From assembly GCA_028753945.1 (NCBI GenBank), contig JAPNXP010000015.1, positions 3,038,001 to 3,102,000 of the forward strand: DNA of 64,000 bases. The letters are read 5' to 3'. Origin of the DNA: Hexactinellida sp. DTS-2022. Its lineage: Eukaryota > Porifera > Hexactinellida. The first letter of the stretch is position 1. The number at the start of each line of letters is the position of its first letter. The notes under the pieces were generated by a model, which saw only the letters and a list, made by a program, of their open reading frames with translations, searched no databases and was not told where the DNA came from. Both the position numbers and the translations under genes were made by a program. Below are positions 1 through 64,000 of this stretch, piece after piece.

Positions 1-3000
1 GAAGCGAGTGAGAAGAAGTACACGACTTCAGCTACAATATTGCAGTACTCACGAATCGGTGCATAACTTAACAACCCTACTACATGGCTAATTACAGAGA
101 GGGTAATGGCAAACCCCAAACTGAATTGAGCAATGTATATATCGCTCTCAGCTAATTTCCTTCCTAGCGAAATAATAAGGAAGATTGCCACAATCAAGCA
201 CAGCACAGAAGTTCCACACACAGCATAAATGACGTAGGTGAGAATTCTATCGATTGGATTGGATTCTAATATGGTCTCAGTTAGTACCATAAAAGTGGAT
301 AGATGGGTGCTGGAGCAGGTAATTGAATCGCGGTTTCTCTCATACACACTCAATCCGTGCTCGCTCCATCCTTGTGTAGCGGTATCCCAGTGGACGCAGT
401 AGGCATTGTAGTTACCATGCTCGGTGTTAAGAATGGAAAAGTTAAGATGAATAGGATCAATCAGTTGGTTTGGTAAATCTGTAGCCAGTTCTACCATTGC
501 GAGTGTGCTACCAGGTTCGTATTTCCCAAACGAGCCTGATGAGGAGCTGGTAAATATCTGGCCAAGTGTGTTGCTGTACAATACCGATACACCCAATCGT
601 GCATTGCTATCAAAAAGTGCGTTGGTTAGTGATGGTGGAAACGAAATGCTATTTCCTTCATAGGTGGTGATGGTTTGATTGCAATCAGAAATGACATTAA
701 AAGAAGAATTATTCATTTTAATTTCGATTTCTTGCACGGTCAACTGGACGTTGTCACTCAAAATGGAAGTGCAGGTGTCATTTGGCATTTTGATGTACGT
801 TTGAGCACTCATGGTAGCAAACAATTTCAAAGTATTAAACAGACTTAGTGTCATATTTTGATAATTTCCCGAGAAGAATTCTACATTTTGCATGCTAGCA
901 ATTGCGGAGAAAACACAAAGGAATCTTTCACTCAATGAACTAACGAGATTGGATTTCTCTTCACCATTATTCAAATTGCTTATTGAATTGAGGGCGTATT
1001 CTGTGAGGTTTAGAGACAACATGATTTCTTGCGGACTCAATATTGATCTTCCACACACAGTGTATGCAGTGCTCCGTACCACATCTGTAATGTTATTGAT
1101 ATCTATCTGAGTGGACTCCCCAAATATATCATCGTAATCGTGTAGATGAGTAGAAAGCAACTCAAATTGGGTCCTTATGCACTCTGCCATTTGGGGTGAC
1201 TCCCAGATTCCTGATTGAGAACATTTCCGAGATGTGTTGCCAAATACAAAGGATGGATCAATGTATTGACAAGGCATTACAGCTGTTTTGGAGTATCCTG
1301 TGGCCGGCCATTTTATTCGCGATATGGTTTCACTTTCACATGTCAACTCTTTGCCTGGGTATTGGCAATACCTGCCCTTGTATCCAAAGTAACAGGTACA
1401 ATCGAATTTTGTGACTCCATCGAGACACTCTCCTCCGTTTTCACATACAACATCTGCACAGTCGTTGATATTAATGTCACAGTTGTCCCCTTTGTATCCA
1501 TTCTCACATGAACAGACATATGTATCCTGGGTCGGATGACAAGTACCGTGTTGACAGGGGCTTTCGAGACATTTGTTTGGGTATTCGCAATCTGGTCCCA
1601 AATACTCATCAGTGCAGAAACATTCGTAATCATTTATGTGATCAATGCATGTTCCTCCATTTTGACAAGGCTCTGATGAACACTCGTTCAACTCTACTTC
1701 ACAGAATCGACCTGAAAATCCAGGGTAGCAATTGCAGGTGTAGTTGTTAATTTGGTCAATGCATTCACCGTGTTCGCATTCATGTGAAGTACACTCATCT
1801 ATATCATTCTGACAAATGACACCATCATAACCTGGTACACAATCGCAGGTGAATTCATTGGTATTTTTCGGTTTGCAAACGGCCTCATTCTGGCATGGAT
1901 CTTTTTCATAAGAACTGAAGTACCCGAAGCATTTGAGTCCCTCAGGGGATGTCAGAGCTTCAAGGGGTTCAGAGTACGGACCGTAACCAGCGCTTGTCAT
2001 TGCTCGCACCTTAATACTGTAGAGAGTAGACACAGTTAGGTTAGTGAGTGCGGTCTCAGGATTGGTACTATTGTACCTCATCAAAGCATTGCCGTTGGTA
2101 CTGTTGTACGTCATCAACGCACTGTTATTGGTACTGTTGTACGTCATCAATGCACTTCCATTAGTACTGTTGTACGTCATCAATGCACTGCCATTAGTAC
2201 TGTTGTACGTCATCAATGCATTATCATTGCGTGTATTGGACACAGTTGTGAGGGATATCTCGTAGAGTATTATTTCACCATTTCTAGTTTCTAACGGTAG
2301 TTCATTCCATTCCACATGAAAACCAGTTTCGATGTTAGTTATTAGTACATACTCTGGAGCGGCGGTAGGGTTAGTTTCCGGCATTGTGATGGTGGCGTAT
2401 GAACTCGGACCGTTTCCAACGATTGTTGACTGATGAAGACTGAAGTTGTATGTCACACTAGGATAGAAGTCTGAAAATGTGAAGTTAGTTCTATTAATGT
2501 CAATATTAATAGGATACAGGTCGGTATCTATCTTAGATCCTTGGTATGTGATAGTTTGGTGGATAATAATCCCGTTCCTTTCATCCTGAGAAACTGGAGT
2601 CCAAGTTAGCGTGACGGAAGAAGGCGACAGGACATGAGCTGAGAAGTTCCCTGGTGGTACACTCGGTATATCCTCCCACGTCTTAACACTAATCGTTTTA
2701 GAATTTGGACTATTTCCAATCACGTTGACTGCAAATACCAGTATTTCGTATACGGTGTGTGGTTCTAACGAGGAAAGCGTGACTTGGGTCGAGGAGTTAG
2801 TGGAGACACTTTCGAGTGTGTTATTCAAGTTGCGAACCCAGTAATACACGATATATTGGAGAATACGACCGTTCTGTTCAAGGATAGGAATAGGTTTCCA
2901 TGTGACGTGGATTTGTTCAGACGAGATGGCTGATGCATTGACATCTTGAGGAGGAGCTGTTGGTGCTATTGGGAATGTGGTGAGGTTTAAGGCCGTGCTG

Positions 3001-6000
3001 AGAGGGCCTGTCCCAATTAGTGTCATTGCTGAAATCTGGAATACATACTGTGTTGCTTCCTCCAAGTTTGTGAACGTGTACTCGGTTAAATTAGTAGTGA
3101 CGGTCCTATCATTGATGTGTAATACGTAGCCAGTAATTATCCCATTCTGGTCTTCTTCGTTCGGGGCAAACCAGTTCAGTTCAATCCAGGTTGTATTTAC
3201 TATGGAAGAAATGTACAACGGAGGACTACTGGGTTTACTTTGTGCAGTTTCAACGGAAATAATGGTACTCGGACTTGAACCAGCACTGTTGATGGCATCA
3301 ACACTAACTCTATACCGCGTGTACTCGTTCAGATTACGAACAGTTATTCTAGTCTCGCTAGCATCACTAATTGTGTCATACACTATCACACCGGTTGGTT
3401 CCTCGGTAACTAATACTTCATAACCAGTAATGGCTCCGTTTTGGACAGATTCAAGCGTGGCAGACCAAACAACGACAAAGGTGGTCGAGGTAATTGAATT
3501 CACCGAATCAATGCTTGGGCCTTCTGATGGCGCTTCTTCCCGAGTGGTGAAGTTTAGCGGAGCGGTGTACGGACCTGTGCCTGGAGAAGTTTCAGCTGCG
3601 ATCATAACTGAGTACTGAGTGTTTGGCATTAACCCGAGTAGTGTGTAGCTAGTTAGTCCTGCCTCGACTTTAATTGTTGATGCGGAAGAGGAGATGATGA
3701 GTTCGTAATGCCGCAGAATCCCATTGATTGCGTCATACGATACAGGAGTCCACCCTATAGTTACTGTGCGAGCTGTCACATTCCTGATGAGCAGTGAGCT
3801 GGGCGAAAATTCTGGAATGTCTTGCATGGTTTTTTCTGTTATTGCCAAGCTGAATGGACCAACTCCTGCCTGTGTTTTCGCAGCAACACGTGCGTTATAT
3901 TCTCTATACGGTTTCAAATTAGTGAATGTATACAGGTCGATATTACCTGCGAAAGATTGAGTAACTTTATAACTACTGGACACTGCGGTTAACTCAACGT
4001 CATATCCAGTGATAACTCCGTTCTGTCCCTGCTTTACAGGGGCCTTCCATAACACTTCTATCGAGGTTGATGAAATAGCTATGGTTGTGACATCTGATGG
4101 GGGACTCGTCGGTGCATCTTCTAGAGTTCGAATGGCTATCCAGTTAGAGTATGGCCCTGATCCAACTGAGGTGTAAGCACGAACTTGAATGAGATAAGTT
4201 TCGTCCACTACCAGCTGTTCCAGATTGTACTGTGTGATGTTGCCTACCATTACAGTTCTGTTGCTCGTATCCTCCAAAGTGCCAGCATAGTGCACTTCGA
4301 AGCTTGTTATTTCCCCATTGATATCAGCTGCTACAGGCGCATTCCACGTCAACAGGATGGTATCCTTGTTAGCAGATCCCTGCAGATCTCTCGGGGCTCC
4401 GGCTGGCGCGTCCTGATGCGTTCTCACTTCCACAGTGTTACTGTATGGCCCAGCCCCAATGCTATTGATCGCACGTACTTGCACCAAGTACCTTTCGAAT
4501 TCTTCCAAGTTAATGACAGATATAATAGTTTCGTTGGTCGAATATAGATGCGTTTGACTATCGTGTTGCGTGCCGTTCACACTGATTTCATATCTGAGGA
4601 TGGCTCCATTCGCTTGGTCTCCCAACAGAGGATTCCAGAATATTTTTATGCCAGTATCATGAAGTGCGATGGCATTAACTGATTGCGGATATCCAGTAGG
4701 CAGATTTTCCAGCGTTTGTTGTTCAGTTGCCTCACATGGGCCGTGCCCCTCGCTATTATAGCTACACACTACAACCGTGTACACCTCGCCTTCCTCTAAT
4801 CCGGATAATGCTACATTCGTATTGGGGGTTGTTACGTTACGTACACTAGCGTCGACACTATTTCCATAATACTGCACCCTATAGGCTATCGTGTCACTAT
4901 TCTGCTCCATTATAGGCGGTGGACTCCAACTCAATGACAGGGAAGTAGTTTGTATGGAACTGAATACGAGATTGCGCGGTGCGCCTGATGGAGCGGAGGG
5001 CAGGGTCTTCTGAATGGTAACTACTGAGTATGGACCTGGTCCTATCCTTGTCCTAATCCTCGCCTTAATACGGTACACGACGTTCTCCTCCAATTGAGTT
5101 AACCGGTAAGAGACACTAGTGATCGAATTGGTGTTTGGTTGGATATCTATCGTTTTGACTGTTTGGTCGATTGATTGCCCATAGTACACAACTTGGTACT
5201 CTGTTAATTCGCCGTTAATCCTATCGACAGATGGTGGAGTGAGTCTGATGGCTATGCTATCAACTGCGACATTTGTCACTGCTATTTGCGGAGGACTGAC
5301 TGGTGCTGCTTCTGCTGTCGTTGAGACGACTACGTCACTATATGGGCCTCTCCCACTGGAAGTCCTGGCTGCTATTCTAATTTGATAATCTGTGAATTCG
5401 TTCAAACTTGTTATGCTAAGTAACGTTACTGTTGAGGTAGAAATGGTTGTGTATGAATATACAGTGCTCTTCTTGTACAGTAGGGTGTAGCCAGTGATTA
5501 CTCCATTACGATCCTGGCCTGGGGGCGCTGCCCATTGTACCCTGAGAGAGTTCGAGGTGGAGGCAGTGACTCTCACATTTTGAGGCGGTGCGCTAGGGTA
5601 GCTTGTGGCAGTTCTTAAGGTGTAATAATTGGAATTATATGAGTAGAGCGTGCCTGTAGTCGTTACGTAGAATTTGTATAAGCGGTATGGTTTGAGTCCT
5701 GAACTTCTTGGGTAACTGCTCGTAGTCGGCAAATTCACTGCGTATTTGCCATTTCCGAAACTCAAGTCCTGAGCGTGTATTTGATTCGTCACACTCACGC
5801 TAGATGTTGTAGGTGTAAATCGCTTACTTACGCGGAAGTATGCATAGTTTGAGCCGTAATAGTGTAGTGATATGGACACCGTGAACTTAACTATATCGCA
5901 GGAGTAACTGCCGGATAGATAGTAGTTGGTATTACAACCGCAGACATAGCTTCCAACCTTGTTTGCACACGTGTGTTCACACAAATCGGTTCCAGCTGTG

Positions 6001-6523
6001 CATTCGTTAATGTCCACGCATCTCGTTGGGTAGTATAACTTTCGGTATCCGGGCAAACAGTCGCATTTGTATGTTCCAGGCTGATTAACGCATTTCTTAG
6101 GCGATGGACACAAGTTTGTATTTTCAGTACACTCGTTAATGTCGTAGCACGTATATCGATTGGAACTTAGTCTATAACCACTAATGCATCTACATGTATA
6201 GCTTCCTGCGGTATTGGTGCATTTCTGACTACAAACGTCCGGCGATCGATTACACTCGTTGATATCATTGCATTTTTTACTATTTGATGAATCCACGGAA
6301 TACCCAGTATAACAACTACAGGTGTATGACCCATATGAGTTTCTACAACGTTGATCACACCCACCATTGTTATTAGAACATTCGTTAATGTCAACGCATG
6401 AAGTACCTGATTTGATGAACCCAGTTTTGCAGATACATGTATACCCTCCCCCATTACCAATGTTACTGCAGGTCGAAGTCACCGAATTGCATGAGTGAGC
6501 TCCACTTGTACATTCGTTTATAT
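1..6523 (-). other. Receptor exon 4: EGF, FN3, EGF, HormR, GAIN/GPS and first TM helices
   Basis: One continuous open frame of 6.5 kb. From the right: five D-I-N-E-C calcium-binding EGFs (about 5910-6523); a degenerate FN3-like segment and about twelve FN3 domains of roughly 305 bp each (about 1950-5900), with the usual A-P-P start, W-x-x-P and Y-x-V-x-V-x-A motifs; five more EGFs (about 1345-1950); a HormR-like module ending G-x-W-x6-C (about 1180-1345); and a GAIN domain (about 295-1180) with many N-x-S/T sites. The GPS has A-Y-C-V-H-W-D and T-H-L-S-T-F, giving predicted self-cleavage between L and S near 299/300. TM1 and TM2 follow, then C-N-I-V-A-E-V-V-Y-F-F at the start of TM3. The second GPS Cys pair is reduced (C-S-S-T-H-L). 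So large an exon is unusual for this family. Confidence 0.85.
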
Positions 6524-9202
6524 CTAGTAATTAAATGTATTATAAATACGTACCTACATATTCTTAATTTATATACTATTCGTTTTAATATTTATGTTAT
6601 TACGAATTTTGGATAAAGTAAATTTTGAAACGATAGTAGACTTAAATTATATTTGTCATAAACAATTTTATAAAGCCATTTTCGTGAGAAAAATAGTGAC
6701 TCAAATGTGGTTGTAAGATACTTCATATTGTTATAAAGTTTTTAATATCAAAATATTTATTCTTCAGCCCATTTTTGGTTAATAATTATACGTAGTTAGT
6801 TAGAAATTAAAATAACTTGTGAACTTACCAATATTACAATATGATCCTTTCCACCCGCTATAACAAATCTTTCTTCCTGAACTAGAGCATGTGTAGTGTC
6901 CATTCGCGTCGTTTCGTGGCTTACAATAAGTGTTGCATAAGTTGCCATAGTAATACGAGTTACATGTAAATCTATTATGTATTGTATAAGAGGTTCCATG
7001 ACCTATTGAGTATGTCCTTTTATCCCAGGTAGAATCCACACTGTATAATGTTATTATCCGATTAGCTGATCCTAGATAATCATCTGCATTCGAGTCTTTA
7101 TCCCACCCCTCCATTACTAAGTTAAACCTCCCCTAAAGAGGTAATATTTAAATTATAATTAACAAAAGGCAAAAGAGTTCCCGGTATAAATCAAACGAGG
7201 ATTACTTTACTGGTTGGAACCAGGATGTAATTCATGTGTTTTTGATTTGTTTCTTTCTAGAGAGAAATTTGAAACAATCGCCATATAGTGCACAGAAGTA
7301 GTACAAAATCAGCAATTTAGCGTGTAAACTAAAGGATATTAGACTAGTTCATTTCAAATCTTGGATGAAACCTTGGTTAGGGCCCTGTTCGGGTTATATT
7401 GTGGCATTTAAGCTATCGTTAACTAACATATTTCGTTAATAAAACATGTTTATTGTTAACTACTTAACTTCTTGTTAAAATGAGACTAATTTATGTACTC
7501 AAGATTAAATTGAGGAATTTTCTTATTGTTAAATTCCTAGCTATAAAAGAAGAAAACTCTGCAAATAGAGTATATAAGAAATTGGTTGTAAAGCTAAAGT
7601 AACAAATTTTCGAATAAATATTCTCTCTTCTCATAAAGTAGTATTCCATAAAAACAAATAAGAGCAATTATTGCAGAGTTTAATGTTATTCATTTGGACT
7701 TTACCACGTTGAAGTGAGGAAAGTTAAATAATTTAAATTTAAATTTAATCAATATTTAACAATAAATATATAATCCAAACTTACAGAAAAGCTATTTGAA
7801 GTTGTAAAATCATACTTTTTGTTCATAGTCCCGGAATTCTTGCCTGAATAGTAGTAATGTGTGGTATAACTATCACAGCTGGAGAAACTGCTGTAGCACT
7901 CTCTGAATTTGAAATAGAAGTATGATTCGCATTCACGCCACGGCCACGGATCACAATAACTTCCATCATTAAGTTTCCCATGCGTATTGAACGAGTAAAA
8001 ATTTATTCCTACTGTTCCTGTATTCTCTACCACCACCTATAAATATAGTTAAATTAAACAATAATGCATTTAATTTATATTGTGTTATGTTGTATGTCGA
8101 AAAGAAATCTATACTATTAAAACTCGATTGTGTTGTTTGTTTGTTTGTTTGTTTGTCTGGATTGCATTAAAGTGATAAAAGAATAGAAACCGCATTTATA
8201 ATTGAGATAGAAACTAACTTCCAATTGTTAGAATAGGTAATCAAGTATTCTGAACACGAATTTTGCATTTTCAAATTTTATATGAATATTTATAGTTGTT
8301 GTTAACAAAAAAGGTAAACAAATTGATGAAATTCCAAATCAACCTAGAAGTTAGCTTTCAACGGGTATTATTGGTATTCGTTGTTTAAATACGTTGCCGG
8401 CTGTTTCTTTATATGCTAAAAGTTTTTTATAATCTAAAGTGTCCAGAAAGTGCCCCTTAAATTGCACTTCGTACATTTACATTCATTTAAGAGCTTAAAA
8501 TAAATAAAAACCATATTTTGATCCAATGACCGTCAAAAAACTCCCAAATTGATAAATTCGTGGTTTAAAGACGTTGTTGTAAACAAGTATGCTGATAATC
8601 AATTCCGTATTTTGAAATTATAATATGAATACTTATTGTAGTTGTTGTTGTTTACCAAAATAAATGAACGAATTTTGACTAACAGGTTATACTGCTTGTA
8701 ATTGAATAAATCCGATCATGTAGCGATTGGAAGATTTGTCGAGACCGAGACCGAAGGGCTCGTAATAGTATTAAATCACTTAAATGTGTCAATACTTATC
8801 AACTAGAGATTAGCATAGTTGCATTATACGTAACGTATAACGTGTATATGGTACCATTATACGATAGGTGAACGTATAATGCCACGTAACGTATAATCAT
8901 CATACAACGTATAACGTATAACGATTTTAACGAATATATGGTCCATTATACGTTCCCCGAACGTATAACGTATAATCGTATAATGCATCTATGGAGATTA
9001 GTACTATGGCATTATAAATATACTACCAAGTGGACCACGTTATACAGTACTCATAATACCATCTTATGTTCCTGATATATTCCTAATAATAAGTATAGTA
9101 TATATTAAATATGTATAATGCTATAATATAATTATACGTAATCACACTTACCAAATAGTGCAGAGAAAGCAATGAGAAAATCAATCCAATATAGACTCTC
9201 AT
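1..9202 (-). CDS. DSL-domain adhesion G-protein-coupled receptor, 5' part (gene continues past the left edge)
   Basis: Four exons read from the right: 9202-9152, 8036-7785, 7132-6829 and 6523-1. All splice sites are GT-AG and the phases agree (0, 0, 1), giving about 2,376 residues before the window ends. Domain order: signal peptide, MNNL, DSL, five calcium-binding EGFs, about twelve FN3 domains, five EGFs, a HormR-like Cys module, GAIN with GPS, then 7TM helices 1, 2 and the start of 3. MNNL and DSL are the Notch-binding end of Delta/Jagged ligands. GAIN/GPS and the 7TM bundle are the autoproteolytic and signalling end of adhesion GPCRs. I infer a cell-surface receptor that could bind Notch or a neighbour's glycoprotein and signal through G proteins. 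Helices 3-7, the cytoplasmic tail and the stop lie outside the window. The exon joins are inferred from sequence, not from cDNA. Confidence 0.85.
2062..2226 (-). repeat. Five tandem 33-bp units inside the last FN3 coding region
   Basis: Five in-frame copies (2062-2094, 2095-2127, 2128-2160, 2161-2193, 2194-2226) encode the 11-residue unit A-L-M-T-Y-N-S-T-N-G-S with small changes. Each carries an N-S-T glycosylation sequon. Because the unit is a multiple of three, copy number can change without breaking the frame. It lies between the strands of the FN3 domain nearest the second EGF block. Confidence 0.9.
6524..6828 (-). other. Receptor intron 3
   Basis: AT-rich intron between the DSL exon and the first calcium-binding EGF, with a gtaagt donor and a ttactag acceptor. 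I see no further gene in it. Confidence 0.75.
6829..7132 (-). other. Receptor exon 3: end of MNNL and complete DSL domain
   Basis: The exon opens with G-R-F-N-L-V-M-E-G-W-D, matching the end of the Delta/Jagged MNNL domain. It then encodes a DSL domain with cysteine spacing C-x8-C-x3-C-x11-C-x7-C-x8-C, as in Delta. Signature residues YYG, K-P-R-N-D-x2-G-H-Y-T-C and C-x-x-G-W-K-G are present. It ends after C-N-I in phase 1 and joins the next exon to complete D-I-N-E-C, the start of a calcium-binding EGF. DSL is the core Notch-binding module and is essentially confined to Notch ligands. Confidence 0.88.
7133..7784 (-). other. Receptor intron 2
   Basis: AT-rich phase-0 intron inside the MNNL-encoding region. 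It starts with gtaagt and ends with ctctttag. No coding or RNA gene was recognised. Confidence 0.7.
7785..8036 (-). other. Receptor exon 2: MNNL (Notch-ligand N-terminal, C2-like) domain
   Basis: Eighty-four codons between an acceptor at 8038-8037 and a gtaagt donor at 7784. The residues have the MNNL pattern: an amphipathic start (G-I-N-F-Y-S-F-N-T-H-G-K-L), then a cysteine at the position of the ligand's first C-C pair, then E-C-x10-E-C and a following C. In Delta and Jagged this domain contacts lipids and Notch EGF12. Similarity is by pattern only and no profile search was run. Confidence 0.72.
8037..9151 (-). other. Receptor intron 1, containing an interspersed repeat and a TATAACGT-rich tract
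   Basis: From about 8119 to 8760 this intron carries a reverse copy of the repeat that begins ACGAGCCCTTCGGTCTCGG and ends in a CAAA-rich tail. Other copies lie at 20.9, 31.8 and 45.8-47.5 kb. A second tract at 8820-8990 is built of ACGTATAA/TATAACGT motifs. No gene was seen in the rest. Confidence 0.65.
8820..8990. repeat. Irregular cluster of TATAACGT/ACGTATAA motifs
   Basis: Roughly a dozen copies of the 8-mer TATAACGT or its complement ACGTATAA occur within 170 bp, in both orientations and with variable spacing. This is not a simple microsatellite. It could be the core of a transposon with many internal sites, or a set of protein-binding sites. Confidence 0.7.
9152..9202 (-). other. Receptor exon 1: start codon and signal peptide
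   Basis: The ATG at 9202-9200 opens a 17-codon exon reading MRVYIGLIFSLLSLHYL, a hydrophobic signal-peptide core, followed directly by a gtaagt donor in phase 0. The next exon starts in phase 0 with V-V-V-E-N-T-G, so the signal peptide runs straight into the MNNL domain. This start was chosen because it supplies the secretion signal the extracellular domains need. The exon is too short to stand out as an open reading frame. Confidence 0.75.
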
Positions 9203-10968
9203 TGATTGATTATCCTATAAAATGTACACTAAGTAAAAAACTGCAAGATAAGTTGATATACTAGTTTATTTTTTCAACAAAAACTGACTGTATGATTTTT
9301 GTAAAAATAATCATACAGCCAGGTTCTTTTATTATGAACATTCAAGGGACCAAAAATTATGTTCATAATAGAGACTTCATAATAAGCGAACTCAATTTAA
9401 TACAAATCCTATGTAAGTTGTTAATTTGGACCATAGGCCTTGTTCATAATAAAAGCAAAACCTAAGCAAACCTGACTGTAATTTACTACAAAATTTTAAA
9501 CAGAGGTCATATAAAATAAACTTGTCATCATTCAGATTTGGGAAAATATGGAAGGCGGGTTGGATTTAATTTTGTTCAAAATAAAATACTTTAAGCATTA
9601 CCCTATACAATAAAGTTACCATTTCATTAAATAAGAGCATCACAATGCAATAAGTTAGTAAGTTAGTTTACTGTAATGTATTAGATAAACAGGAATAATT
9701 TTACACATAAAAATAGTAATAAATTAAATCGAGCGGATGGTAAAAATAGTAGTTACTTATTACATGGATGATGATTAGTATTTTTATGCTGTTTGCAAAA
9801 TAAACCAAAATATTTATATCAGATTATTACTAATTTCAACTAAAATACCAATAAATAAAATAATATTTTCTATTTACTAATTTAATTAACTAAATTATAC
9901 AATGTTATGTATCATACTAAGTATATACGTAAATATAACGTCAACAATGTAATATAATTCAGTATTTGTTCCAATCCAAAAGGATCATTATTTAATTACC
10001 TTGAAAAAAATTCGATATACAAACCAAGTTATCAAAAAACAATTTATACATGGGTTACTGATAAAGTGGCCAATACTTTTTATATATAAACCCTGGCTTG
10101 CTAGATGAAATAAATATAATTGATATTGCCTGTGCCCGATAATTACATTAGAAAAGGTGTTGGCCGAATATCATACGTATATAAATAATTAATTTATTAT
10201 AATAGGAATCTATAAACTCACTTGATTTGAAAGTTATAGCTGGGATAATTAACAAGTTTTAACAATGAAAATAATTGTTTTGTTCAACATTAAAGTAGAA
10301 GCGTCTATATATATATTTTACTTATGGAAATTGCGTCACAAATCACGTTTTGATATTCAATAGAGAGGCGGATTCTAGTCTACACATGAGTTTAATTTTA
10401 ATAAAATCTGCTTATAGTTAGGTAAATTATCTTACAATGTTAGCTATTTTCCCTGAACATAAGCACTTTATAAAATTTCAGTTCATATTACATTGGTACA
10501 GACTACAAATTTAGCTATCATTTAACTCGAGAGATATTTAATCTATTCCATAGTATATTATACATTTTAGCTTACATTTCTTTAAATGATTGTTCTTTCC
10601 TGTCAATATTATATTCGATATATGTTTAATGGCAGAATTACTAATATAGCCAGATAATAGGGAAAATATATTTTAATGTGATTTTTGATGCTGTTTCTCA
10701 TTAACTCACCAACTTAGATCTGGTTCAGTTTACATGCACTGCCTTTATTTTATTACAGATAATAGTAAGCAAGAAAATGCCGCTTCGCTCGGATAATGTG
10801 ATGGGAAATGGCTTTGAGTAACTTGAGGGCAATTTTGATACAATTGGACATGGAGAGCTTACGAGCACGAACAACAAAATATTACAAATTAACTCTTGAA
10901 AACAAATATTTTGCTTTGGGAGGTTTACCTGTAATGTCTAAATAGGCAAAATTGTCACTTTACTTTTA
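9203..10968. other. Intergenic stretch upstream of the receptor gene
   Basis: Very AT-rich and non-coding. It holds one TA-flanked transposon at 9316-9478 and otherwise nothing I can name. The receptor promoter must lie at its left end (minus strand), but no clear TATA box or initiator could be fixed. Confidence 0.6.
9316..9478. mobile_element. Short TA-flanked inverted-repeat transposon, CAGTCAGGTTC family
   Basis: Begins CAGCCAGGTTCTTTTATTAT and ends in AACCTGACTG, with TA on each side (9314-9315 and 9479-9480). Internal sequence contains repeated TTCATAATA motifs. The same family occurs at 14621-14818 and 49205-49406, with half a copy at about 54100-54179. The TA duplication and CAG...CTG ends suggest a Tc1/mariner/pogo-type MITE. 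Confidence 0.75.
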
Positions 10969-11085
10969 GCTACGGCCATACCATGTTGGCAACACCAGTT
11001 CTCGTCCGATCACTGAAGTTAAGCAACATTGGGCCAGGATAGTACCACGATCGGAGACGGCGCGGGAACACCTGGTGCTGTAGCT
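10969..11085 (+). rRNA. 5S ribosomal RNA gene (copy 1)
   Basis: Begins GCTACGGCCATACCA and ends GGTGCTGTAGC, which pair as helix I. It contains the conserved loop GTCCGATCACTGAAGTTAAG and the internal-control region for TFIIIA/Pol III. A run of five T follows as terminator. The 117-nt gene is identical to the copy at 59203-59319, and both share flanking sequence, which is unusual for isolated genes. Confidence 0.95.
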
Positions 11086-11500
11086 TTTTGACAAATTAGT
11101 GGATTTCCTATTCAAAGTTCCCTCATGGCAAAGTTTTTATTTATCTATTATAAATTTCTTTTTGCACTTTTACATTTTGAATACACAAACAGTATCTCGT
11201 ACACTGGGATTCGCGTAATAGCAAGGCGCAATGAGGACCGCCCCTACTCGAATTTGTATGATACCGTTATTTTATAATTCGATCAGTCGGCTCATAATAT
11301 AGGTCTATTTTCTGATATTGTTGAGTCATTTGTATTAAAATGTCCTGTTTAATTAAGGAATTATACTAATATTGGATTCAAGTGTTTTGAGTGAGTAAGT
11401 ATTCATGTAAATCACAAAAACAGTCGAATAACAACGGTTATAACATAATGTAATAAGCTAAATCTTTGTAAATTAAAATACAAATAAATTAATTCGAATA
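11086..11500. other. Intergenic stretch after 5S copy 1
   Basis: The first 50 bp match the downstream flank of the second 5S gene (through CCTCATGGCAAAGTT). The rest is AT-rich with no recognisable gene. Confidence 0.55.
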
Positions 11501-12390
11501 TTAAAATGCTAGCAGACAGCATTCGCTACATACTTGTGCTACAATAATCCTATTATTCTTGTTGATTGCTACTCCAGTAGGAGAAGAGAACTCCTTACCT
11601 CCAGGTAGCATATGACTGCTGATAGTGTGTATTAGTTCTCCTTCTTTGTTGAATATCTTGATTTGATTTTTCTCACGGTCAGCTACAACAATATTTCCCA
11701 ATAAGTCAATTGAGAAGAAAAAGCTGTAGCTAATCTCAGTTCTTGGAATCAAACACTTCTCTAGCTTTCCTGCTAGGGAGAATATCTGTATATGGGAAGT
11801 AGGAAACCAACCAAACATGACATACATTCTATCTTCATGGAGTTTGATGCTGCAAGTTGTGTAAGATTCTATCTGACAAGCCTCGAGTTTTATTCTTTTC
11901 AGAAATTTGAGGTCGTCATCAAACACAATAACTGATTTGTTGTTAAGCTCACATCAGTAGATATTATCATTGTTTCCATAGATGTCAATTCCCCAGATTC
12001 TCTCCTCTGTTTTAACTGATTTCACAAGTTTATAGTTCGATTTCTTATCTTCGCTAGTTGGTACGAAAAAGCAGATACGAAAATATACTCTTTGGTTAGA
12101 GCTATGCCTACAGGATGTTCAACTGTTGGTATCTTGCAGAGATGGTTACCATCTTCATTGAATACTTGAATGATGTAAGCTGTCAAATCAACCACAAATA
12201 TGTTCTGTGTTGTGTAGTCAATTGCTATTTGCATTGGACAGTTAATCTCACCAGGCCCTGTCCCTTTACGGGACCAGACAGGACTCAGTTTCAGAGAATA
12301 CTCCTTTGAACGGAAATGTCTCTCTGTCAGAGCTCTCCTGCTGTCGCCACACGTGACGCCATTAATACACAGTCCACAAACAATAAGATT
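11501..12390 (-). pseudogene. Broken NHL-repeat (TRIM/NHL-like) gene
   Basis: Two overlapping reading frames each look like NHL beta-propeller repeats. The upstream part, about 12390-12055, contains G-x-G-P-G-E-I-N-C-P-M-Q-I-A-I-D, then V-V-D-x4-I-I-Q-V-F-N-E-D-G. The downstream part has V-V-A-D-R-E-K-N-Q-I-K-I-F and P-T-G-V-A-I-N-K. They are separated by a one-base frame change near 12055 and by a TGA at about 11957, where the frame reads N-I-Y-stop-C-E-L-N-N-K-S-V. The protein is short and lacks any RING or B-box in view. NHL proteins usually carry a six-bladed propeller used for RNA or protein binding. I call it a decayed copy; a wrong base in the assembly could mimic one of the two lesions. 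Confidence 0.6.
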
Positions 12391-12681
12391 TCAGCAATTA
12401 ATTAAATTAGTTTCACTATTCCGACTTGAATTCAGATATATTATATCTGTGTTCAGATATTTGTATAGGCCATAGGGAATAAAATCAATAAAAAAGCTTA
12501 TTTTGAATAATTAAATGCAGAAAAGTATTTTAAAACTAATTGGAGTTATTATTTTTTTAAATTCGACCTAATTATCCTCATAATTAATTATAGTAAATAA
12601 AAATGAATAAGTCTTAATGAAGAAATTGAGATCGCTCGACTGAAGGGCTCGTTACAGTAAATAACATTACAAACATGGATA

Positions 12682-12803
12682 AAAAATCTAAAATTACAGC
12701 TGTGCAGACAGCATTTTCTCATGAAGAATACTATTAATCAACCGGCGAATTATAGTGCCTCCAAAAGAAAATGCTCTTGGCACAGCTGTAATTTAAGATT
12801 TTC
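12682..12803. mobile_element. MITE of the GCACAGCTGTAATTT inverted-repeat family
   Basis: Ends are near-perfect inverted repeats: AAATCTAAAATTACAGCTGTGC on the left (22 bp, shown here as adjoining halves) and its complement on the right. Relatives lie at 22124-22257, 23257-23383 and, interrupted, at 23810-24456. Internal GTGCCTCCAA is shared. Confidence 0.7.
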
Positions 12804-12983
12804 TGCACTGGTTCCTATCAAAACTATGAACTCTCTCTCTCTATTCAAAGTTATTAACGACATTGAAAATTTTCTATCTAATCATATACGTATAAATGTC
12901 CGCTTATAACGAATTGATTTCTAAATCCCCTAAAGCTTTTAAGTATTTGGTTCATTCCGCTTATACAAAATATTACTATTAAT

Positions 12984-13011
12984 AACTCTGCCTACTTATG
13001 TAGGCAGAGTT
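12984..13011. repeat. Perfect 12-bp hairpin
   Basis: AACTCTGCCTAC and GTAGGCAGAGTT are exact complements around a 4-base TTAT loop. It lies in intergenic DNA beside a pogo-like element; its role is unknown. Confidence 0.8.
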
Positions 13012-13101
13012 CTCACTTTTTACACTTTATACTTATAGTGGTGTCGCTAATAGGCGAACTTGCTATTAAAAGCTAGAAGTATGTCACATGCCTTATAACT
13101 A

Positions 13102-13269
13102 CAGTAGACTCTCATTTATACGAATATGGATAATAAAAAATACCGGTTAATAGAGTAATTAGCAAATTAGGTAGTGTTTAAATCCCCTAGCCTATACAAA
13201 TGCGTCAAACTCCGGTTAATACAAATTCCAACGTCCCCTGGTGGTGTTCATACTAACGAGATTCTACTG
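13102..13269. mobile_element. Pogo/Tigger-like MITE (ACGAAC family)
   Basis: Starts CAGTAGACTCTCATTTATAC and ends ACGAGATTCTACTG, bordered by TA. The inner halves repeat CCGGTTAATACAAA-type motifs. This family is dispersed through the whole window. Confidence 0.75.
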
Positions 13270-13385
13270 TATTATAGCACTAGGTACTAGCTAATGCGAA
13301 TGTGAGATTGTATAAGAGATCGGTATTAATAATTACAATATAATTACTAAGCACGGCACAGGCTTCTATTCACAAACAGCTGTGT

Positions 13386-13988
13386 CTAATGTGGAGGGGG
13401 CCGCATATTAGGCGGGGGTCCCATTCCCGGCCGCATCCCCATTGGCGGCGGTCCCATGGGCGGCATCCCTGGTCCTGGGGGCGGGCCCGACTGCGGCATC
13501 ATTCCCCTGGGGGGCGGTAGGTTATACGGCTGCATAGGGGGCGCCTGTGCGCGGGGAGGCGGCGCCATCGCCTGGGGGGCGGGGCCTCCCACGCCCTTAA
13601 CGGGACCCATTAGGCCCTGCGGGGGCTGTCCCTGGACCATGGGCACGCCACGGCCAGCTGCGAAACCTAACCCCGGTCCCCCCGGGCCTTGCTTTGAACC
13701 CAGATTCCCCTTTGAAGGGTCGGCCACTGGTGGAGACTCAACAGACATCGACACGATGTTTGTTCCCCTCAGGAGCACAAGTCCGAGAGTCCGCTTCTCC
13801 TCTCGCAGCTCCTTCTCTTTCTTCTTCTGTTTGATCTTGCGGAATTCGTCACACTCGCCTAGCACTAGATTCATGTGCTTGTCAAATGCCATGAAAGTCC
13901 CTACGAACATTCTACCGTCTTGTAGCGTCACTCGCATTCGGTAGTTGATGTGCATAAGCATCTTACTGGACTTCCCTTGGGAGGGCAT
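13386..13988 (-). CDS. SNRPB: Small nuclear ribonucleoprotein SmB/B'
   Basis: A 200-residue single-exon protein, slightly shorter than human SmB (231-240). Residues about 12-45 form Sm motif 1 ([11 protein letters not shown] with [16 protein letters not shown]), and residues 68-84 form Sm motif 2 ([13 protein letters not shown]). A lysine-rich linker separates them. The C-terminal half is a Gly/Pro/Met tail ending in PPP-N-M-RPPP, the motif bound by GYF and WW proteins in other SmB proteins. It is a core component of the heptameric ring on U1, U2, U4 and U5 snRNAs in the nucleus. The local GC content is far above its surroundings. The lack of introns could mean a retrocopy, but the frame is intact. 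Confidence 0.96.
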
Positions 13989-15034
13989 TGTACCAACTAA
14001 TTATTCTTACAAGAAATTAGATACTAAAGTTAGTACTTAGTAGTATGCGTACCAAGTTGTCTGTACTAAAGGATAATATGATCCATTCTTTAGTCAAAAT
14101 TTCATTATTTATTGGTAGTATTGCAACATAATTGATACTATCGTGTCCCACATAATAGCTAAGTATCCCCAAGGGCCGCCAAGAGAACTTGCAGCCTATG
14201 GTATTTTCTTTCCCAGGGGGGTCCAACTTGGCTAGGTATTCATAAATAAACAATTTACAGTGATAATTGGCGGCCATGGCCCCTTAGAATTCCTGGGCAT
14301 AGGATCAACGCCCCTTATAAGTTACTAAAACCCACCTCTTGGCGACCCTAGCATTTCCTAATATAGAATATAACATTCCAAAGCAAGGAAAGTCCCCATC
14401 CCCAACAAAATCTGATTTGAAGCCACTCAAACGCTACGTAATGTAAAATTACCAAAAATTACAGGCTACCCCACCTATGCCACGCTTTTTGACCATTTTC
14501 TAAAACTAAAAGGATGGTTTGATACACAATAACGTTTTACAGCCCCTAAATCTGTTTTTATTTAGTATATACTAAATAATAATACACAATTCCAATGCCG
14601 CACAAGTCTCTAAATAAGTACAGTCAGGTTCTTTTATTATGAACATTCAAATGACCAAATTGTGTTCATAATAGAGAGACTTCATAATAAGCGAACTCAA
14701 CTCATACAGATCCTATGTAACTTATTAAATTGGGACCATAGGGCTTGTTCAAATCATAATAAATAGTTTTCATATTTTAGCAAGCTAAAAATGTTTCACA
14801 ATAAGCATACCTTGACTGTAATATGATACCAATTAGGCACACAAATTCATAAGCAATGGATTTAGGACCGCTCAGTTCTAACACTATTGAAAACTGATAG
14901 TACGCATATACATATATTATCTCTTCAGGTGGAGAAAAAGTAAACAGTATTGGTAATATTACTGGGCAGACAATGTAAAAAATAATAACAATAGAACTTG
15001 AAAGGGATTATTTCTGAGTTCTATAATTAGAACA
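13989..15034. other. Intergenic stretch between SNRPB and the SDR gene
   Basis: Divergent promoter interval. It contains the transposon at 14621-14818. An 86-codon minus-strand frame at 14017-14277 looks non-coding. No other gene was seen. Confidence 0.55.
14621..14818. mobile_element. Short TA-flanked transposon, CAGTCAGGTTC family
   Basis: Begins CAGTCAGGTTCTTTTATTAT and ends CCTTGACTG with TA at both borders. Closest to the copies at 9316-9478 and 49205-49406, sharing the internal ATTCAA...GACCAAA and CTTCATAATAAGCGAAC blocks. Confidence 0.78.
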
Positions 15035-15874
15035 ATGGCTTCTAGCTTAGAGGGAGTGGCAGTGGTAACCGGGGCCAACAGGGGAATCGGGCTGGCAATA
15101 GTCCGGGGTCTTTGTAAGCGGTTCGCGGGTCGAGTAATTCTAACATCCAGAAACGAGGATAAAGGAAAAGCAGCCGTGGCTCTCCTGAATGGCGAAGGCC
15201 TAAACCCAATATACGAACAACTGGACATTAACCTGATATCTTCAATATACGCATTCAGAACTCGTGTGGAGGAATCATACGGTGGAATAGATATTCTAGT
15301 CAACAACGCGGGTATAGCGTATAAGCGGGCAGCCCCAGACCCGCTGCTTGAGAAAGCACATGTTACGCTAGCCACTAATTTCTTCTCTTCTCTTGACGTC
15401 ACGAATGCACTGCTGCCTCTTATAAAGATAGGAGGCCGTATTTGCATGGTGTCATCTGGTCTCGGAACGTTAAAACACCTGTCGAAAGATAAGAAACACC
15501 TGCTTAGACAGAAGATAACAGACCCCACTCAGACACAGGATAGCATAATCGCGCTAATGAAAGAGTACCTGCAAGCTGTCAATATAAACGACTACTCACT
15601 GTGGCCCAAAGACTCTGCATATTCGATGTCGAAAGTTGGATTGACAGCCGTAACGCGTGTCATTGGAAGAGACCTGGCTAGTGACCCGAGGGGGATCCTA
15701 GTTAACTCTTGTTGTCCGGGTTATGTGGCCACTGATATGAGCAATTATAAGGGGAAGTTAACTCCTGATGAGGGAGCAGAAATGCCACTAAAGCTGTGCT
15801 TCCTGCCAGCCGACTCAACTAACGGAGAATTCTACATGGACCACAAGCTTTATGACTGGGTACAAAGTGACTGA
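15035..15874 (+). CDS. Carbonyl-reductase-like short-chain dehydrogenase/reductase
   Basis: A single-exon protein of 279 residues, the length of human CBR1 (277). The Rossmann-fold NADP(H) motif T-G-A-N-R-G-I-G is at residues 12-19, and N-N-A-G follows the D-I-L-V strand near residue 90. The catalytic set is the Ser in M-V-S-S-G and Y196-S-M-S-K200. C-C-P-G-Y-V-x-T-D-M matches the CBR1 substrate-loop region. Expected role: cytosolic NADPH-dependent reduction of carbonyl compounds. The ATG sits just before the first beta strand and is preceded by no other in-frame start. The exact substrate cannot be inferred. Confidence 0.93.
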   Translation: MASSLEGVAVVTGANRGIGLAIVRGLCKRFAGRVILTSRNEDKGKAAVALLNGEGLNPIYEQLDINLISSIYAFRTRVEESYGGIDILVNNAGIAYKRAAPDPLLEKAHVTLATNFFSSLDVTNALLPLIKIGGRICMVSSGLGTLKHLSKDKKHLLRQKITDPTQTQDSIIALMKEYLQAVNINDYSLWPKDSAYSMSKVGLTAVTRVIGRDLASDPRGILVNSCCPGYVATDMSNYKGKLTPDEGAEMPLKLCFLPADSTNGEFYMDHKLYDWVQSD

Positions 15875-16213
15875 TTTTGTAAATTTATGTATGTATAACT
15901 ATGTATATTTTGTCGAGTTGAATCTTTTTATATGTAAATAATATGTTATATTCATAACTTGTTCGTTGTAATACAATATTTATTTATTAAATATATTCTT
16001 GTTTGTGTGAGTGTTTGTCCGGATTGTATTAAAGTGATAGGGGAATAGAAAACGCATGTATAAATAAGGGAGTCTAACTTTCAAATGTTTCAATTAATCA
16101 AATTTGGATTTTATAAATTATATCTAATTTGAATATTTTTTGTAGTTATTTACAAAGTTATCAGGAACATCTTATAAGCTGGTCATCTAACATAAATATC
16201 TTAATAACATGGG

Positions 16214-17765
16214 CAGAGCCGGATTAACCACTAAGCCAAATAAGCCATGGCTTAGGGCCCCACAGTTCTGGGGAGCCCACCCAGGGCCTGATTACCGCAT
16301 ATGCCAAGTAGGCCATGGCCTAGGGCCCCGCGCATTTGGGGGCCCAGCGCTTTTAGATGCTCCGGGGCGTTTAGGTGAATTTTTAGAGAAATTATTAAAA
16401 ATGAGGCTTCATGTATTGGGCAGATGGACTCATCGTGTCAAGCAAGTATGCTAATATTTATATTGTTTCCGTTATCATCGGATATAGTGTTACTAATTTT
16501 AAATTATAAATTGATATTGATGCATGGAATTTTCTATTATTTATAAGGCAACCAAATTCAATATACGTTTTTATAACATTGATATGATTGTAATTCATAC
16601 ATCCTTTATTTATTCATCGTTCACTCCCGCTAAGTTGTTTAAAACACTCTTTTTCAATGAACATATATTTGTAATAATATTTTACCTTTTAAAATATCTG
16701 TTGTGTTCTTTGAAGTTCTACACTGTCGGACTGTCACGAAAAAGTTGGTCCGGGCCAAAACTGGTTCGGGACCAATTTTGGCCGGCCATAAATGGTCCTA
16801 GCTTGCTAAAATAGATCCGGCCTAAACTTTTTGTTAGATCGCATTGTTAGATGGCACTATAGTTGCTATAACAGACCGCCCACTAGTGCGAAATTGTATA
16901 GGACAATCAATTATTAAATTGAAAATGTATCTTTTTCTAATTGTCTACTATGGTTCAGGGGAAAAAGGAGTCCCTTGTAGGTATTAAGGATGAATAATAG
17001 TGAAAAGAATTGGTTTTGTAATTGTGATATATGGAGTTACGGTGTAAAGAATCAACTTAGTAATTGTGTATTATTGACTATTGTGAAAACATTTGCATCT
17101 TCTATGTATTCTTGTGTTGATGAATGATAAAAAGCTCTTTAATTATTGTCTTGGAATGGCTGTCCGGCGGGGACCACCTTTGGCCAATGGGGACCGCCTT
17201 TGGCGACCAAAACCGGTCCGGCCGGACCATTTTTGGCGACCAAAACTAGTCCGACCGGACCATTTATCTCCAGCCAAAATTGGTCCCGGACCATTTTTGG
17301 CAGTCAAAATTGGTCAGGCCGGACCAATTTTGCGTGACAGGGACTACTAATGTTGAGAACCTATTTCTAAACAAAATATTACCTTGTAATTGAAGTTAGA
17401 TTGATTTTAATACTGTACATCTAAATTATTTAATGATACTTTTAGTTTAGAAACTTTGACTGGTTTGACATTTCGTCAATTAATAATGTGACCTGAATGT
17501 TTAGTAATTATGTCTCGAAGTGGCAACTTATTATGTATAGTACGTAATTTAAGTTTAACTAGTTAGACATGCAGTCTTCGCACGGATATCATTGACGACT
17601 TAGCAAGAATAAAGCTTGAAAAAAGTTGTTTAATGGATATGTAATGATTCATGTATCTAAGAAAATAATACTTAATAAATTTATTTTCATTAATATGTAT
17701 TTAGTCTTAGGGAGCCCCCAAAAAACTTTTGGCCTAGGGCCCCGCACAGTCTTAATCCGGCCCTG
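16214..17765. mobile_element. hAT-like non-autonomous element with perfect 8-bp target duplication
   Basis: Terminal inverted repeats CAGAGCCGGATTAA and TTAATCCGGCCCTG are bordered by AACATGGG at 16206-16213 and again at 17766-17773. An 8-bp duplication with CAGRGCCGG ends is characteristic of hAT elements. GGCCTAGGGCCCC repeats lie inside each end. No transposase frame was seen. A second element is inserted at about 16731-17340. Confidence 0.85.
16731..17340. mobile_element. Nested element rich in GGTCCGGCC motifs
   Basis: Ends CTGTCACGAAAAAGTTGGTC and its near complement at 17320-17340 form an inverted repeat. Both ends carry clusters of GGTCCGG/CCGGACC and TTTTGGC motifs, likely transposase-binding sites. 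It lies inside the hAT-like element, so it inserted later. Confidence 0.65.
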
Positions 17766-17930
17766 AACATGGGTCTCTCTATGTATATAGGATACTAACG
17801 AGTAAAATATTAACAGAAAAAAAAATATCAATTTTGTACAAATATACAACTTCATACAAGTGATAAATTAAGTCATTAGCTAGAATGTTTTGTAAAATGT
17901 ATATGTAAGGGTTTGTGTGCGTGTGTCTAA

Positions 17931-18482
17931 TTAGAAATTAGTTTGGATTTTGTATAATATTAACCTTAGTTCTTTCTGTTTGGGATTCCGATTCCTTTCT
18001 ATAATAGGTGGATTTGTAATCTTGAGTTTCTGTAAATAAATGTTTGGTTGTAATCTGAAGAAATTCGTACAATTATCGAGTAGTTGATAGTTATATAGTT
18101 TGACTGTTAGTTTATTTTCTGGCTTATAGGGAATTTGATTTGATTCATTAAACAAGTTCAAAACTGTTGAATATTGAGAAGCATCTTGAGGGAAATAATT
18201 TGTTTTTAATATCGAGAAGTAGAGACCATACATATAAGTATTATTAAATGGTGTTTTTGTAAAATATTCTTTAGTGACAATCGAATTATCTTCTCTAAAT
18301 GTAGACAAACAATTCCTGTTCTCTCTTACACACTTACGCAGCTGATCTAACAATCTTTGCTCATTTCGCTGTCTCCCAATAAACTTATGAAATAGACTGT
18401 ACTTTTTGGTTGCCCCTCTTACTCTCCCTTTTCTAGGTTTCCGATGGGACTTTGATGATACATACCTTTTAGTATTTATCAT
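17931..18482 (-). CDS. Unrecognised 183-residue protein
   Basis: An open frame with a strongly basic N-terminus (many K and R in residues 5-30, with R-K-P-R-K-G-R-V-R-G), followed by a mixed helical segment rich in Leu, Asn and Tyr. There is no signal peptide, membrane segment or known motif. At 183 codons it is long for random AT-rich DNA, but it lies in a transposon-rich interval and has no neighbour that would explain it. It could be a real orphan gene, a mitochondrial-type basic protein or a chance frame. Confidence 0.3.
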   Translation of the reverse strand: MINTKRYVSSKSHRKPRKGRVRGATKKYSLFHKFIGRQRNEQRLLDQLRKCVRENRNCLSTFREDNSIVTKEYFTKTPFNNTYMYGLYFSILKTNYFPQDASQYSTVLNLFNESNQIPYKPENKLTVKLYNYQLLDNCTNFFRLQPNIYLQKLKITNPPIIERNRNPKQKELRLILYKIQTNF

Positions 18483-18625
18483 ACGGATAATGTTGTGTAA
18501 GTAAGTTATAACCCAAAAATAGAAAAATAAAAAAATATCTAGGATAAAATTGTTTAAGTTAAGTTATGTCAGAATGGCACTGCGATCCGTGTTTCTAAGA
18601 AATCTTTCAGTTGAGGTATACCCTA

Positions 18626-19118
18626 CAGTAGAACTTCGTTTTTACGCAGGGACATAAACTCGTTTTGGAGATTGGTAGGGCCATCTTGGCATATTTGTGC
18701 TAGCTTCTATGGAGAAAAGACAATTATTGGTAGGGCCATGGCCTACCAGCCCTACCGGAGCCTACGCCTATGCCTTTATACTAAATTAATCTTGGAGTAC
18801 GCCAATTGTTGGGTGGATAAACTTAAAACACACGAAGGGCTGGTAGGGCCATGGCCCTACCAGCCCTACCGGAGCCTACGCCTATGTTACGAAATTCCGG
18901 TTAAAATACGAACAACATTTCAGTCAAGTAATAACAGACATGTTTATAACAGACATGTCTATAACAGACATGTCCATAACAGACAAGTCAATAACAGACA
19001 TGTCCATAACAAGACATGTCTATTCAAAACCTTTTCAATAAAAATTATTATATTTGTTAATACGAATTCCGAATAAGGCGAACGCATTTTGACGGTGATC
19101 GTACTAACGAGGTTCTAA
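18626..19118. mobile_element. Pogo-like element carrying inserted repeats
   Basis: Left end CAGTAGAACTTCGTTTTTAC and right end GTACTAACGAGGTTCTA belong to the ACGAAC family. Inside are two copies of a segment around GGTAGGGCCATGGCC (about 18729-18775 and 18841-18887) and the 15-bp tandem array at 18943-19023. Confidence 0.55.
18943..19023. repeat. Tandem ATAACAGACATGTCC array
   Basis: About five to six units of 14-15 bp with small changes (CATGTTT, CATGTCT, CATGTCC, CAAGTCA) stand side by side. It is a short minisatellite in a transposon-derived region. Confidence 0.85.
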
Positions 19119-19385
19119 TTTATTTTCAATAAGTACCCAGTCTACTAAAATCATTGAGGAATATAATTAGTTTGGCAAAGATACGAACCTGATCAGTAGT
19201 ACATACAGTAATGGTATAATCACCTAAAGCTAAAAATGATTTAGAACATTTCGTTAATACAAATTTATTTATAAGGCCTAGATGGAAATGTGAAATCCTA
19301 TTTCTAATTAGTTGTTATATTCGCACAAATAAGAAAGTGGCTATTAGTTGCTCTCAGTCGCTAACTGGCAGTTTCAGTCCTTCAG

Positions 19386-19829
19386 TCCGTGGACGCTTGT
19401 CTCTCGTGCCTGGCGGACCGGATAGATACCGGCGCTCAGCTGCTAGGGGAGCTGGACAAGGGACACTTGCAACAGCTCGGCTCCACATATGAATACCTGG
19501 CCAACCTGGACTCGGAAATATGCCTTGTGCAGGTGGCCATAGCCTTCGATATGGAGGAGGCTATTCCCAACTCGGAGCACAGCAGCAAGGGTGTGGGAGT
19601 CTACCAGAACATAGCAGTACCTGAATGGGCCGCAGGGGATGGGGCGGACATACTGCTCGCACAGGTCCAGGTCTCCACGATATGCCCCCTGACCCAGCAG
19701 GAGCTCAATAGTCCCATGAGGAACTCCCGCTGCGGACACGTATACTCGCGACAGGCGATCCTGGCGCACATCAAGGTTAAGAAGTCCGGGCGCAGTGCCC
19801 AGCCTCCGGCTGGCGTTGTGCCGAGATGA
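19386..19829 (+). CDS. Nse2/Mms21-like SP-RING SUMO-ligase fragment, probably degraded
   Basis: The frame encodes a helical segment and then D-I-L-L-A-Q-V-Q-V-x4-C-P-L-T-Q-Q-E-L-x3-M-R-N-S-R-C-G-H-V-Y-S-R-Q-A-I. This matches the first half of the NSMCE2 SP-RING, which builds SUMO chains in the SMC5/6 complex. No ATG starts it; a ttcag acceptor at 19381-19385 suggests an internal exon whose upstream exon is not visible. After H-I-K the expected C-P-x-x-G-C appears only in another frame (TGC CCA GCC TCC GGC TGG, from 19795), and there the last Cys is Trp. Either a donor at 19775 (AAG|GTTAAG) skips this part or the gene is a frameshifted relic. AATAAA follows at 19902. It converges with the dehydratase gene. 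Confidence 0.6.
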   Translation, partial: SVDACLSCLADRIDTGAQLLGELDKGHLQQLGSTYEYLANLDSEICLVQVAIAFDMEEAIPNSEHSSKGVGVYQNIAVPEWAAGDGADILLAQVQVSTICPLTQQELNSPMRNSRCGHVYSRQAILAHIKVKKSGRSAQPPAGVVPR

Positions 19830-19901
19830 GAGCAGGGTCCGGAGGGGAGGGAACAAGTTATGGTGTATATGAAAAAGTAATAATTCACTTATAAGCGATT
19901 C

Positions 19902-19907
19902 AATAAA
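19902..19907 (+). promoter_or_regulatory. Poly(A) signal
   Basis: AATAAA 73 bases after the stop of the SP-RING frame, in the short space before the stop of the convergent dehydratase gene. Confidence 0.5.
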
Positions 19908-19961
19908 TTAACTAAAAATAATATAATAAGTTGTTTCTAAGACATCTGTCGAACAGCGCTA

Positions 19962-20459
19962 CTAGAACGGGTAGATCGGCTTTATGTCTCTGTCTGCAGT
20001 GAAGCTATCCAAATACTCTGCGTTCCTTTTGAACTGGTACTCCACTTGGTCCTGTGTCCTCGCATACGGTCTCATAAGTCCGGCTTTGTTGAGAGTAACG
20101 CCGAACCCCGCCCTCCCCGGATCCAGCTCGATGCGGCCCTGCCGGGGGAGCGGCTCGTCCGTGAACAGCCCGCTGAAGTAGGGCACGATCTGGTTCCCGT
20201 CTTTGCTCTGATTTATGTACTCCGCCATGGGGCAGTTGGAGAAAGCCATCTGCAAATGGTATGCGTAGACCGAGCTGCCATGTGGTATCACTGGAATGTT
20301 ATAAGCAGAGGCCAACGAGACGACTCGCCTGGCTTCTGTGATGCCGCCCATCCAGGTAAGGTCTGGCTGGATGACGTCACAGGCCGCAGGTGCGTCGAGC
20401 AGCTGTTTGAATCCGTATCGCGTGTATTCGTGCTCTCCCGTGGTCACCAGCAGTCCCTG
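19962..20459 (-). other. Dehydratase exon 3
   Basis: Codes for the last 165 residues and the stop, including G-E-H-E, P-D-L-T-W-M-G-G, P-H-G-S-S-V-Y and the G-F-G-V-T-L-N closing motif. The acceptor is tgtagacag, read in phase 0. Confidence 0.87.
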
Positions 20460-23400
20460 CTGTCTACATAAATTAATCCGTATAATAGCCACTAATTAGG
20501 TCAATAGAATTCGTTAGGAAGCAGGCTGAATTAATTAAGTACGTGTAATTTAGAAATCACAGCCGAACACGAATGTAGGTGCGGAGTGACAGTCTAATTT
20601 GCACCTGGGGTTACGATTTTTGTTTAATAAACTTTGCACACATTTCTGACATCTTTCAAAATTTGTCTGGTCCATAACTCAAGAAATGTCATACTATACC
20701 CATGCGCGGCACCAGGTTTTTCGAACTGGGGGCAGAGAGGGGCAACCAATTTTTCAGGTGGGCAGCTTTTTCCATCTGTCAGAATTATCTGAAAGCAATG
20801 GAGCTACGATGAACTTGTCATACTTACAAACTTTCCAGGGATATAGGGACTTCATCGAAAATCCAGGGATTTTTATTAAATTACGATCCCTTCGGTCTCG
20901 GTCGCTTTGCGACAGATCGGTGCTACGCACCTCAAGTTAACAGCCGCTACGCAGCCTTACTCCTCACTAAACAATTGATTACATAGATAGTAATATTTGT
21001 CATAGTTATATACTTATAATACCCGTTAAAAGCTAACTTCTGGATTGATTTTGAATTTTCATTAATTTGTTTACCTATTTTTGTGTAACAACAACAAATA
21101 TTCATATTATAAATTTAGAAATGCGAAATTCGTGTTCAGCATACTTGTTTACCTATTATAACATTGTTTACCAATTATAACATTTAAAAGTTAGTTTATA
21201 TCTCATATATAAATGCAGTTTCTATTCCCCCATCACTTTAATACATCCGGACAAACAAACAAACACGCAAACAAACATACAACAATCGAGATTTAAAGTT
21301 AGTACTAAGTATATAGAAAGGGGCAATGAATCACGTTAATAATATAGATATTTGCTTATATTCCCGTTACTAAATAAGCATTGTATTTACAAATAATGTT
21401 ATTCTTAAATAAAATAATTATCACAATAGTGTTAAAATAAATTTTTATTCGCTACTTTGGGGATCGGCGATGCTACTATTCGAGATATACTGTAATAATA
21501 TGCATGTTTTCGATTAAAATCGAGCGAACGTAGCGAGCGAGCTAAAGTTTTTAGACATTCGAGCCTCTAGAAATGTGTCTAGGGGAATGAGTAAATTTCC
21601 AGTGAATTCTAACTAGGGGCGGCGGCTGCGCCCCCCCCTCTGGCACCGCGCCTGACTATACCCCCATTCTTTATTTCACCATTGGATTACATCATAAATT
21701 CTGCGACTGAAATTTTTTATATAGGGTTTAATTCATGCCATAAATGGGAGTTGAAATTTCTTTGTTTACTCACACTTCAGTTTCAGTAACTAAGTGTTAA
21801 ATCTAAGTCTATTGTTTCAACTTGCGATAATTATATAGATTTAACTCATGAATTCGAGCTGGCTTCTGTTTAATTGTAGTATACAATGGACTAAAGTATA
21901 TAAAATAAAATAAGGAATTTGTTGACTTAACTCAACTCATCGTGGATAACATTGTTAAAATAATAACTATTTATATAATTTATTATCTATACATAATTAA
22001 TGAATGGCAATAAACTCAAGATGGTTTAAGATAGGAGCAAACTTCAAATTTATCAATCGTTCCTTTATCCCGTAACAACTTGATAAATAGGTCTAAAGAC
22101 CATGAGGCGTTCATGACATGGCGAAAAAATTCAAAATTGCAGCTGTGTAGACCCATTTTCCTTTGGAGGCACTATCAATTAACCAACCACCAAAATAATG
22201 AAAATATAGTGCCTCCACCTAACATCTGTCGGCACAGCTGCAATTATGGATTTTTTTATTTGAACATTACTGTAATGTTATGTTTATTGTACGTTTTTAC
22301 TGTGCCGACCAGTGGCGTCGTGCTTGAATACATTCTGGGGGGGGGCACAGAGTGTCGTAGTTAGTGACCAGATCAATGTTTTTCGGGACAAGCCATTAAA
22401 AAAGGGGGGGGGCACAGGAAATTTTGGGGGGGGCCGGGCCCCCCCGGGCCCATAGAGCACGACGCCACTGGTGCCGACTATATTATAGTATAGTATTTAT
22501 TTGTTAGACTTTGATACCATGTTGTTTAGACACATCTTATAAACATTATTTATCAACAATTCCTTATCAAATCCAGTTGGTATTCATTGCGCAGTTCAAT
22601 AGAGATGATTAGTAAGAATACTAATATAGTATCATATTGTGCCACTTCATGCACAACACTAGTTTAATCGTTGCAAACAATTTTACATGGGCGAAAATTA
22701 ACGTAATATGATACACAAGTAGTTTATAGCATATACGTAGTGTTTAACAATTTAATCAAATTCCACTCGATTCCACCAGATTCCACCATTCAGTCACCCT
22801 AGATTCCACTAGATTCCACTATTCAGTCAGCCCCATAGTATAGTGGCCCAGTATTTAAATCACTGCCTTGGTTTGTTTGTTTGTTTGTTTGTTTTTTATT
22901 AGTCCATATCCGCTCTACAGGCCAGAGTTAGATTTCTCCGGAGCTAAAATTTGTAACACCGGTGTCCCATAGGTTACAGATATGCATCTCGAGCCAAAAT
23001 TTTGAAAAACCATTTTTTTATACCACTTTGACACCTTTGAAAATTTGTCTGGTCCATAATTCAAAAAATGTTATACTAAACCCGCATTTTTTATTTTACC
23101 ATTGGATTAACCATAAATTCTGCATCTGATGGAAGAAGAACAAATTTCATAAAGCGTTTAATTCATGCCATAAATGGGTGATAAAATTTCTTTGTTTATT
23201 CACACTTCAGTTTCAATTAAACTGTTAAATCTAATTCTATTGTTTCAAGTTGTAATAAAATCCAAAATTGCAGCTGTGCCGGCGCATTTCCCTTTGGTGG
23301 CACTATCTTCTTGTGGATACTGGTTGGGTAATTGATAGTGCCTCCAAGGAATGCTGTCGGCACAGCTGCAATTTTGGATTTTTCGTCATGTTCAATTAGA

Positions 23401-25404
23401 TTCAATGTTATTACTCTTCAAGTTTATTGCTGATATCTAGTTACCATAAAGAATTATAGTATATATGAATAATTAATTTACATTCAATAGCTATTACTAT
23501 ACAAATCGATTTCTGATATCACAGTTACAATAAAGTATTTCTATTGTAAATGAATAATTCAATTTATTGCTGCTACTATATATAAATCGATTTCTAATAT
23601 AGTTGTATTAAAGTTTTCTCCTATTTGTTAAAGTTTTCTCCTATATAAAATTTCAATTTCACTCAACTGTCATTCAATTCAGAACGATTTCTGATATTCA
23701 AACAATGGATTTAAGATAGAAAGTAGCATGAAATTTATCAAACGTTCCTTTGTCCCGTAACAAATTGATAAATTTGTGTTAACACCTTGAGGCGTTCATT
23801 ACATGTCGAAAAAATCCAAAATTGCAGCCTGTGCCGAAAGTATCTCCCTTTTAGTGGGGGCAAAATCTAACATTCCGTGACCAACCTCTGGCAAGTTAAG
23901 TTTTATGCCTGATTCTGATACTTTAGGGTATATCTCGCGATTTAAGCTCCCATGCCGGTCTCGAAAATTTGGGCAAACTTTTTTATAGCGACAAATTCAA
24001 AAGGGCCTCCGGCAATCATTTTGAAAAATTAAGGCCCCTCTCTGAACATTTCATAAATTGAGATTAGAGTGTTTTTGAACAGTATACAATAAGTACTAGC
24101 TGCACTGAAAATTTCAACTCAATCGGGACTATACTTTTAATGTAATAACCTTTTGAAGATTATTACGTCATTTGTCACCATGGGAGGTCCATTCTTAAAA
24201 AGTGTTTTTTAAGGGATTTGAAGCATATCTTATCCTATATACATGCAATAACCAAATTTTTGAGACCGGCATGGGAGCTTAAATCGCGAGATATACCCTA
24301 AAGTATCAGAATCAGGCATAAAACTTAACTTGCCAGAGGTTGGTCACGGAATCTTAGATTTTGCCCCCACTATTCGGAGGCAATACTAGTTACCCAACCA
24401 CCAAATGTAGTGCCTCCAAAGGGAAATGCGTCGGCACAGGCTGCAATTTTGGACTTATTTACAGCTCCAATCATTACACTATTTACATTACGTCACGAGT
24501 ATTGACAGCTTACTTGCATACCTCCCTGAGCTCCCTGTAGCCCTGGTAGTCGTCAGGTGGCAGAGCCTCCTCTATCCACTTGAACTTGAGAGCTGTCAGT
24601 TCCTTAGCCAGTCTAACGGCGTATGGCAGTGTCAGACCCATGTAGCAGTCGAGCATCAGAGGGAAGTCTGGCCCCACCTATAAAGTCATGATATATCTTT
24701 CTACAGACTGAGTAGCTAGGTACCTGGTTCCTGGTCGCTCTGAGTTTGTACACGTTCTTCTTCAGGCCCTCGTCCCCCGCGCTGGGCCCGTAAGCACAGG
24801 ATATCTTAGCGCCTACGAACCCGAACTTCTTCGCCTGCAGTGCGTCACACGTGGTGGCGTAGACCGGGAGGAACGGCTTGGTCCTGCCCCCCAGCATCTG
24901 GTACACCGGCTCTCTCCTCAGGTGTCCCAGCAGGTCCCACAGAGCGAGGTCCACTGCGCTGATGGCTTGCAAGGGCAGGCCCTTTCTCCCATAGATGAGG
25001 GTCGCTCTGTACATCTGATCCCACATCAACTCGATGTCGGCCGGGTTTTGTCCCTCTATGAATCTGGACAAGTGGTTCTCCACAATGTAGCACCCTGGCG
25101 CGCCCCCTATACTCACCCCGACCCCTTTGTCTCCCTCTGTCGTCTCCACCTCCACGACAAGAGACCCCAGCGCGTTGATGCCCCAGGAAGTGTGATTCCC
25201 CTCGTACAACTCAAAGCAGGACATAGGGTTAGTGATTGGCATGTGAGGGGCGCTCCCAAATACCCAATGGCCAGCTGGCACGTCGTGACAGTATCCCCCC
25301 TGTTCCACCGTGTCCCCCTTATGATCGTCTTTGGTGTAGGCCCTCACCTCCTTGATCTTAGGAAACGCAGTGCATTTGCGGTCGGAATCGGATGGAAAAG
25401 ACAT
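19962..25404 (-). CDS. L-rhamnonate dehydratase-like enzyme (mandelate racemase group, enolase superfamily)
   Basis: Three exons: 25404-24724, 24677-24522 and about 20459-19962. All joins are in phase 0, giving 444 residues. The order follows bacterial RhmD: capping domain with S-W-G-I-N-A-L-G-S-L-V-V-E-V-E, I-V-E-N-H-L-S-R-F-I-E-G and V-D-L-A-L-W-D-L, then the barrel. Metal ligands are D237 (L-M-L-D-C-Y-M), E263 or E264 (W-I-E-E-A) and E288 (T-G-E-H-E). The catalytic dyad is Asp in Q-P-D-L-T-W-M-G-G and His in I-P-H-G-S-S-V-Y. The family removes water from L-rhamnonate to give a 2-keto-3-deoxy acid. Such enzymes are mostly bacterial and fungal, so this may be an old acquisition that gained introns. 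The exact acceptor of exon 3 (20460 or 3 bases on) is uncertain. Confidence 0.87.
20701..21654. mobile_element. hAT-like element with 8-bp target duplication, containing a second repeat
   Basis: Ends CATGCGCGGCACCAG and CTGGCACCGCGCCTG are inverted repeats. ACTATACC occurs at 20693-20700 and again at 21655-21662. The interrupted host sequence (a TTTGTCTGGTCCATAA...CCATTGGATTA repeat) also exists uninterrupted near 23040-23110, which confirms the insertion. A CAAA-tailed repeat copy (about 20880-21300) lies inside it. Confidence 0.88.
20880..21300 (+). repeat. Dispersed copy of the CCTTCGGTCTCGG...(CAAA)n repeat
   Basis: Begins ACGATCCCTTCGGTCTCGG, has a degenerate CGCTTTGCG hairpin and ends in CAAACAAACAAACA followed by ACAACAATCGAG. 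This is the same layout as the units at 45771-47470 and the reverse copy in receptor intron 1. Confidence 0.7.
22124..22257. mobile_element. GCACAGCTG MITE
   Basis: Ends AAAATTCAAAATTGCAGCTG and GGCACAGCTGCAATTATGGA form an inverted repeat; internal GTGCCTCCA is shared with the family. Its upstream flank (TTCCTTTATCCCGTAACAA) also recurs at 23745-23765, so a larger repeat was duplicated with it. Confidence 0.75.
22310..22470. mobile_element. 161-bp hAT-like MITE with perfect 8-bp target duplication
   Basis: Ends CAGTGGCGTCGTGC and GCACGACGCCACTG are exact inverted repeats, with GTGCCGAC at 22302-22309 and 22471-22478. The centre is made of G-runs and C-runs. These are classic hAT termini. 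Confidence 0.93.
23257..23383. mobile_element. GCACAGCTG MITE
   Basis: Ends AAAATCCAAAATTGCAGCTG and CAGCTGCAATTTTGGATTTT are nearly perfect inverted repeats. This is the best-preserved member of the family here. Confidence 0.85.
23810..24456. mobile_element. GCACAGCTG MITE split by another element
   Basis: The left end (AATCCAAAATTGCAGCCTG) and right end (AGGCTGCAATTTTGGA) match the family, but 519 bp of an unrelated inverted-repeat element sit between them. Confidence 0.8.
23853..24371. mobile_element. Element with about 120-bp terminal inverted repeats
   Basis: The left arm starts AGTGGGGGCAAAATCTA and the right arm ends in TAGATTTTGCCCCCACT. Complementarity continues through GAGACCGGCATGGGAGC and GCGAGATATACCC, about 120 bp in all. 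The centre is non-coding. The long, well-matched arms suggest a recent insertion into the surrounding MITE. Confidence 0.9.
24522..24677 (-). other. Dehydratase exon 2
   Basis: A 52-codon exon with acceptor tttatag and donor GAG|gtatgc. It supplies the Asp and Glu metal ligands. It has no start codon of its own and is found only by following the protein across the splice sites. Confidence 0.85.
24724..25404 (-). other. Dehydratase exon 1
   Basis: Starts at ATG 25404-25402 and codes for 227 residues, the capping domain and first barrel strands, ending R-A-T-R-N-Q before a CAG|gtacct donor. The start is chosen because it is the first ATG before K-I-K-E-V-R-A-Y, the usual family start. Confidence 0.88.
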
Positions 25405-26324
25405 TTCTCACTATTGTCTATTCATAATTAGACCGGTCAGAAGTAATCCCTATAGTATGCTCCTATCTTGTGGGTTTTTACTGTGCCGACTATGCCGGCA
25501 CCTGAGGTCACGATTTTTGATGAATTTTTTTACAGTGCACGAATTTTCAAATTGGGCTTAGTATGTACATGTGCCACAATTGAGTTGCAAATTTCCTTTG
25601 TTTACTATCACGTGATTTATTTTATATGGCCTAAGGGAATATGAATACTACTACATATTATCTGCACGGTGATTTAGAAATACACCAAACGGCCAAAAGT
25701 ATTTGAACAACAATAATTTGTATTCCTACATTCAAGCTTCTAGCAGGATAATAACATTTGCATATCCTACAACATGGGTGTTGACATAGACGATATGTTA
25801 TGTTAAATTAAATAAGATTATATTTGAATTTACATTTTTATGGAGGTGTTAAACTCATTAACTATATATAATTAGCTAATTAAATATATAATTTTCTGAT
25901 CATTATGAGGTAATTAGAATACACGAATTCTGATTTCAGATTTGAATATCACATGGTCGAATGACTCTATGTAATTAGTTTCTAACCATTACGATTATTT
26001 TCCACTTAGATACAGCCACATTCCCATTTGTGTCACTTGTAACAACATATAACAACAACATATTTAGTGTTTCAGAGTAGGTTACATAGCCGTTAATACG
26101 CTACAAGAAGCATACTGTGTCTGGAATAAAATTCCTGTTGTTCAAATACTTTTGATACTTTAGACATTTAGGTACTTACTTGACACTATTAACCAAATAT
26201 TAACCTTCGTAATGCAGTGTTTTGAGTTTTATAAGCGAATACTTTTACAATTAACCAAAATCTTGCCTAAATAACCAAATTTGGACTCGAATAATATAAT
26301 TTTGACGGTTCCAACAAGGTAGAG
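25405..26324. other. Intergenic stretch upstream of the dehydratase gene
   Basis: AT-rich and non-coding. TGTGCCGACTATGCCGGCACCTG near 25480-25505 (given here as 23 bases of the plus strand in two adjoining parts, TGTGCCGACTATG and CCGGCACCTG) is a repeat fragment like those in intron 2. The dehydratase promoter should be at its left end. Confidence 0.5.
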
Positions 26325-26720
26325 ATGAAACAGTACAGATATTGCAAGCACACTATTTATATTGTAACATGGGGATATCTGTTCATAATGATATCAGAGG
26401 TATTCATCGATCTTCAAAAATTATTGATTAGTGCATTATTCTATGGAGATTGTTATTTCCCGTTTAATTTGTTCACTTCGTTAAACTATGTTATCCAAAC
26501 TGAAGAAACTGGTGAAACATTTTTCAAAGTAATGCAATACCCGGAATTGGTTATCAGAGTTATTCTCTTTCTATCACTCTCAATAATCCTGTCACCATTC
26601 GTGTTAGTCACAATCTGTATTTGGAGCAAACATATTTATAAGTTTATTTATGGCACAAAGAAAAAACAGTATACTACTGCAAATAAGGAGTTGGAAGAGT
26701 TATTAATTAAATATAATTAA
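26325..26720 (+). CDS. Unrecognised 131-residue membrane protein
   Basis: The frame starts M-K-Q-Y-R and has two hydrophobic stretches: a weaker one at about residues 10-27, and a strong one at about residues 76-100 ending F-V-L-V-T-I-C-I-W. A basic tail (Y-G-T-K-K-K-Q) then leads to an acidic helix at the end. No known motif was found. It could be a small membrane protein or a chance frame in AT-rich DNA. A strong hairpin begins 20 bases after the stop. Confidence 0.35.
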   Translation: MKQYRYCKHTIYIVTWGYLFIMISEVFIDLQKLLISALFYGDCYFPFNLFTSLNYVIQTEETGETFFKVMQYPELVIRVILFLSLSIILSPFVLVTICIWSKHIYKFIYGTKKKQYTTANKELEELLIKYN

Positions 26721-26739
26721 TTTTCTCATTATCAATATA

Positions 26740-26792
26740 TTTGTTGCAATCAAAGTGCGTTTTTAGTCAAAACGCACTTTAATTGCAACAAA
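26740..26792. repeat. Strong 24-bp hairpin downstream of the small membrane ORF
   Basis: TTTGTTGCAATCAAAGTGCG and CGCACTTTAATTGCAACAAA are complements apart from one base, around a short loop. As RNA it would form a stable stem in the 3' UTR; as DNA it may be a small palindromic transposon. Confidence 0.8.
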
Positions 26793-26931
26793 GTTATTGA
26801 AAGTAATGCATAATATACGATAGAATATTTGTTGTGTAATATAAATGAACAAAAATTTGTGTTTGTTTGTGTGCTCATTCTTATTTGGGGAATCATATAA
26901 TATTGAGGATCTTTTCCTTCAATGGAAGATA

Positions 26932-27035
26932 CAGTTGTGTTCGCCTAATACTATTGGCCTAATAGCAAATGCTCAATAACTTTTCTTAAGGGGATAAATC
27001 TATTAACCGGTGGCTCTATTAGGCGAAGTCGACTG
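26932..27035. mobile_element. Small pogo-like MITE
   Basis: Starts CAGTTGTGTTCGCCTAATA and ends TAGGCGAAGTCGACTG, with TA outside the right end. Related to 38767-38941. Confidence 0.55.
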
Positions 27036-27487
27036 TAGTTAATTCACGTACTGATAGTTTAAATTAGAAAATATAATGAGCAGTGAACGTTTTGGTACTT
27101 ACTTGGAAATTGAAGAAAATATCTAAGTAGTGAGTTACAACAACAAAATGTGAAAGTAATTGGTCTCAAGTTATTTATTGGTCATATTTTACATTCTATA
27201 CACGTACTTATCGAATTTGAATTGTACATACTCAAAGTAGTTAAAACACTCGTGGAGCATAATTCAATTAGCAAAAGAATAAAGAATATCATAATTCAAT
27301 TATCAAAAGAATTAAGAATATCATAATATCATTTGGAAATAGGAACTGATTTATTGGCACCAACAATCTGTCTTATTACAATTATTCAGCAAACAAATGC
27401 TCTAGTAATTTCCCTAAAATAGCTTCAGATAATTTTCATAGTAAACTAATCACCAGATCGACTATACAAGTTCATCTATAGTATAGT

Positions 27488-28577
27488 CAGGGCCGGATTT
27501 ATAATTGTGGGGGCCCGGGGCAATCAATCTATGGGCCCCAGAAATTTCGTCATTGTTCGATAGTTTGAATATATCGGTAGTACTTTTTCTATTAACATTC
27601 TCCTACAATACTTATTGTACGGATGGAAGGTATTATGTCTAACCCAAACACACAGGGTTTTATCCAGGCGTACGCGACGCGCCTCTAGGCGCCTAATTTT
27701 GAAAGAAAACTTTTCTAGACTCGCGAAAATTTAGAATGCTCCATAGATGTAATACAAATTGAGTATTTTAGGCGCGTGTGAGCGAGCTCAAACTTAAACT
27801 AGTCGCGTAGAAAATTAACCTGTATGAAAGCTTGCAAACACATACCTTGAAACCTCACAGGGATTTTAACCATTTTGCCTGTTCTGTACAGGCGTACAGG
27901 GATTTCTTGCATTTGTACAGGAATTTAAGTTGGGACAAAATTACTGATTGTGAGTCTAATATTACCTAAAATGTCTGTACAATGTACATTCAAAATGTAG
28001 CATTCTGTTTTGTGTAAATCAACATTTCCTATGCAAGCGCACAGGGATTCCCTGTCAGTCTATAATACAATGTTTCCCTTTTCCAAAGTGATTAATTTGA
28101 TTTATGTCAACCTTAATAAATATAAATAACATGAAAGTATCTCTTGCCATGCATTCTGCATGACCACATAATGCAATGTCTTGGTTAGTATAATTTCTCT
28201 TAGAATAAGTGTATAGGGATTTCTTAGACGAGTGAGCGTTGCGAGCGAGAAAAGTTTTGGGTGTCCAGGGATTTTGGCCAATGTAAAGGGGAAAATTTGA
28301 GCCCCGTACAGGGATATGACTCAAATAGGTTGGCAGGTATGCAAACAGTAAACGGAAAAAAACACAAAATAGATATTTTGAATTAAACATTGTAGCCATC
28401 TCATTTATACAATAACTGTGCTCCCCCTAGCAATTTTGTGGCGAGGTCCCCCTTCCAACACCCTGTTATTGATTGCCCTTACTCCTTAAGTTTGTGGGGG
28501 CCCTTATGTGTGGAGGCCCTTATGTGTGGGGCCCCGGTGGCAAGTGCCCCGTATGCCCTGCCTTAAGTCCGGCCCTG
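27488..28577. mobile_element. hAT-like element, 1.09 kb
   Basis: Ends CAGGGCCGGATTTA and TAAGTCCGGCCCTG. Flanking 8-mers AGTATAGT and ATTGTAGT agree at six of eight positions, so it is an older insertion. GGGGCCC repeats lie inside both ends. No transposase was found; internal frames are short. Confidence 0.75.
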
Positions 28578-30080
28578 ATTGTAGTGCACTAACTTAAGAA
28601 TTTTTACATCTAACTAGTGAAATGTGGTGATGTTTCCAAGTCTATTTAATTAACACAGGGGTGGCACTGATGGAGGGCATGAAAATAATCTTATTTTCCT
28701 GGGAAAGTGGATGCTGACGTTCTACTTTAGACATCTTGTCGGGAATTCTTGGTGTAATCCCTGATTTATGTAGGTACTCCAGGGTAGTATTCCCTTGTAC
28801 ACCTCATTGGCACTGTTGGCATACGATACACAGTTTCGGAGCTTTTCAATACACTCTTGAATAAGTGTATATAATAATTAATCTCAGCTGACTGTTCCAA
28901 TTGTAAATTTAACTATTAATACAATACATACTTTAACTTATCTATTAATTCTTTGACACAACAAATATAATGGTAGAGCCCCGTAGAGGTCATCATCTTG
29001 TACTAGCAGTGCTACACAGCAGAGATGCAAATGGATCATATTAAGCGGAGTCGATTGTAAATATATACCTCGTTAGTCGTTATTCTTATTGGTATCTGGA
29101 AAAACACCGTCAATTATTAAAAGAAAATACCAATTAATATGCGAAAATCCTCAAATTGGGGTACGCTGATGTTTCTCTAAACATAAAAATTCTGTAATCA
29201 TGTTCAAAATCTAATTGGTTCAGTTCGAGATCAATTCCTATCATTATCAATACGAAGTACAAAGTTAATTCATACCGAAATTTATTTTCTGTTAGAATAG
29301 TTACTGCAATAGTCTGATTATTTATTGTTTGTTGTGGCTTTTTAGGCTTTTTGATTAAATAACATTAAATAACATCAATTCAATTTTCATGAGAGATTAA
29401 TTAGAAAACAATCATGATTTAGTTTGGTGTGAGTGTAGACAAAAAGTTTGCTACCCAATGATGTACAATAACTAAATTAATTCATAAATATTTCAACTAT
29501 TGTCAATTATAGGTTATTGTCGTGAAATTATACATACTTTCCTAGAACACAAATAATTACCAAAACTATGTTCATGAATTCATTTAATTAATAATATTCA
29601 ACTAAAAAAGTATATTCTATTTAGTTAGAAAGGTTCGAAACCATTGGCGTAGAAACATAGTCCTGTGATGAGGTGGGCGACTCAAAAATTTGAATCGCCC
29701 TCGCCTGAGTCGCCTCCCAGTAATAAAATCAGCGATTTTAATCGCAAACATTGATCCAAAATTGAAATTGTACTTATATTACTAGTGGGACCCCATTTCA
29801 TCTTCCATCACAAACTCCCTTCATCATTGAATGTATTAGTGTATCACCTCAAAATGATGTCTGCTAGACGTTCTGCTATCGACACCAACTACTACGAGGA
29901 CAATAAGAAGGTGAATGGGTTTTGTCCACGTCCATTATGCCGCAGGCATGGGTGGGCGAACACCCGGCCCTGCCCCCTATTTTACGCCTTTTCCCCAACC
30001 ATTATTGAGGGATTAACAAAACACATTTGGGATAAAAATATCATAATTTAAATAATTTGTTGGCGTTATACTATATTACA

Positions 30081-30414
30081 GGGGTGGTGAATCTGCTGTT
30101 AACAGCTAAGAATTCGTCCCCAATTGGCATTCAACCTTAACTGCATTTAAGTCTTATTTAAGCTGTTAACAGCCAATGTGAGCTTTTAACAGCCAATTCT
30201 AGCTGTTAACAAATTAAGGAAAAGGGACAAGCAAAGAAAGTTATACTCAAAAATGTTTAGATTCGAATTGCATATCGTATTTACATAACAGTGAAAATGA
30301 AACTATATGATTATATAATAATATTTCAATTATTGCATTGGTCAGCATCTAGCTGTTAACAGCTTCGATTTTCATTTGCTGTTAACAGCCAGTGGCTGTT
30401 AACTGCTTGGCTGT
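30081..30414. mobile_element. hAT-like MITE with subterminal GCTGTTAACAGC repeats
   Basis: Ends CAGGGGTGG and CCATCCCTG. About seven full or partial copies of the 12-bp palindrome GCTGTTAACAGC lie within 150 bp of either end. Repeated subterminal motifs are where hAT transposases bind. Confidence 0.75.
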
Positions 30415-32383
30415 TTCCATCCCTGAAGTCTATATACAGTTACAAATTATATATCAAGCCGCATTTGCTTGAATTGAGTAGAAAATCACTGTCGAATAGC
30501 AGTTATAATCGCAATAAGATTTACCAAAACATGTAATAATTATAAATATAAAACTTAAGTTTAACAGTTACAAATTAGAAGGAATTGAATAATATATAGC
30601 ATTGAGCTACAGTTAGAAACTTCAGATTAAATTTCTTTATTTCCATAATCCTTGAGCCACTCCGGCTGGCCTTGCATAGTTAGACTTCCTTAAACTTTTT
30701 GGTGTACTTGTTGGTGGGGTTAATGCAAATGATTGTTATTGTAAAATGAATCCATAGGAACTTACTATTGCAAGTTGGGAAGCCAAATATATTTATTACC
30801 CCCTTGCATATTATGTTATCAAATTGCAAAGCACAAGAGCCCTACAGTTAAGATATCAGCGTTGGCTTCGCCATTTTACCCACTATTATGATATGTCCTC
30901 AATCTATCGACCAGGATAAACTTGCTCATTGTGACCTCCGATTGGGTCATTCAATTGAAATCCAAAATATTTAAAGAAATATTAATATTACCTATTATTA
31001 ATAAAATAATTTATGTAATTCATATATTGAATGTATCCCTTCAAATTTCAAAGTTCAAAAGTTCAGATTTTTATCACCATTCTAGCCACTTCTGCTAAAA
31101 TATTTCATCAAACTAAGGCTATCAAGAACTTTAGTGCCTAATATTAAATGAACTTTATTAGTCGATCTGGTAATTAGTTTACTATTGAACTATCTTATAT
31201 AGAATTGTTTGCGGAATAATCGTCTAGTGACAATGTATTGGTATAAATCTGTTAGTTTCTATATGGTCTTTATTATCCTTTGGTAATTGAATTATGCTCC
31301 TCAAGTGTTCATGCACAATTCAAATTTGGTAAGTATATAGAGAAGATGAACAATATAATTCACTTGAGTCAATTTCTTGTCATTGTTTTATCAACGTATA
31401 TTTCTACAATATCCAAGTAAGTTCCAAACGTTCATTGCCCATTATCTTTTCAATTTAATGTAGCATTATATAATATTATTCTTTTCAGGATTGAACTTAA
31501 ATATATACTACCTCGTTTTTATTTACTGGTATCTGTAAAACACCGTCAATTATTAAAAGTAAATACCAATCTGCTGATTTTTCCTTAAACATAACAATTA
31601 TGTTTTATTGATCAAGATCAATTGTATAATTATTGCAATAGTCTTTGATTATTTATTGTTTGTGGTGGCTTTTAGGATTTATATAAGTGACTTTCTAAAT
31701 AGATAACAATATGCGGTATGTTAAAAACACCATCTATTCATTTTTCATGATTTATTAGCCCTACAGTCTCGTTCGCTTCCGACGGATAACTCAACTGTTA
31801 CTCGATCTCGCTTTTGTATTTACATAAAACATTTGAAAATTTTGAATTCCTAATCAGCAACTATTTACCTTTTCTAACATTTGGTTGTCAATGGCTTGGG
31901 GTCTTAAGTATAAATATTAAAAAACCCAGTTTCACTTTCAATTTCAGTTGAAATTGAATTTACTTTAAGTTTCAGTTTTCAGATTCAAGAGTCCAAGCTT
32001 TGGATTTTTATAGATTTGTTTACCTCTTTTTGTAAACACCAAAAATCTTCACGTCAGAAATTTGCATACTTGAAATTCGTGTTCAGATAGTTGTTACCAT
32101 ACTATTACCGTGGAAACAGACTCTATTTCATTTTAAATTTTGACAAATTTTACCTCTTTTTGTAAATATACACAAACAACAATAGAGTTTGAATAATAGA
32201 GATTTAAAATTATCATGATATACTTTGCCTAACTTCTACAGTGTAGGGTAAGTAACTCATAAGATCCGAACGTAGGGAGCATAAACAAAAGTTTGTGAAC
32301 CGATGAGATACAATAACTAATTTTCGAACAAGTAAGTGGACGAGCATTTAAAATATTGAGCAGTATATCCTCTAGGAAGTGAG

Positions 32384-34723
32384 ATGAGAAAATTGAATGA
32401 CTTTGTGCTTCTAACAGCATGTCTGTGTATGCTATTGTTGCAACAGTGTGAAGCGAGATGTGAATCGAACAGTGTTGCTTCTAACGGGAAGAGGCGCTGT
32501 GTTGTGGACTGCAAGTTGGGCAATCGAGTGTGTGAGTGTGAAGCTGGATACGACGAATGCCAATTCTCCCTTGACATTGATGAAATGTATTCCTTCACCA
32601 GTTATGAGATTCTAGGAAATCAGGAAACACTGGTCCGAGGGTCACATGGCGTGATATTTAGTATCAACTCCACAGGACACGCTGTGCCCATTTCTACAAA
32701 CAGCAAGTGCAGTAATTATGAAAGCAACCCAGCATACAATTGCACTGTTCCCAACTGGACCAATGGTCGAGACTTCAAAGTGATCATAGGTGTGAATGGC
32801 CTGCTGCCAGGTCCCACTCTGATTGTTGATGAGGGATCCACAGTGATTGCACTTGTGAACAACAATCTGACTCAGGAAGCGACCTCTATCCACTGGCACG
32901 GCATGAGACAGTACAACACTCCGTGGATGGATGGCGCTGCAGGCATAACACAGTGCCCTATCAAACCGTCTTCTAACTTCCAATACACTTTTATAGCAGA
33001 ACCTTCTGGCACTTTCTGGTACCATTCTCACTTAGGAATGCAGAGAGCTGATGGCTGTTTCGGAGCACTAATTATCCGAGAGAGTCCGTCTAAGAACACT
33101 CTAGCTAGAGCAGTGCTTAGCTCAGATTTCGGCATCCATAGCTTTCATGATAAGCCAGATGTTCATACAGTAGTCGTGAATGATTGGTTGGTTAGAAGTG
33201 GAGTTGAAGATTTCCTTATTCAGAATGCTATATTAGGATACCATCCAAATGTTCCTCTAGGAGTTGTCCCGATTCCTGGTGATAATGCCTATGCACCATT
33301 GTTTACTTATGACCATGCCTCCTCGGCATTTTTTGAATTCCATTCGAACCTTATTAATGGCTTGGGGAGACACCGATCAGTTCCTTTTATACAATCTCGT
33401 ATTTCTGAATTCACAGTTAATTCTGGAGAAACTTATCGATTCCGATTGATTGGAGCACAAACACACTTCCTTTTCCGTTTTTCAATTGATGGTCATAAAT
33501 TAACTGTCATTTCCACAGATGGATACTTGATTGAGCCAATTAACAATGTTGATTACATCATCATTCACTCTGGTGAGCGTTATGACTTTCTCCTAACTGC
33601 CAATCAAACCATTTCTAACTACATAATAAGACTGGAGACGCTTGACCTAAACACAACTGGTGCTACTCCTCCTTTCCCACATCTGGGAGAGGGCACACAA
33701 GCTATCCTACACTACGCTACGGCAGTAGGAGACGGAGGCATTCCTTCTTCCAGCTATGAAGCTATATACGATGCGTCTCCAGAGACCGTGTGTGATGCAA
33801 CCAGTCCATGTAGAGTAGTCAACTGTCCGTTTGAGAACTTCCATCCTTCCTACCACTCCAACTGTATAAACGTAAGGGATTTCAGACTATTGCTAGCGAC
33901 ACCAGCTGATGAACTCCCTTCGGGAGATTCTCCTGATAACCAATTCTTCCTAAATTTCAATTTTGAAGCCCATGGCATAACTAGTTCTATCAATGGAAGA
34001 AGATTTGTCGCTCCACCCGTTCCTATGCTAACGCAACCAGAAGACTTCAGAGAACAAGCTACAATATGTGATCTAGCTGGTAGCTGTAACCCGAGTGATG
34101 TCCACTGTTTTTGTACTCATGTAATTGAGGTAGGATACAACAAGGTTGTACAAATGGTAGTTACTTCTGTCGGATTAATCCAGGTTGCTCACCCCTTTCA
34201 CCTTCACGGGCATCAGTTCCATATATTGAAAGTTGGCTATCCTACCTATAGCAATACAACTGGATTCTATGCAAGCGATAATTCAGATATACACTGTCCA
34301 GACCATACTTGCACTGAAGCTAATTGCTTTAGTCCTCATTGCACTCAACCTTCTTGGGCGAGTGGAGTGAATCCACTGTTAATAATTGATGGAAAGACTC
34401 CTAGAAAGGATACAGTTATGATCCCTTCAGGTGGATACTTAGTTATTAGAATTATCTCAAACAATCCTGGTGCTTGGTTCATGCATTGTCACATTCTCCC
34501 TCACTTTTTTGAAGGAATGGCTATGGTCTTCAATGTTGCTCCTGAGTATCATAACCCGCCTCCAGTTGGATTCCCCAAATGTGGGAATTTCAGGATTGAT
34601 TCGAATGAATTCTATGAGAAGTTGCAGTTTGTACCCAGCACTGGATATTTGATGACTTCTACTTTTGGATTCCTAGCTACCCTTTTCTATTCGCTATTTG
34701 TAGCAATTATCCATCTCGGATAA
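32384..34723 (+). CDS. Laccase-type multicopper oxidase, copy 1
   Basis: A single-exon protein of 779 residues. An N-terminal signal peptide (L-L-T-A-C-L-C-M-L-L-L) is followed by a Cys-rich leader (about residues 25-60, eight Cys) and then three cupredoxin domains. All four copper motifs are present: H170-W-H-G, W-Y-H214-S-H, H603-P-F-H-L-H-G-H, and H701-C702-H-I-L-P-H-x3-G-M, the final Met being the likely type 1 axial ligand. The tail is hydrophobic (last 25 residues), fitting a GPI anchor or membrane tether. Many N-x-S/T sites suggest an extracellular glycoprotein. The family oxidises phenols, diamines or metals with O2; the substrate here is unknown. It is the left arm of a palindrome and about 97 percent identical to copy 2. 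Confidence 0.95.
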   Translation: MRKLNDFVLLTACLCMLLLQQCEARCESNSVASNGKRRCVVDCKLGNRVCECEAGYDECQFSLDIDEMYSFTSYEILGNQETLVRGSHGVIFSINSTGHAVPISTNSKCSNYESNPAYNCTVPNWTNGRDFKVIIGVNGLLPGPTLIVDEGSTVIALVNNNLTQEATSIHWHGMRQYNTPWMDGAAGITQCPIKPSSNFQYTFIAEPSGTFWYHSHLGMQRADGCFGALIIRESPSKNTLARAVLSSDFGIHSFHDKPDVHTVVVNDWLVRSGVEDFLIQNAILGYHPNVPLGVVPIPGDNAYAPLFTYDHASSAFFEFHSNLINGLGRHRSVPFIQSRISEFTVNSGETYRFRLIGAQTHFLFRFSIDGHKLTVISTDGYLIEPINNVDYIIIHSGERYDFLLTANQTISNYIIRLETLDLNTTGATPPFPHLGEGTQAILHYATAVGDGGIPSSSYEAIYDASPETVCDATSPCRVVNCPFENFHPSYHSNCINVRDFRLLLATPADELPSGDSPDNQFFLNFNFEAHGITSSINGRRFVAPPVPMLTQPEDFREQATICDLAGSCNPSDVHCFCTHVIEVGYNKVVQMVVTSVGLIQVAHPFHLHGHQFHILKVGYPTYSNTTGFYASDNSDIHCPDHTCTEANCFSPHCTQPSWASGVNPLLIIDGKTPRKDTVMIPSGGYLVIRIISNNPGAWFMHCHILPHFFEGMAMVFNVAPEYHNPPPVGFPKCGNFRIDSNEFYEKLQFVPSTGYLMTSTFGFLATLFYSLFVAIIHLG

Positions 34724-34867
34724 TCTCTATTAATACAGTATTGCATCTCTGTATTTGTTAGTTTTGAATCTGCTACTATTTATAGTCTTTGGGATTAGCC
34801 CGACTTTCTTTTGCTATTTGAAATTATGATCTTGTTTAATGTTTGTTGTTTTCCAAGTATTGTGTTT

Positions 34868-34873
34868 AATAAA
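34868..34873 (+). promoter_or_regulatory. Poly(A) signal of multicopper oxidase 1
   Basis: AATAAA about 145 bases after the stop. The mirrored copy-2 signal is at 35758-35763. Immediately beyond, the hammerhead-associated repeat begins. Confidence 0.65.
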
Positions 34874-34892
34874 TTATCTATTTAATCAGCCG

Positions 34893-35190
34893 TGTTTCCA
34901 AGCGTTAGGTGTTTTCGAACCCACTGCACTGGTTATCGGATGAGATAAGCCCCAGGTTATGGGCAGACCATTAAGCACCTCCACTGCTCATAAATGGAGC
35001 GAGCTCCTTTTGCAATTACCAGAATTGCTTTTTGAAGATTAGCATGTTGTATATCAAGGTCCCTCATGGTTCATTTAGTTGAGTCCGAAAAATGGAATTG
35101 GGATTATTAGACTAAATTTGCAACTTTTTATAGAGGCTTATTATATCTATAACTAATTTATCCTCATATATGTGCATGGCTGCCATATAA
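34893..35190 (+). mobile_element. Body of the hammerhead-associated repeat, left arm
   Basis: The block from GTGTTTCCAAGCGTTAGG through CCATTAAGCACCTCCACTGC leads into the hammerhead at 35192-35245. The same block followed by a hammerhead is found on the minus strand at 39.8-39.97 kb, and mirrored at 35455-35745. The constant order defines one element family. Confidence 0.65.
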
Positions 35191-35191
35191 T

Positions 35192-35245
35192 GTGTAGGTC
35201 GAGGGCTACCATCCTGATGAGTCCCTGTGATGGAACGAAACCACT
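35192..35245 (+). ncRNA. Hammerhead ribozyme motif (type III layout), plus strand
   Basis: Read on the plus strand: GTC at 35198-35200 (cleavage site), stem I with a CTA loop (35201-35213; one mismatch), the invariant CTGATGA at 35214-35220, stem II (35221-35236; one mismatch) and GAAAC at 35237-35241. The catalytic core bases are all present. Stem III is only about two pairs (GG/CC), so activity may be weak or need a dimeric RNA. Confidence 0.65.
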
Positions 35246-35291
35246 TACTTGACATCACCATGGGATGAGGTCGCCAACAGCGCCTAGTCCT

Positions 35292-35345
35292 CATACTACG
35301 TCTCATCACAGAGACTCATCAGGAGAGTAACCCTCGACCTACACA
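35292..35345 (-). ncRNA. Hammerhead ribozyme motif with damaged core, minus strand
   Basis: Read on the minus strand: GTC at 35338-35336, stem I (35335-35323; five pairs with one G-U), CTGATGA at 35322-35316 and a perfect stem II (35315-35300). GAAAC is replaced by GTAGT at 35299-35295, so the conserved A13-A14 region is lost and the ribozyme should be inactive. It faces the plus-strand motif across about 46 bp. Confidence 0.65.
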
Positions 35346-35757
35346 CAGCCACTCATGTGCCGGTGCGATGTACCCAGGAGCGCGCCCACTCGAGTGGGCT
35401 CCTATTTAACTACAAACAATTGTTGAGGAATAATATTGATAGATTGATAGTTTTGCGCATATATGAGGATAAATTAGTTTGTAGATATAATAAGCCTCAA
35501 TAAACACTTGCAAATTTAGTCTAATAATCCAAATTCCATTTTTCGGACTCAACTAAATGAACCATCAGGGACCTGATATACAACATGCTAATCTTCAAAA
35601 TGCTATTCTGGTAATTGCAAAAGGAGCTCGCTCCATTTATGAGCAGTGGAGGTGCTTAATGGTCTGCACATAACCTGTGGCTTATTTCATTCGATAACCA
35701 GTGCAGTGGGTTCGAAAAACACCTAACGCTTGGAAACACGGCTGATTAAATAGATAA

Positions 35758-35763
35758 TTTATT
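35758..35763 (-). promoter_or_regulatory. Poly(A) signal of multicopper oxidase 2
   Basis: AATAAA on the minus strand, the mirror of the copy-1 site. Confidence 0.6.
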
Positions 35764-35925
35764 AGACACAATACTGGAAAAACAACAAACATTAAACAAG
35801 ATTATAATTTCAAATAGCAAAAGAAAGTCGGGCTAATCCCAAAACTATAAATAGTAGCAGATTCTAAACTAACAAATAAAGAGATATAATATAATACTGT
35901 AATTAATATAAAATATTGATAGAGA

Positions 35926-38265
35926 TTATTCAAGATGGATGATCGCTACAAATAGCGAATAGAAAAGGGTAGCTAGGAATCCAAAAGTAGAGGTAATCAT
36001 ATAGCCAGTGCTGGGTACAAACTGCAACTTCTCATAGAATTCATTCGAATCAATCTTAAAATTCCCACATTTGGGAAATCCAACAGGAGGCGGGTTATGA
36101 TACTCAGGAGCAACATTGAAGACCATAGCCATTCCTTCAAAAAAGTGAGGGAGAATGTGACAATGCATGAACCAAGCACCAGGATTATTTGAGATAATTC
36201 TAATAACTAAGTATCCACCTGAAGGGATCATAACTGTATCCTTTCTGGGAGTCTTTCCATCAATTGTTAACAGTGGATTCACTCCACTGGCCCAAGAAGG
36301 TTGAGTACAATGAGGACTAAAGCAATTAGCTTCAGTGCAAGTATGGTCTGGACAGTGTATATCTGAATTATCGCTTGCATAGAATCCTGTTGTATTGCTA
36401 TAGGTAGGATAGCCAACTTTCAATATATGGAACTGATGTCCGTGAAGGTGAAAGGGGTGAGCAACCTGGATTAATCCGACAGAAGTAACTACCATTTGTA
36501 CAACCTTGTTGTATCCTACCTCAATTACATGAGTACAAAAACAGTGGACATCACTCGGGTTACAGCTACCAGCTAGATCACATATTGTAGCTTGTTCTCT
36601 GAAGTCTTCTGGTTGCGTTAGCATAGGAACGGGTGGAGCGACAAATCTTCTTCCATTGATAGAACTAGTTATGCTGTGGGCTTCAAAATTGAAATTCAGG
36701 AAGAATTGGTTATCAGGAGAATCTCCCGAAGGGAGTTCATCAGCTGGCGTCGCTAGCAATAGTCTGAAATCCCTTACGTTTATACAGTTGGAGTAGTAGG
36801 AAGGATGGAAGTTCTCAAACGGACAGTTGACTACTCTACATGGACTGGTTGCATCACACACGGTCTCTGGAGACGCATCGTATATAGCTTCATAGCTGGA
36901 AGAAGGAATGCCTCCGTCTCCTGCTGCTGTAGCGTAGTGTAGGATAGCTTGTGTGCCCTCTCCCAGATGTGGGAAAGGAGGAGTAGCACCAGTTGTGTTA
37001 AGGTCAAGGGTCTCCAGTCTTATTATGTAGTTAGAAATGGTTTGATTGGCAGTTAGAAGAAAGTCATAACGCTCACCAGAGTGAATGATGATGTAATCAA
37101 CATTGTCAATTGGCTCAATCAAGTATCCATCTGTGGAAATGACTGTTAATTTATGACCATCAATAGAAAAACGAAAAAGGAAGTGAGCTTGAGCTCCAAT
37201 CAATCGGAATCGATAAGTTTCACCAGAACTAACTGTGAATTCAGAAAGACGAGATTGTATAAAAGGAACTGATCGGTGTCTCCCCAAGCCATTAATAAGG
37301 TTCGAATGGAATTCAAAAAATGCCGAAAAGGCATGGTCATAAGTAAACAATGGTGCATAGGCATTATCACCAGGAACTGGGACAACTCCTAGAGGAACAT
37401 TTGGATAGTATCCTAATATAGCATTCTGAATAAGGAAATCTTCAACTCCACTTCTAACCAACCAATCATTGACAATTACTGTATGAACATCTGGCTTGTC
37501 AACAAAGCTATGGATGCCGAAATCTGAGCTAAGCACTGCTCTAGCTAGAGTGATCTTAGGCAGACTCTCTCGGATAATTAGTGCTCCGAAACAGCCATCA
37601 GCTCTCTGCATTCCTAAGTGAGAATGGTACCAGAAAGTGCCAGAAGGTTCTGCTATAAAAGTGTATTGGAAGTTAGAAGACGGTTTGATAGGGCACTGTG
37701 TTATGCCTGCAGCGCCATCCATCCACGGAGTGTTGTACTGTCTCATGCCGTGCCAGTGGATAGAGGTCGCTTCCTGAGTCAGATTGTTGTTCACAAGTGC
37801 AATCACTGTGGATCCCTCATCAACAATCAGAGTGGGACCTGGCAGCAGGCCATTCACACCTATGATCACTTTGAAGTCTCGACCATTGGTCCAGTTGGGA
37901 ACAGTGCAATTGTATGCTGGGTTGCTTTCATAATTACTGCACTTGCTGTTTGTAGAAATGGGCACAGCGTGTCCTGTGGAGTTGATACTAAATATCACGC
38001 CATGTGACCCTCGGACCAGTGTTTCCTGATTTCCTAGAATCTCATAACTGGTGAAGGAATACATTTCATCAATGTCAAGGGAGAATTGGCATTCGTCGTA
38101 TCCAGCTTCACACTCACACACTCGATTGCCCAACTTGCAGTCCACAACACAGCGCCTCTTCCCGTTAGAAGCAACACTGTTCGATTCACAACTCGCTTCA
38201 CACTGTTGCAACAATAGCATACACAGACATGCTGTTAGAAGCACAAAGTCATTCAATTTTCCCAT
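35926..38265 (-). CDS. Laccase-type multicopper oxidase, copy 2
   Basis: A 779-residue single-exon protein differing from copy 1 at about 22 residues, none in the copper motifs H-W-H-G, W-Y-H-S-H, H-P-F-H-L-H-G-H or H-C-H-I-L-P-H. The signal peptide, Cys-rich leader and hydrophobic C-terminus are all kept, so both copies look functional. It is the right arm of the palindrome; such arms exchange sequence by gene conversion, which probably keeps them alike. The promoter region (TTTAAAATATTGAGC and CCTCTAGGAAGTGAGATG) is also shared with copy 1. Confidence 0.95.
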   Translation of the reverse strand: MGKLNDFVLLTACLCMLLLQQCEASCESNSVASNGKRRCVVDCKLGNRVCECEAGYDECQFSLDIDEMYSFTSYEILGNQETLVRGSHGVIFSINSTGHAVPISTNSKCSNYESNPAYNCTVPNWTNGRDFKVIIGVNGLLPGPTLIVDEGSTVIALVNNNLTQEATSIHWHGMRQYNTPWMDGAAGITQCPIKPSSNFQYTFIAEPSGTFWYHSHLGMQRADGCFGALIIRESLPKITLARAVLSSDFGIHSFVDKPDVHTVIVNDWLVRSGVEDFLIQNAILGYYPNVPLGVVPVPGDNAYAPLFTYDHAFSAFFEFHSNLINGLGRHRSVPFIQSRLSEFTVSSGETYRFRLIGAQAHFLFRFSIDGHKLTVISTDGYLIEPIDNVDYIIIHSGERYDFLLTANQTISNYIIRLETLDLNTTGATPPFPHLGEGTQAILHYATAAGDGGIPSSSYEAIYDASPETVCDATSPCRVVNCPFENFHPSYYSNCINVRDFRLLLATPADELPSGDSPDNQFFLNFNFEAHSITSSINGRRFVAPPVPMLTQPEDFREQATICDLAGSCNPSDVHCFCTHVIEVGYNKVVQMVVTSVGLIQVAHPFHLHGHQFHILKVGYPTYSNTTGFYASDNSDIHCPDHTCTEANCFSPHCTQPSWASGVNPLLTIDGKTPRKDTVMIPSGGYLVIRIISNNPGAWFMHCHILPHFFEGMAMVFNVAPEYHNPPPVGFPKCGNFKIDSNEFYEKLQFVPSTGYMITSTFGFLATLFYSLFVAIIHLE

Positions 38266-38766
38266 CTCACTTCCTAGAGGGTATACCGCTCAATATTTTA
38301 AATGCCCATTCATTTATTTGCTCGAAATTTAGCTATCGATTATCTTTAGGTACCAAAATTTTGCTGACACGCCATCTTATGAGTTAGTTACCCTCACCTT
38401 AAAAGTTAGGCAAACTATATCATGATTGTTTCTAATTAATCTCTCATGAAAATTGAATTGATGTTATTTAATCAAATAGCCTAAAAAAGCCCCCACAAAC
38501 AATAAATAATCAGACTATTGCAGTAACTATTCTAACAGAAAATAACTCTTGGTATGAAATAACTTCCAAGATTGTACTATTTGATTATGGTAGGAATTAT
38601 CTCGAACTGAATCAATTAGATTTTGAAGATGATTACAGAATTTTTATGTTTAAATTAACATCAGCGTACCCCTATTTGAGGAATTTCGCATAGTAATTGG
38701 TATTTTCTTTTAATATTTGACCGTGTTTTTCCCAGATACCAATAAGAATAACGAGGCATATATTCC

Positions 38767-38941
38767 CAGTCGAATCCGCTTAATAGAGTCACCTCGGGAC
38801 CAGGTTGCTTTGACCCGATTAAGTGGGAAATCTATTATTTTAAGCGAAAATATTTTATGCCAAAATGTAATTCCGTCCTATAAATCCTGTGAAATTTTGA
38901 CAGCTGGCTCTATTATTTAAGCGATTAAGCGAAGTCGACTG
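38767..38941. mobile_element. Pogo-like MITE
   Basis: CAGTCGAATCCGCTTAATAG at the left and GATTAAGCGAAGTCGACTG at the right form the terminal inverted repeat. A related piece is at 26932-27035. Confidence 0.6.
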
Positions 38942-39325
38942 TGGTTAATTCAGTACTGCTAGTTTAAATTAGAAAATATAATGAGCAGTGATCGTCTTGG
39001 AACTTACTTGGAAATTGAAGAAAATATCTAAGTTAGTGAATTACAACAACAAAATGTGAAAGTAATTGGTCATCTTTTACATTCTATACACGTACTTATC
39101 GAATTTGAATTGTACATACTCAAAGTAGTTAAAACACTCGTGGAGCATAATTCAATTAGCAAAAGAATAAAGAATATCATAATATCATTTGGAAATAGGA
39201 ATTGATTTATTGCACCAACAATCTGTCTCATGACAATTATACATCAAACAAATGCTCCAGTAATTCCCCTACAATGGCTTCAGATAGTTTCAATAGTAAA
39301 CTATGATACAATTTTTAAGAGATAT

Positions 39326-39494
39326 CTTATATGTAGACCGTCTAGAAATAGACCAGGTTTTATTCCCTATGCATTAGTATTACCCATAAAAAGCAGGGCA
39401 AGTGGTCTACAGAATTTATAGACGGTCTACAAATTTTTGGCTTATTTGTATGGGCTTTTATAGACCGTCTATTTCTAGACGGTCTACATATAAG
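39326..39494. mobile_element. 169-bp MITE with TAGACCGTCTA repeats
   Basis: Left end CTTATATGTAGACCGTCTAG continuing AAATAGACC matches the complement of the right end over at least 28 bp. The palindrome TAGACCGTCTA or its half sites occur five times inside. Confidence 0.85.
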
Positions 39495-39764
39495 GATGCT
39501 CAATTTTTAATATATTCTCCAAATTTGAATTCTCTTGACAACAACAAATATAATTGTAGACTTCATCATCTTGCACTAGTAGTGCTACAACAGCAGAGAT
39601 GCAAATGGGTCAAATTAAGTAACCCATTGACCTATCATAAAAATGACTCATGTAGACCATTTGCTGTTGCAGCTCTGCTGTACAGTGACCAGCATTAAGA
39701 CCTACTGTCAACTAGTGCTAGACTTAAGTACTAAGTACTAGCACTTGTTGTGCCAGTTATCCAG

Positions 39765-39814
39765 CAGGTTTCGTTCAATCCCAGGCACTCATCAGGAGGG
39801 TAACCCTCGACATA
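39765..39814 (-). ncRNA. Hammerhead ribozyme motif, minus strand (partly degenerate stems)
   Basis: Minus strand: GTC at 39811-39809, a perfect GAGGG/CCCTC stem I with TTA loop (39808-39796), CTGATGA at 39795-39789, a weak stem II (39788-39773) and GAAAC at 39772-39768. All core bases are kept, but stems II and III are poorly paired. Confidence 0.55.
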
Positions 39815-40385
39815 AACATTATCTGGGCAACCAGGCACACAACCACTCATGCTCCATTTTTGAGCAGTGGAGGAGGCGCTTATTAATGGTCTGCACATAA
39901 CCTGGGGCTTATCTTCGATAACTAGCGCAGCGGGGTTTGAAAACATCCAACGCTTGCAAATACTGTTGATCAATTAATTAGCTCCCAAATAACAACTAAC
40001 TGAACTGGATCAACTAAGTTAATTTACAAGCCACAATTAACTTAATTATTATGAGTGATATTTTGAGGAGGGTAAGGCCCGAAGCGGCCGTTAATTATGT
40101 TGCGAAGTGTCTAACACGAACGAACAAAGGTCGCGAAGCGACCGATACCGAAGGGTTCATGTTTTTTATATAGAGATAATTGTACTGCTATATTATTCAT
40201 ATATTATTCACAGGTAATATTTTCTATTTTATTTCCAAAAGAAATTGTAGATTACTGGAACTATTACCTAATGTCTTATAGTGAGCCAGAGACACTACGG
40301 TCTCCGACCCACGAGAGACTACTTATACTGTGACTCTGTGAGTGGTTTCGTCCCATTACAGGGACTCATCAGGAGGGTAACCCTC
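39809..40385 (-). mobile_element. Candidate hammerhead-bounded (retrozyme-like) element, 577-nt unit
   Basis: Two same-strand hammerhead motifs bound this unit. If both cut, a 577-nt linear RNA that could circularise would be released. The unit includes the block with CAGACCATTAATAAGCG and GGTTATGTGCAGACC also found in the palindrome centre, plus a CGCTTCGCG-hairpin fragment that may be a later insertion. It has no protein-coding capacity. The family resembles retrozymes or Penelope-type elements in using hammerheads; assignment is inferred. Confidence 0.5.
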
Positions 40386-40392
40386 GACCACC
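40341..40392 (-). ncRNA. Intact hammerhead ribozyme, type III layout, minus strand
   Basis: Minus strand: five-pair stem III (40392-40388 with 40345-40341), cleavage triplet GTC at 40388-40386, stem I GAGGG-TTA-CCCTC (40385-40373), CTGATGA at 40372-40366, perfect stem II GTCCC-TGTAAT-GGGAC (40365-40350) and GAAAC at 40349-40345. Every residue of the conserved core is present and all three helices form. Predicted cleavage lies between 40386 and 40385. It is 577 nt from the equivalent site at 39809/39808 on the same strand, the arrangement expected of a retrozyme-like unit. Confidence 0.82.
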
Positions 40393-40594
40393 TAGCAAGT
40401 TAGTCCGTCCGTTCTCAATTACCACCGTACTGCCGGGATCTTCCCCCTACTGCCGCTATACTAGGCTCTCACCATACCCCTGTGGTTCACAACAGTCTCA
40501 TATATAATAATGTTGTTGTGTCTAGTATGTATTTATTAGTCTACTCACATAGTATGTAAAATGAATTATTCCAGATTACATTTGTTTACATGTA

Positions 40595-40783
40595 CAGTCG
40601 AAATCGGATTATTTTGTCCAATTCTTTTCATGGATAATTTGACAAATTAATCCGATAAGACAAATAAACCCGGTGGGATATCCATGCAAAATGGTATATA
40701 TATCATAATTTTCCTCGAATATTAGGACAAAATAGTCCGATAAACAAAATAATCCGATGACAAAATAATCCGATTTCGCTAGT
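40595..40783. mobile_element. Pogo-like MITE (AATCCGAT family)
   Basis: Left CAGTCGAAATCGGATTATTT and a decayed right end CCGATTTCG. The element repeats ACAAAATAATCCGAT several times. Part of the wider family with internal direct copies of the end motif. Confidence 0.6.
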
Positions 40784-41149
40784 ATGTTGTTCACCATTAA
40801 ATATGATGGGTGATCTTCACTTATTTCTGAATTGTTACAGCCCCAAAACGCAACTTGAGAAAAGCTCTTTCATTATGATATATCAGTTTTCTTGTTTACT
40901 TATTGGAAGTTGTGTTGTTTAGACTAAAGTGATGATATGTAATAGGTATAATATATTACACGAATGAATAGTCTAATCTAATGAGTATATTTGTTGCATA
41001 ATTTCGCTGATTTACTGCTTATCTACATTTCGATCGACAAGTGAGTTCTAGGTTGCACCCCATAGTTTTGATTAGACATAAGTTATATAATTATTTATTA
41101 TATAATTCCATTTGTCGAGTATCTCTCTATTTTGTTATTTAGGTTCTGC

Positions 41150-41260
41150 TATTATTTGTAGTTTATTTGGATTAGTCCGACTTTCTTTTTACTATTTGAT
41201 ATTAGAATCGTGATTAATGTTTGTTATTTTTTCAATATTGTGTAAAATAGGTAATCTATT
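41150..41260 (+). repeat. Relic of an oxidase 3' UTR
   Basis: GATTAGTCCGACTTTCTTTT, TTTAATGTTTGTT-like and ATCTATTTAA segments match, in order and plus orientation, the 3' UTR of oxidase 1 (about 34765-34885). No oxidase coding sequence remains before it, suggesting a lost copy. Confidence 0.6.
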
Positions 41261-42313
41261 TAAGTTAAGTTATTCCACACCAGTTATTAACAAAAATGTA
41301 ACCTACTGCTGCCTCACTGCACAATCGAGGTTTGGTGATTTAATCTTCACTTACATTATTTCTGAAATTGCAGGCTTTGATTAATCCAGTTCATCACTTT
41401 AGTTCTATTGGTGATCTATTATTAGCTTACGTCTATCACAGTATGCATAATATTACTACATACTTATTCATGTTGTTAACAAATCAATTTATTATGCAGA
41501 AGCTAATTGTTAGTTAATTATTATCATCAATATAATTCAGAGATTTGGGATATAACTGAAAATAAAGTGAGTTATAAAATATTAGTATTTATTTAATAGT
41601 TTTAGGTGTATCTGTTAGAAATTATCACAATCTTTTCATGAACTCTCATTTTAGTGATTCAATAAATATTGTCTTCACTTTTCAATTAAGTTCCAAGACA
41701 TTGCACCATCCCAATAATATCCGGATTTGAACTAGGTCTTTTAAAGGTTGTGAATTTCAGGGTATATTTTGTTATCTCAGAGGTTTCTTTAGGATATCCT
41801 CAATTAATTTTAATTTAGACTAAATACAAATACCAATAGAATTTGTAAAGTATTATGTTATTGGTTGAATTACAAACTTGTAACAAGACTGGGTTGGTGT
41901 CATGTCAGAGGAGAACCTGTTCCCAACAATATTTCCTAGGAAATGATGTCCCACTCTAGGGAATCTTCTTTCCTAGCCTTGGTTCAAGTGCCCAGCTTCG
42001 GCCGGGGGGTCCTAAGAGATGGAGAATAAAATGCCTTGCTTATCCAAGGGAAATATTGTTCTGGGGAACAGTATTCACTAGGAAATAATGTTCGGAGGAA
42101 CAAAATACAGGATTTACTATGACACTGGACGGGGGGCATAATTATGGCATTGAGAACAGACAAACACATACTACTCTGATTTGTTGTGTGAAATTATCTA
42201 TAAACGAAAGTCCATTTACAAAGTTGGCAACTCCTAAACTTTTAATTTGAAATTTCAACCATTGAAAGATTAAAGCATATATTTTTTAATAAAAATACCC
42301 TCTAGGAAGTGAG

Positions 42314-44668
42314 ATGGGAAAATTGAATGACTTTGTGCTTCTAACAGCATGTCTGTGTATGCTATTGTTGCAACAGTGTGAAGCGAGTTGTGAATCGAAC
42401 AGTGTTGCTTCTAACGGGAAGAGGCGCTGTGTTGTGGACTGCAAGTTGGGCAATCGAGTGTGTGAGTGTGAAGCTGGATACGACGAATGCCAATTCTCCC
42501 TTGACATTGATGAAATGTATTCCTTCACCAGTTATGAGATTCTAGGAAATCAGGAAACACCAGTCCGAGGGTCACATGGCGTGATATTTAGTATCAACTC
42601 CACAGGACACGCTGTGCCCATTTCTACAAACAGCAAGTGCAGTAATTATGAAAGCAACCCAGCATACAATTGCACTGTTCCCAACTGGACCAATGGTCGA
42701 GACTTCAAAGTGATCATAGGTGTGAATGGCCTGCTGCCAGGTCCCACTCTGATTGTTGATGAGGGATCCACAGTGATTGCACTTGTGAACAACAATCTGA
42801 CTCAGGAAGCGACCTCTATCCACTGGCACGGCATGAGACAGTACAACACTCCGTGGATGGATGGCGCTGCAGGCATAACACAGTGCCCTATCAAACCGTC
42901 TTCTAACTTCCAATACACTTTTATAGCAGAACCTTCTGGCACTTTCTGGTACCATTCTCACTTAGGAATGCAGAGAGCTGATGGCTGTTTCGGAGCACTA
43001 ATTATCCGAGAGAGTCCGTCTAAGATCACTCTAGCTAGAGCAGTGCTTAGCTCATATTTCGGCATCCATAACTTTGTTGATAAGCCAGATGTTCATACTG
43101 TAGTCGTGAACGATTGGTCACCCAGAAGCGGCGTAACTGATTTCCTTATACAAAATGCTAGGCTTGGAGATTTTTCGGATACACCCCTTGGAATGATACC
43201 AAGTTTAACCCATAGTACAGCTCATACTACTATACAGAATCATAACCAAACCCACCAAGCTACAACCCCGGCACACCATCATATTCCATTTCATTCTAAT
43301 TTAATTAACGGCCTCGGTAGGCATCATTCAGTTCCTTTTGTACAGTCTCGTCTCTCTGAGTTTACTGTGGTGTTTGGGGAAACTTATCGATTTCGGCTAA
43401 TCGGCGCACAAGCAAATTTGCCTTTCCGTTTTTCAATTGATGGTCACAAACTAACTGTCATTTCCACAGATGGTTACTTTATTGAGCCAATTAACAATGT
43501 TGATTACATCATCATTCACTCTGGTGAGCGTTATGACTTTCTCCTAACTGCCAATCAAACCATTTCTAATTACATAATAAGACTGGAGACCCTTGACCTT
43601 AACACAACTGGTGCTACTCCTCCTTTCCCACATCTGGGAGAGGGCACACAAGCTATCCTACACTACGCTACGGCAGCAGGAGACGGAGGCATTCCTTCTT
43701 CCAGCTATGAAGCTATATACGATGCGTCTCCAGAGACCGTGTGTGATGCAACCAGTCCATGTAGAGTAGTCAACTGTCCGTTTGAGAACTTCCATCCTTC
43801 CTACTACTCCAACTGTATAAATGTAAGGGATTTCAGACTATTGCTAGCGACGCCAGCTGATGAACTCCCTTCGGGAGATACTCCTGATAACCAATTCTTC
43901 CTGAATTTCAATTTTGAAGCCCACAGCTTAACTAACTCTATCAATGGAAGGAGATTTGTAGCTCCACCCGTTCCTATACAAACGCAACCAGATGACTTCA
44001 GAGAACAAGCTACAATATGTGATCTAGCTGGTAGCTGTAACCCGAGTGATGTCCACTGTTGGTGTACTCATGTAATTGAGGTAGGATACAACAAGGTTGT
44101 ACAAATGGTAGTTTCTGCTGTAGGATCAGCTGATCACCAACATCCATTCCACCTCCACGGGCATCATTTCTTTATTGTAAAAGTAGGATATCCTACCTAT
44201 TCAAATGTAACAGGTGAAATTTTAACTCATAACTCGGATATATATTGTGCGGATTCAACTTGTACTCATCATCACTGCATAAATACTGACTGTACATCAC
44301 CATCTTGGGCAAGTGGAATAAATCAATCTATAACCATTAATCCGAAGACACCAAGAAAAGATACGGCAATTATCCCAGCAGGTGGCTATCTAGTTATCAG
44401 ATTTATTTCTAATAATCCGGGCGCTTGGTTCCTTCATTGTCACATTTTAATACATATGACTGAAGGAATGGCAATGATTCTCAATGTCGCTCCAGATTTC
44501 CAGAATCCACCACCATCTGGGTTTGAAAAATGCGGGAATTTCAAAATAGATTCAAATGAGTTCTATGAAAAGCTACAGTTTGTCCCTAGCACAGGTTACC
44601 AGCTGACACCAATTAATTGGGTAATGCTGAGTACCCTATTCTACTCTATGTTTCTCTTTTTAATTTAA
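42314..44668 (+). CDS. Laccase-type multicopper oxidase, copy 3 (mosaic)
   Basis: A 784-residue single-exon protein with signal peptide, Cys-rich leader, the four copper motifs (H-W-H-G-M, W-Y-H-S-H, H-P-F-H-L-H-G-H-H and H-C-H-I-L-I-H-x3-G-M) and a hydrophobic tail. Residues 1 to about 245 and about 355-520 are almost identical to copies 1 and 2. Residues about 245-355 and from about 520 onward differ clearly; the first carries a His/Thr-rich stretch (H-S-T-A-H-T-T and A-H-H-H) not found in the others. This alternation is a gene-conversion mosaic. The 5' match stops about 15 bp before the start codon and the 3' UTR is unrelated, so its regulation probably differs. Confidence 0.95.
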   Translation: MGKLNDFVLLTACLCMLLLQQCEASCESNSVASNGKRRCVVDCKLGNRVCECEAGYDECQFSLDIDEMYSFTSYEILGNQETPVRGSHGVIFSINSTGHAVPISTNSKCSNYESNPAYNCTVPNWTNGRDFKVIIGVNGLLPGPTLIVDEGSTVIALVNNNLTQEATSIHWHGMRQYNTPWMDGAAGITQCPIKPSSNFQYTFIAEPSGTFWYHSHLGMQRADGCFGALIIRESPSKITLARAVLSSYFGIHNFVDKPDVHTVVVNDWSPRSGVTDFLIQNARLGDFSDTPLGMIPSLTHSTAHTTIQNHNQTHQATTPAHHHIPFHSNLINGLGRHHSVPFVQSRLSEFTVVFGETYRFRLIGAQANLPFRFSIDGHKLTVISTDGYFIEPINNVDYIIIHSGERYDFLLTANQTISNYIIRLETLDLNTTGATPPFPHLGEGTQAILHYATAAGDGGIPSSSYEAIYDASPETVCDATSPCRVVNCPFENFHPSYYSNCINVRDFRLLLATPADELPSGDTPDNQFFLNFNFEAHSLTNSINGRRFVAPPVPIQTQPDDFREQATICDLAGSCNPSDVHCWCTHVIEVGYNKVVQMVVSAVGSADHQHPFHLHGHHFFIVKVGYPTYSNVTGEILTHNSDIYCADSTCTHHHCINTDCTSPSWASGINQSITINPKTPRKDTAIIPAGGYLVIRFISNNPGAWFLHCHILIHMTEGMAMILNVAPDFQNPPPSGFEKCGNFKIDSNEFYEKLQFVPSTGYQLTPINWVMLSTLFYSMFLFLI

Positions 44669-45110
44669 TCTGTATCCTTTGTGTGTTAAATTTCAACGTT
44701 ATTTCTTATTTCCCGTTTTACACAATTAGTGTGTTCTTCTAATTGAATGCTCAAATCCTAGAATTTCAGTATTTTAATCTTTCTTCCTGATACATTCGAA
44801 TACATGTTTGTTTAATTATGTTATTGCATAATTGTGTATGTAAATGAGTTAGATTTATTTCCAATATTTCCACTGACTTTGGTAGCTTAGTTGACACTCA
44901 ATTTATCAAGTCAATTTGTCAATAGTTTTTTAATACAAATATTTAATTCAATACATTTTAATTCAATTAATGCAATAAAAAATTTTTTAACTCAATAACA
45001 CTGATTATACATAAGCTCGACATGTCTGATATAAACTTCAAAATATTATAAATAACATCCCAGTTAATTAAATAACAGGTAAAAGCAATTATAGGCTTAA
45101 AATAGTTTTA

Positions 45111-45276
45111 CAGTGGAACCCCGGAATTACGGTAATCGCCGGGACCGTAAAATTCCCGTAATTTAAGGATGGCCGTAATTATGAAATAAATTAATGTTAA
45201 TATCTACTATATTAAGTCAAACGGGACTTTAAATAATTCCCGGAATATGGAGTGCAGATATTCCGGGTTTCCACTG
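45111..45276. mobile_element. Pogo-like MITE (GGAATTACGG family)
   Basis: CAGTGGAACCCCGGAATTAC and TATTCCGGGTTTCCACTG form the inverted ends, flanked by TA on each side. Confidence 0.8.
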
Positions 45277-45600
45277 TATATCGACAAATTATGCATATTA
45301 TTTAACTTATAATATGGTCTGAATCGAGCTAGGCTTCTTATATACGAATATAATACATTTTCACTGATTTGACTAGTTATGGGAAATAATCTGGGTTCCC
45401 CAACTAAACAGCTCTTATGATATGCATCATAAAATGGAACACAATTATTGTGGTACACAATTTAAATTGTTTGATTACTTTCAGAGAATCTGTTGTTCGA
45501 ACAATTCATTATTATTTAGGATTTTCATTGATTAGTAGACGCTAGAAATTCTAGAATGTAATTATTTTCAAAAGGGTATTCACTTACAAGTATTAAGATG

Positions 45601-45736
45601 CAGTGAATCTCGTTATGACGAAGTGCTTGGGATATATCCGGATATTCGTTATAAGCGGATAAAATTTATTTATATATAGCTCTGGGGGAAATCTCCATTT
45701 CGTTATATCCGACTTCGTTATAATGGGAGTTAACTG
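45601..45736. mobile_element. Pogo-like MITE (GTTATAACGAAG family)
   Basis: CAGTGAATCTCGTTATGACG and the end ATAATGGGAGTTAACTG match the Tigger-type ends seen at 57474-57719 and 61362-61525. Confidence 0.65.
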
Positions 45737-45770
45737 TATAATAATTATGTAGTATACTCAATTTTACTAT

Positions 45771-47470
45771 TACGAGCCCTTCGGTCTCGGTCGCTTCGCG
45801 ACGGATCACTCTCTCACAAAAGTCGCTTCGCGACTTTTGTTCGTTCGTGTTAGGCATTACGCAATACAATTAACGGCCGCTTCGCGGCCTTTCCCTCCCC
45901 AAAAGCAATAATATTAATAATGAGTTTTAATAGCTTAATAAATTTCAGTTGCACGATAAGAAAGCTCGAATCAAAATAATACTAAAAGAAAAACAGGCAA
46001 TAGAATAGACAAATGATTGATTGGTTAAATGAATTTATTTTCAATCAATCAAATTGGAGCCTCAGAAAATATTTCTATTATGCACAGGCTATTTATACTA
46101 ATTGATGAAATCTGCTAATCCATACTAACAAACCCTCGAATTTAATTGGCTAACATATTTTGTCACCTTCAAATGTGAATATTTCTCTTCAAAAACCAAT
46201 AGATCGTTGTCGCAGTATAAAATTACCCCTGTATACAAATTTTCAGCTTTCTGGGACTCGTAGTCTTTCCAATTAATTCTGGACAAACAAACAAACACAC
46301 AAACACACAAACACACAACAATTCCTCTTTTTATATACGAGCCCTTCGGTCTCGGTCGCTTCGCGACGGATTACTCTCTCACAAAAGTCGCTTCGCGACT
46401 TTTGTTCGTTCGTGTTAGGCACTACGCAATACAATTAACGGCCGCTTCGCGGCCTTTCCCTCCCCAAAAGCAATCACATTAATAATGAGTTTTATAAGCT
46501 CAATAAATTTCAGTTACACGATAAGAAAGCTCGAATCAAAATAATACTAAAAGAAAAACAGGCAATAGAATAGAGTCAATAGACAAATGATTGATTGGTT
46601 AAATGAATTAATTTTCAATCAATCAAATTGGAGCCTCAGAAAATATTTCTATTATGCACAATCTATTTATACTAATTGAAGAAATCTGCTAATCCATACT
46701 AATAAAGCCTCGAATTTAATTGGCTAACATATTTTGTCACCTTCAAATGTGAATATTTCTCTTCAAAAACCAATAGATCGTTGTCGCAGTACAAAATTAC
46801 CCCTGTATAAAAATTTTCAGCTTTCTGGGACTCGTAGTCTTTCCAATCAATTCTGGACAAACACACACACAAACAAACAAACAAACAACAATTCCTCTTT
46901 TTATATACGAGCCCTTCGGTCTCGGTCGCTTCGCGACGGATCACTCTCTCACAAAAGTCGCTTAGCGACTTTTGTTCGTTCGTGTTAGGCACTACGCGAT
47001 ACAATTAACGGCCGCTTCGCGGCCTTTCCCTCCCCAAAAGCAATCACATTAAAAATAGTTTAATAGCTCAATAAATTTCAGTTGCACGATAAGAAAGCTC
47101 GAATCAAAATAATACTAAAGAAAAACAGGCAATAGAATAGACAAATGATTGATTGGTTAGATGAATTAATTTTCAATCAATCAAATTGGAGCCTCAGAAA
47201 ATATTTCTATTATGCACAATCTATTTATACTAATTGATGAAATCTGCTAATCCATACTAACAAACCCTCGAATTTAATTGGCTAACATATTTTGTCACCT
47301 TCAAATGTGAATATTTCTCTTCAAAAACCAATAGATCGTTGTCGCAGTACAAAATTACCCCAGTATACAAATTTTCAGCTTTCTGGGACTCGTAGTCTTT
47401 CCAATCAATTCTGGACAAACACACAAACACACAAACAAACACACAACAATTGCGCTTTTAATATAGAGAT
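45771..47470 (+). repeat. Three tandem 565-570-bp units with UUCG-capped hairpins
   Basis: Units start at 45771, 46336 and 46906 with TACGAGCCCTTCGGTCTCGG. Each has three successive hairpins with the loop TTCG: GGTCGC-TTCG-CGACGG-type, AAAGTCGC-TTCG-CGACTTT and GGCCGC-TTCG-CGGCC. Each then has about 400 bp of shared AT-rich body and a CAAACACA-type microsatellite, followed by TATATA, where the next unit begins. Single or partial copies occur elsewhere in the window. In the third unit one hairpin loop stem is changed (CGCTTAGCG). Confidence 0.92.
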
Positions 47471-47905
47471 AGATAGATACCTAAGACTTTTTAGTTGTGG
47501 GTTCTACAATAATTTTACTAATATTATATTATCAGAGTTGTAAAATATGTGAATTCTCAGTCAGATAGAAAGTATGTATAATACGTATTAAACATAGAAT
47601 AAATTGCATGACAAGCGTAAAGTTTTTTATAATAACAAACTTTTACATTTGTCAAACAACAAAATATTTTGCGCAATGTTAATACGTGATACACGTTTTA
47701 TAAAACTTAGAAGAAACTATCAATTAGTAATAGTCATTTTATCCTTTTATTTGTAGTCAATTTTATATGTTCAGTATCCTGTAGTCAATTTGAGTAGGTT
47801 TTAGTAGATTATAAATTAACCTACAAATTGACAGAACTCATCAAATGAAAATATTACACTAGTATTTCAACTACTTTACCTAATTCATATTAAAATCGTT
47901 CAGAA

Positions 47906-49024
47906 ATGGAAAGCACTCGAATCACGAATACAGCAGATGATTCTTACCTCAACACTCCATATTATAACATAAAAATATCCCCAAATTCACGTAATATTAT
48001 GAAAGAAGTAATAACTCTAATTCTAGCAGTCAAACCAAATTGGACTGAAAAGAGACTTAAAACAAGGGTGACTATAGATGGGACTTGCATTTCGAATATA
48101 CTAATTGCTTGCTACTATGGAGTGCATATGTCAACTGAAACTTCCGTTCTAGTTAGGATTAACGGGATAGGAACTGAGAAGATAATAGATCGAGATAATG
48201 AGATAAATACACTCAACACTGTGTCCTCTGTTGGGAGTATGAATAGTGCGAAACTGCTAGCCGTGTTTGCTAACGGGATATGCTACGAGTACACAGAGGG
48301 CGACACACTGGATGTACAAACTGTACGAGATCCCCATATTGCCAAATTGATAGCAGTTGAAATGGCACAAATGCATTTCCATTGCAAAACCATTCCAGCT
48401 CCCACGACTGCCACATACGGATCAGCTGTTGCGAAATTCATCACCAATATCCCGAAAAGTTTCGACGATTTAAATAAGCAGAAAGCGTTCGAACAATTAC
48501 CGAAATTATCTGTGATAGAAGAAGAGATCCATTCAGTTGGCTCTGCTATCGAGAAACTGAATCTCCCATTAGTCCTGTGTCACAACGATCTCCTGCTGTC
48601 CAATATTCTCTACGAGAAGTCTACAGATAAGGTAACGCTCCTGGACTATGAGTATTCCGGTTATAACTTCAACTGCTACGACATTGGGAATCACTTCACA
48701 GCTTATGCCGGTCTAGTTGAGGCAGACTTTTCACGCTATCCGGATAAACCATACCAAATGCAATGGTTAAGAAATTACTTGGAAGAGATATACTCGTTGG
48801 AAGGAAAAGACCCGAGCACAATAAGTGAAGTGGAACTAAACAGACTGTACGTGGGAGTTAACCTATCTGCGCTGGCTTCTCACCTGAACTGGGCTCTGTG
48901 GGGACTGTACCAAGCTTCTAATTCTAAAATAGCATTTGACTTCATTGGGTACAGTAAACAGCGAATTGACGAGTTTTTGGCTAGAAAGGAAGAGTTCTAT
49001 GCTGGGATGAAGTCAGTTGATTAG
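47906..49024 (+). CDS. Ethanolamine/choline kinase family protein
   Basis: A single-exon protein of 372 residues, the length of ethanolamine kinases (about 360-450). The choline-kinase fold is shown by the Brenner motif C-H226-N-D228-L-L-L-S-N, the metal-binding L-L-D247-Y-E-Y-S-G-Y-N with C-Y-D-I-G-N-H-F, and the closing S-H-L-N-W-A-L-W-G-L-Y-Q and F-D-F-I-G-Y-S motifs. It should phosphorylate ethanolamine (or choline) with ATP as the first step of the CDP-ethanolamine pathway in the cytosol. The N-terminal nucleotide-binding part is less conserved (G-T-C-I-S-N). The intact frame makes this the functional member of an inverted pair. Confidence 0.92.
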   Translation: MESTRITNTADDSYLNTPYYNIKISPNSRNIMKEVITLILAVKPNWTEKRLKTRVTIDGTCISNILIACYYGVHMSTETSVLVRINGIGTEKIIDRDNEINTLNTVSSVGSMNSAKLLAVFANGICYEYTEGDTLDVQTVRDPHIAKLIAVEMAQMHFHCKTIPAPTTATYGSAVAKFITNIPKSFDDLNKQKAFEQLPKLSVIEEEIHSVGSAIEKLNLPLVLCHNDLLLSNILYEKSTDKVTLLDYEYSGYNFNCYDIGNHFTAYAGLVEADFSRYPDKPYQMQWLRNYLEEIYSLEGKDPSTISEVELNRLYVGVNLSALASHLNWALWGLYQASNSKIAFDFIGYSKQRIDEFLARKEEFYAGMKSVD

Positions 49025-49204
49025 ATGTCTAAGCAATCTTGATCCCGGTCTCAATTATTGAATGATTTCAATAATTTATACATATTTTTACAATGTCTTT
49101 AGTTAGGACTTAGGAAGTGATAATACTAGTCATTTTGTTATTGAAAGGATGTACTATATGAAGATGATTAAAACTTTACAAAATTCATGGCAAAGAGCTA
49201 ATTA

Positions 49205-49406
49205 CAGTCAGGTTCTTTAATTATGAACATTCAAGGGACCAAAATTGTGTTCATGATAAAGAGATTTCATAATAAGCGAACTGAACTTAATACAAGTTAC
49301 AACCCTATATTACTTGTTAAATTGGGGCCATAGGGCTTGTTCATAATAAAAATATTTTCATATTAAGCAGACGAAATCTTGTTTACAATAAGCAGACCTG
49401 ATATTG
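49205..49406. mobile_element. Short TA-flanked transposon, CAGTCAGGTTC family
   Basis: CAGTCAGGTTCTTTAATTAT at the left, ACCTGATATTG at the right, TA outside. It shares internal ATAATAAGCGAACTGAA with the copies at 9.3 and 14.6 kb. Confidence 0.75.
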
Positions 49407-49465
49407 TAATAAAATATTTGGAAGTGCACTAGAATTAGAATTTGTAAACGTTCTAATTACAAGTA

Positions 49466-49648
49466 CAGTAGAACCTCGTTAATTCGAACACCAACGACGA
49501 GAAAATTTTGTTCGCTTTATCCGGAGTTCGTATTAACCGGATTAATACCCATTGAATATCCATTGTAGGGACCTGATTTTGTGGAACTGTTTGTTCGTCT
49601 TATCCAGAAATTTGTATGTATTGTATTCTTACCAAGGAGGTTCTACTG
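49466..49648. mobile_element. Pogo/Tigger-like MITE (ACGAAC family)
   Basis: CAGTAGAACCTCGTTAATTC and AAGGAGGTTCTACTG ends with TA on both sides. Inner motifs TTCGTATTAACCGG and CTTATCCAGAAATT repeat the ends. Confidence 0.8.
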
Positions 49649-49786
49649 TACTTTTAATTAGAAAATGTATAATATAAAATGTTAAGAGGATTTAGTAATT
49701 AAATTAGAAGGTCATCAAATAATTCTAAGATTATTAATATTGAAATCATTCAATAATTGAGACCGGGATCAAGATTGCTTAGACAT

Positions 49787-50905
49787 CTAATCAACTGACT
49801 TCATCCCAGCATAGAACTCTTCCTTTCTTGCCATAAACTCGTCAATTCGCTGTTTACTGTACCCAATGAAGTCAAATGCTATTTTAGAATTAGAAGCTTG
49901 GTACAGTCCCCACAGAGCCCAGTTCAGGTGAGAAGCCAGCGCAGACAGGTTAACTCCCACGTACAGTCTGTTTAGTTCCACTTCACTTATTGTGCTCGGG
50001 TCTTTTCCTTCCAACGAGTATATCTCTTCCAAGTAATTTCTTAACCATTGCATTTGGTATGGTTTATCCGGATAGCGTGAAAAGTCTACCTCAACTAGAC
50101 CGGCATAAGCTGTGAAGTGATTCCCAATGTCGTAGCAGTTGAAGTTATAACCGGAATACTCATAGTCCAGGAGCGTTACCTTATCAGTAGACTTCTCGTA
50201 GAGAATATTGGACAGCAGGAGATCGTTGTGACACAAGACTAATGGGAGATTCAGTTTCTCGATAGCAGAGCCAACTGAATGGATCTCTTCTTCTATCACA
50301 GATAATTTCGGTAATTGTTCGAACGCTTTCTGCTTATTTAGATCGTCGAAACTTTTCGGGATATTGGTGATGAATTTTGCAACAGCTGATCCGTATGTGG
50401 CAGTCGTGGGAGCTGGAATGGTTTTGCAATGGAAATGCATCTGTGCCATTTCAACTGCTATCAACTTGGCAATATGGGGATCTCGTACAGTTTGTACATC
50501 CAGTGTGTCGCCCTCTGTGTACTCGTAGCATATCCCGTTAGCAAACACGGCTAGCAGTTTCGCACTATTCATACTCCCAACAGAGGACACAGTGTTGAGT
50601 GTATTTATCTCATTATCTCGATCTATTATCTACTCAGTTCCTATCCCGTTAATCCTAACTAGAATGGAAGTTTCAGTTGACATATTAGCTCCATAGTAGC
50701 AAGCAATTAGTATATTCGAAATGCAAGTCCCATAACTAGTCTGTACAGCTTTTAACATCTTACCATTCCAATTAGGTTTAACGGCTATAGTTAGGTTTAT
50801 CACCTCCTTCATAACATTAGGTGAGTTAAGGGATATCATTATATTATGGTATGGTGTGTCGAGATAAATCTTCTCAATTGTAGCACTTGTTGAAGCTGAA
50901 GCCAT
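49787..50905 (-). pseudogene. Ethanolamine/choline kinase copy with one premature stop
   Basis: An inverted duplicate of the kinase at 47906-49024. The frame is open for all 372 codons except one TAG at about 50630, where the intact copy has AAG (Lys). From about codon 90 to the end the protein differs from the intact copy at only two residues (A to V, L to M). The first 75 codons differ at roughly a quarter of positions. The N-terminal part therefore records an older split and the rest was recently homogenised. Translation could stop at 91 residues or restart at a downstream ATG (M in S-V-G-S-M-N-S), giving a protein without the nucleotide-binding lobe. I score it as a young pseudogene. Confidence 0.85.
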
Positions 50906-51189
50906 TTAATCCAATGAAAATCAACCTAAATATACTTTTACATTTTATAAATAGGGTTTTCTGATAAAACCAATATTTTAGTACGCCTACAATGATTACT
51001 TGTATTACTTAATGGGAGTACGTATTTAAAATTTTTAGCTTAGCTATAATAATTCTTTTTGAATTGACTGTGTACATACTAATTTAGCTATTATAATCTG
51101 TTTTATAATTGTATTTTTTATGAGCAAAATATACAAATTTGGATATGGAATTAATTAAGAAATGTTATTCAATAAATAGTATGAAACAA
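50906..51189. other. Gap between kinase pseudogene and transporter
   Basis: AT-rich and non-coding. It should hold the pseudogene's former promoter and the transporter 3' UTR. Confidence 0.5.
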
Positions 51190-53256
51190 TTATTTTTTAC
51201 AGATACTAAAAGCTGGCTTTGAAAGCCTCAAAAATTTCCGTTTGTCCTCTTGTCCAAGTTTGGTACCTTTGGTTTCGTAAGGAAGCAGAAAACTGAATAA
51301 TGCCGATACAATCACAATCCCAACGTATACGAGAATAGTTGCAGAGAAACTGAACTTGAAAAGGACATTCGCGACATAAGGTGTTAGAAGAGCGCCGAAT
51401 CGCGAGGCCATACTGCATAAGGAGAGCGATAAAGCGCGGATTCTAGTTGGATACACTTCTGTGGTGTAAATATAAGCTGACTGTATGATGCCTGAAACAC
51501 AGCTACGAATACCGAATAAAATAACAGTTTTAACAATAAAATCGTTCTCGCCAGTACAAATCAACAACAACAAATATAATCCTCCACAAAGAAGGAAAAC
51601 AGTTGTCATAGAAAGTTTTCTACCAATTGTCTCGAGAAGAATAAGTGTAAAAACGCTGCCTGGAATTTCAGCTAGAGAAGTTATCAGTAGCTGTAGATAA
51701 TTAGAATTACTTAGCATGCTACATTGCATAGTGTTTGTTGCGTTACTAGCAATACTGCAGTAATTGTCGTATGTAATTAGTTGAGTTGAAAAGAGGATTG
51801 CCCCATAGTAACTGAAACCGCTACCAAACCAAATTATAAGCAGAAATATCGTAGTTATTATATGAGTACGGTTAAACAGTTCCAAAATTCTGTATTTTTT
51901 GAAGAGATTTGTATGTTGTGTTTGTGTAATCTCTAAATCAATGAATAGAATTCCTTCCTGCTCGACAGGTTGATGGTTTTCAGAAACTAATTCACCTGGA
52001 GGCATCTCTTTACAGTTATGTTTTGCAATTTGTACTAATACTTTATATGCTTCGTCCACTTTATTTTGTGCTAACAAATATCTCGGACTGACTGGGACGA
52101 GTGGAAAGAGGAAAAGTGCAATGAGAACGGGAACAGCGGTGAATCCAACTAAATATCTCCAACCGAGAGATCCCATCACAAGGTAGGCTAAAAGAGCTTC
52201 AAAACAAGTACCGAATGCAAAAGCAAATTTGAGCGAAATGCTGGAAATAGCACGAAATTGTATTGGCAAAAATTCCGATAAATATGTAGCTGTTTGTGCA
52301 GAACTAGTGATGAAAAATCCAACAAGGAATCTGAAAAAGAGCAGCCAAAAGTAGGAAGGAGCGAATGATGTCACAAATCCGAAATAAACAGTAAAAAGGG
52401 TACTGATGAATAGTGATCTCTTCCGTCCATACCTAAATAGTATAAATAGCATTAATAGTTTAGGGACAGTTGATCAGAAATGAAAATATTTGATCAAATT
52501 CTGTTAAATTATTGTCGAATATAAAGATTATTGTAACCATATAATTCAGTTGCTAAAGTTAAAATCTGTTTACTGACTTGTCATATCTAGATTATCTACT
52601 ATCTAGTTAGCAAAAGCGTGCTATTAGCCTATTATAGTATGAGCGAAAGCTAAATACAGTGGACTCCGCTTAATAGAGTCACCGGTTAATTGGGTTAAAT
52701 TAATTAAACTACCCTCGGATCAAAGTGATCTAATTAAGTGGAGTCGACCTATAACATATCTAGACTATGGATTCTATAAGCTACACTCCATAAACATCCT
52801 GATTCCTGAATTATTTTATGAAGAAACTTATGGGATAACTAACTCAGTAAGTGGTATGCTTGAAGAATGAAATGAACTTACAGAAAGGTAGTTTCCGTTC
52901 CGTATATTATGCATTGGGGCCCAGCTAAACAATAACTAACTAACTTATAAAATAATTACTATAATTCACCTGTCGCATAGAACCCCCCATACAGGGGAAC
53001 CCAGCATCATCCCTACAAACACAACACTTGCTATCATTGCCTCTTCGTACGCTGATAGCGACCATATACACTGGACAGCTGGGCCTAATATAGCGAGTAG
53101 CATTATCTCCATAGCATCTGCTATTAGCAACAAGGCACAGAAGAAAATGAGTCGGATTTGGAAGAAACCAAATCCTATCTTTTCTATTGCCTCGTCAATG
53201 GTGAACTGCGGTATATCGTCTGATTCTGTTTCAGCTCCACTGTCTCTGTTCTCCAT
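51190..53256 (-). CDS. SVOP/SV2-like major facilitator transporter
   Basis: Two exons, 53256-52970 and 52432-51190, join in phase 2 (C-D-AG|G to C-D-R-Y-G-R-K-R), giving 509 residues. The protein has twelve predicted membrane segments and the MFS signature G-V-L-C-D-R-Y-G-R-K-R between helices 2 and 3. The mirrored motif L-L-E-T-I-G-R-K follows in the second half, and L-P-Y-E-T-K-G-T-K-L-G comes after helix 12. F-T-I-D-E-A-I-E-K-I-G-F-G-F-F-Q near the start is typical of SVOP, SV2 and SLC22-related proteins. A glycosylated loop (S-N-A-T-N-T) lies between helices 7 and 8. The substrate is not predictable; organic ions or nicotinate-like acids are family examples. Confidence 0.9.
52433..52969 (-). 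other. Transporter intron
   Basis: 537-bp GT-AG intron with donor CAG|gtgaat and acceptor atttag. It contains the fused pogo-like fragment at 52657-52752. Confidence 0.8.
52657..52752. mobile_element. Pogo-like MITE fragment
   Basis: CAGTGGACTCCGCTTAATAG and TAATTAAGTGGAGTCGAC form short inverted ends; the right CAG/CTG terminus is lost. Confidence 0.55.
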
Positions 53257-53813
53257 AGTTCTAATTTTATTTTAATTATTGTTTCCTTTATACTGTCAAT
53301 AAATAGTAAATACAAGGAATTATCCAGGAGTGCGAGACGTTCATTTTGGAGCATGATTAACGAAAAATTTGAATTTAGGAGCGCGAAAATTTGGAATCTT
53401 CTCCAATACCGTAACATTAATTAATTTGTGATTTAGGCGTATGAAAATTGGATCAGACCAGGATTAGGGTCGTATTTACAAATGGCTGTACTGTACTATA
53501 CACTGAATATCTATAAATAGCTAAATAGCATAAGTGAAGAACAAGAAATATATTTATTGATAATAACCGATTACAACCAAGGTTTTTGGCTTATTAGAAA
53601 CGACTGCCTAAAATCTTCATCGCCTGAATTTTGTACATCAAAATTATGACTTGTAATATAAATGCTCGCTTACAAAGAAACAAATACAGAATTATATTTG
53701 CTACAGATCTCAGTGTGTATGAAACTTTAGTACCACCTCTAGGCATATAATATTACTTGAATTTACTAAATAGCCTCATTTGTTAAGTGCAGTTTCCGAC
53801 GATGTACTTATAA

Positions 53814-54028
53814 CCAGTGTAAGCGCGTTTTGGCGACCCCCGTTCCTAAAGCCCCAGCGTTTTAAGAACCACCGTCCCTATATCGCTAGTGTTTTAAAGC
53901 CCAGAGGGCCCAAGACGCTGGGGTCCCCAAAGCGCGCTTACACCGGTGTAAGCGCGTTTTGGGTATCCAGCGATTTAGGGATCCCCGTCCCTAAAACGCT
54001 AGCGTTTGGGGGCTTACTTATACCGGCC
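53814..54028. mobile_element. Two head-to-tail elements with GTGTAAGCGCGTTTTGG ends
   Basis: CCAGTGTAAGCGCGTTTTGG (53814) pairs with CCAAAGCGCGCTTACACCGG (to about 53945). A second copy starts at once and ends GGCTTACTTATACCGG. CCGTCCCTAAAACGCTAGCG-type motifs repeat inside, so this is a MITE pair or a tandem duplication. Confidence 0.75.
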
Positions 54029-54099
54029 AACATACAACCCAACTTTTTCACAAGGTGATTTTTTGTTTATAATAAAATAATCTGCCAGTTAATTAAGTT

Positions 54100-54179
54100 T
54101 AGCTCGCTTTTTATGAAATCTCTCTATTATGAACACAATTTTTGGTCCCTTGAATGTTCATAATAAAAGAACCTGACTG
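54100..54179. mobile_element. Half of a CAGTCAGGTTC-family element
   Basis: Only the end in reverse orientation is present: GAACACAATTTTTGG to AAAAGAACCTGACTG. It supplies the ATG at 54154 that would falsely extend the zinc-finger frame. Confidence 0.75.
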
Positions 54180-54228
54180 TATTTCCTTTATTTTGGTTAT
54201 TTTACTATTAGCAATTAGCAACATATCA

Positions 54229-55635
54229 ATGGCTCAAGATTTTTCTTTCAACATGAGTCAGCCATTTACTCCAAACGCTACCATAGACCCCACTTCCACA
54301 CCTGACGTTTCTATTTCATTTCTCAGCGCAACAAGTGGTGAGAATAAAACTGCTCAAGAAATATGCACCAGTCCCGACAGCTGTATGTTCTACACTCCTG
54401 AAGGTTCTTCTCACAATTCAGACGTATTTATAGTCCCTCCCTCCCCACTCACTAATGGAGATATCGAATGCTCCGATGTTGGATCAAACTACCAGCAAGA
54501 GAAACAGAATAATGACCCTCTATTTTCCACGAATAAAACCGAGTTTATTTGTAATTTGAACGCTCCAAATTCCAGGTCCAAAATAGGTGCTTCACCCACA
54601 CAAATTCGGAAAGTTACTCCGTTATCAATTCCACACGCTCATATTTCGAAAGATAACAAAATAGCTTGCTTACCTATTTCTCCAATGATTCCTGCGAAAT
54701 ATAGAAAAAATTTGGCGCGTAATATTCCAACCCACCATCTACAAAATACCGCGAATAAACCAAATTCTTCTCTCCAGAAACAAGACACAATTTTACCTAG
54801 CAACAGCAATGGCACGGTGTTATGTAAATCTCCTCAGTTGGCAAAGAAAGAATTACTTCCTAATCAGAAATTTCTTAAACCAATACAGCCATCCCCATTC
54901 AGTAAGAAAAAAAAGTTTATATCTAGCCCCAGAATATCTCGCCCCAAAGTGTATAAATGCCAGCATTGTTCCAATACATATACACATACCATTCAATACG
55001 AAGCCCATTTATTGCGACATTCTAAGAATATGCTGTTATTACTCTGTAATATTTGCGGCTTAACTTTTAACACAAAACATTTTTATAAAATCCACTTTTA
55101 TAAACATGGAGAATTGAATGCGACACGAAAAAGTACAAGAAAATCTGTACTTTCTGATGGGACTATGAATAATTTTCCTCAAACTTCTTCTAACTTCAAT
55201 GACACCAAAAGAATTATACCTGATCATAATATACCACCAATTAATATAAACGTGACACCTGTTCATTCTTCCACAAATATTTCCATGAAACAAATCGCGG
55301 TTTCCTCACTGCGGAATTCACCTATCACTTCAACTCCCTTCTCAATTAAACTGAATACTAAGCCCAAGTCACAAGCGAAACAACGAAGTGAAAAAAATTC
55401 AAAAGATCATTTTTCAATCCAAGATTTACCTGAAATAGGATTTAAAGATGAACAAACCATTTCTCTTCCGAATAATACTAATTTAGCTGAACCCATTTTC
55501 CCCTGCGATCAGTGTACGAAGTCCTATCTTTCTTTGCGAGCACTAAGAATACATTTATGCGCACATAGGAAAGCAGGGCAATTTCATGATATAACTAAAA
55601 AGCCCCAAAGAAAACTACGTAATGTGTTTAATTAA
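54229..55635 (+). CDS. C2H2 zinc-finger protein
   Basis: From ATG 54229 the protein has 468 residues. The N-terminal 240 residues are low-complexity (Ser, Thr, Pro, Asn). Two adjacent fingers follow (C-x2-C-S-N-T-Y-x8-H-x3-H and C-x2-C-G-L-T-F-x8-H-x3-H), separated by a linker longer than usual. A third finger (C-D-Q-C-T-K-S-Y-x8-H-x3-H) stands near the C-terminus, and basic stretches flank it. It is likely a nuclear DNA-binding protein, orthology unknown. An in-frame ATG at 54154 was rejected because it lies in a transposon end and a good splice acceptor (54210-54211) intervenes. Confidence 0.75.
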   Translation: MAQDFSFNMSQPFTPNATIDPTSTPDVSISFLSATSGENKTAQEICTSPDSCMFYTPEGSSHNSDVFIVPPSPLTNGDIECSDVGSNYQQEKQNNDPLFSTNKTEFICNLNAPNSRSKIGASPTQIRKVTPLSIPHAHISKDNKIACLPISPMIPAKYRKNLARNIPTHHLQNTANKPNSSLQKQDTILPSNSNGTVLCKSPQLAKKELLPNQKFLKPIQPSPFSKKKKFISSPRISRPKVYKCQHCSNTYTHTIQYEAHLLRHSKNMLLLLCNICGLTFNTKHFYKIHFYKHGELNATRKSTRKSVLSDGTMNNFPQTSSNFNDTKRIIPDHNIPPININVTPVHSSTNISMKQIAVSSLRNSPITSTPFSIKLNTKPKSQAKQRSEKNSKDHFSIQDLPEIGFKDEQTISLPNNTNLAEPIFPCDQCTKSYLSLRALRIHLCAHRKAGQFHDITKKPQRKLRNVFN

Positions 55636-56115
55636 GAAGAATTCTCCATTAAAGCTATGCGACTTTGATTGTAGCCTCCAAGTTAACTGTTGAACCCCAA
55701 TGCGTTAATAATAACGGAATAATTAGCGATAACATTTTATCAAGACTAGAAATTAAGTTATGAAATTGAAACAGAGAACACTTATTTACCCATTTAGTAT
55801 TCCGTGTTATCGATCCATTTAAACTTTATTTTCAATTCTTATATATTATAATATTCGTTTCTTGATCATAATTATTAATATTTAACGAGTTCTATTGAAA
55901 TATTCAAAATGAAGAACAATACAATTCGCTGATTTTAATAATCTTATAAACCGTATTTTCTCAAATCTAACTGGGGTGATCATTTGAGTATTTATTAATT
56001 GTTAATATAGTAGGCTATGATTGGTATAAAATATAAATTATAGTCGAGGAAATAAGGGAATTAAATGGATTAAAATATTTATAAAATTCTTAATAAATAG
56101 GTATTTGGAGAAATA

Positions 56116-56285
56116 CAGTAGACTCTCGTTAATACGAACACGGTTAAGGCGAATATCGGTTATGGCGAACAAGTTTACTTCACCTAACATATACAATGCA
56201 TGCAAGTGACTCCAGTTATACGAATTCCGGATAATAAGAACAAATTTCACGGTCCCCTGGTGTTCGTATTAACGAGAGCCTACTG
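56116..56285. mobile_element. Pogo/Tigger-like MITE (ACGAAC family)
   Basis: CAGTAGACTCTCGTTAATAC and TATTAACGAGAGCCTACTG with flanking TA. Internal GGCGAATATCGG and ATACGAATTCCGG copies. Confidence 0.82.
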
Positions 56286-56682
56286 TAGTTTGAAAGGTTC
56301 AACTATAAATAATCATTTTAGCATACAATATTCAGGCATTATGAAATTTAAGCGTATTCAATTTCTCCTGGATGAAACCTTGGTCCCAATACTTTTAGTG
56401 GATTCCCTAATTAACTAGGAATGCTTTTGCTAATACGAACTCCTATCCTGATTTTAATAATGGATACCAATGCCTATTTGTTGTCTCCAGGTGATTGCAA
56501 ACTGAAATGGGTTGACAAAGTTATTTGGAGTAACTCTACTGATTCTCGTAGCTCCCGTTGGCTTATAAATTCAGTTATTCTAAAGGAACTGATTCGTTAT
56601 AGACAACTTTAGCTTTTGAAGTTAGTTATTCTATCAGGTAATATACTGCAATTCTACTTTCATTTAAATATTATTCGGTATA

Positions 56683-56870
56683 CAGTAGAACCTTGTTAGT
56701 ACGAACACGGTTAATTACTACGAATTTCCAGATAAGACGAACAAACAGTTCCACAAAATCAGGTCCCTACAATGGCTATTAAATGGGTAATACTCCGGTT
56801 AATACGAACTCCAGATAAAGCGAACATATTTTTACCATCCGTTGGTGTTCGTATTAACGAGGTTCTACTC
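56683..56870. mobile_element. Pogo/Tigger-like MITE (ACGAAC family)
   Basis: CAGTAGAACCTTGTTAGTAC and TATTAACGAGGTTCTACTC with flanking TA. Very close to 49466-49648, sharing CAGTTCCACAAAATCAGGTC in inverse. Confidence 0.82.
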
Positions 56871-57041
56871 TAATTAACTTCATATTAATTCCAGTATGTA
56901 ATATGTTTGGGTTAAAGCGAGGGCTGTAAGTCCTGTACAAGATGTGAGTACCCCATAGCGCTGAACGAACAGCTGTTAACTGTCTAACGGACAATGCATG
57001 CAATTGATGTCTAGCTTTTATATTAGTCAAAACCAGGGTTG

Positions 57042-57205
57042 CCAATCCGATCCAATTGAGCCATTTTTGGACAATCGGCAATCCAAATTTTGTCAATCGA
57101 TTATTCAGATGACAATCCAATCGATAAAAATTGAAGCAATCCAAATCGATGAAAAATGCAGCAATCGGCAATCGAGAATTTTCTCGATTGAATTGGCAAC
57201 CCTGG
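57042..57205. mobile_element. hAT-like MITE with GTTGCCAA ends
   Basis: CAGGGTTGCCAATCCGATCC and AATTGGCAACCCTG are inverted ends. The middle repeats CAATCGGCAATC-type motifs on both strands. Confidence 0.75.
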
Positions 57206-57473
57206 GCAAAACTCATTACTTTTCGGCGTTATACTCACATTGCCCATGTTCCTAAGGTTATTATTCGAGATCTGAGTGTATTTACAAGGAGTTGTGTTTA
57301 TGAAGTTATTCATTTCTGCTCTGTTCTATGTCCATTCAATATTAATTGTCAAGAATTTGATGACGGTCTTTTGAAAATAGATTAAATTTCACCATATTAT
57401 ATAATATGCTGATTACTGAAAGATAATTAGGTGTTTTATTTACATATCTAATTCGTAAAGGCGTTACCTAATA

Positions 57474-57719
57474 GAGTCAACTCCCGTTATAACCAAGCCG
57501 GATATAACGAAGTTACTGGTCCGGAAATCCTTCTATCTTATTACATTATTAAAACTTCGCTTACAACGAAATGGGTATAACGAAATTCCGCTTATAACGA
57601 AGTAATTTAAATCCCATATTAGCCTCTAAGGCTATTGATTTTACTCCGATTATAACAAACTCCGCTTATAACGAAATCAAACTACGGTCCGAGCACTTCG
57701 TTATAACGGGAGTTGACTG
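57474..57719. mobile_element. Tigger-like MITE (GTTATAACGAAG family)
   Basis: The right end CGTTATAACGGGAGTTGACTG, in two adjoining parts, is the complement of the left GAGTCAACTCCCGTTATAAC. The motif TATAACGAA recurs about five times inside. It ends 58 bp before the WDFY2 start codon, so it lies in that gene's promoter. Confidence 0.82.
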
Positions 57720-57777
57720 TATTTACAAATAATTACTTTATAACTACACACTCGTAGGCAGAACTCAATAGCATCCA

Positions 57778-58962
57778 ATGGCACGGAGATGTCCCCTGCT
57801 AACACACAAGCTGGAAGGTCACACGGGTGACATTCTAGCTGCGCTCATAATCCCGAAAGAAGAAGGTGTCATAACCGCGGGTTCTGATAAAACAGTACGT
57901 GTCTGGCTAAAGCGCGAAAACAATCAGTTCTGGCCTAGCATTTGCCATTCCGCCAGTGCCGTATGCACTTCGTTAGCGTATTTCCACGAGCATAGACGTC
58001 TGTTTGTTGGCCTAGGCAATGGAGTTATTGTAGTATTCGAACTCTCCGAGGATCTCAATAGGATGGAGCGTAAAATGCTAACAGCTGCTCACCAGGCGCG
58101 AATCGATGACCTCACTTTCTGTCCGCAGAATGAGTGGATGATGAGTGTGTCCCGAGACAAGACATTCCAATGGCACTGTAGCCAAACTGGGAAGCGTCTA
58201 GGCACACTGCGTACGAGTGCGTGGTGCACTAAAGTAGTGTTTGATTGCGAATCTCAGCTTGCGTTTGTTGCCGAGTATTCCGGTCTGATATACGTGCTAA
58301 AGCTACAGGCTGGTGGAAAGCTGTCTGAGGTGAATACACTCAAGGCGCACTCGGGGAGCGTGCACGCTATGTGCTGGGATCACGAACGGAAACGACTTAT
58401 ATCCGGCGGGTACGATCAAACCATATTCATATGGGATATAGGAGGGGGCAAAGGACAGACATTTGAGTTGAATGGACACTTTTCAAAAATACATTCAGTT
58501 TACTATTCGCATGTGTCTAGGAAGCTAATTTCCGCGTGTGACGATAAACAGCTGGGAATTTGGGATTTGTCCGTTGACCGAACTGAGACCTGTAATTGGG
58601 AGGACAAGATGAACTGTCAGCTTTGTGAAAAACCGTTTATTCTCAACTTCAAGGAAATGTTTTCGCGAAAAGAAATAGGCAAGCGTCAACACCACTGCCG
58701 CAAATGTGGCAAAGCGGTTTGTGACACTTGTTCCGCGCATTCTTCGCGGTTACCTACAATGGGGTACGAAAAGTCGGTTCGCGTGTGTAACGATTGCATG
58801 CGAGATATCAGCCAGGAGGCAGATATGAAACCACAAGCTCTTTTCTTCGACATAGGAGTGTCTCTGAACAAAATCGACGTTGATGTCCAGACTGGCATTA
58901 TGATAGGTGTCGCTAATGATAAAGTGTTGCGTATCTGGGATATAAAGGGGTTTGTGATGTGA
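57778..58962 (+). CDS. WDFY2: WD repeat and FYVE domain protein
   Basis: A single-exon protein of 394 residues (human WDFY2 has 400). Six WD40 repeats occupy residues about 10-275 (for example G-S-D-K-T-V-R-V-W and G-G-Y-D-Q-T-I-F-I-W-D). A FYVE domain (about 280-345) starts W-E-D-K-M-N-C-x2-C, with R-Q-H-H-C-R-K-C-G and R-V-C-N-D-C. The seventh blade is at the C-terminus (D-K-V-L-R-I-W-D-I-K). The FYVE finger sits between blades six and seven exactly as in WDFY1/2. It binds phosphatidylinositol 3-phosphate on early endosomes and scaffolds Akt/PKC signalling in vertebrates. The absence of introns is unusual. Confidence 0.96.
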   Translation: MARRCPLLTHKLEGHTGDILAALIIPKEEGVITAGSDKTVRVWLKRENNQFWPSICHSASAVCTSLAYFHEHRRLFVGLGNGVIVVFELSEDLNRMERKMLTAAHQARIDDLTFCPQNEWMMSVSRDKTFQWHCSQTGKRLGTLRTSAWCTKVVFDCESQLAFVAEYSGLIYVLKLQAGGKLSEVNTLKAHSGSVHAMCWDHERKRLISGGYDQTIFIWDIGGGKGQTFELNGHFSKIHSVYYSHVSRKLISACDDKQLGIWDLSVDRTETCNWEDKMNCQLCEKPFILNFKEMFSRKEIGKRQHHCRKCGKAVCDTCSAHSSRLPTMGYEKSVRVCNDCMRDISQEADMKPQALFFDIGVSLNKIDVDVQTGIMIGVANDKVLRIWDIKGFVM

Positions 58963-59694
58963 CTATAGTATGATGTTATTGTTATTGTAACTGAATTCAA
59001 TACCATTCTATATCTCCTTTGTTTATTATGTTCAGTTGAGTGATGCTATTTATACTTACTATTCACAATGGTTATTATAAATGCGGCTTTTCTATTATAC
59101 GAACGTCTAGACAATATAATCTAGACTCATTGAAATGACATTTAATTCTAAAGTGGTAGATTAATTTATACATAAATAGGCAAATTTGGCTTTTTACTTT
59201 TAGCTACGGCCATACCATGTTGGCAACACCAGTTCTCGTCCGATCACTGAAGTTAAGCAACATTGGGCCAGGATAGTACCACGATCGGAGACGGCGCGGG
59301 AACACCTGGTGCTGTAGCTTTTTGACAAATTTAGTGGATTTCCTATTCAAAGTTCCCTCATGGCAAAGTTATTACTTCTTTTGAATTTCCTTTTTATTAA
59401 ATTTCTCAGTTTTTTAACTTTTAACTAACTTCTATTTTAACCAATTTTATGTTTATTCAATTCCTTTGAACAAATTCTTACACAGCAATAATTTAATTGA
59501 GGACCAATCGTCATGATTGTAATACATGGGGCTAGAATGTTATAAACATTTAACATTATTTATATTGGAATAACATAGCTATTACTTTTGCTGCCTGTAC
59601 GACAAATATCATACATGTACTTCCCTTATGATATCACTAGTTGTATATACAGCCTGTATTATTCGCGTTGTACCATAATTCGCACTAATTAGAC
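58963..59694. other. Interval between WDFY2 and ODAD3 holding the 5S gene
   Basis: WDFY2 3' UTR, then 5S rRNA copy 2 with its conserved flanks, then AT-rich DNA up to the ODAD3 start. No other gene was seen. Confidence 0.65.
59203..59319 (+). rRNA. 5S ribosomal RNA gene (copy 2)
   Basis: Identical in its 117 nt to copy 1 at 10969-11085 and followed by the same TTTTT terminator. About 30 bp upstream (AAATAGGCAAA to TTACTTTTA) and 50 bp downstream are also nearly the same, so gene and flanks moved together. It lies between two Pol II genes, not in a tandem array. Confidence 0.95.
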
Positions 59695-62600
59695 ATGAGT
59701 GAGGCCGTAGTCTCCGAGATAGAAGACCTCCGTAACAAGATTACCCTGTACGAGGGTAACCACAAGGCCCACTATGAGGGAATGGAATGGACTATCAAGC
59801 ACAACAAGGAGCTCCTTTCGAAAGTACGCACGGACAATAAGGAGCTACAGAAACAGCTCAGATTCAAAGCTGAGGAGGGAGATATGGTCTCGCAGGCTTT
59901 TGAGAATCTAGGCAAGAATCTGCCTCCAGACTACAGAAATGTATCCGTGCACCAGGTCTGTCCATGCGCTATGTGCACACATACATTTTGTTAGCCTTTA
60001 TAAACTTGCAAATACAATAGAACTCGGTTATAACGTACCCCCTCGTGAATTGTAAATAGTACGTATATGCTTATGCATATATGTATAACTCGGTTTATGT
60101 ATCCTGTGGAGTGGAAAAAGTACGTACTAACCCAGTTTACTCTATATACATAATACATACTGTTTTATGCACTTTTTTGTCCTCAAAACTTCGCAAATAT
60201 TTAATTGAACCATAGTCGTTTTATTATTTTGTTTCGGACGCGAACGGCTTATCACATTGATAGTTTTGATTAGTCTTTATTCACTAATAATTTATTTATA
60301 TTTATCCATGGTGTACTATACCCTAGGCTAAGGAGCGGTTTGACCAGGGTATCGCAGGCTTCCTGAAGAAGCACAACCTGCTTCTGCACCAAATAAAGAA
60401 GCGAGAGAACGAGCGAGATAGTCTGAGTTCTCAGGTTTCACAGCTGGGAGTACAGAGCAAGGACTTATCTACCATGGATTGTCCGGAGGCACGCGAACTG
60501 AGATCTCTAGAGAATCAGCTGGATAAGAATAGGATTAAACTGTTTGAGGCTCAGCACATACAGAAGATATACCAGGAAATTATACAGAAACTACAGGTGT
60601 GTAGCTGTGTGTGCCATTGGAATTTCTTAAATTATCTGGAACTCCCATAACCAAGGGATACAATGTCGCTCCAATAAGAGCATCTATTCTGCTCTTAGAT
60701 CTCACAAATTGACTGTATTTACTATTTATACTTCTCGTGCTACTGTTGCAGGTGTTGCTATCTATAACACAGACAGAATAGCATATGTTTGTATGCAAAT
60801 GGTGTCTACTATAGTATAGCAGTAGCAGGTGTTATTCTCTGTATAGTCTAGTATAGTTTCACTTATGTGAAGAACACCTGTGACATACTCAGAGTATATT
60901 TACAATTTTCAACAATGAATTAGTTTTTAGTTTTTACAATCTAAATTCCTTCTCGAATTTATTATGTATATTGTTTGCACTAGTATCAAGCCTGGTTATT
61001 GTTTTCTAACCTCAATCAATTGAAGTATCTCAATTGATCACACAGAGCAATTACTATTTAGTTACATGTCTCTATAATTGATACTATATTAACGTGTCTC
61101 TGCAATTAATACTATTTGTAGGAAGAGAGACTATGGTTCGACACCCTCCTAACAGACGTGGAGCAGAACATAAAGGTCAGACGGAAGGACTTCGACCAGC
61201 TATCAGAGGTTTACGCGGAAGCGGTCACCGCTAGCCACGTGTCCAGAGAGGACCTGGCTGTGGCAGACCTACACTTCGTGGAGGCGAGGAGGGAGAGAGA
61301 GAAGATACTAGAGGAGTTCAAGAAGAAGGTTTGTTTATTTGTATACAACAATTACAGTATACAGTAGACTCCCGTTATAACGAAGTCGGATATAACCGCT
61401 TATAACGAAATGGAGATTTTCCCCCAGAGCACTAAATGCATTAATTATTATCCGCTTATAAGAATATCCGGATATAACAATGGAATTTACAGGTCCTAAG
61501 CACTTCGTTAAAAAGAGAGTCACTGTACTATATACAGTAGATTCTCGTTAATATGAACACGGATAAGGAAAAATATTTGTTAAGACGAACAAGTTTTAAT
61601 TCCCCTAGCCTATACAAATGTATGCGAATTACGGTTAATATGAAGTTCCAGATACTACGAACAAATTTCAAGTTCGTATTAACGAGAGACACTCTATGAA
61701 TCAATGAAAATTGTATATACAGTAGCACCTCGTTAGTATGAACACCAGGGGACCGTCAAAACGCGTTCGTCTTACCCAATATCATTTGTATGGAAAAGGT
61801 TTTGAAGGGAGTGAACTGAAATAGTGATCATATTAAACATCAAATCAATAAAACTTTTTTCGGTGACTCTATCACTTTAACCGGAATTTCGTAATTACCA
61901 TATCCAGTGTTTCATACAGTGCATACAAGGGGGCACTCTGGGATATGTATGTGGGGGGCATAAATTAAACTTCGTAGTGTAAATGGTTTTTCTAGGGGGA
62001 GCAGTGGAGGGCCAAATGCCCCCCCTACAATCCCCTGTATGAAACCCTCATATCCGTACTAACGAGGTTCTACTGTATGTGTATTTGCGTATATTATCGA
62101 TCCCTATAAGCATGCAATTCTCTATCACGCGTATGCTCCTGAATAATTCAATACCTATAACGCGTTTATAGTTTATACTTTATAAAAATTCTCTACGCAG
62201 GTGGACCTGCAGAAGGAGCAGGCAGACCGCATTGAGAAGCGGCTGCAGAGATCCGCCACTGACCTCTCCGAGGAGATGGAGCCGCTGGCGGAGCAGACGG
62301 AGACGAAGGACATATCTGCTATCCAGCAGCAGAAGCTGCTCTCCTACGAAGAGGCCATGGAGGTCATAAAGGACGCCACCGGCGTATCGGGGGTGCAGGA
62401 CGTGGTCACCAGGTTCCTGACACAAGGCAAGTTATGTGTATAGTCAGGGCTCCATACGCTTAGAGGCGTATAAACTTGGATGTTTGCGTTTAGGAAACTA
62501 ACGAAAGTCTCCATAGAGTAATACAAAACTAACCTTTTAGGCGTACAAAACAGGTCTATAATTGAATAATTAGGATTATTCAATTCTAGTCCTGTATACC

Positions 62601-63484
62601 TAATTAAAACCCGCGGATGCCCTGGAGTTCAAGGTATAAATAGAGAAAAACCTTTTCATTTTCATTTAAATTGAAATTCAATTCACTTTCACTTTCACAT
62701 TCCAGGGCATTGAGGGCAACCGCGATAATTAATTAACTTATTAATTAATAATAACTTGGTAGCTCCGAAATGTGAAAGTCAAACTGAAACTTAATTTATT
62801 AATTATCCCTATAACCCTGCAGGAGACACCCAGAGTCACCTGCTGCACCTGAAGGAGGAGAACACTGAGATTCTCTCCAACACGCGGGAGGCCCGAGACC
62901 AGCTGTCCCAGAAGTACGAGGACATGAAGTACTCAGGAGAGAGCAGCGTTTCCACTGGTGAGCGAGCCCTGGAGGAATTCAACAGCAAACTCCAGGATTC
63001 TATTCTCAAGAGCGATACTGCTAAGACAGAGGCTGACAGACATAACCGTATTCTAAACGAAACTAAATCCGGTGTGGAGCACTTAGCCGGTAAGCTGTCC
63101 CAGCTCAAAGCCCCGCGGCCCCCGGGCCCCAAGCCCCAGGGAGAAGTGAGTGAGGAGGAGCGCATTCTAGAGCTGTTGTATCAGTGCGAACAGAAGCTAG
63201 TCGCGCTAAGCGAGGAGCTGGCTGGGAAGGATCTGGACGAAATACAGAGAGAAATCGAGGATCAGCAGTTCCGTAACGCTATTGAAGGGAAGCTGCCTAC
63301 AACGAATATTCGCGTTAAGCTCCCATCAGCCGCGACATCGGGAGTAGAAGATGATGAGCTAGGCGATGACGAGGCTATTTTTTCGCGAGATAACGCCAAG
63401 CGCGCAACCCGAGAACTTATAGATCTGCAGAGTAAGAAGAAAGTAGCCGCTTCTAGTGACGATAAGAAAACTCGGAAGCGATAA
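59695..63484 (+). CDS. ODAD3: Outer dynein arm docking complex subunit 3 (CCDC151)
   Basis: Five exons: 59695-59955, 60327-60596, 61122-61328, 62201-62426 and 62823-63484, giving 541 residues (human 595). Almost the whole protein is coiled coil. Family landmarks in order: an early E-L-x-x-K-I-x-L-x-E-G-x-x-x-A segment; I-K-D-A-T-G-V then R-F-L-T-Q-G-D-T at the exon 4/5 join; M-K-Y-S-G-E; V-E-H-L-A-G-K-L; and T-N-I-R-V-K-L-P near the end, followed by an acidic stretch and a basic tail. ODAD3 anchors outer dynein arms on ciliary doublet microtubules with ODAD1. Intron 4 uses a GC donor (AAG|gcaagt). Exons 2 and 4 are richer in GC than the introns, which hold several MITEs. Confidence 0.93.
61362..61525. 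mobile_element. Tigger-like MITE in ODAD3 intron 3
   Basis: CAGTAGACTCCCGTTATAAC at the left and a decayed AAAAAGAGAGTCACTG at the right, TA outside. Internal CGCTTATAACGAAATGG and CACTTCGTTA. Confidence 0.8.
61535..61695. mobile_element. Pogo-like MITE in ODAD3 intron 3
   Basis: CAGTAGATTCTCGTTAATAT and GTATTAACGAGAGACACTC. It starts only nine bases after the previous element. Confidence 0.75.
61720..62075. mobile_element. Pogo-like MITE in ODAD3 intron 3, with an insert
   Basis: CAGTAGCACCTCGTTAGTAT and GTACTAACGAGGTTCTACTG. Inside, TTTCATACAG (about 61911) and CTGTATGAAA (about 62046) bound a second element with GGGGG/CCCCC inner ends. Confidence 0.75.
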
Positions 63485-64000
63485 GTTATATTGCAATTGT
63501 ATTCTCTAATAGGCATGCACACTATTTAACCTTACACGTATCTCCTGTAACCGATTATGACGTAGTACGTAGTATCTCTTAATTCGTCTCATTTAATACA
63601 ATTGTTCGTATAACGCCTCAAATAATCACCAAATTTGGTAAATTTAGTTATTAAATATAATTTCCTCTCGCTAGGTTACGACTTACGAGTGTAATAACTA
63701 TGGATAATTCAGTTTTAATCAACAGCTGTATTGAACTGTCAATAGCGAATAGTCTAATTTTAAGATTGTCCCTCTTTAAGCTCGCAAAATACAGTAGAAC
63801 CTCGTTGGTACGAATCCAGGGGACCGTGAAATGTGTTCGCCTTATCCGGAATTTGTATTAACTGGTGTCATTAGTATTGAAAAGGCTTTGAAGGGGACTG
63901 AAATAGCGTTCGTATTCACCGGAATTACATATTAACCGTGTTTGTACTAACGAATTTCTACTGTATTTCGTAGCTAATTAGTACTTATTGAAGCACAATG
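63485..64000. other. Downstream of ODAD3 to the window end
   Basis: 3' flank, AT-rich, with one more pogo-like MITE at 63792-63963 (CAGTAGAACCTCGTTGGTAC to ACTAACGAATTTCTACTG, TA on both sides). No gene was seen. Confidence 0.65.

Follow-up and report, generated by a model that had tools for sequence, protein, structure and literature searches.

A predicted gene joining a Notch-ligand head to an adhesion GPCR in a glass sponge

In animals, Notch ligands and adhesion GPCRs belong to two separate contact systems, both of which depend on force. In the genome of Hexactinellida sp. DTS-2022, the initial annotation described exons in which an MNNL-DSL head of the Notch-ligand type leads into an adhesion GPCR, which raises the question of whether one chain carries both or whether two genes lie side by side. 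The locus was analysed in the window, the whole 64,000-nucleotide stretch at G000:C7:3038001-3102000, and in a scan of the genome assembly (G000; 112.4 Mb in 18 contigs, denoted by C-numbers, with the window on C7).

Gene model and domain order

The gene was found on the minus strand. Its four exons, previously linked by their matching phases, lay where they had been placed, with GT..AG borders throughout and compatible phases (0, 0 and 1). The joined model of 2591 aa follows the domain order proposed for the locus: signal peptide, MNNL, DSL, EGFs, 12 FN3, EGFs, HRM, GPS (HL↓S, the arrow marking the predicted cut) and a complete 7TM. Within this order the HRM scored under its cut-off, and MNNL, unmatched by Pfam, was recognised by structure and profile alignments instead; the putative GAIN, likewise unmatched by Pfam, gave an alignment to solved ADGRF1. 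The features in window coordinates are as follows.

9152..9202, minus strand: exon 1, signal peptide (MRVYIGLIFSLLSLHYL; hydropathy 2.19), ending in phase 0
7785..8036, minus strand: exon 2, the first portion of MNNL, the C2-like N-terminal domain of Notch ligands, phase 0 to 0; alignment to PDB Delta-like chains from residue 34 and profile match to fly Delta
6829..7132, minus strand: exon 3, which completes MNNL and carries the DSL domain, phase 0 to 1; its open frame by itself gave Pfam DSL 5.4e-17
6833..6964, minus strand: DSL domain, model residues 158-201; Pfam PF01414 positions 1-44 of 46, 2.9e-16
6524..6828, minus strand: intron 3, 305 bp, GTAAGT..ACTAG, GC 0.216
1..6523, minus strand: window part of exon 4, a single open frame with an EGF block, FN3 array, EGF block, HRM, GAIN/GPS region, TM1, TM2 and part of TM3
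1932..5908, minus strand: FN3 array stretch, fn3 3e-146, 12 stretches
1188..1355, minus strand: HRM (hormone-receptor-like) domain, 1.6e-4 and 22.5 bits, under the curated cut-off of 26.2
300..1187, minus strand: GAIN region with GPS; GPS 1.3e-7, ADGRF1 alignment 39-362, predicted HL↓S cut immediately ahead of the S codon at 299-297
1..248, minus strand: start of the 7TM (TM1, TM2, part of TM3); 7tm_2 2.4e-14, ADGRD1 1.7e-11 and hydropathy; the same exon carries the remainder outside the window (L008 9155-9800)

A profile check of MNNL, DSL, GAIN and 7tm_2 had been proposed with the initial annotation, and it bore out two of the four. Pfam matched DSL (2.9e-16) and EGF_CA (6.5e-7) in the joined head, EGF_CA (five stretches), fn3 (12 stretches) and EGF in the exon 4 part, and 7tm_2 (PF00002; 2.4e-14, profile 4-249 of 250) and GPS (PF01825; 1.3e-7) in the C-terminal part. 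The Pfam MNNL model did not match the window's copy, nor did Pfam GAIN at E <= 1; the GAIN region gave an alignment to solved ADGRF1 (over residues 39-362, 1.2e-4), and the 7TM matched ADGRD1 at 1.7e-11. Hydropathy analysis downstream of the GPS gave twelve windows, which merged by eye into seven segments, and elsewhere in the model the signal peptide was the only hydrophobic window.

The expected extension past the window edge was found in the flanking stretch L008, which overlaps the window exactly. The frame of the giant exon 4 continues to window coordinate -645 and completes the 7TM. Shortly past TM7, at -645, the tail frame breaks; the part of it severed by this break stays open as far as L008 8490 (L008 8490-9194). 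The tails of the relatives described below continue in frame there, many with NP-x-Y-like or NPF motifs, in an alignment that ends short of the very end; since the relatives run through, we read the break as peculiar to this assembly or allele. It leaves the head, GPS and 7TM unaffected. Introns that might reach the tail frame were also considered; many GT..AG pairs were present and none was outstanding.

Several other elements were observed in the window. A 33-bp coding tandem repeat of 4.8 copies (2061-2220), with NGSALMTYNST-like units rich in N-glycosylation sites, lies close to where the FN3 array ends. Three ORFs of 787-791 aa share a near-identical cysteine-rich start in the first 70 residues compared (32360-34720, plus strand; 35929-38289, minus strand; 42293-44665, plus strand), the middle one being inverted, and a type III hammerhead ribozyme (40340-40393, minus strand; 59.1 bits) lies between these repeated ORFs. 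Two 5S rRNA genes of equal score (10968-11086 and 59202-59320, both plus strand) are 48 kb apart and not adjacent.

One chain or two neighbouring genes

In the exon 4 frame the first Met was residue 539, which falls within the FN3 array; a signal-peptide-like stretch followed neither this Met nor the next five. Because exon 4 lacks a start of its own in its first 538 residues, an upstream coding exon is needed. A search of intron 3 for an alternative first exon gave one ATG frame of at least 13 aa (28 aa, phase-1 GT, GTCTAC), which did not have the look of a signal peptide. Trans-spliced leaders are described for a glass sponge in a passage of PMC10282587; spliced-leader joining at exon 4 was ruled out here by the 538 residues without a start codon.

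A collinear paralogue was found at a second locus, G000:C1:781839-789310, where exons of 54, 306 and 319 nt precede a giant exon, again with phases 0, 0 and 1, and the introns are 101, 650 and 67 bp long. The 2217-aa product comprises a signal peptide, MNNL, DSL, EGF, FN3 array, EGF, HRM, GPS (HA↓TSFTVL), one clear TM and a tail, with an extra borderline hydropathy window (1.93) at residue 1740, ahead of the GPS. Residues 345-2283 of the window model aligned to residues 213-1991 of the paralogue with 29% identity (1974 columns, 739 bits), and the two heads were 31% identical in a global alignment. The predicted product is a GPS-bearing Delta-like protein, which is unusual in itself. Its tail carries NPLY/NPIY/NPF motifs.

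Across the 112 Mb, the DSL model scored above its cut-off at seven places (13 candidates scored). The DSL ran into a collinear giant exon in the window's gene on C7 and at C1:0.78 Mb, and among the seven DSL neighbourhoods a 7TM followed on C7 only. At C1:10.73 Mb (from 10724257), MNNL, DSL, EGF and two FN3 were followed by sequence without a coding look, and the loci on C8 and C3 (two on the latter), as far as their sequence was displayed, looked by eye like conventional Deltas, about three in all, with EGFs, a single TM and a tail. The copy on C12 (G000:C12:2356210-2362185) has MNNL/DSL with broken frames; on the same strand, an 885-aa adhesion GPCR ORF (7tm_2 6.7e-31) ends about 1.8 kb before it. 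These seven places compare with the single Delta reported from two glass-sponge transcriptomes in a passage of Schenkelaars 2017 (PMC5684314).

The same order was also found in a related genome, as had been suggested as a check. P0015, a predicted 2788-aa NCBI protein of Oopsacas minuta (Hexactinellida) labelled only 'EGF-like domain-containing protein', resembles the product of the window's gene in having a signal peptide, DSL, EGFs, FN3 array, EGFs, HL↓S site and 7TM; it differs in having more N-terminal EGFs and in lacking the exon-2 part of MNNL, so the joint to that part rests on the loci of the present genome. Identity to the window model was 58% over residues 179-2562 and 45% over residues 102-411, and the exon 1 peptide is similar to MRISIGILFS of P0015. 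DSL was detected in P0015 at 1.8e-16 when the head was scanned alone, and a Pfam scan of the full-length protein did not list DSL, GPS or HRM. The joint between DSL and EGF was ungapped in the alignment, DVNEC directly following the DSL in P0015 and DINEC in the window's gene. According to a passage of the genome paper, Oopsacas genes were predicted by Braker/Augustus and mapped transcriptomic reads (PMC10280926).

A 617-aa query that starts where the FN3 array ends and stops in the 7TM, at the window's edge, found 1195 proteins at E <= 0.001. Among the best 120 of these matches, nine cover 100% of the query and list 7tm_2, and five of the nine list GPS; their identities were 92% (P0001), 79% (P0004), 78% (P0005), 73% (P0009), 70% (P0010), 68% (P0012), 67% (P0014), 63% (P0015) and 54% (P0039). 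The occurrence of P0015, from a hexactinellid, among the nine makes a glass sponge the most likely host. In P0009 and P0012, intron-like sequence was seen by eye in the open frame before LDLNEC, at the same joint. A search of the protein database with the head gave 220 candidates, none at E <= 0.001, and among 14 candidates for long proteins with an Oopsacas-like head, Oopsacas was the only one, so the head was encountered in one other species only.

We conclude that the locus very probably holds one fused gene, with a DSL ligand head on an adhesion GPCR, on the grounds of the exon phases, the startless exon 4, the collinear paralogue and the predicted Oopsacas protein. It had been accepted from the outset that the fusion would fall if the DSL exons formed a separate gene ending before 6523, or if the two parts met through an assembly join. 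Precedent for mere neighbourhood exists on C12, where an adhesion GPCR and a decayed MNNL/DSL copy occur within 2 kb. Exon 4 of the window's gene, however, cannot start itself; its order and phases are repeated at the second locus, where the third intron is 67 bp; the predicted Oopsacas protein holds DSL and 7TM in a single chain; and the window contains no N. Two adjacent genes, or a join made in assembly, are accordingly highly improbable. The earlier observation, a DSL head on an adhesion GPCR, is confirmed, and the case for it has become stronger.

Ligand head, cleavage site and possible signalling

The outermost part of the predicted gene product is a Notch-ligand head. Its DSL (Delta/Serrate/LAG-2) domain (PF01414, 2.9e-16) was the top scorer of the seven places in the genome (63.4 bits). 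MNNL ahead of the DSL was recognised through alignment of model residues 34-201 to the solved Delta-like chains 4xl1 and 4xlw (phmmer; 6e-13 and 8e-13) and through a six-row profile of this genome's heads, covering MNNL and DSL, which matched fly Delta (5-206) at 2e-27 and Jagged-1 at 2e-25. Residues 94-201 also matched solved DLL1 at 4e-18. Pfam MNNL itself matched at two places in the genome, both on C3 (3 candidates scored); the same weakness of this model in sponges is noted in passages of Schenkelaars 2017 (PMC5684314) and of Richards and Degnan 2012 (PMC3482393). Since MNNL and DSL are reported from a choanoflagellate too, in a passage of PMC6040629, DSL alone is no proof of animal origin.

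The DSL loop of the window's gene reads CKPRNDANGHYTC, with P-R-N-D kept. The Phe that precedes G-H in all three solved ligands compared (DLL1, fly Delta and Jagged-2) is replaced by Asn, and the same position is Tyr in P0015. None of the six aligned heads of this genome has Phe there, the other five having other residues; the decayed C12 head was left out of this alignment. We take this Phe to face Notch and to be important for it.

In agreement with an adhesion GPCR (class B2), the gene has a secretin/adhesion-type 7TM with a GPS site of the H-L/T-S type directly before TM1. The GPS sequence is CSSTHL↓STFMVL, in which STFMVL is the conserved agonist-like sequence. The site is HLS in eight of the nine relatives and HIS in P0039. 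Positions 3 and 6 of such tethered-agonist-like stretches are important and hydrophobic, and both are retained as such in the window's gene, the paralogue and the nine relatives. From these features we infer a fit to a self-cutting adhesion GPCR that would be activated by loss of its N-terminal part, and adhesion-type GPCR signalling by the fused protein is likely. The genome-wide scan gave at least 71 matches to 7tm_2 (exon pieces), 27 to GPS, and a Notch-type gene on C18 with two LNR and ankyrin repeats and with NODP under its cut-off.

Based on these predictions, the following mechanism is proposed. The protein would cut itself at HL↓S, with the halves staying held together, and its MNNL-DSL head, on the tip of the long EGF-FN3 stalk, would bind a partner on a neighbouring cell; Notch is the likeliest candidate, with some other surface protein as the second choice. 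Under tension, this bond would pull off the N-terminal part and expose STFMVL, which would activate the 7TM and, in the head-bearing cell, a G protein. With Notch as the partner, Notch on the adjoining cell would be opened by that same pull, and the contact would report both ways. We give this whole account, that is, the fused gene together with a self-cutting, tension-activated adhesion GPCR whose head binds Notch or another partner, a probability of about 0.55; the figure covers the entire statement and overlaps with the alternatives, three of which share the fused gene. The HL↓S site, the conserved STFMVL, the full 7TM and the presence of Notch in the genome favour this functional account, and the Asn in place of the loop Phe counts against it. 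Notch is a plausible candidate partner, and two-way signalling with Notch as that partner, in which a pull on Notch would at once activate Notch in the receiving cell and, by opening the GPS, a G protein in the sending one, is put forward tentatively, at clearly less than even odds. If that reading were true, the one-TM sister gene would be a GPS-bearing Delta.

The fused protein could play other roles. The Asn at the loop position, together with the lack of Phe in six of six aligned heads, would suit a head that is an adhesion module only and binds itself or a partner other than Notch, and a passage of Richards and Degnan (PMC3482393) states that, in the Deltas of Amphimedon, the essential binding sites of the DSL have not been conserved. 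Such a role is nevertheless doubtful, as the window's DSL is the best of the seven in the genome (63.4 bits), P-R-N-D is retained in its loop and Oopsacas has Tyr at the Phe position. Alternatively, the head might act on Notch in cis or in trans with the 7TM relaying nothing, the protein being a DSL ligand on an adhesion-GPCR stalk that does not signal through G proteins. The C1 paralogue, which retains the head, FN3 stalk and GPS with only one clear TM, fits this: it keeps the agonist-like sequence without TM2-7, so the head and stalk may serve without G proteins. A parallel is described in a passage of Post et al. 2025 (PMC12255766), where the DSL protein LAG-2 is bound in cis by the RBL and GAIN domains of LAT-1, independently of G proteins. 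Retention of the 7tm_2 match and of the agonist-like sequence in the window's gene and its nine relatives argues in the other direction, since it suggests that the 7TM is under selection, and we regard the silent 7TM as unlikely.

The GPS is of the cleavable type, and shedding of the N-terminal part could give a soluble Notch ligand or decoy; the frame past exon 3 meets a stop in intron 3 after about ten codons, and read-through of that intron could yield a short secreted MNNL-DSL protein. In other adhesion GPCRs, however, the cut part usually stays attached, and nothing specific was found in support of either product, which makes them quite improbable. The tension-activated receptor proposed above is the reading that we prefer.

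Comparison with known systems

Searches of the open-licence PubMed Central literature gave no description of a DSL domain on a GPCR. The term DSL did not occur in the main texts of Krishnan 2014, the 2025 eLife GPCR catalogue, the Oopsacas and Aphrocallistes genome papers or the 2024 Notch orthology study (PMC11594159), and its four mentions in the first 300,000 of the 412,533 characters of a 2026 adhesion-GPCR review all fall in passages on LAT-1/LAG-2 or in a reference. Unusual DSL arrangements have been described earlier, namely DSL-only genes and MNNL with 3 DSL in cnidarians, and the passages concerned mention no GPCR part (PMC2770060).

Like the window's gene, Delta/Jagged ligands, including AmqDelta1-5 of Amphimedon, have a signal peptide, an MNNL-type cysteine pattern, a DSL domain and then EGFs (AmqDelta4 being without EGFs). 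They are described as single-pass proteins in a passage of PMC3482393, whereas seven passes were found in the window's gene. Sponge and other adhesion GPCRs of the EGF/FN3/HRM kind (Krishnan 2014; the C10 gene of this genome) share its EGF, FN3, HRM, GPS and 7TM parts. Elsewhere in this genome, the GAIN-7TM part was best matched by a 785-aa HRM-GPS-7TM ORF on C10, with EGF-like cysteines at the N-terminus by eye; DSL was not matched in this ORF. The GAIN/GPS region gave sequence matches to CELSR1, ADGRF1, BAI3 and latrophilin, which resemble the window's gene in this part, as does ADGRD1 in the 7TM. To our knowledge, none of these five receptors carries MNNL or DSL.

The present data add DSL-bearing genes to the glass sponges. 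These animals are reported, in passages of PMC5684314 and PMC10280926, to be without Wnt ligands, and unusual contact receptors in them are therefore of developmental interest. With both contact systems in a single chain, reverse signalling by a Notch ligand would also become open to direct testing.

A functional parallel is LAT-1 and LAG-2 of C. elegans, where an adhesion GPCR and a DSL ligand work together on one cell (PMC12255766), as the two parts of the window's gene may do. According to the same passage, these are two separate proteins, bound via RBL/GAIN, and G proteins are not needed, whereas the sponge gene is predicted to encode one chain. The presence of both parts in one sponge chain, taken together with the LAT-1/LAG-2 pair, renders it less implausible that DSL ligands and adhesion GPCRs are functionally linked, and the sponge gene would be a natural fused counterpart to this C. 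elegans cis pair.
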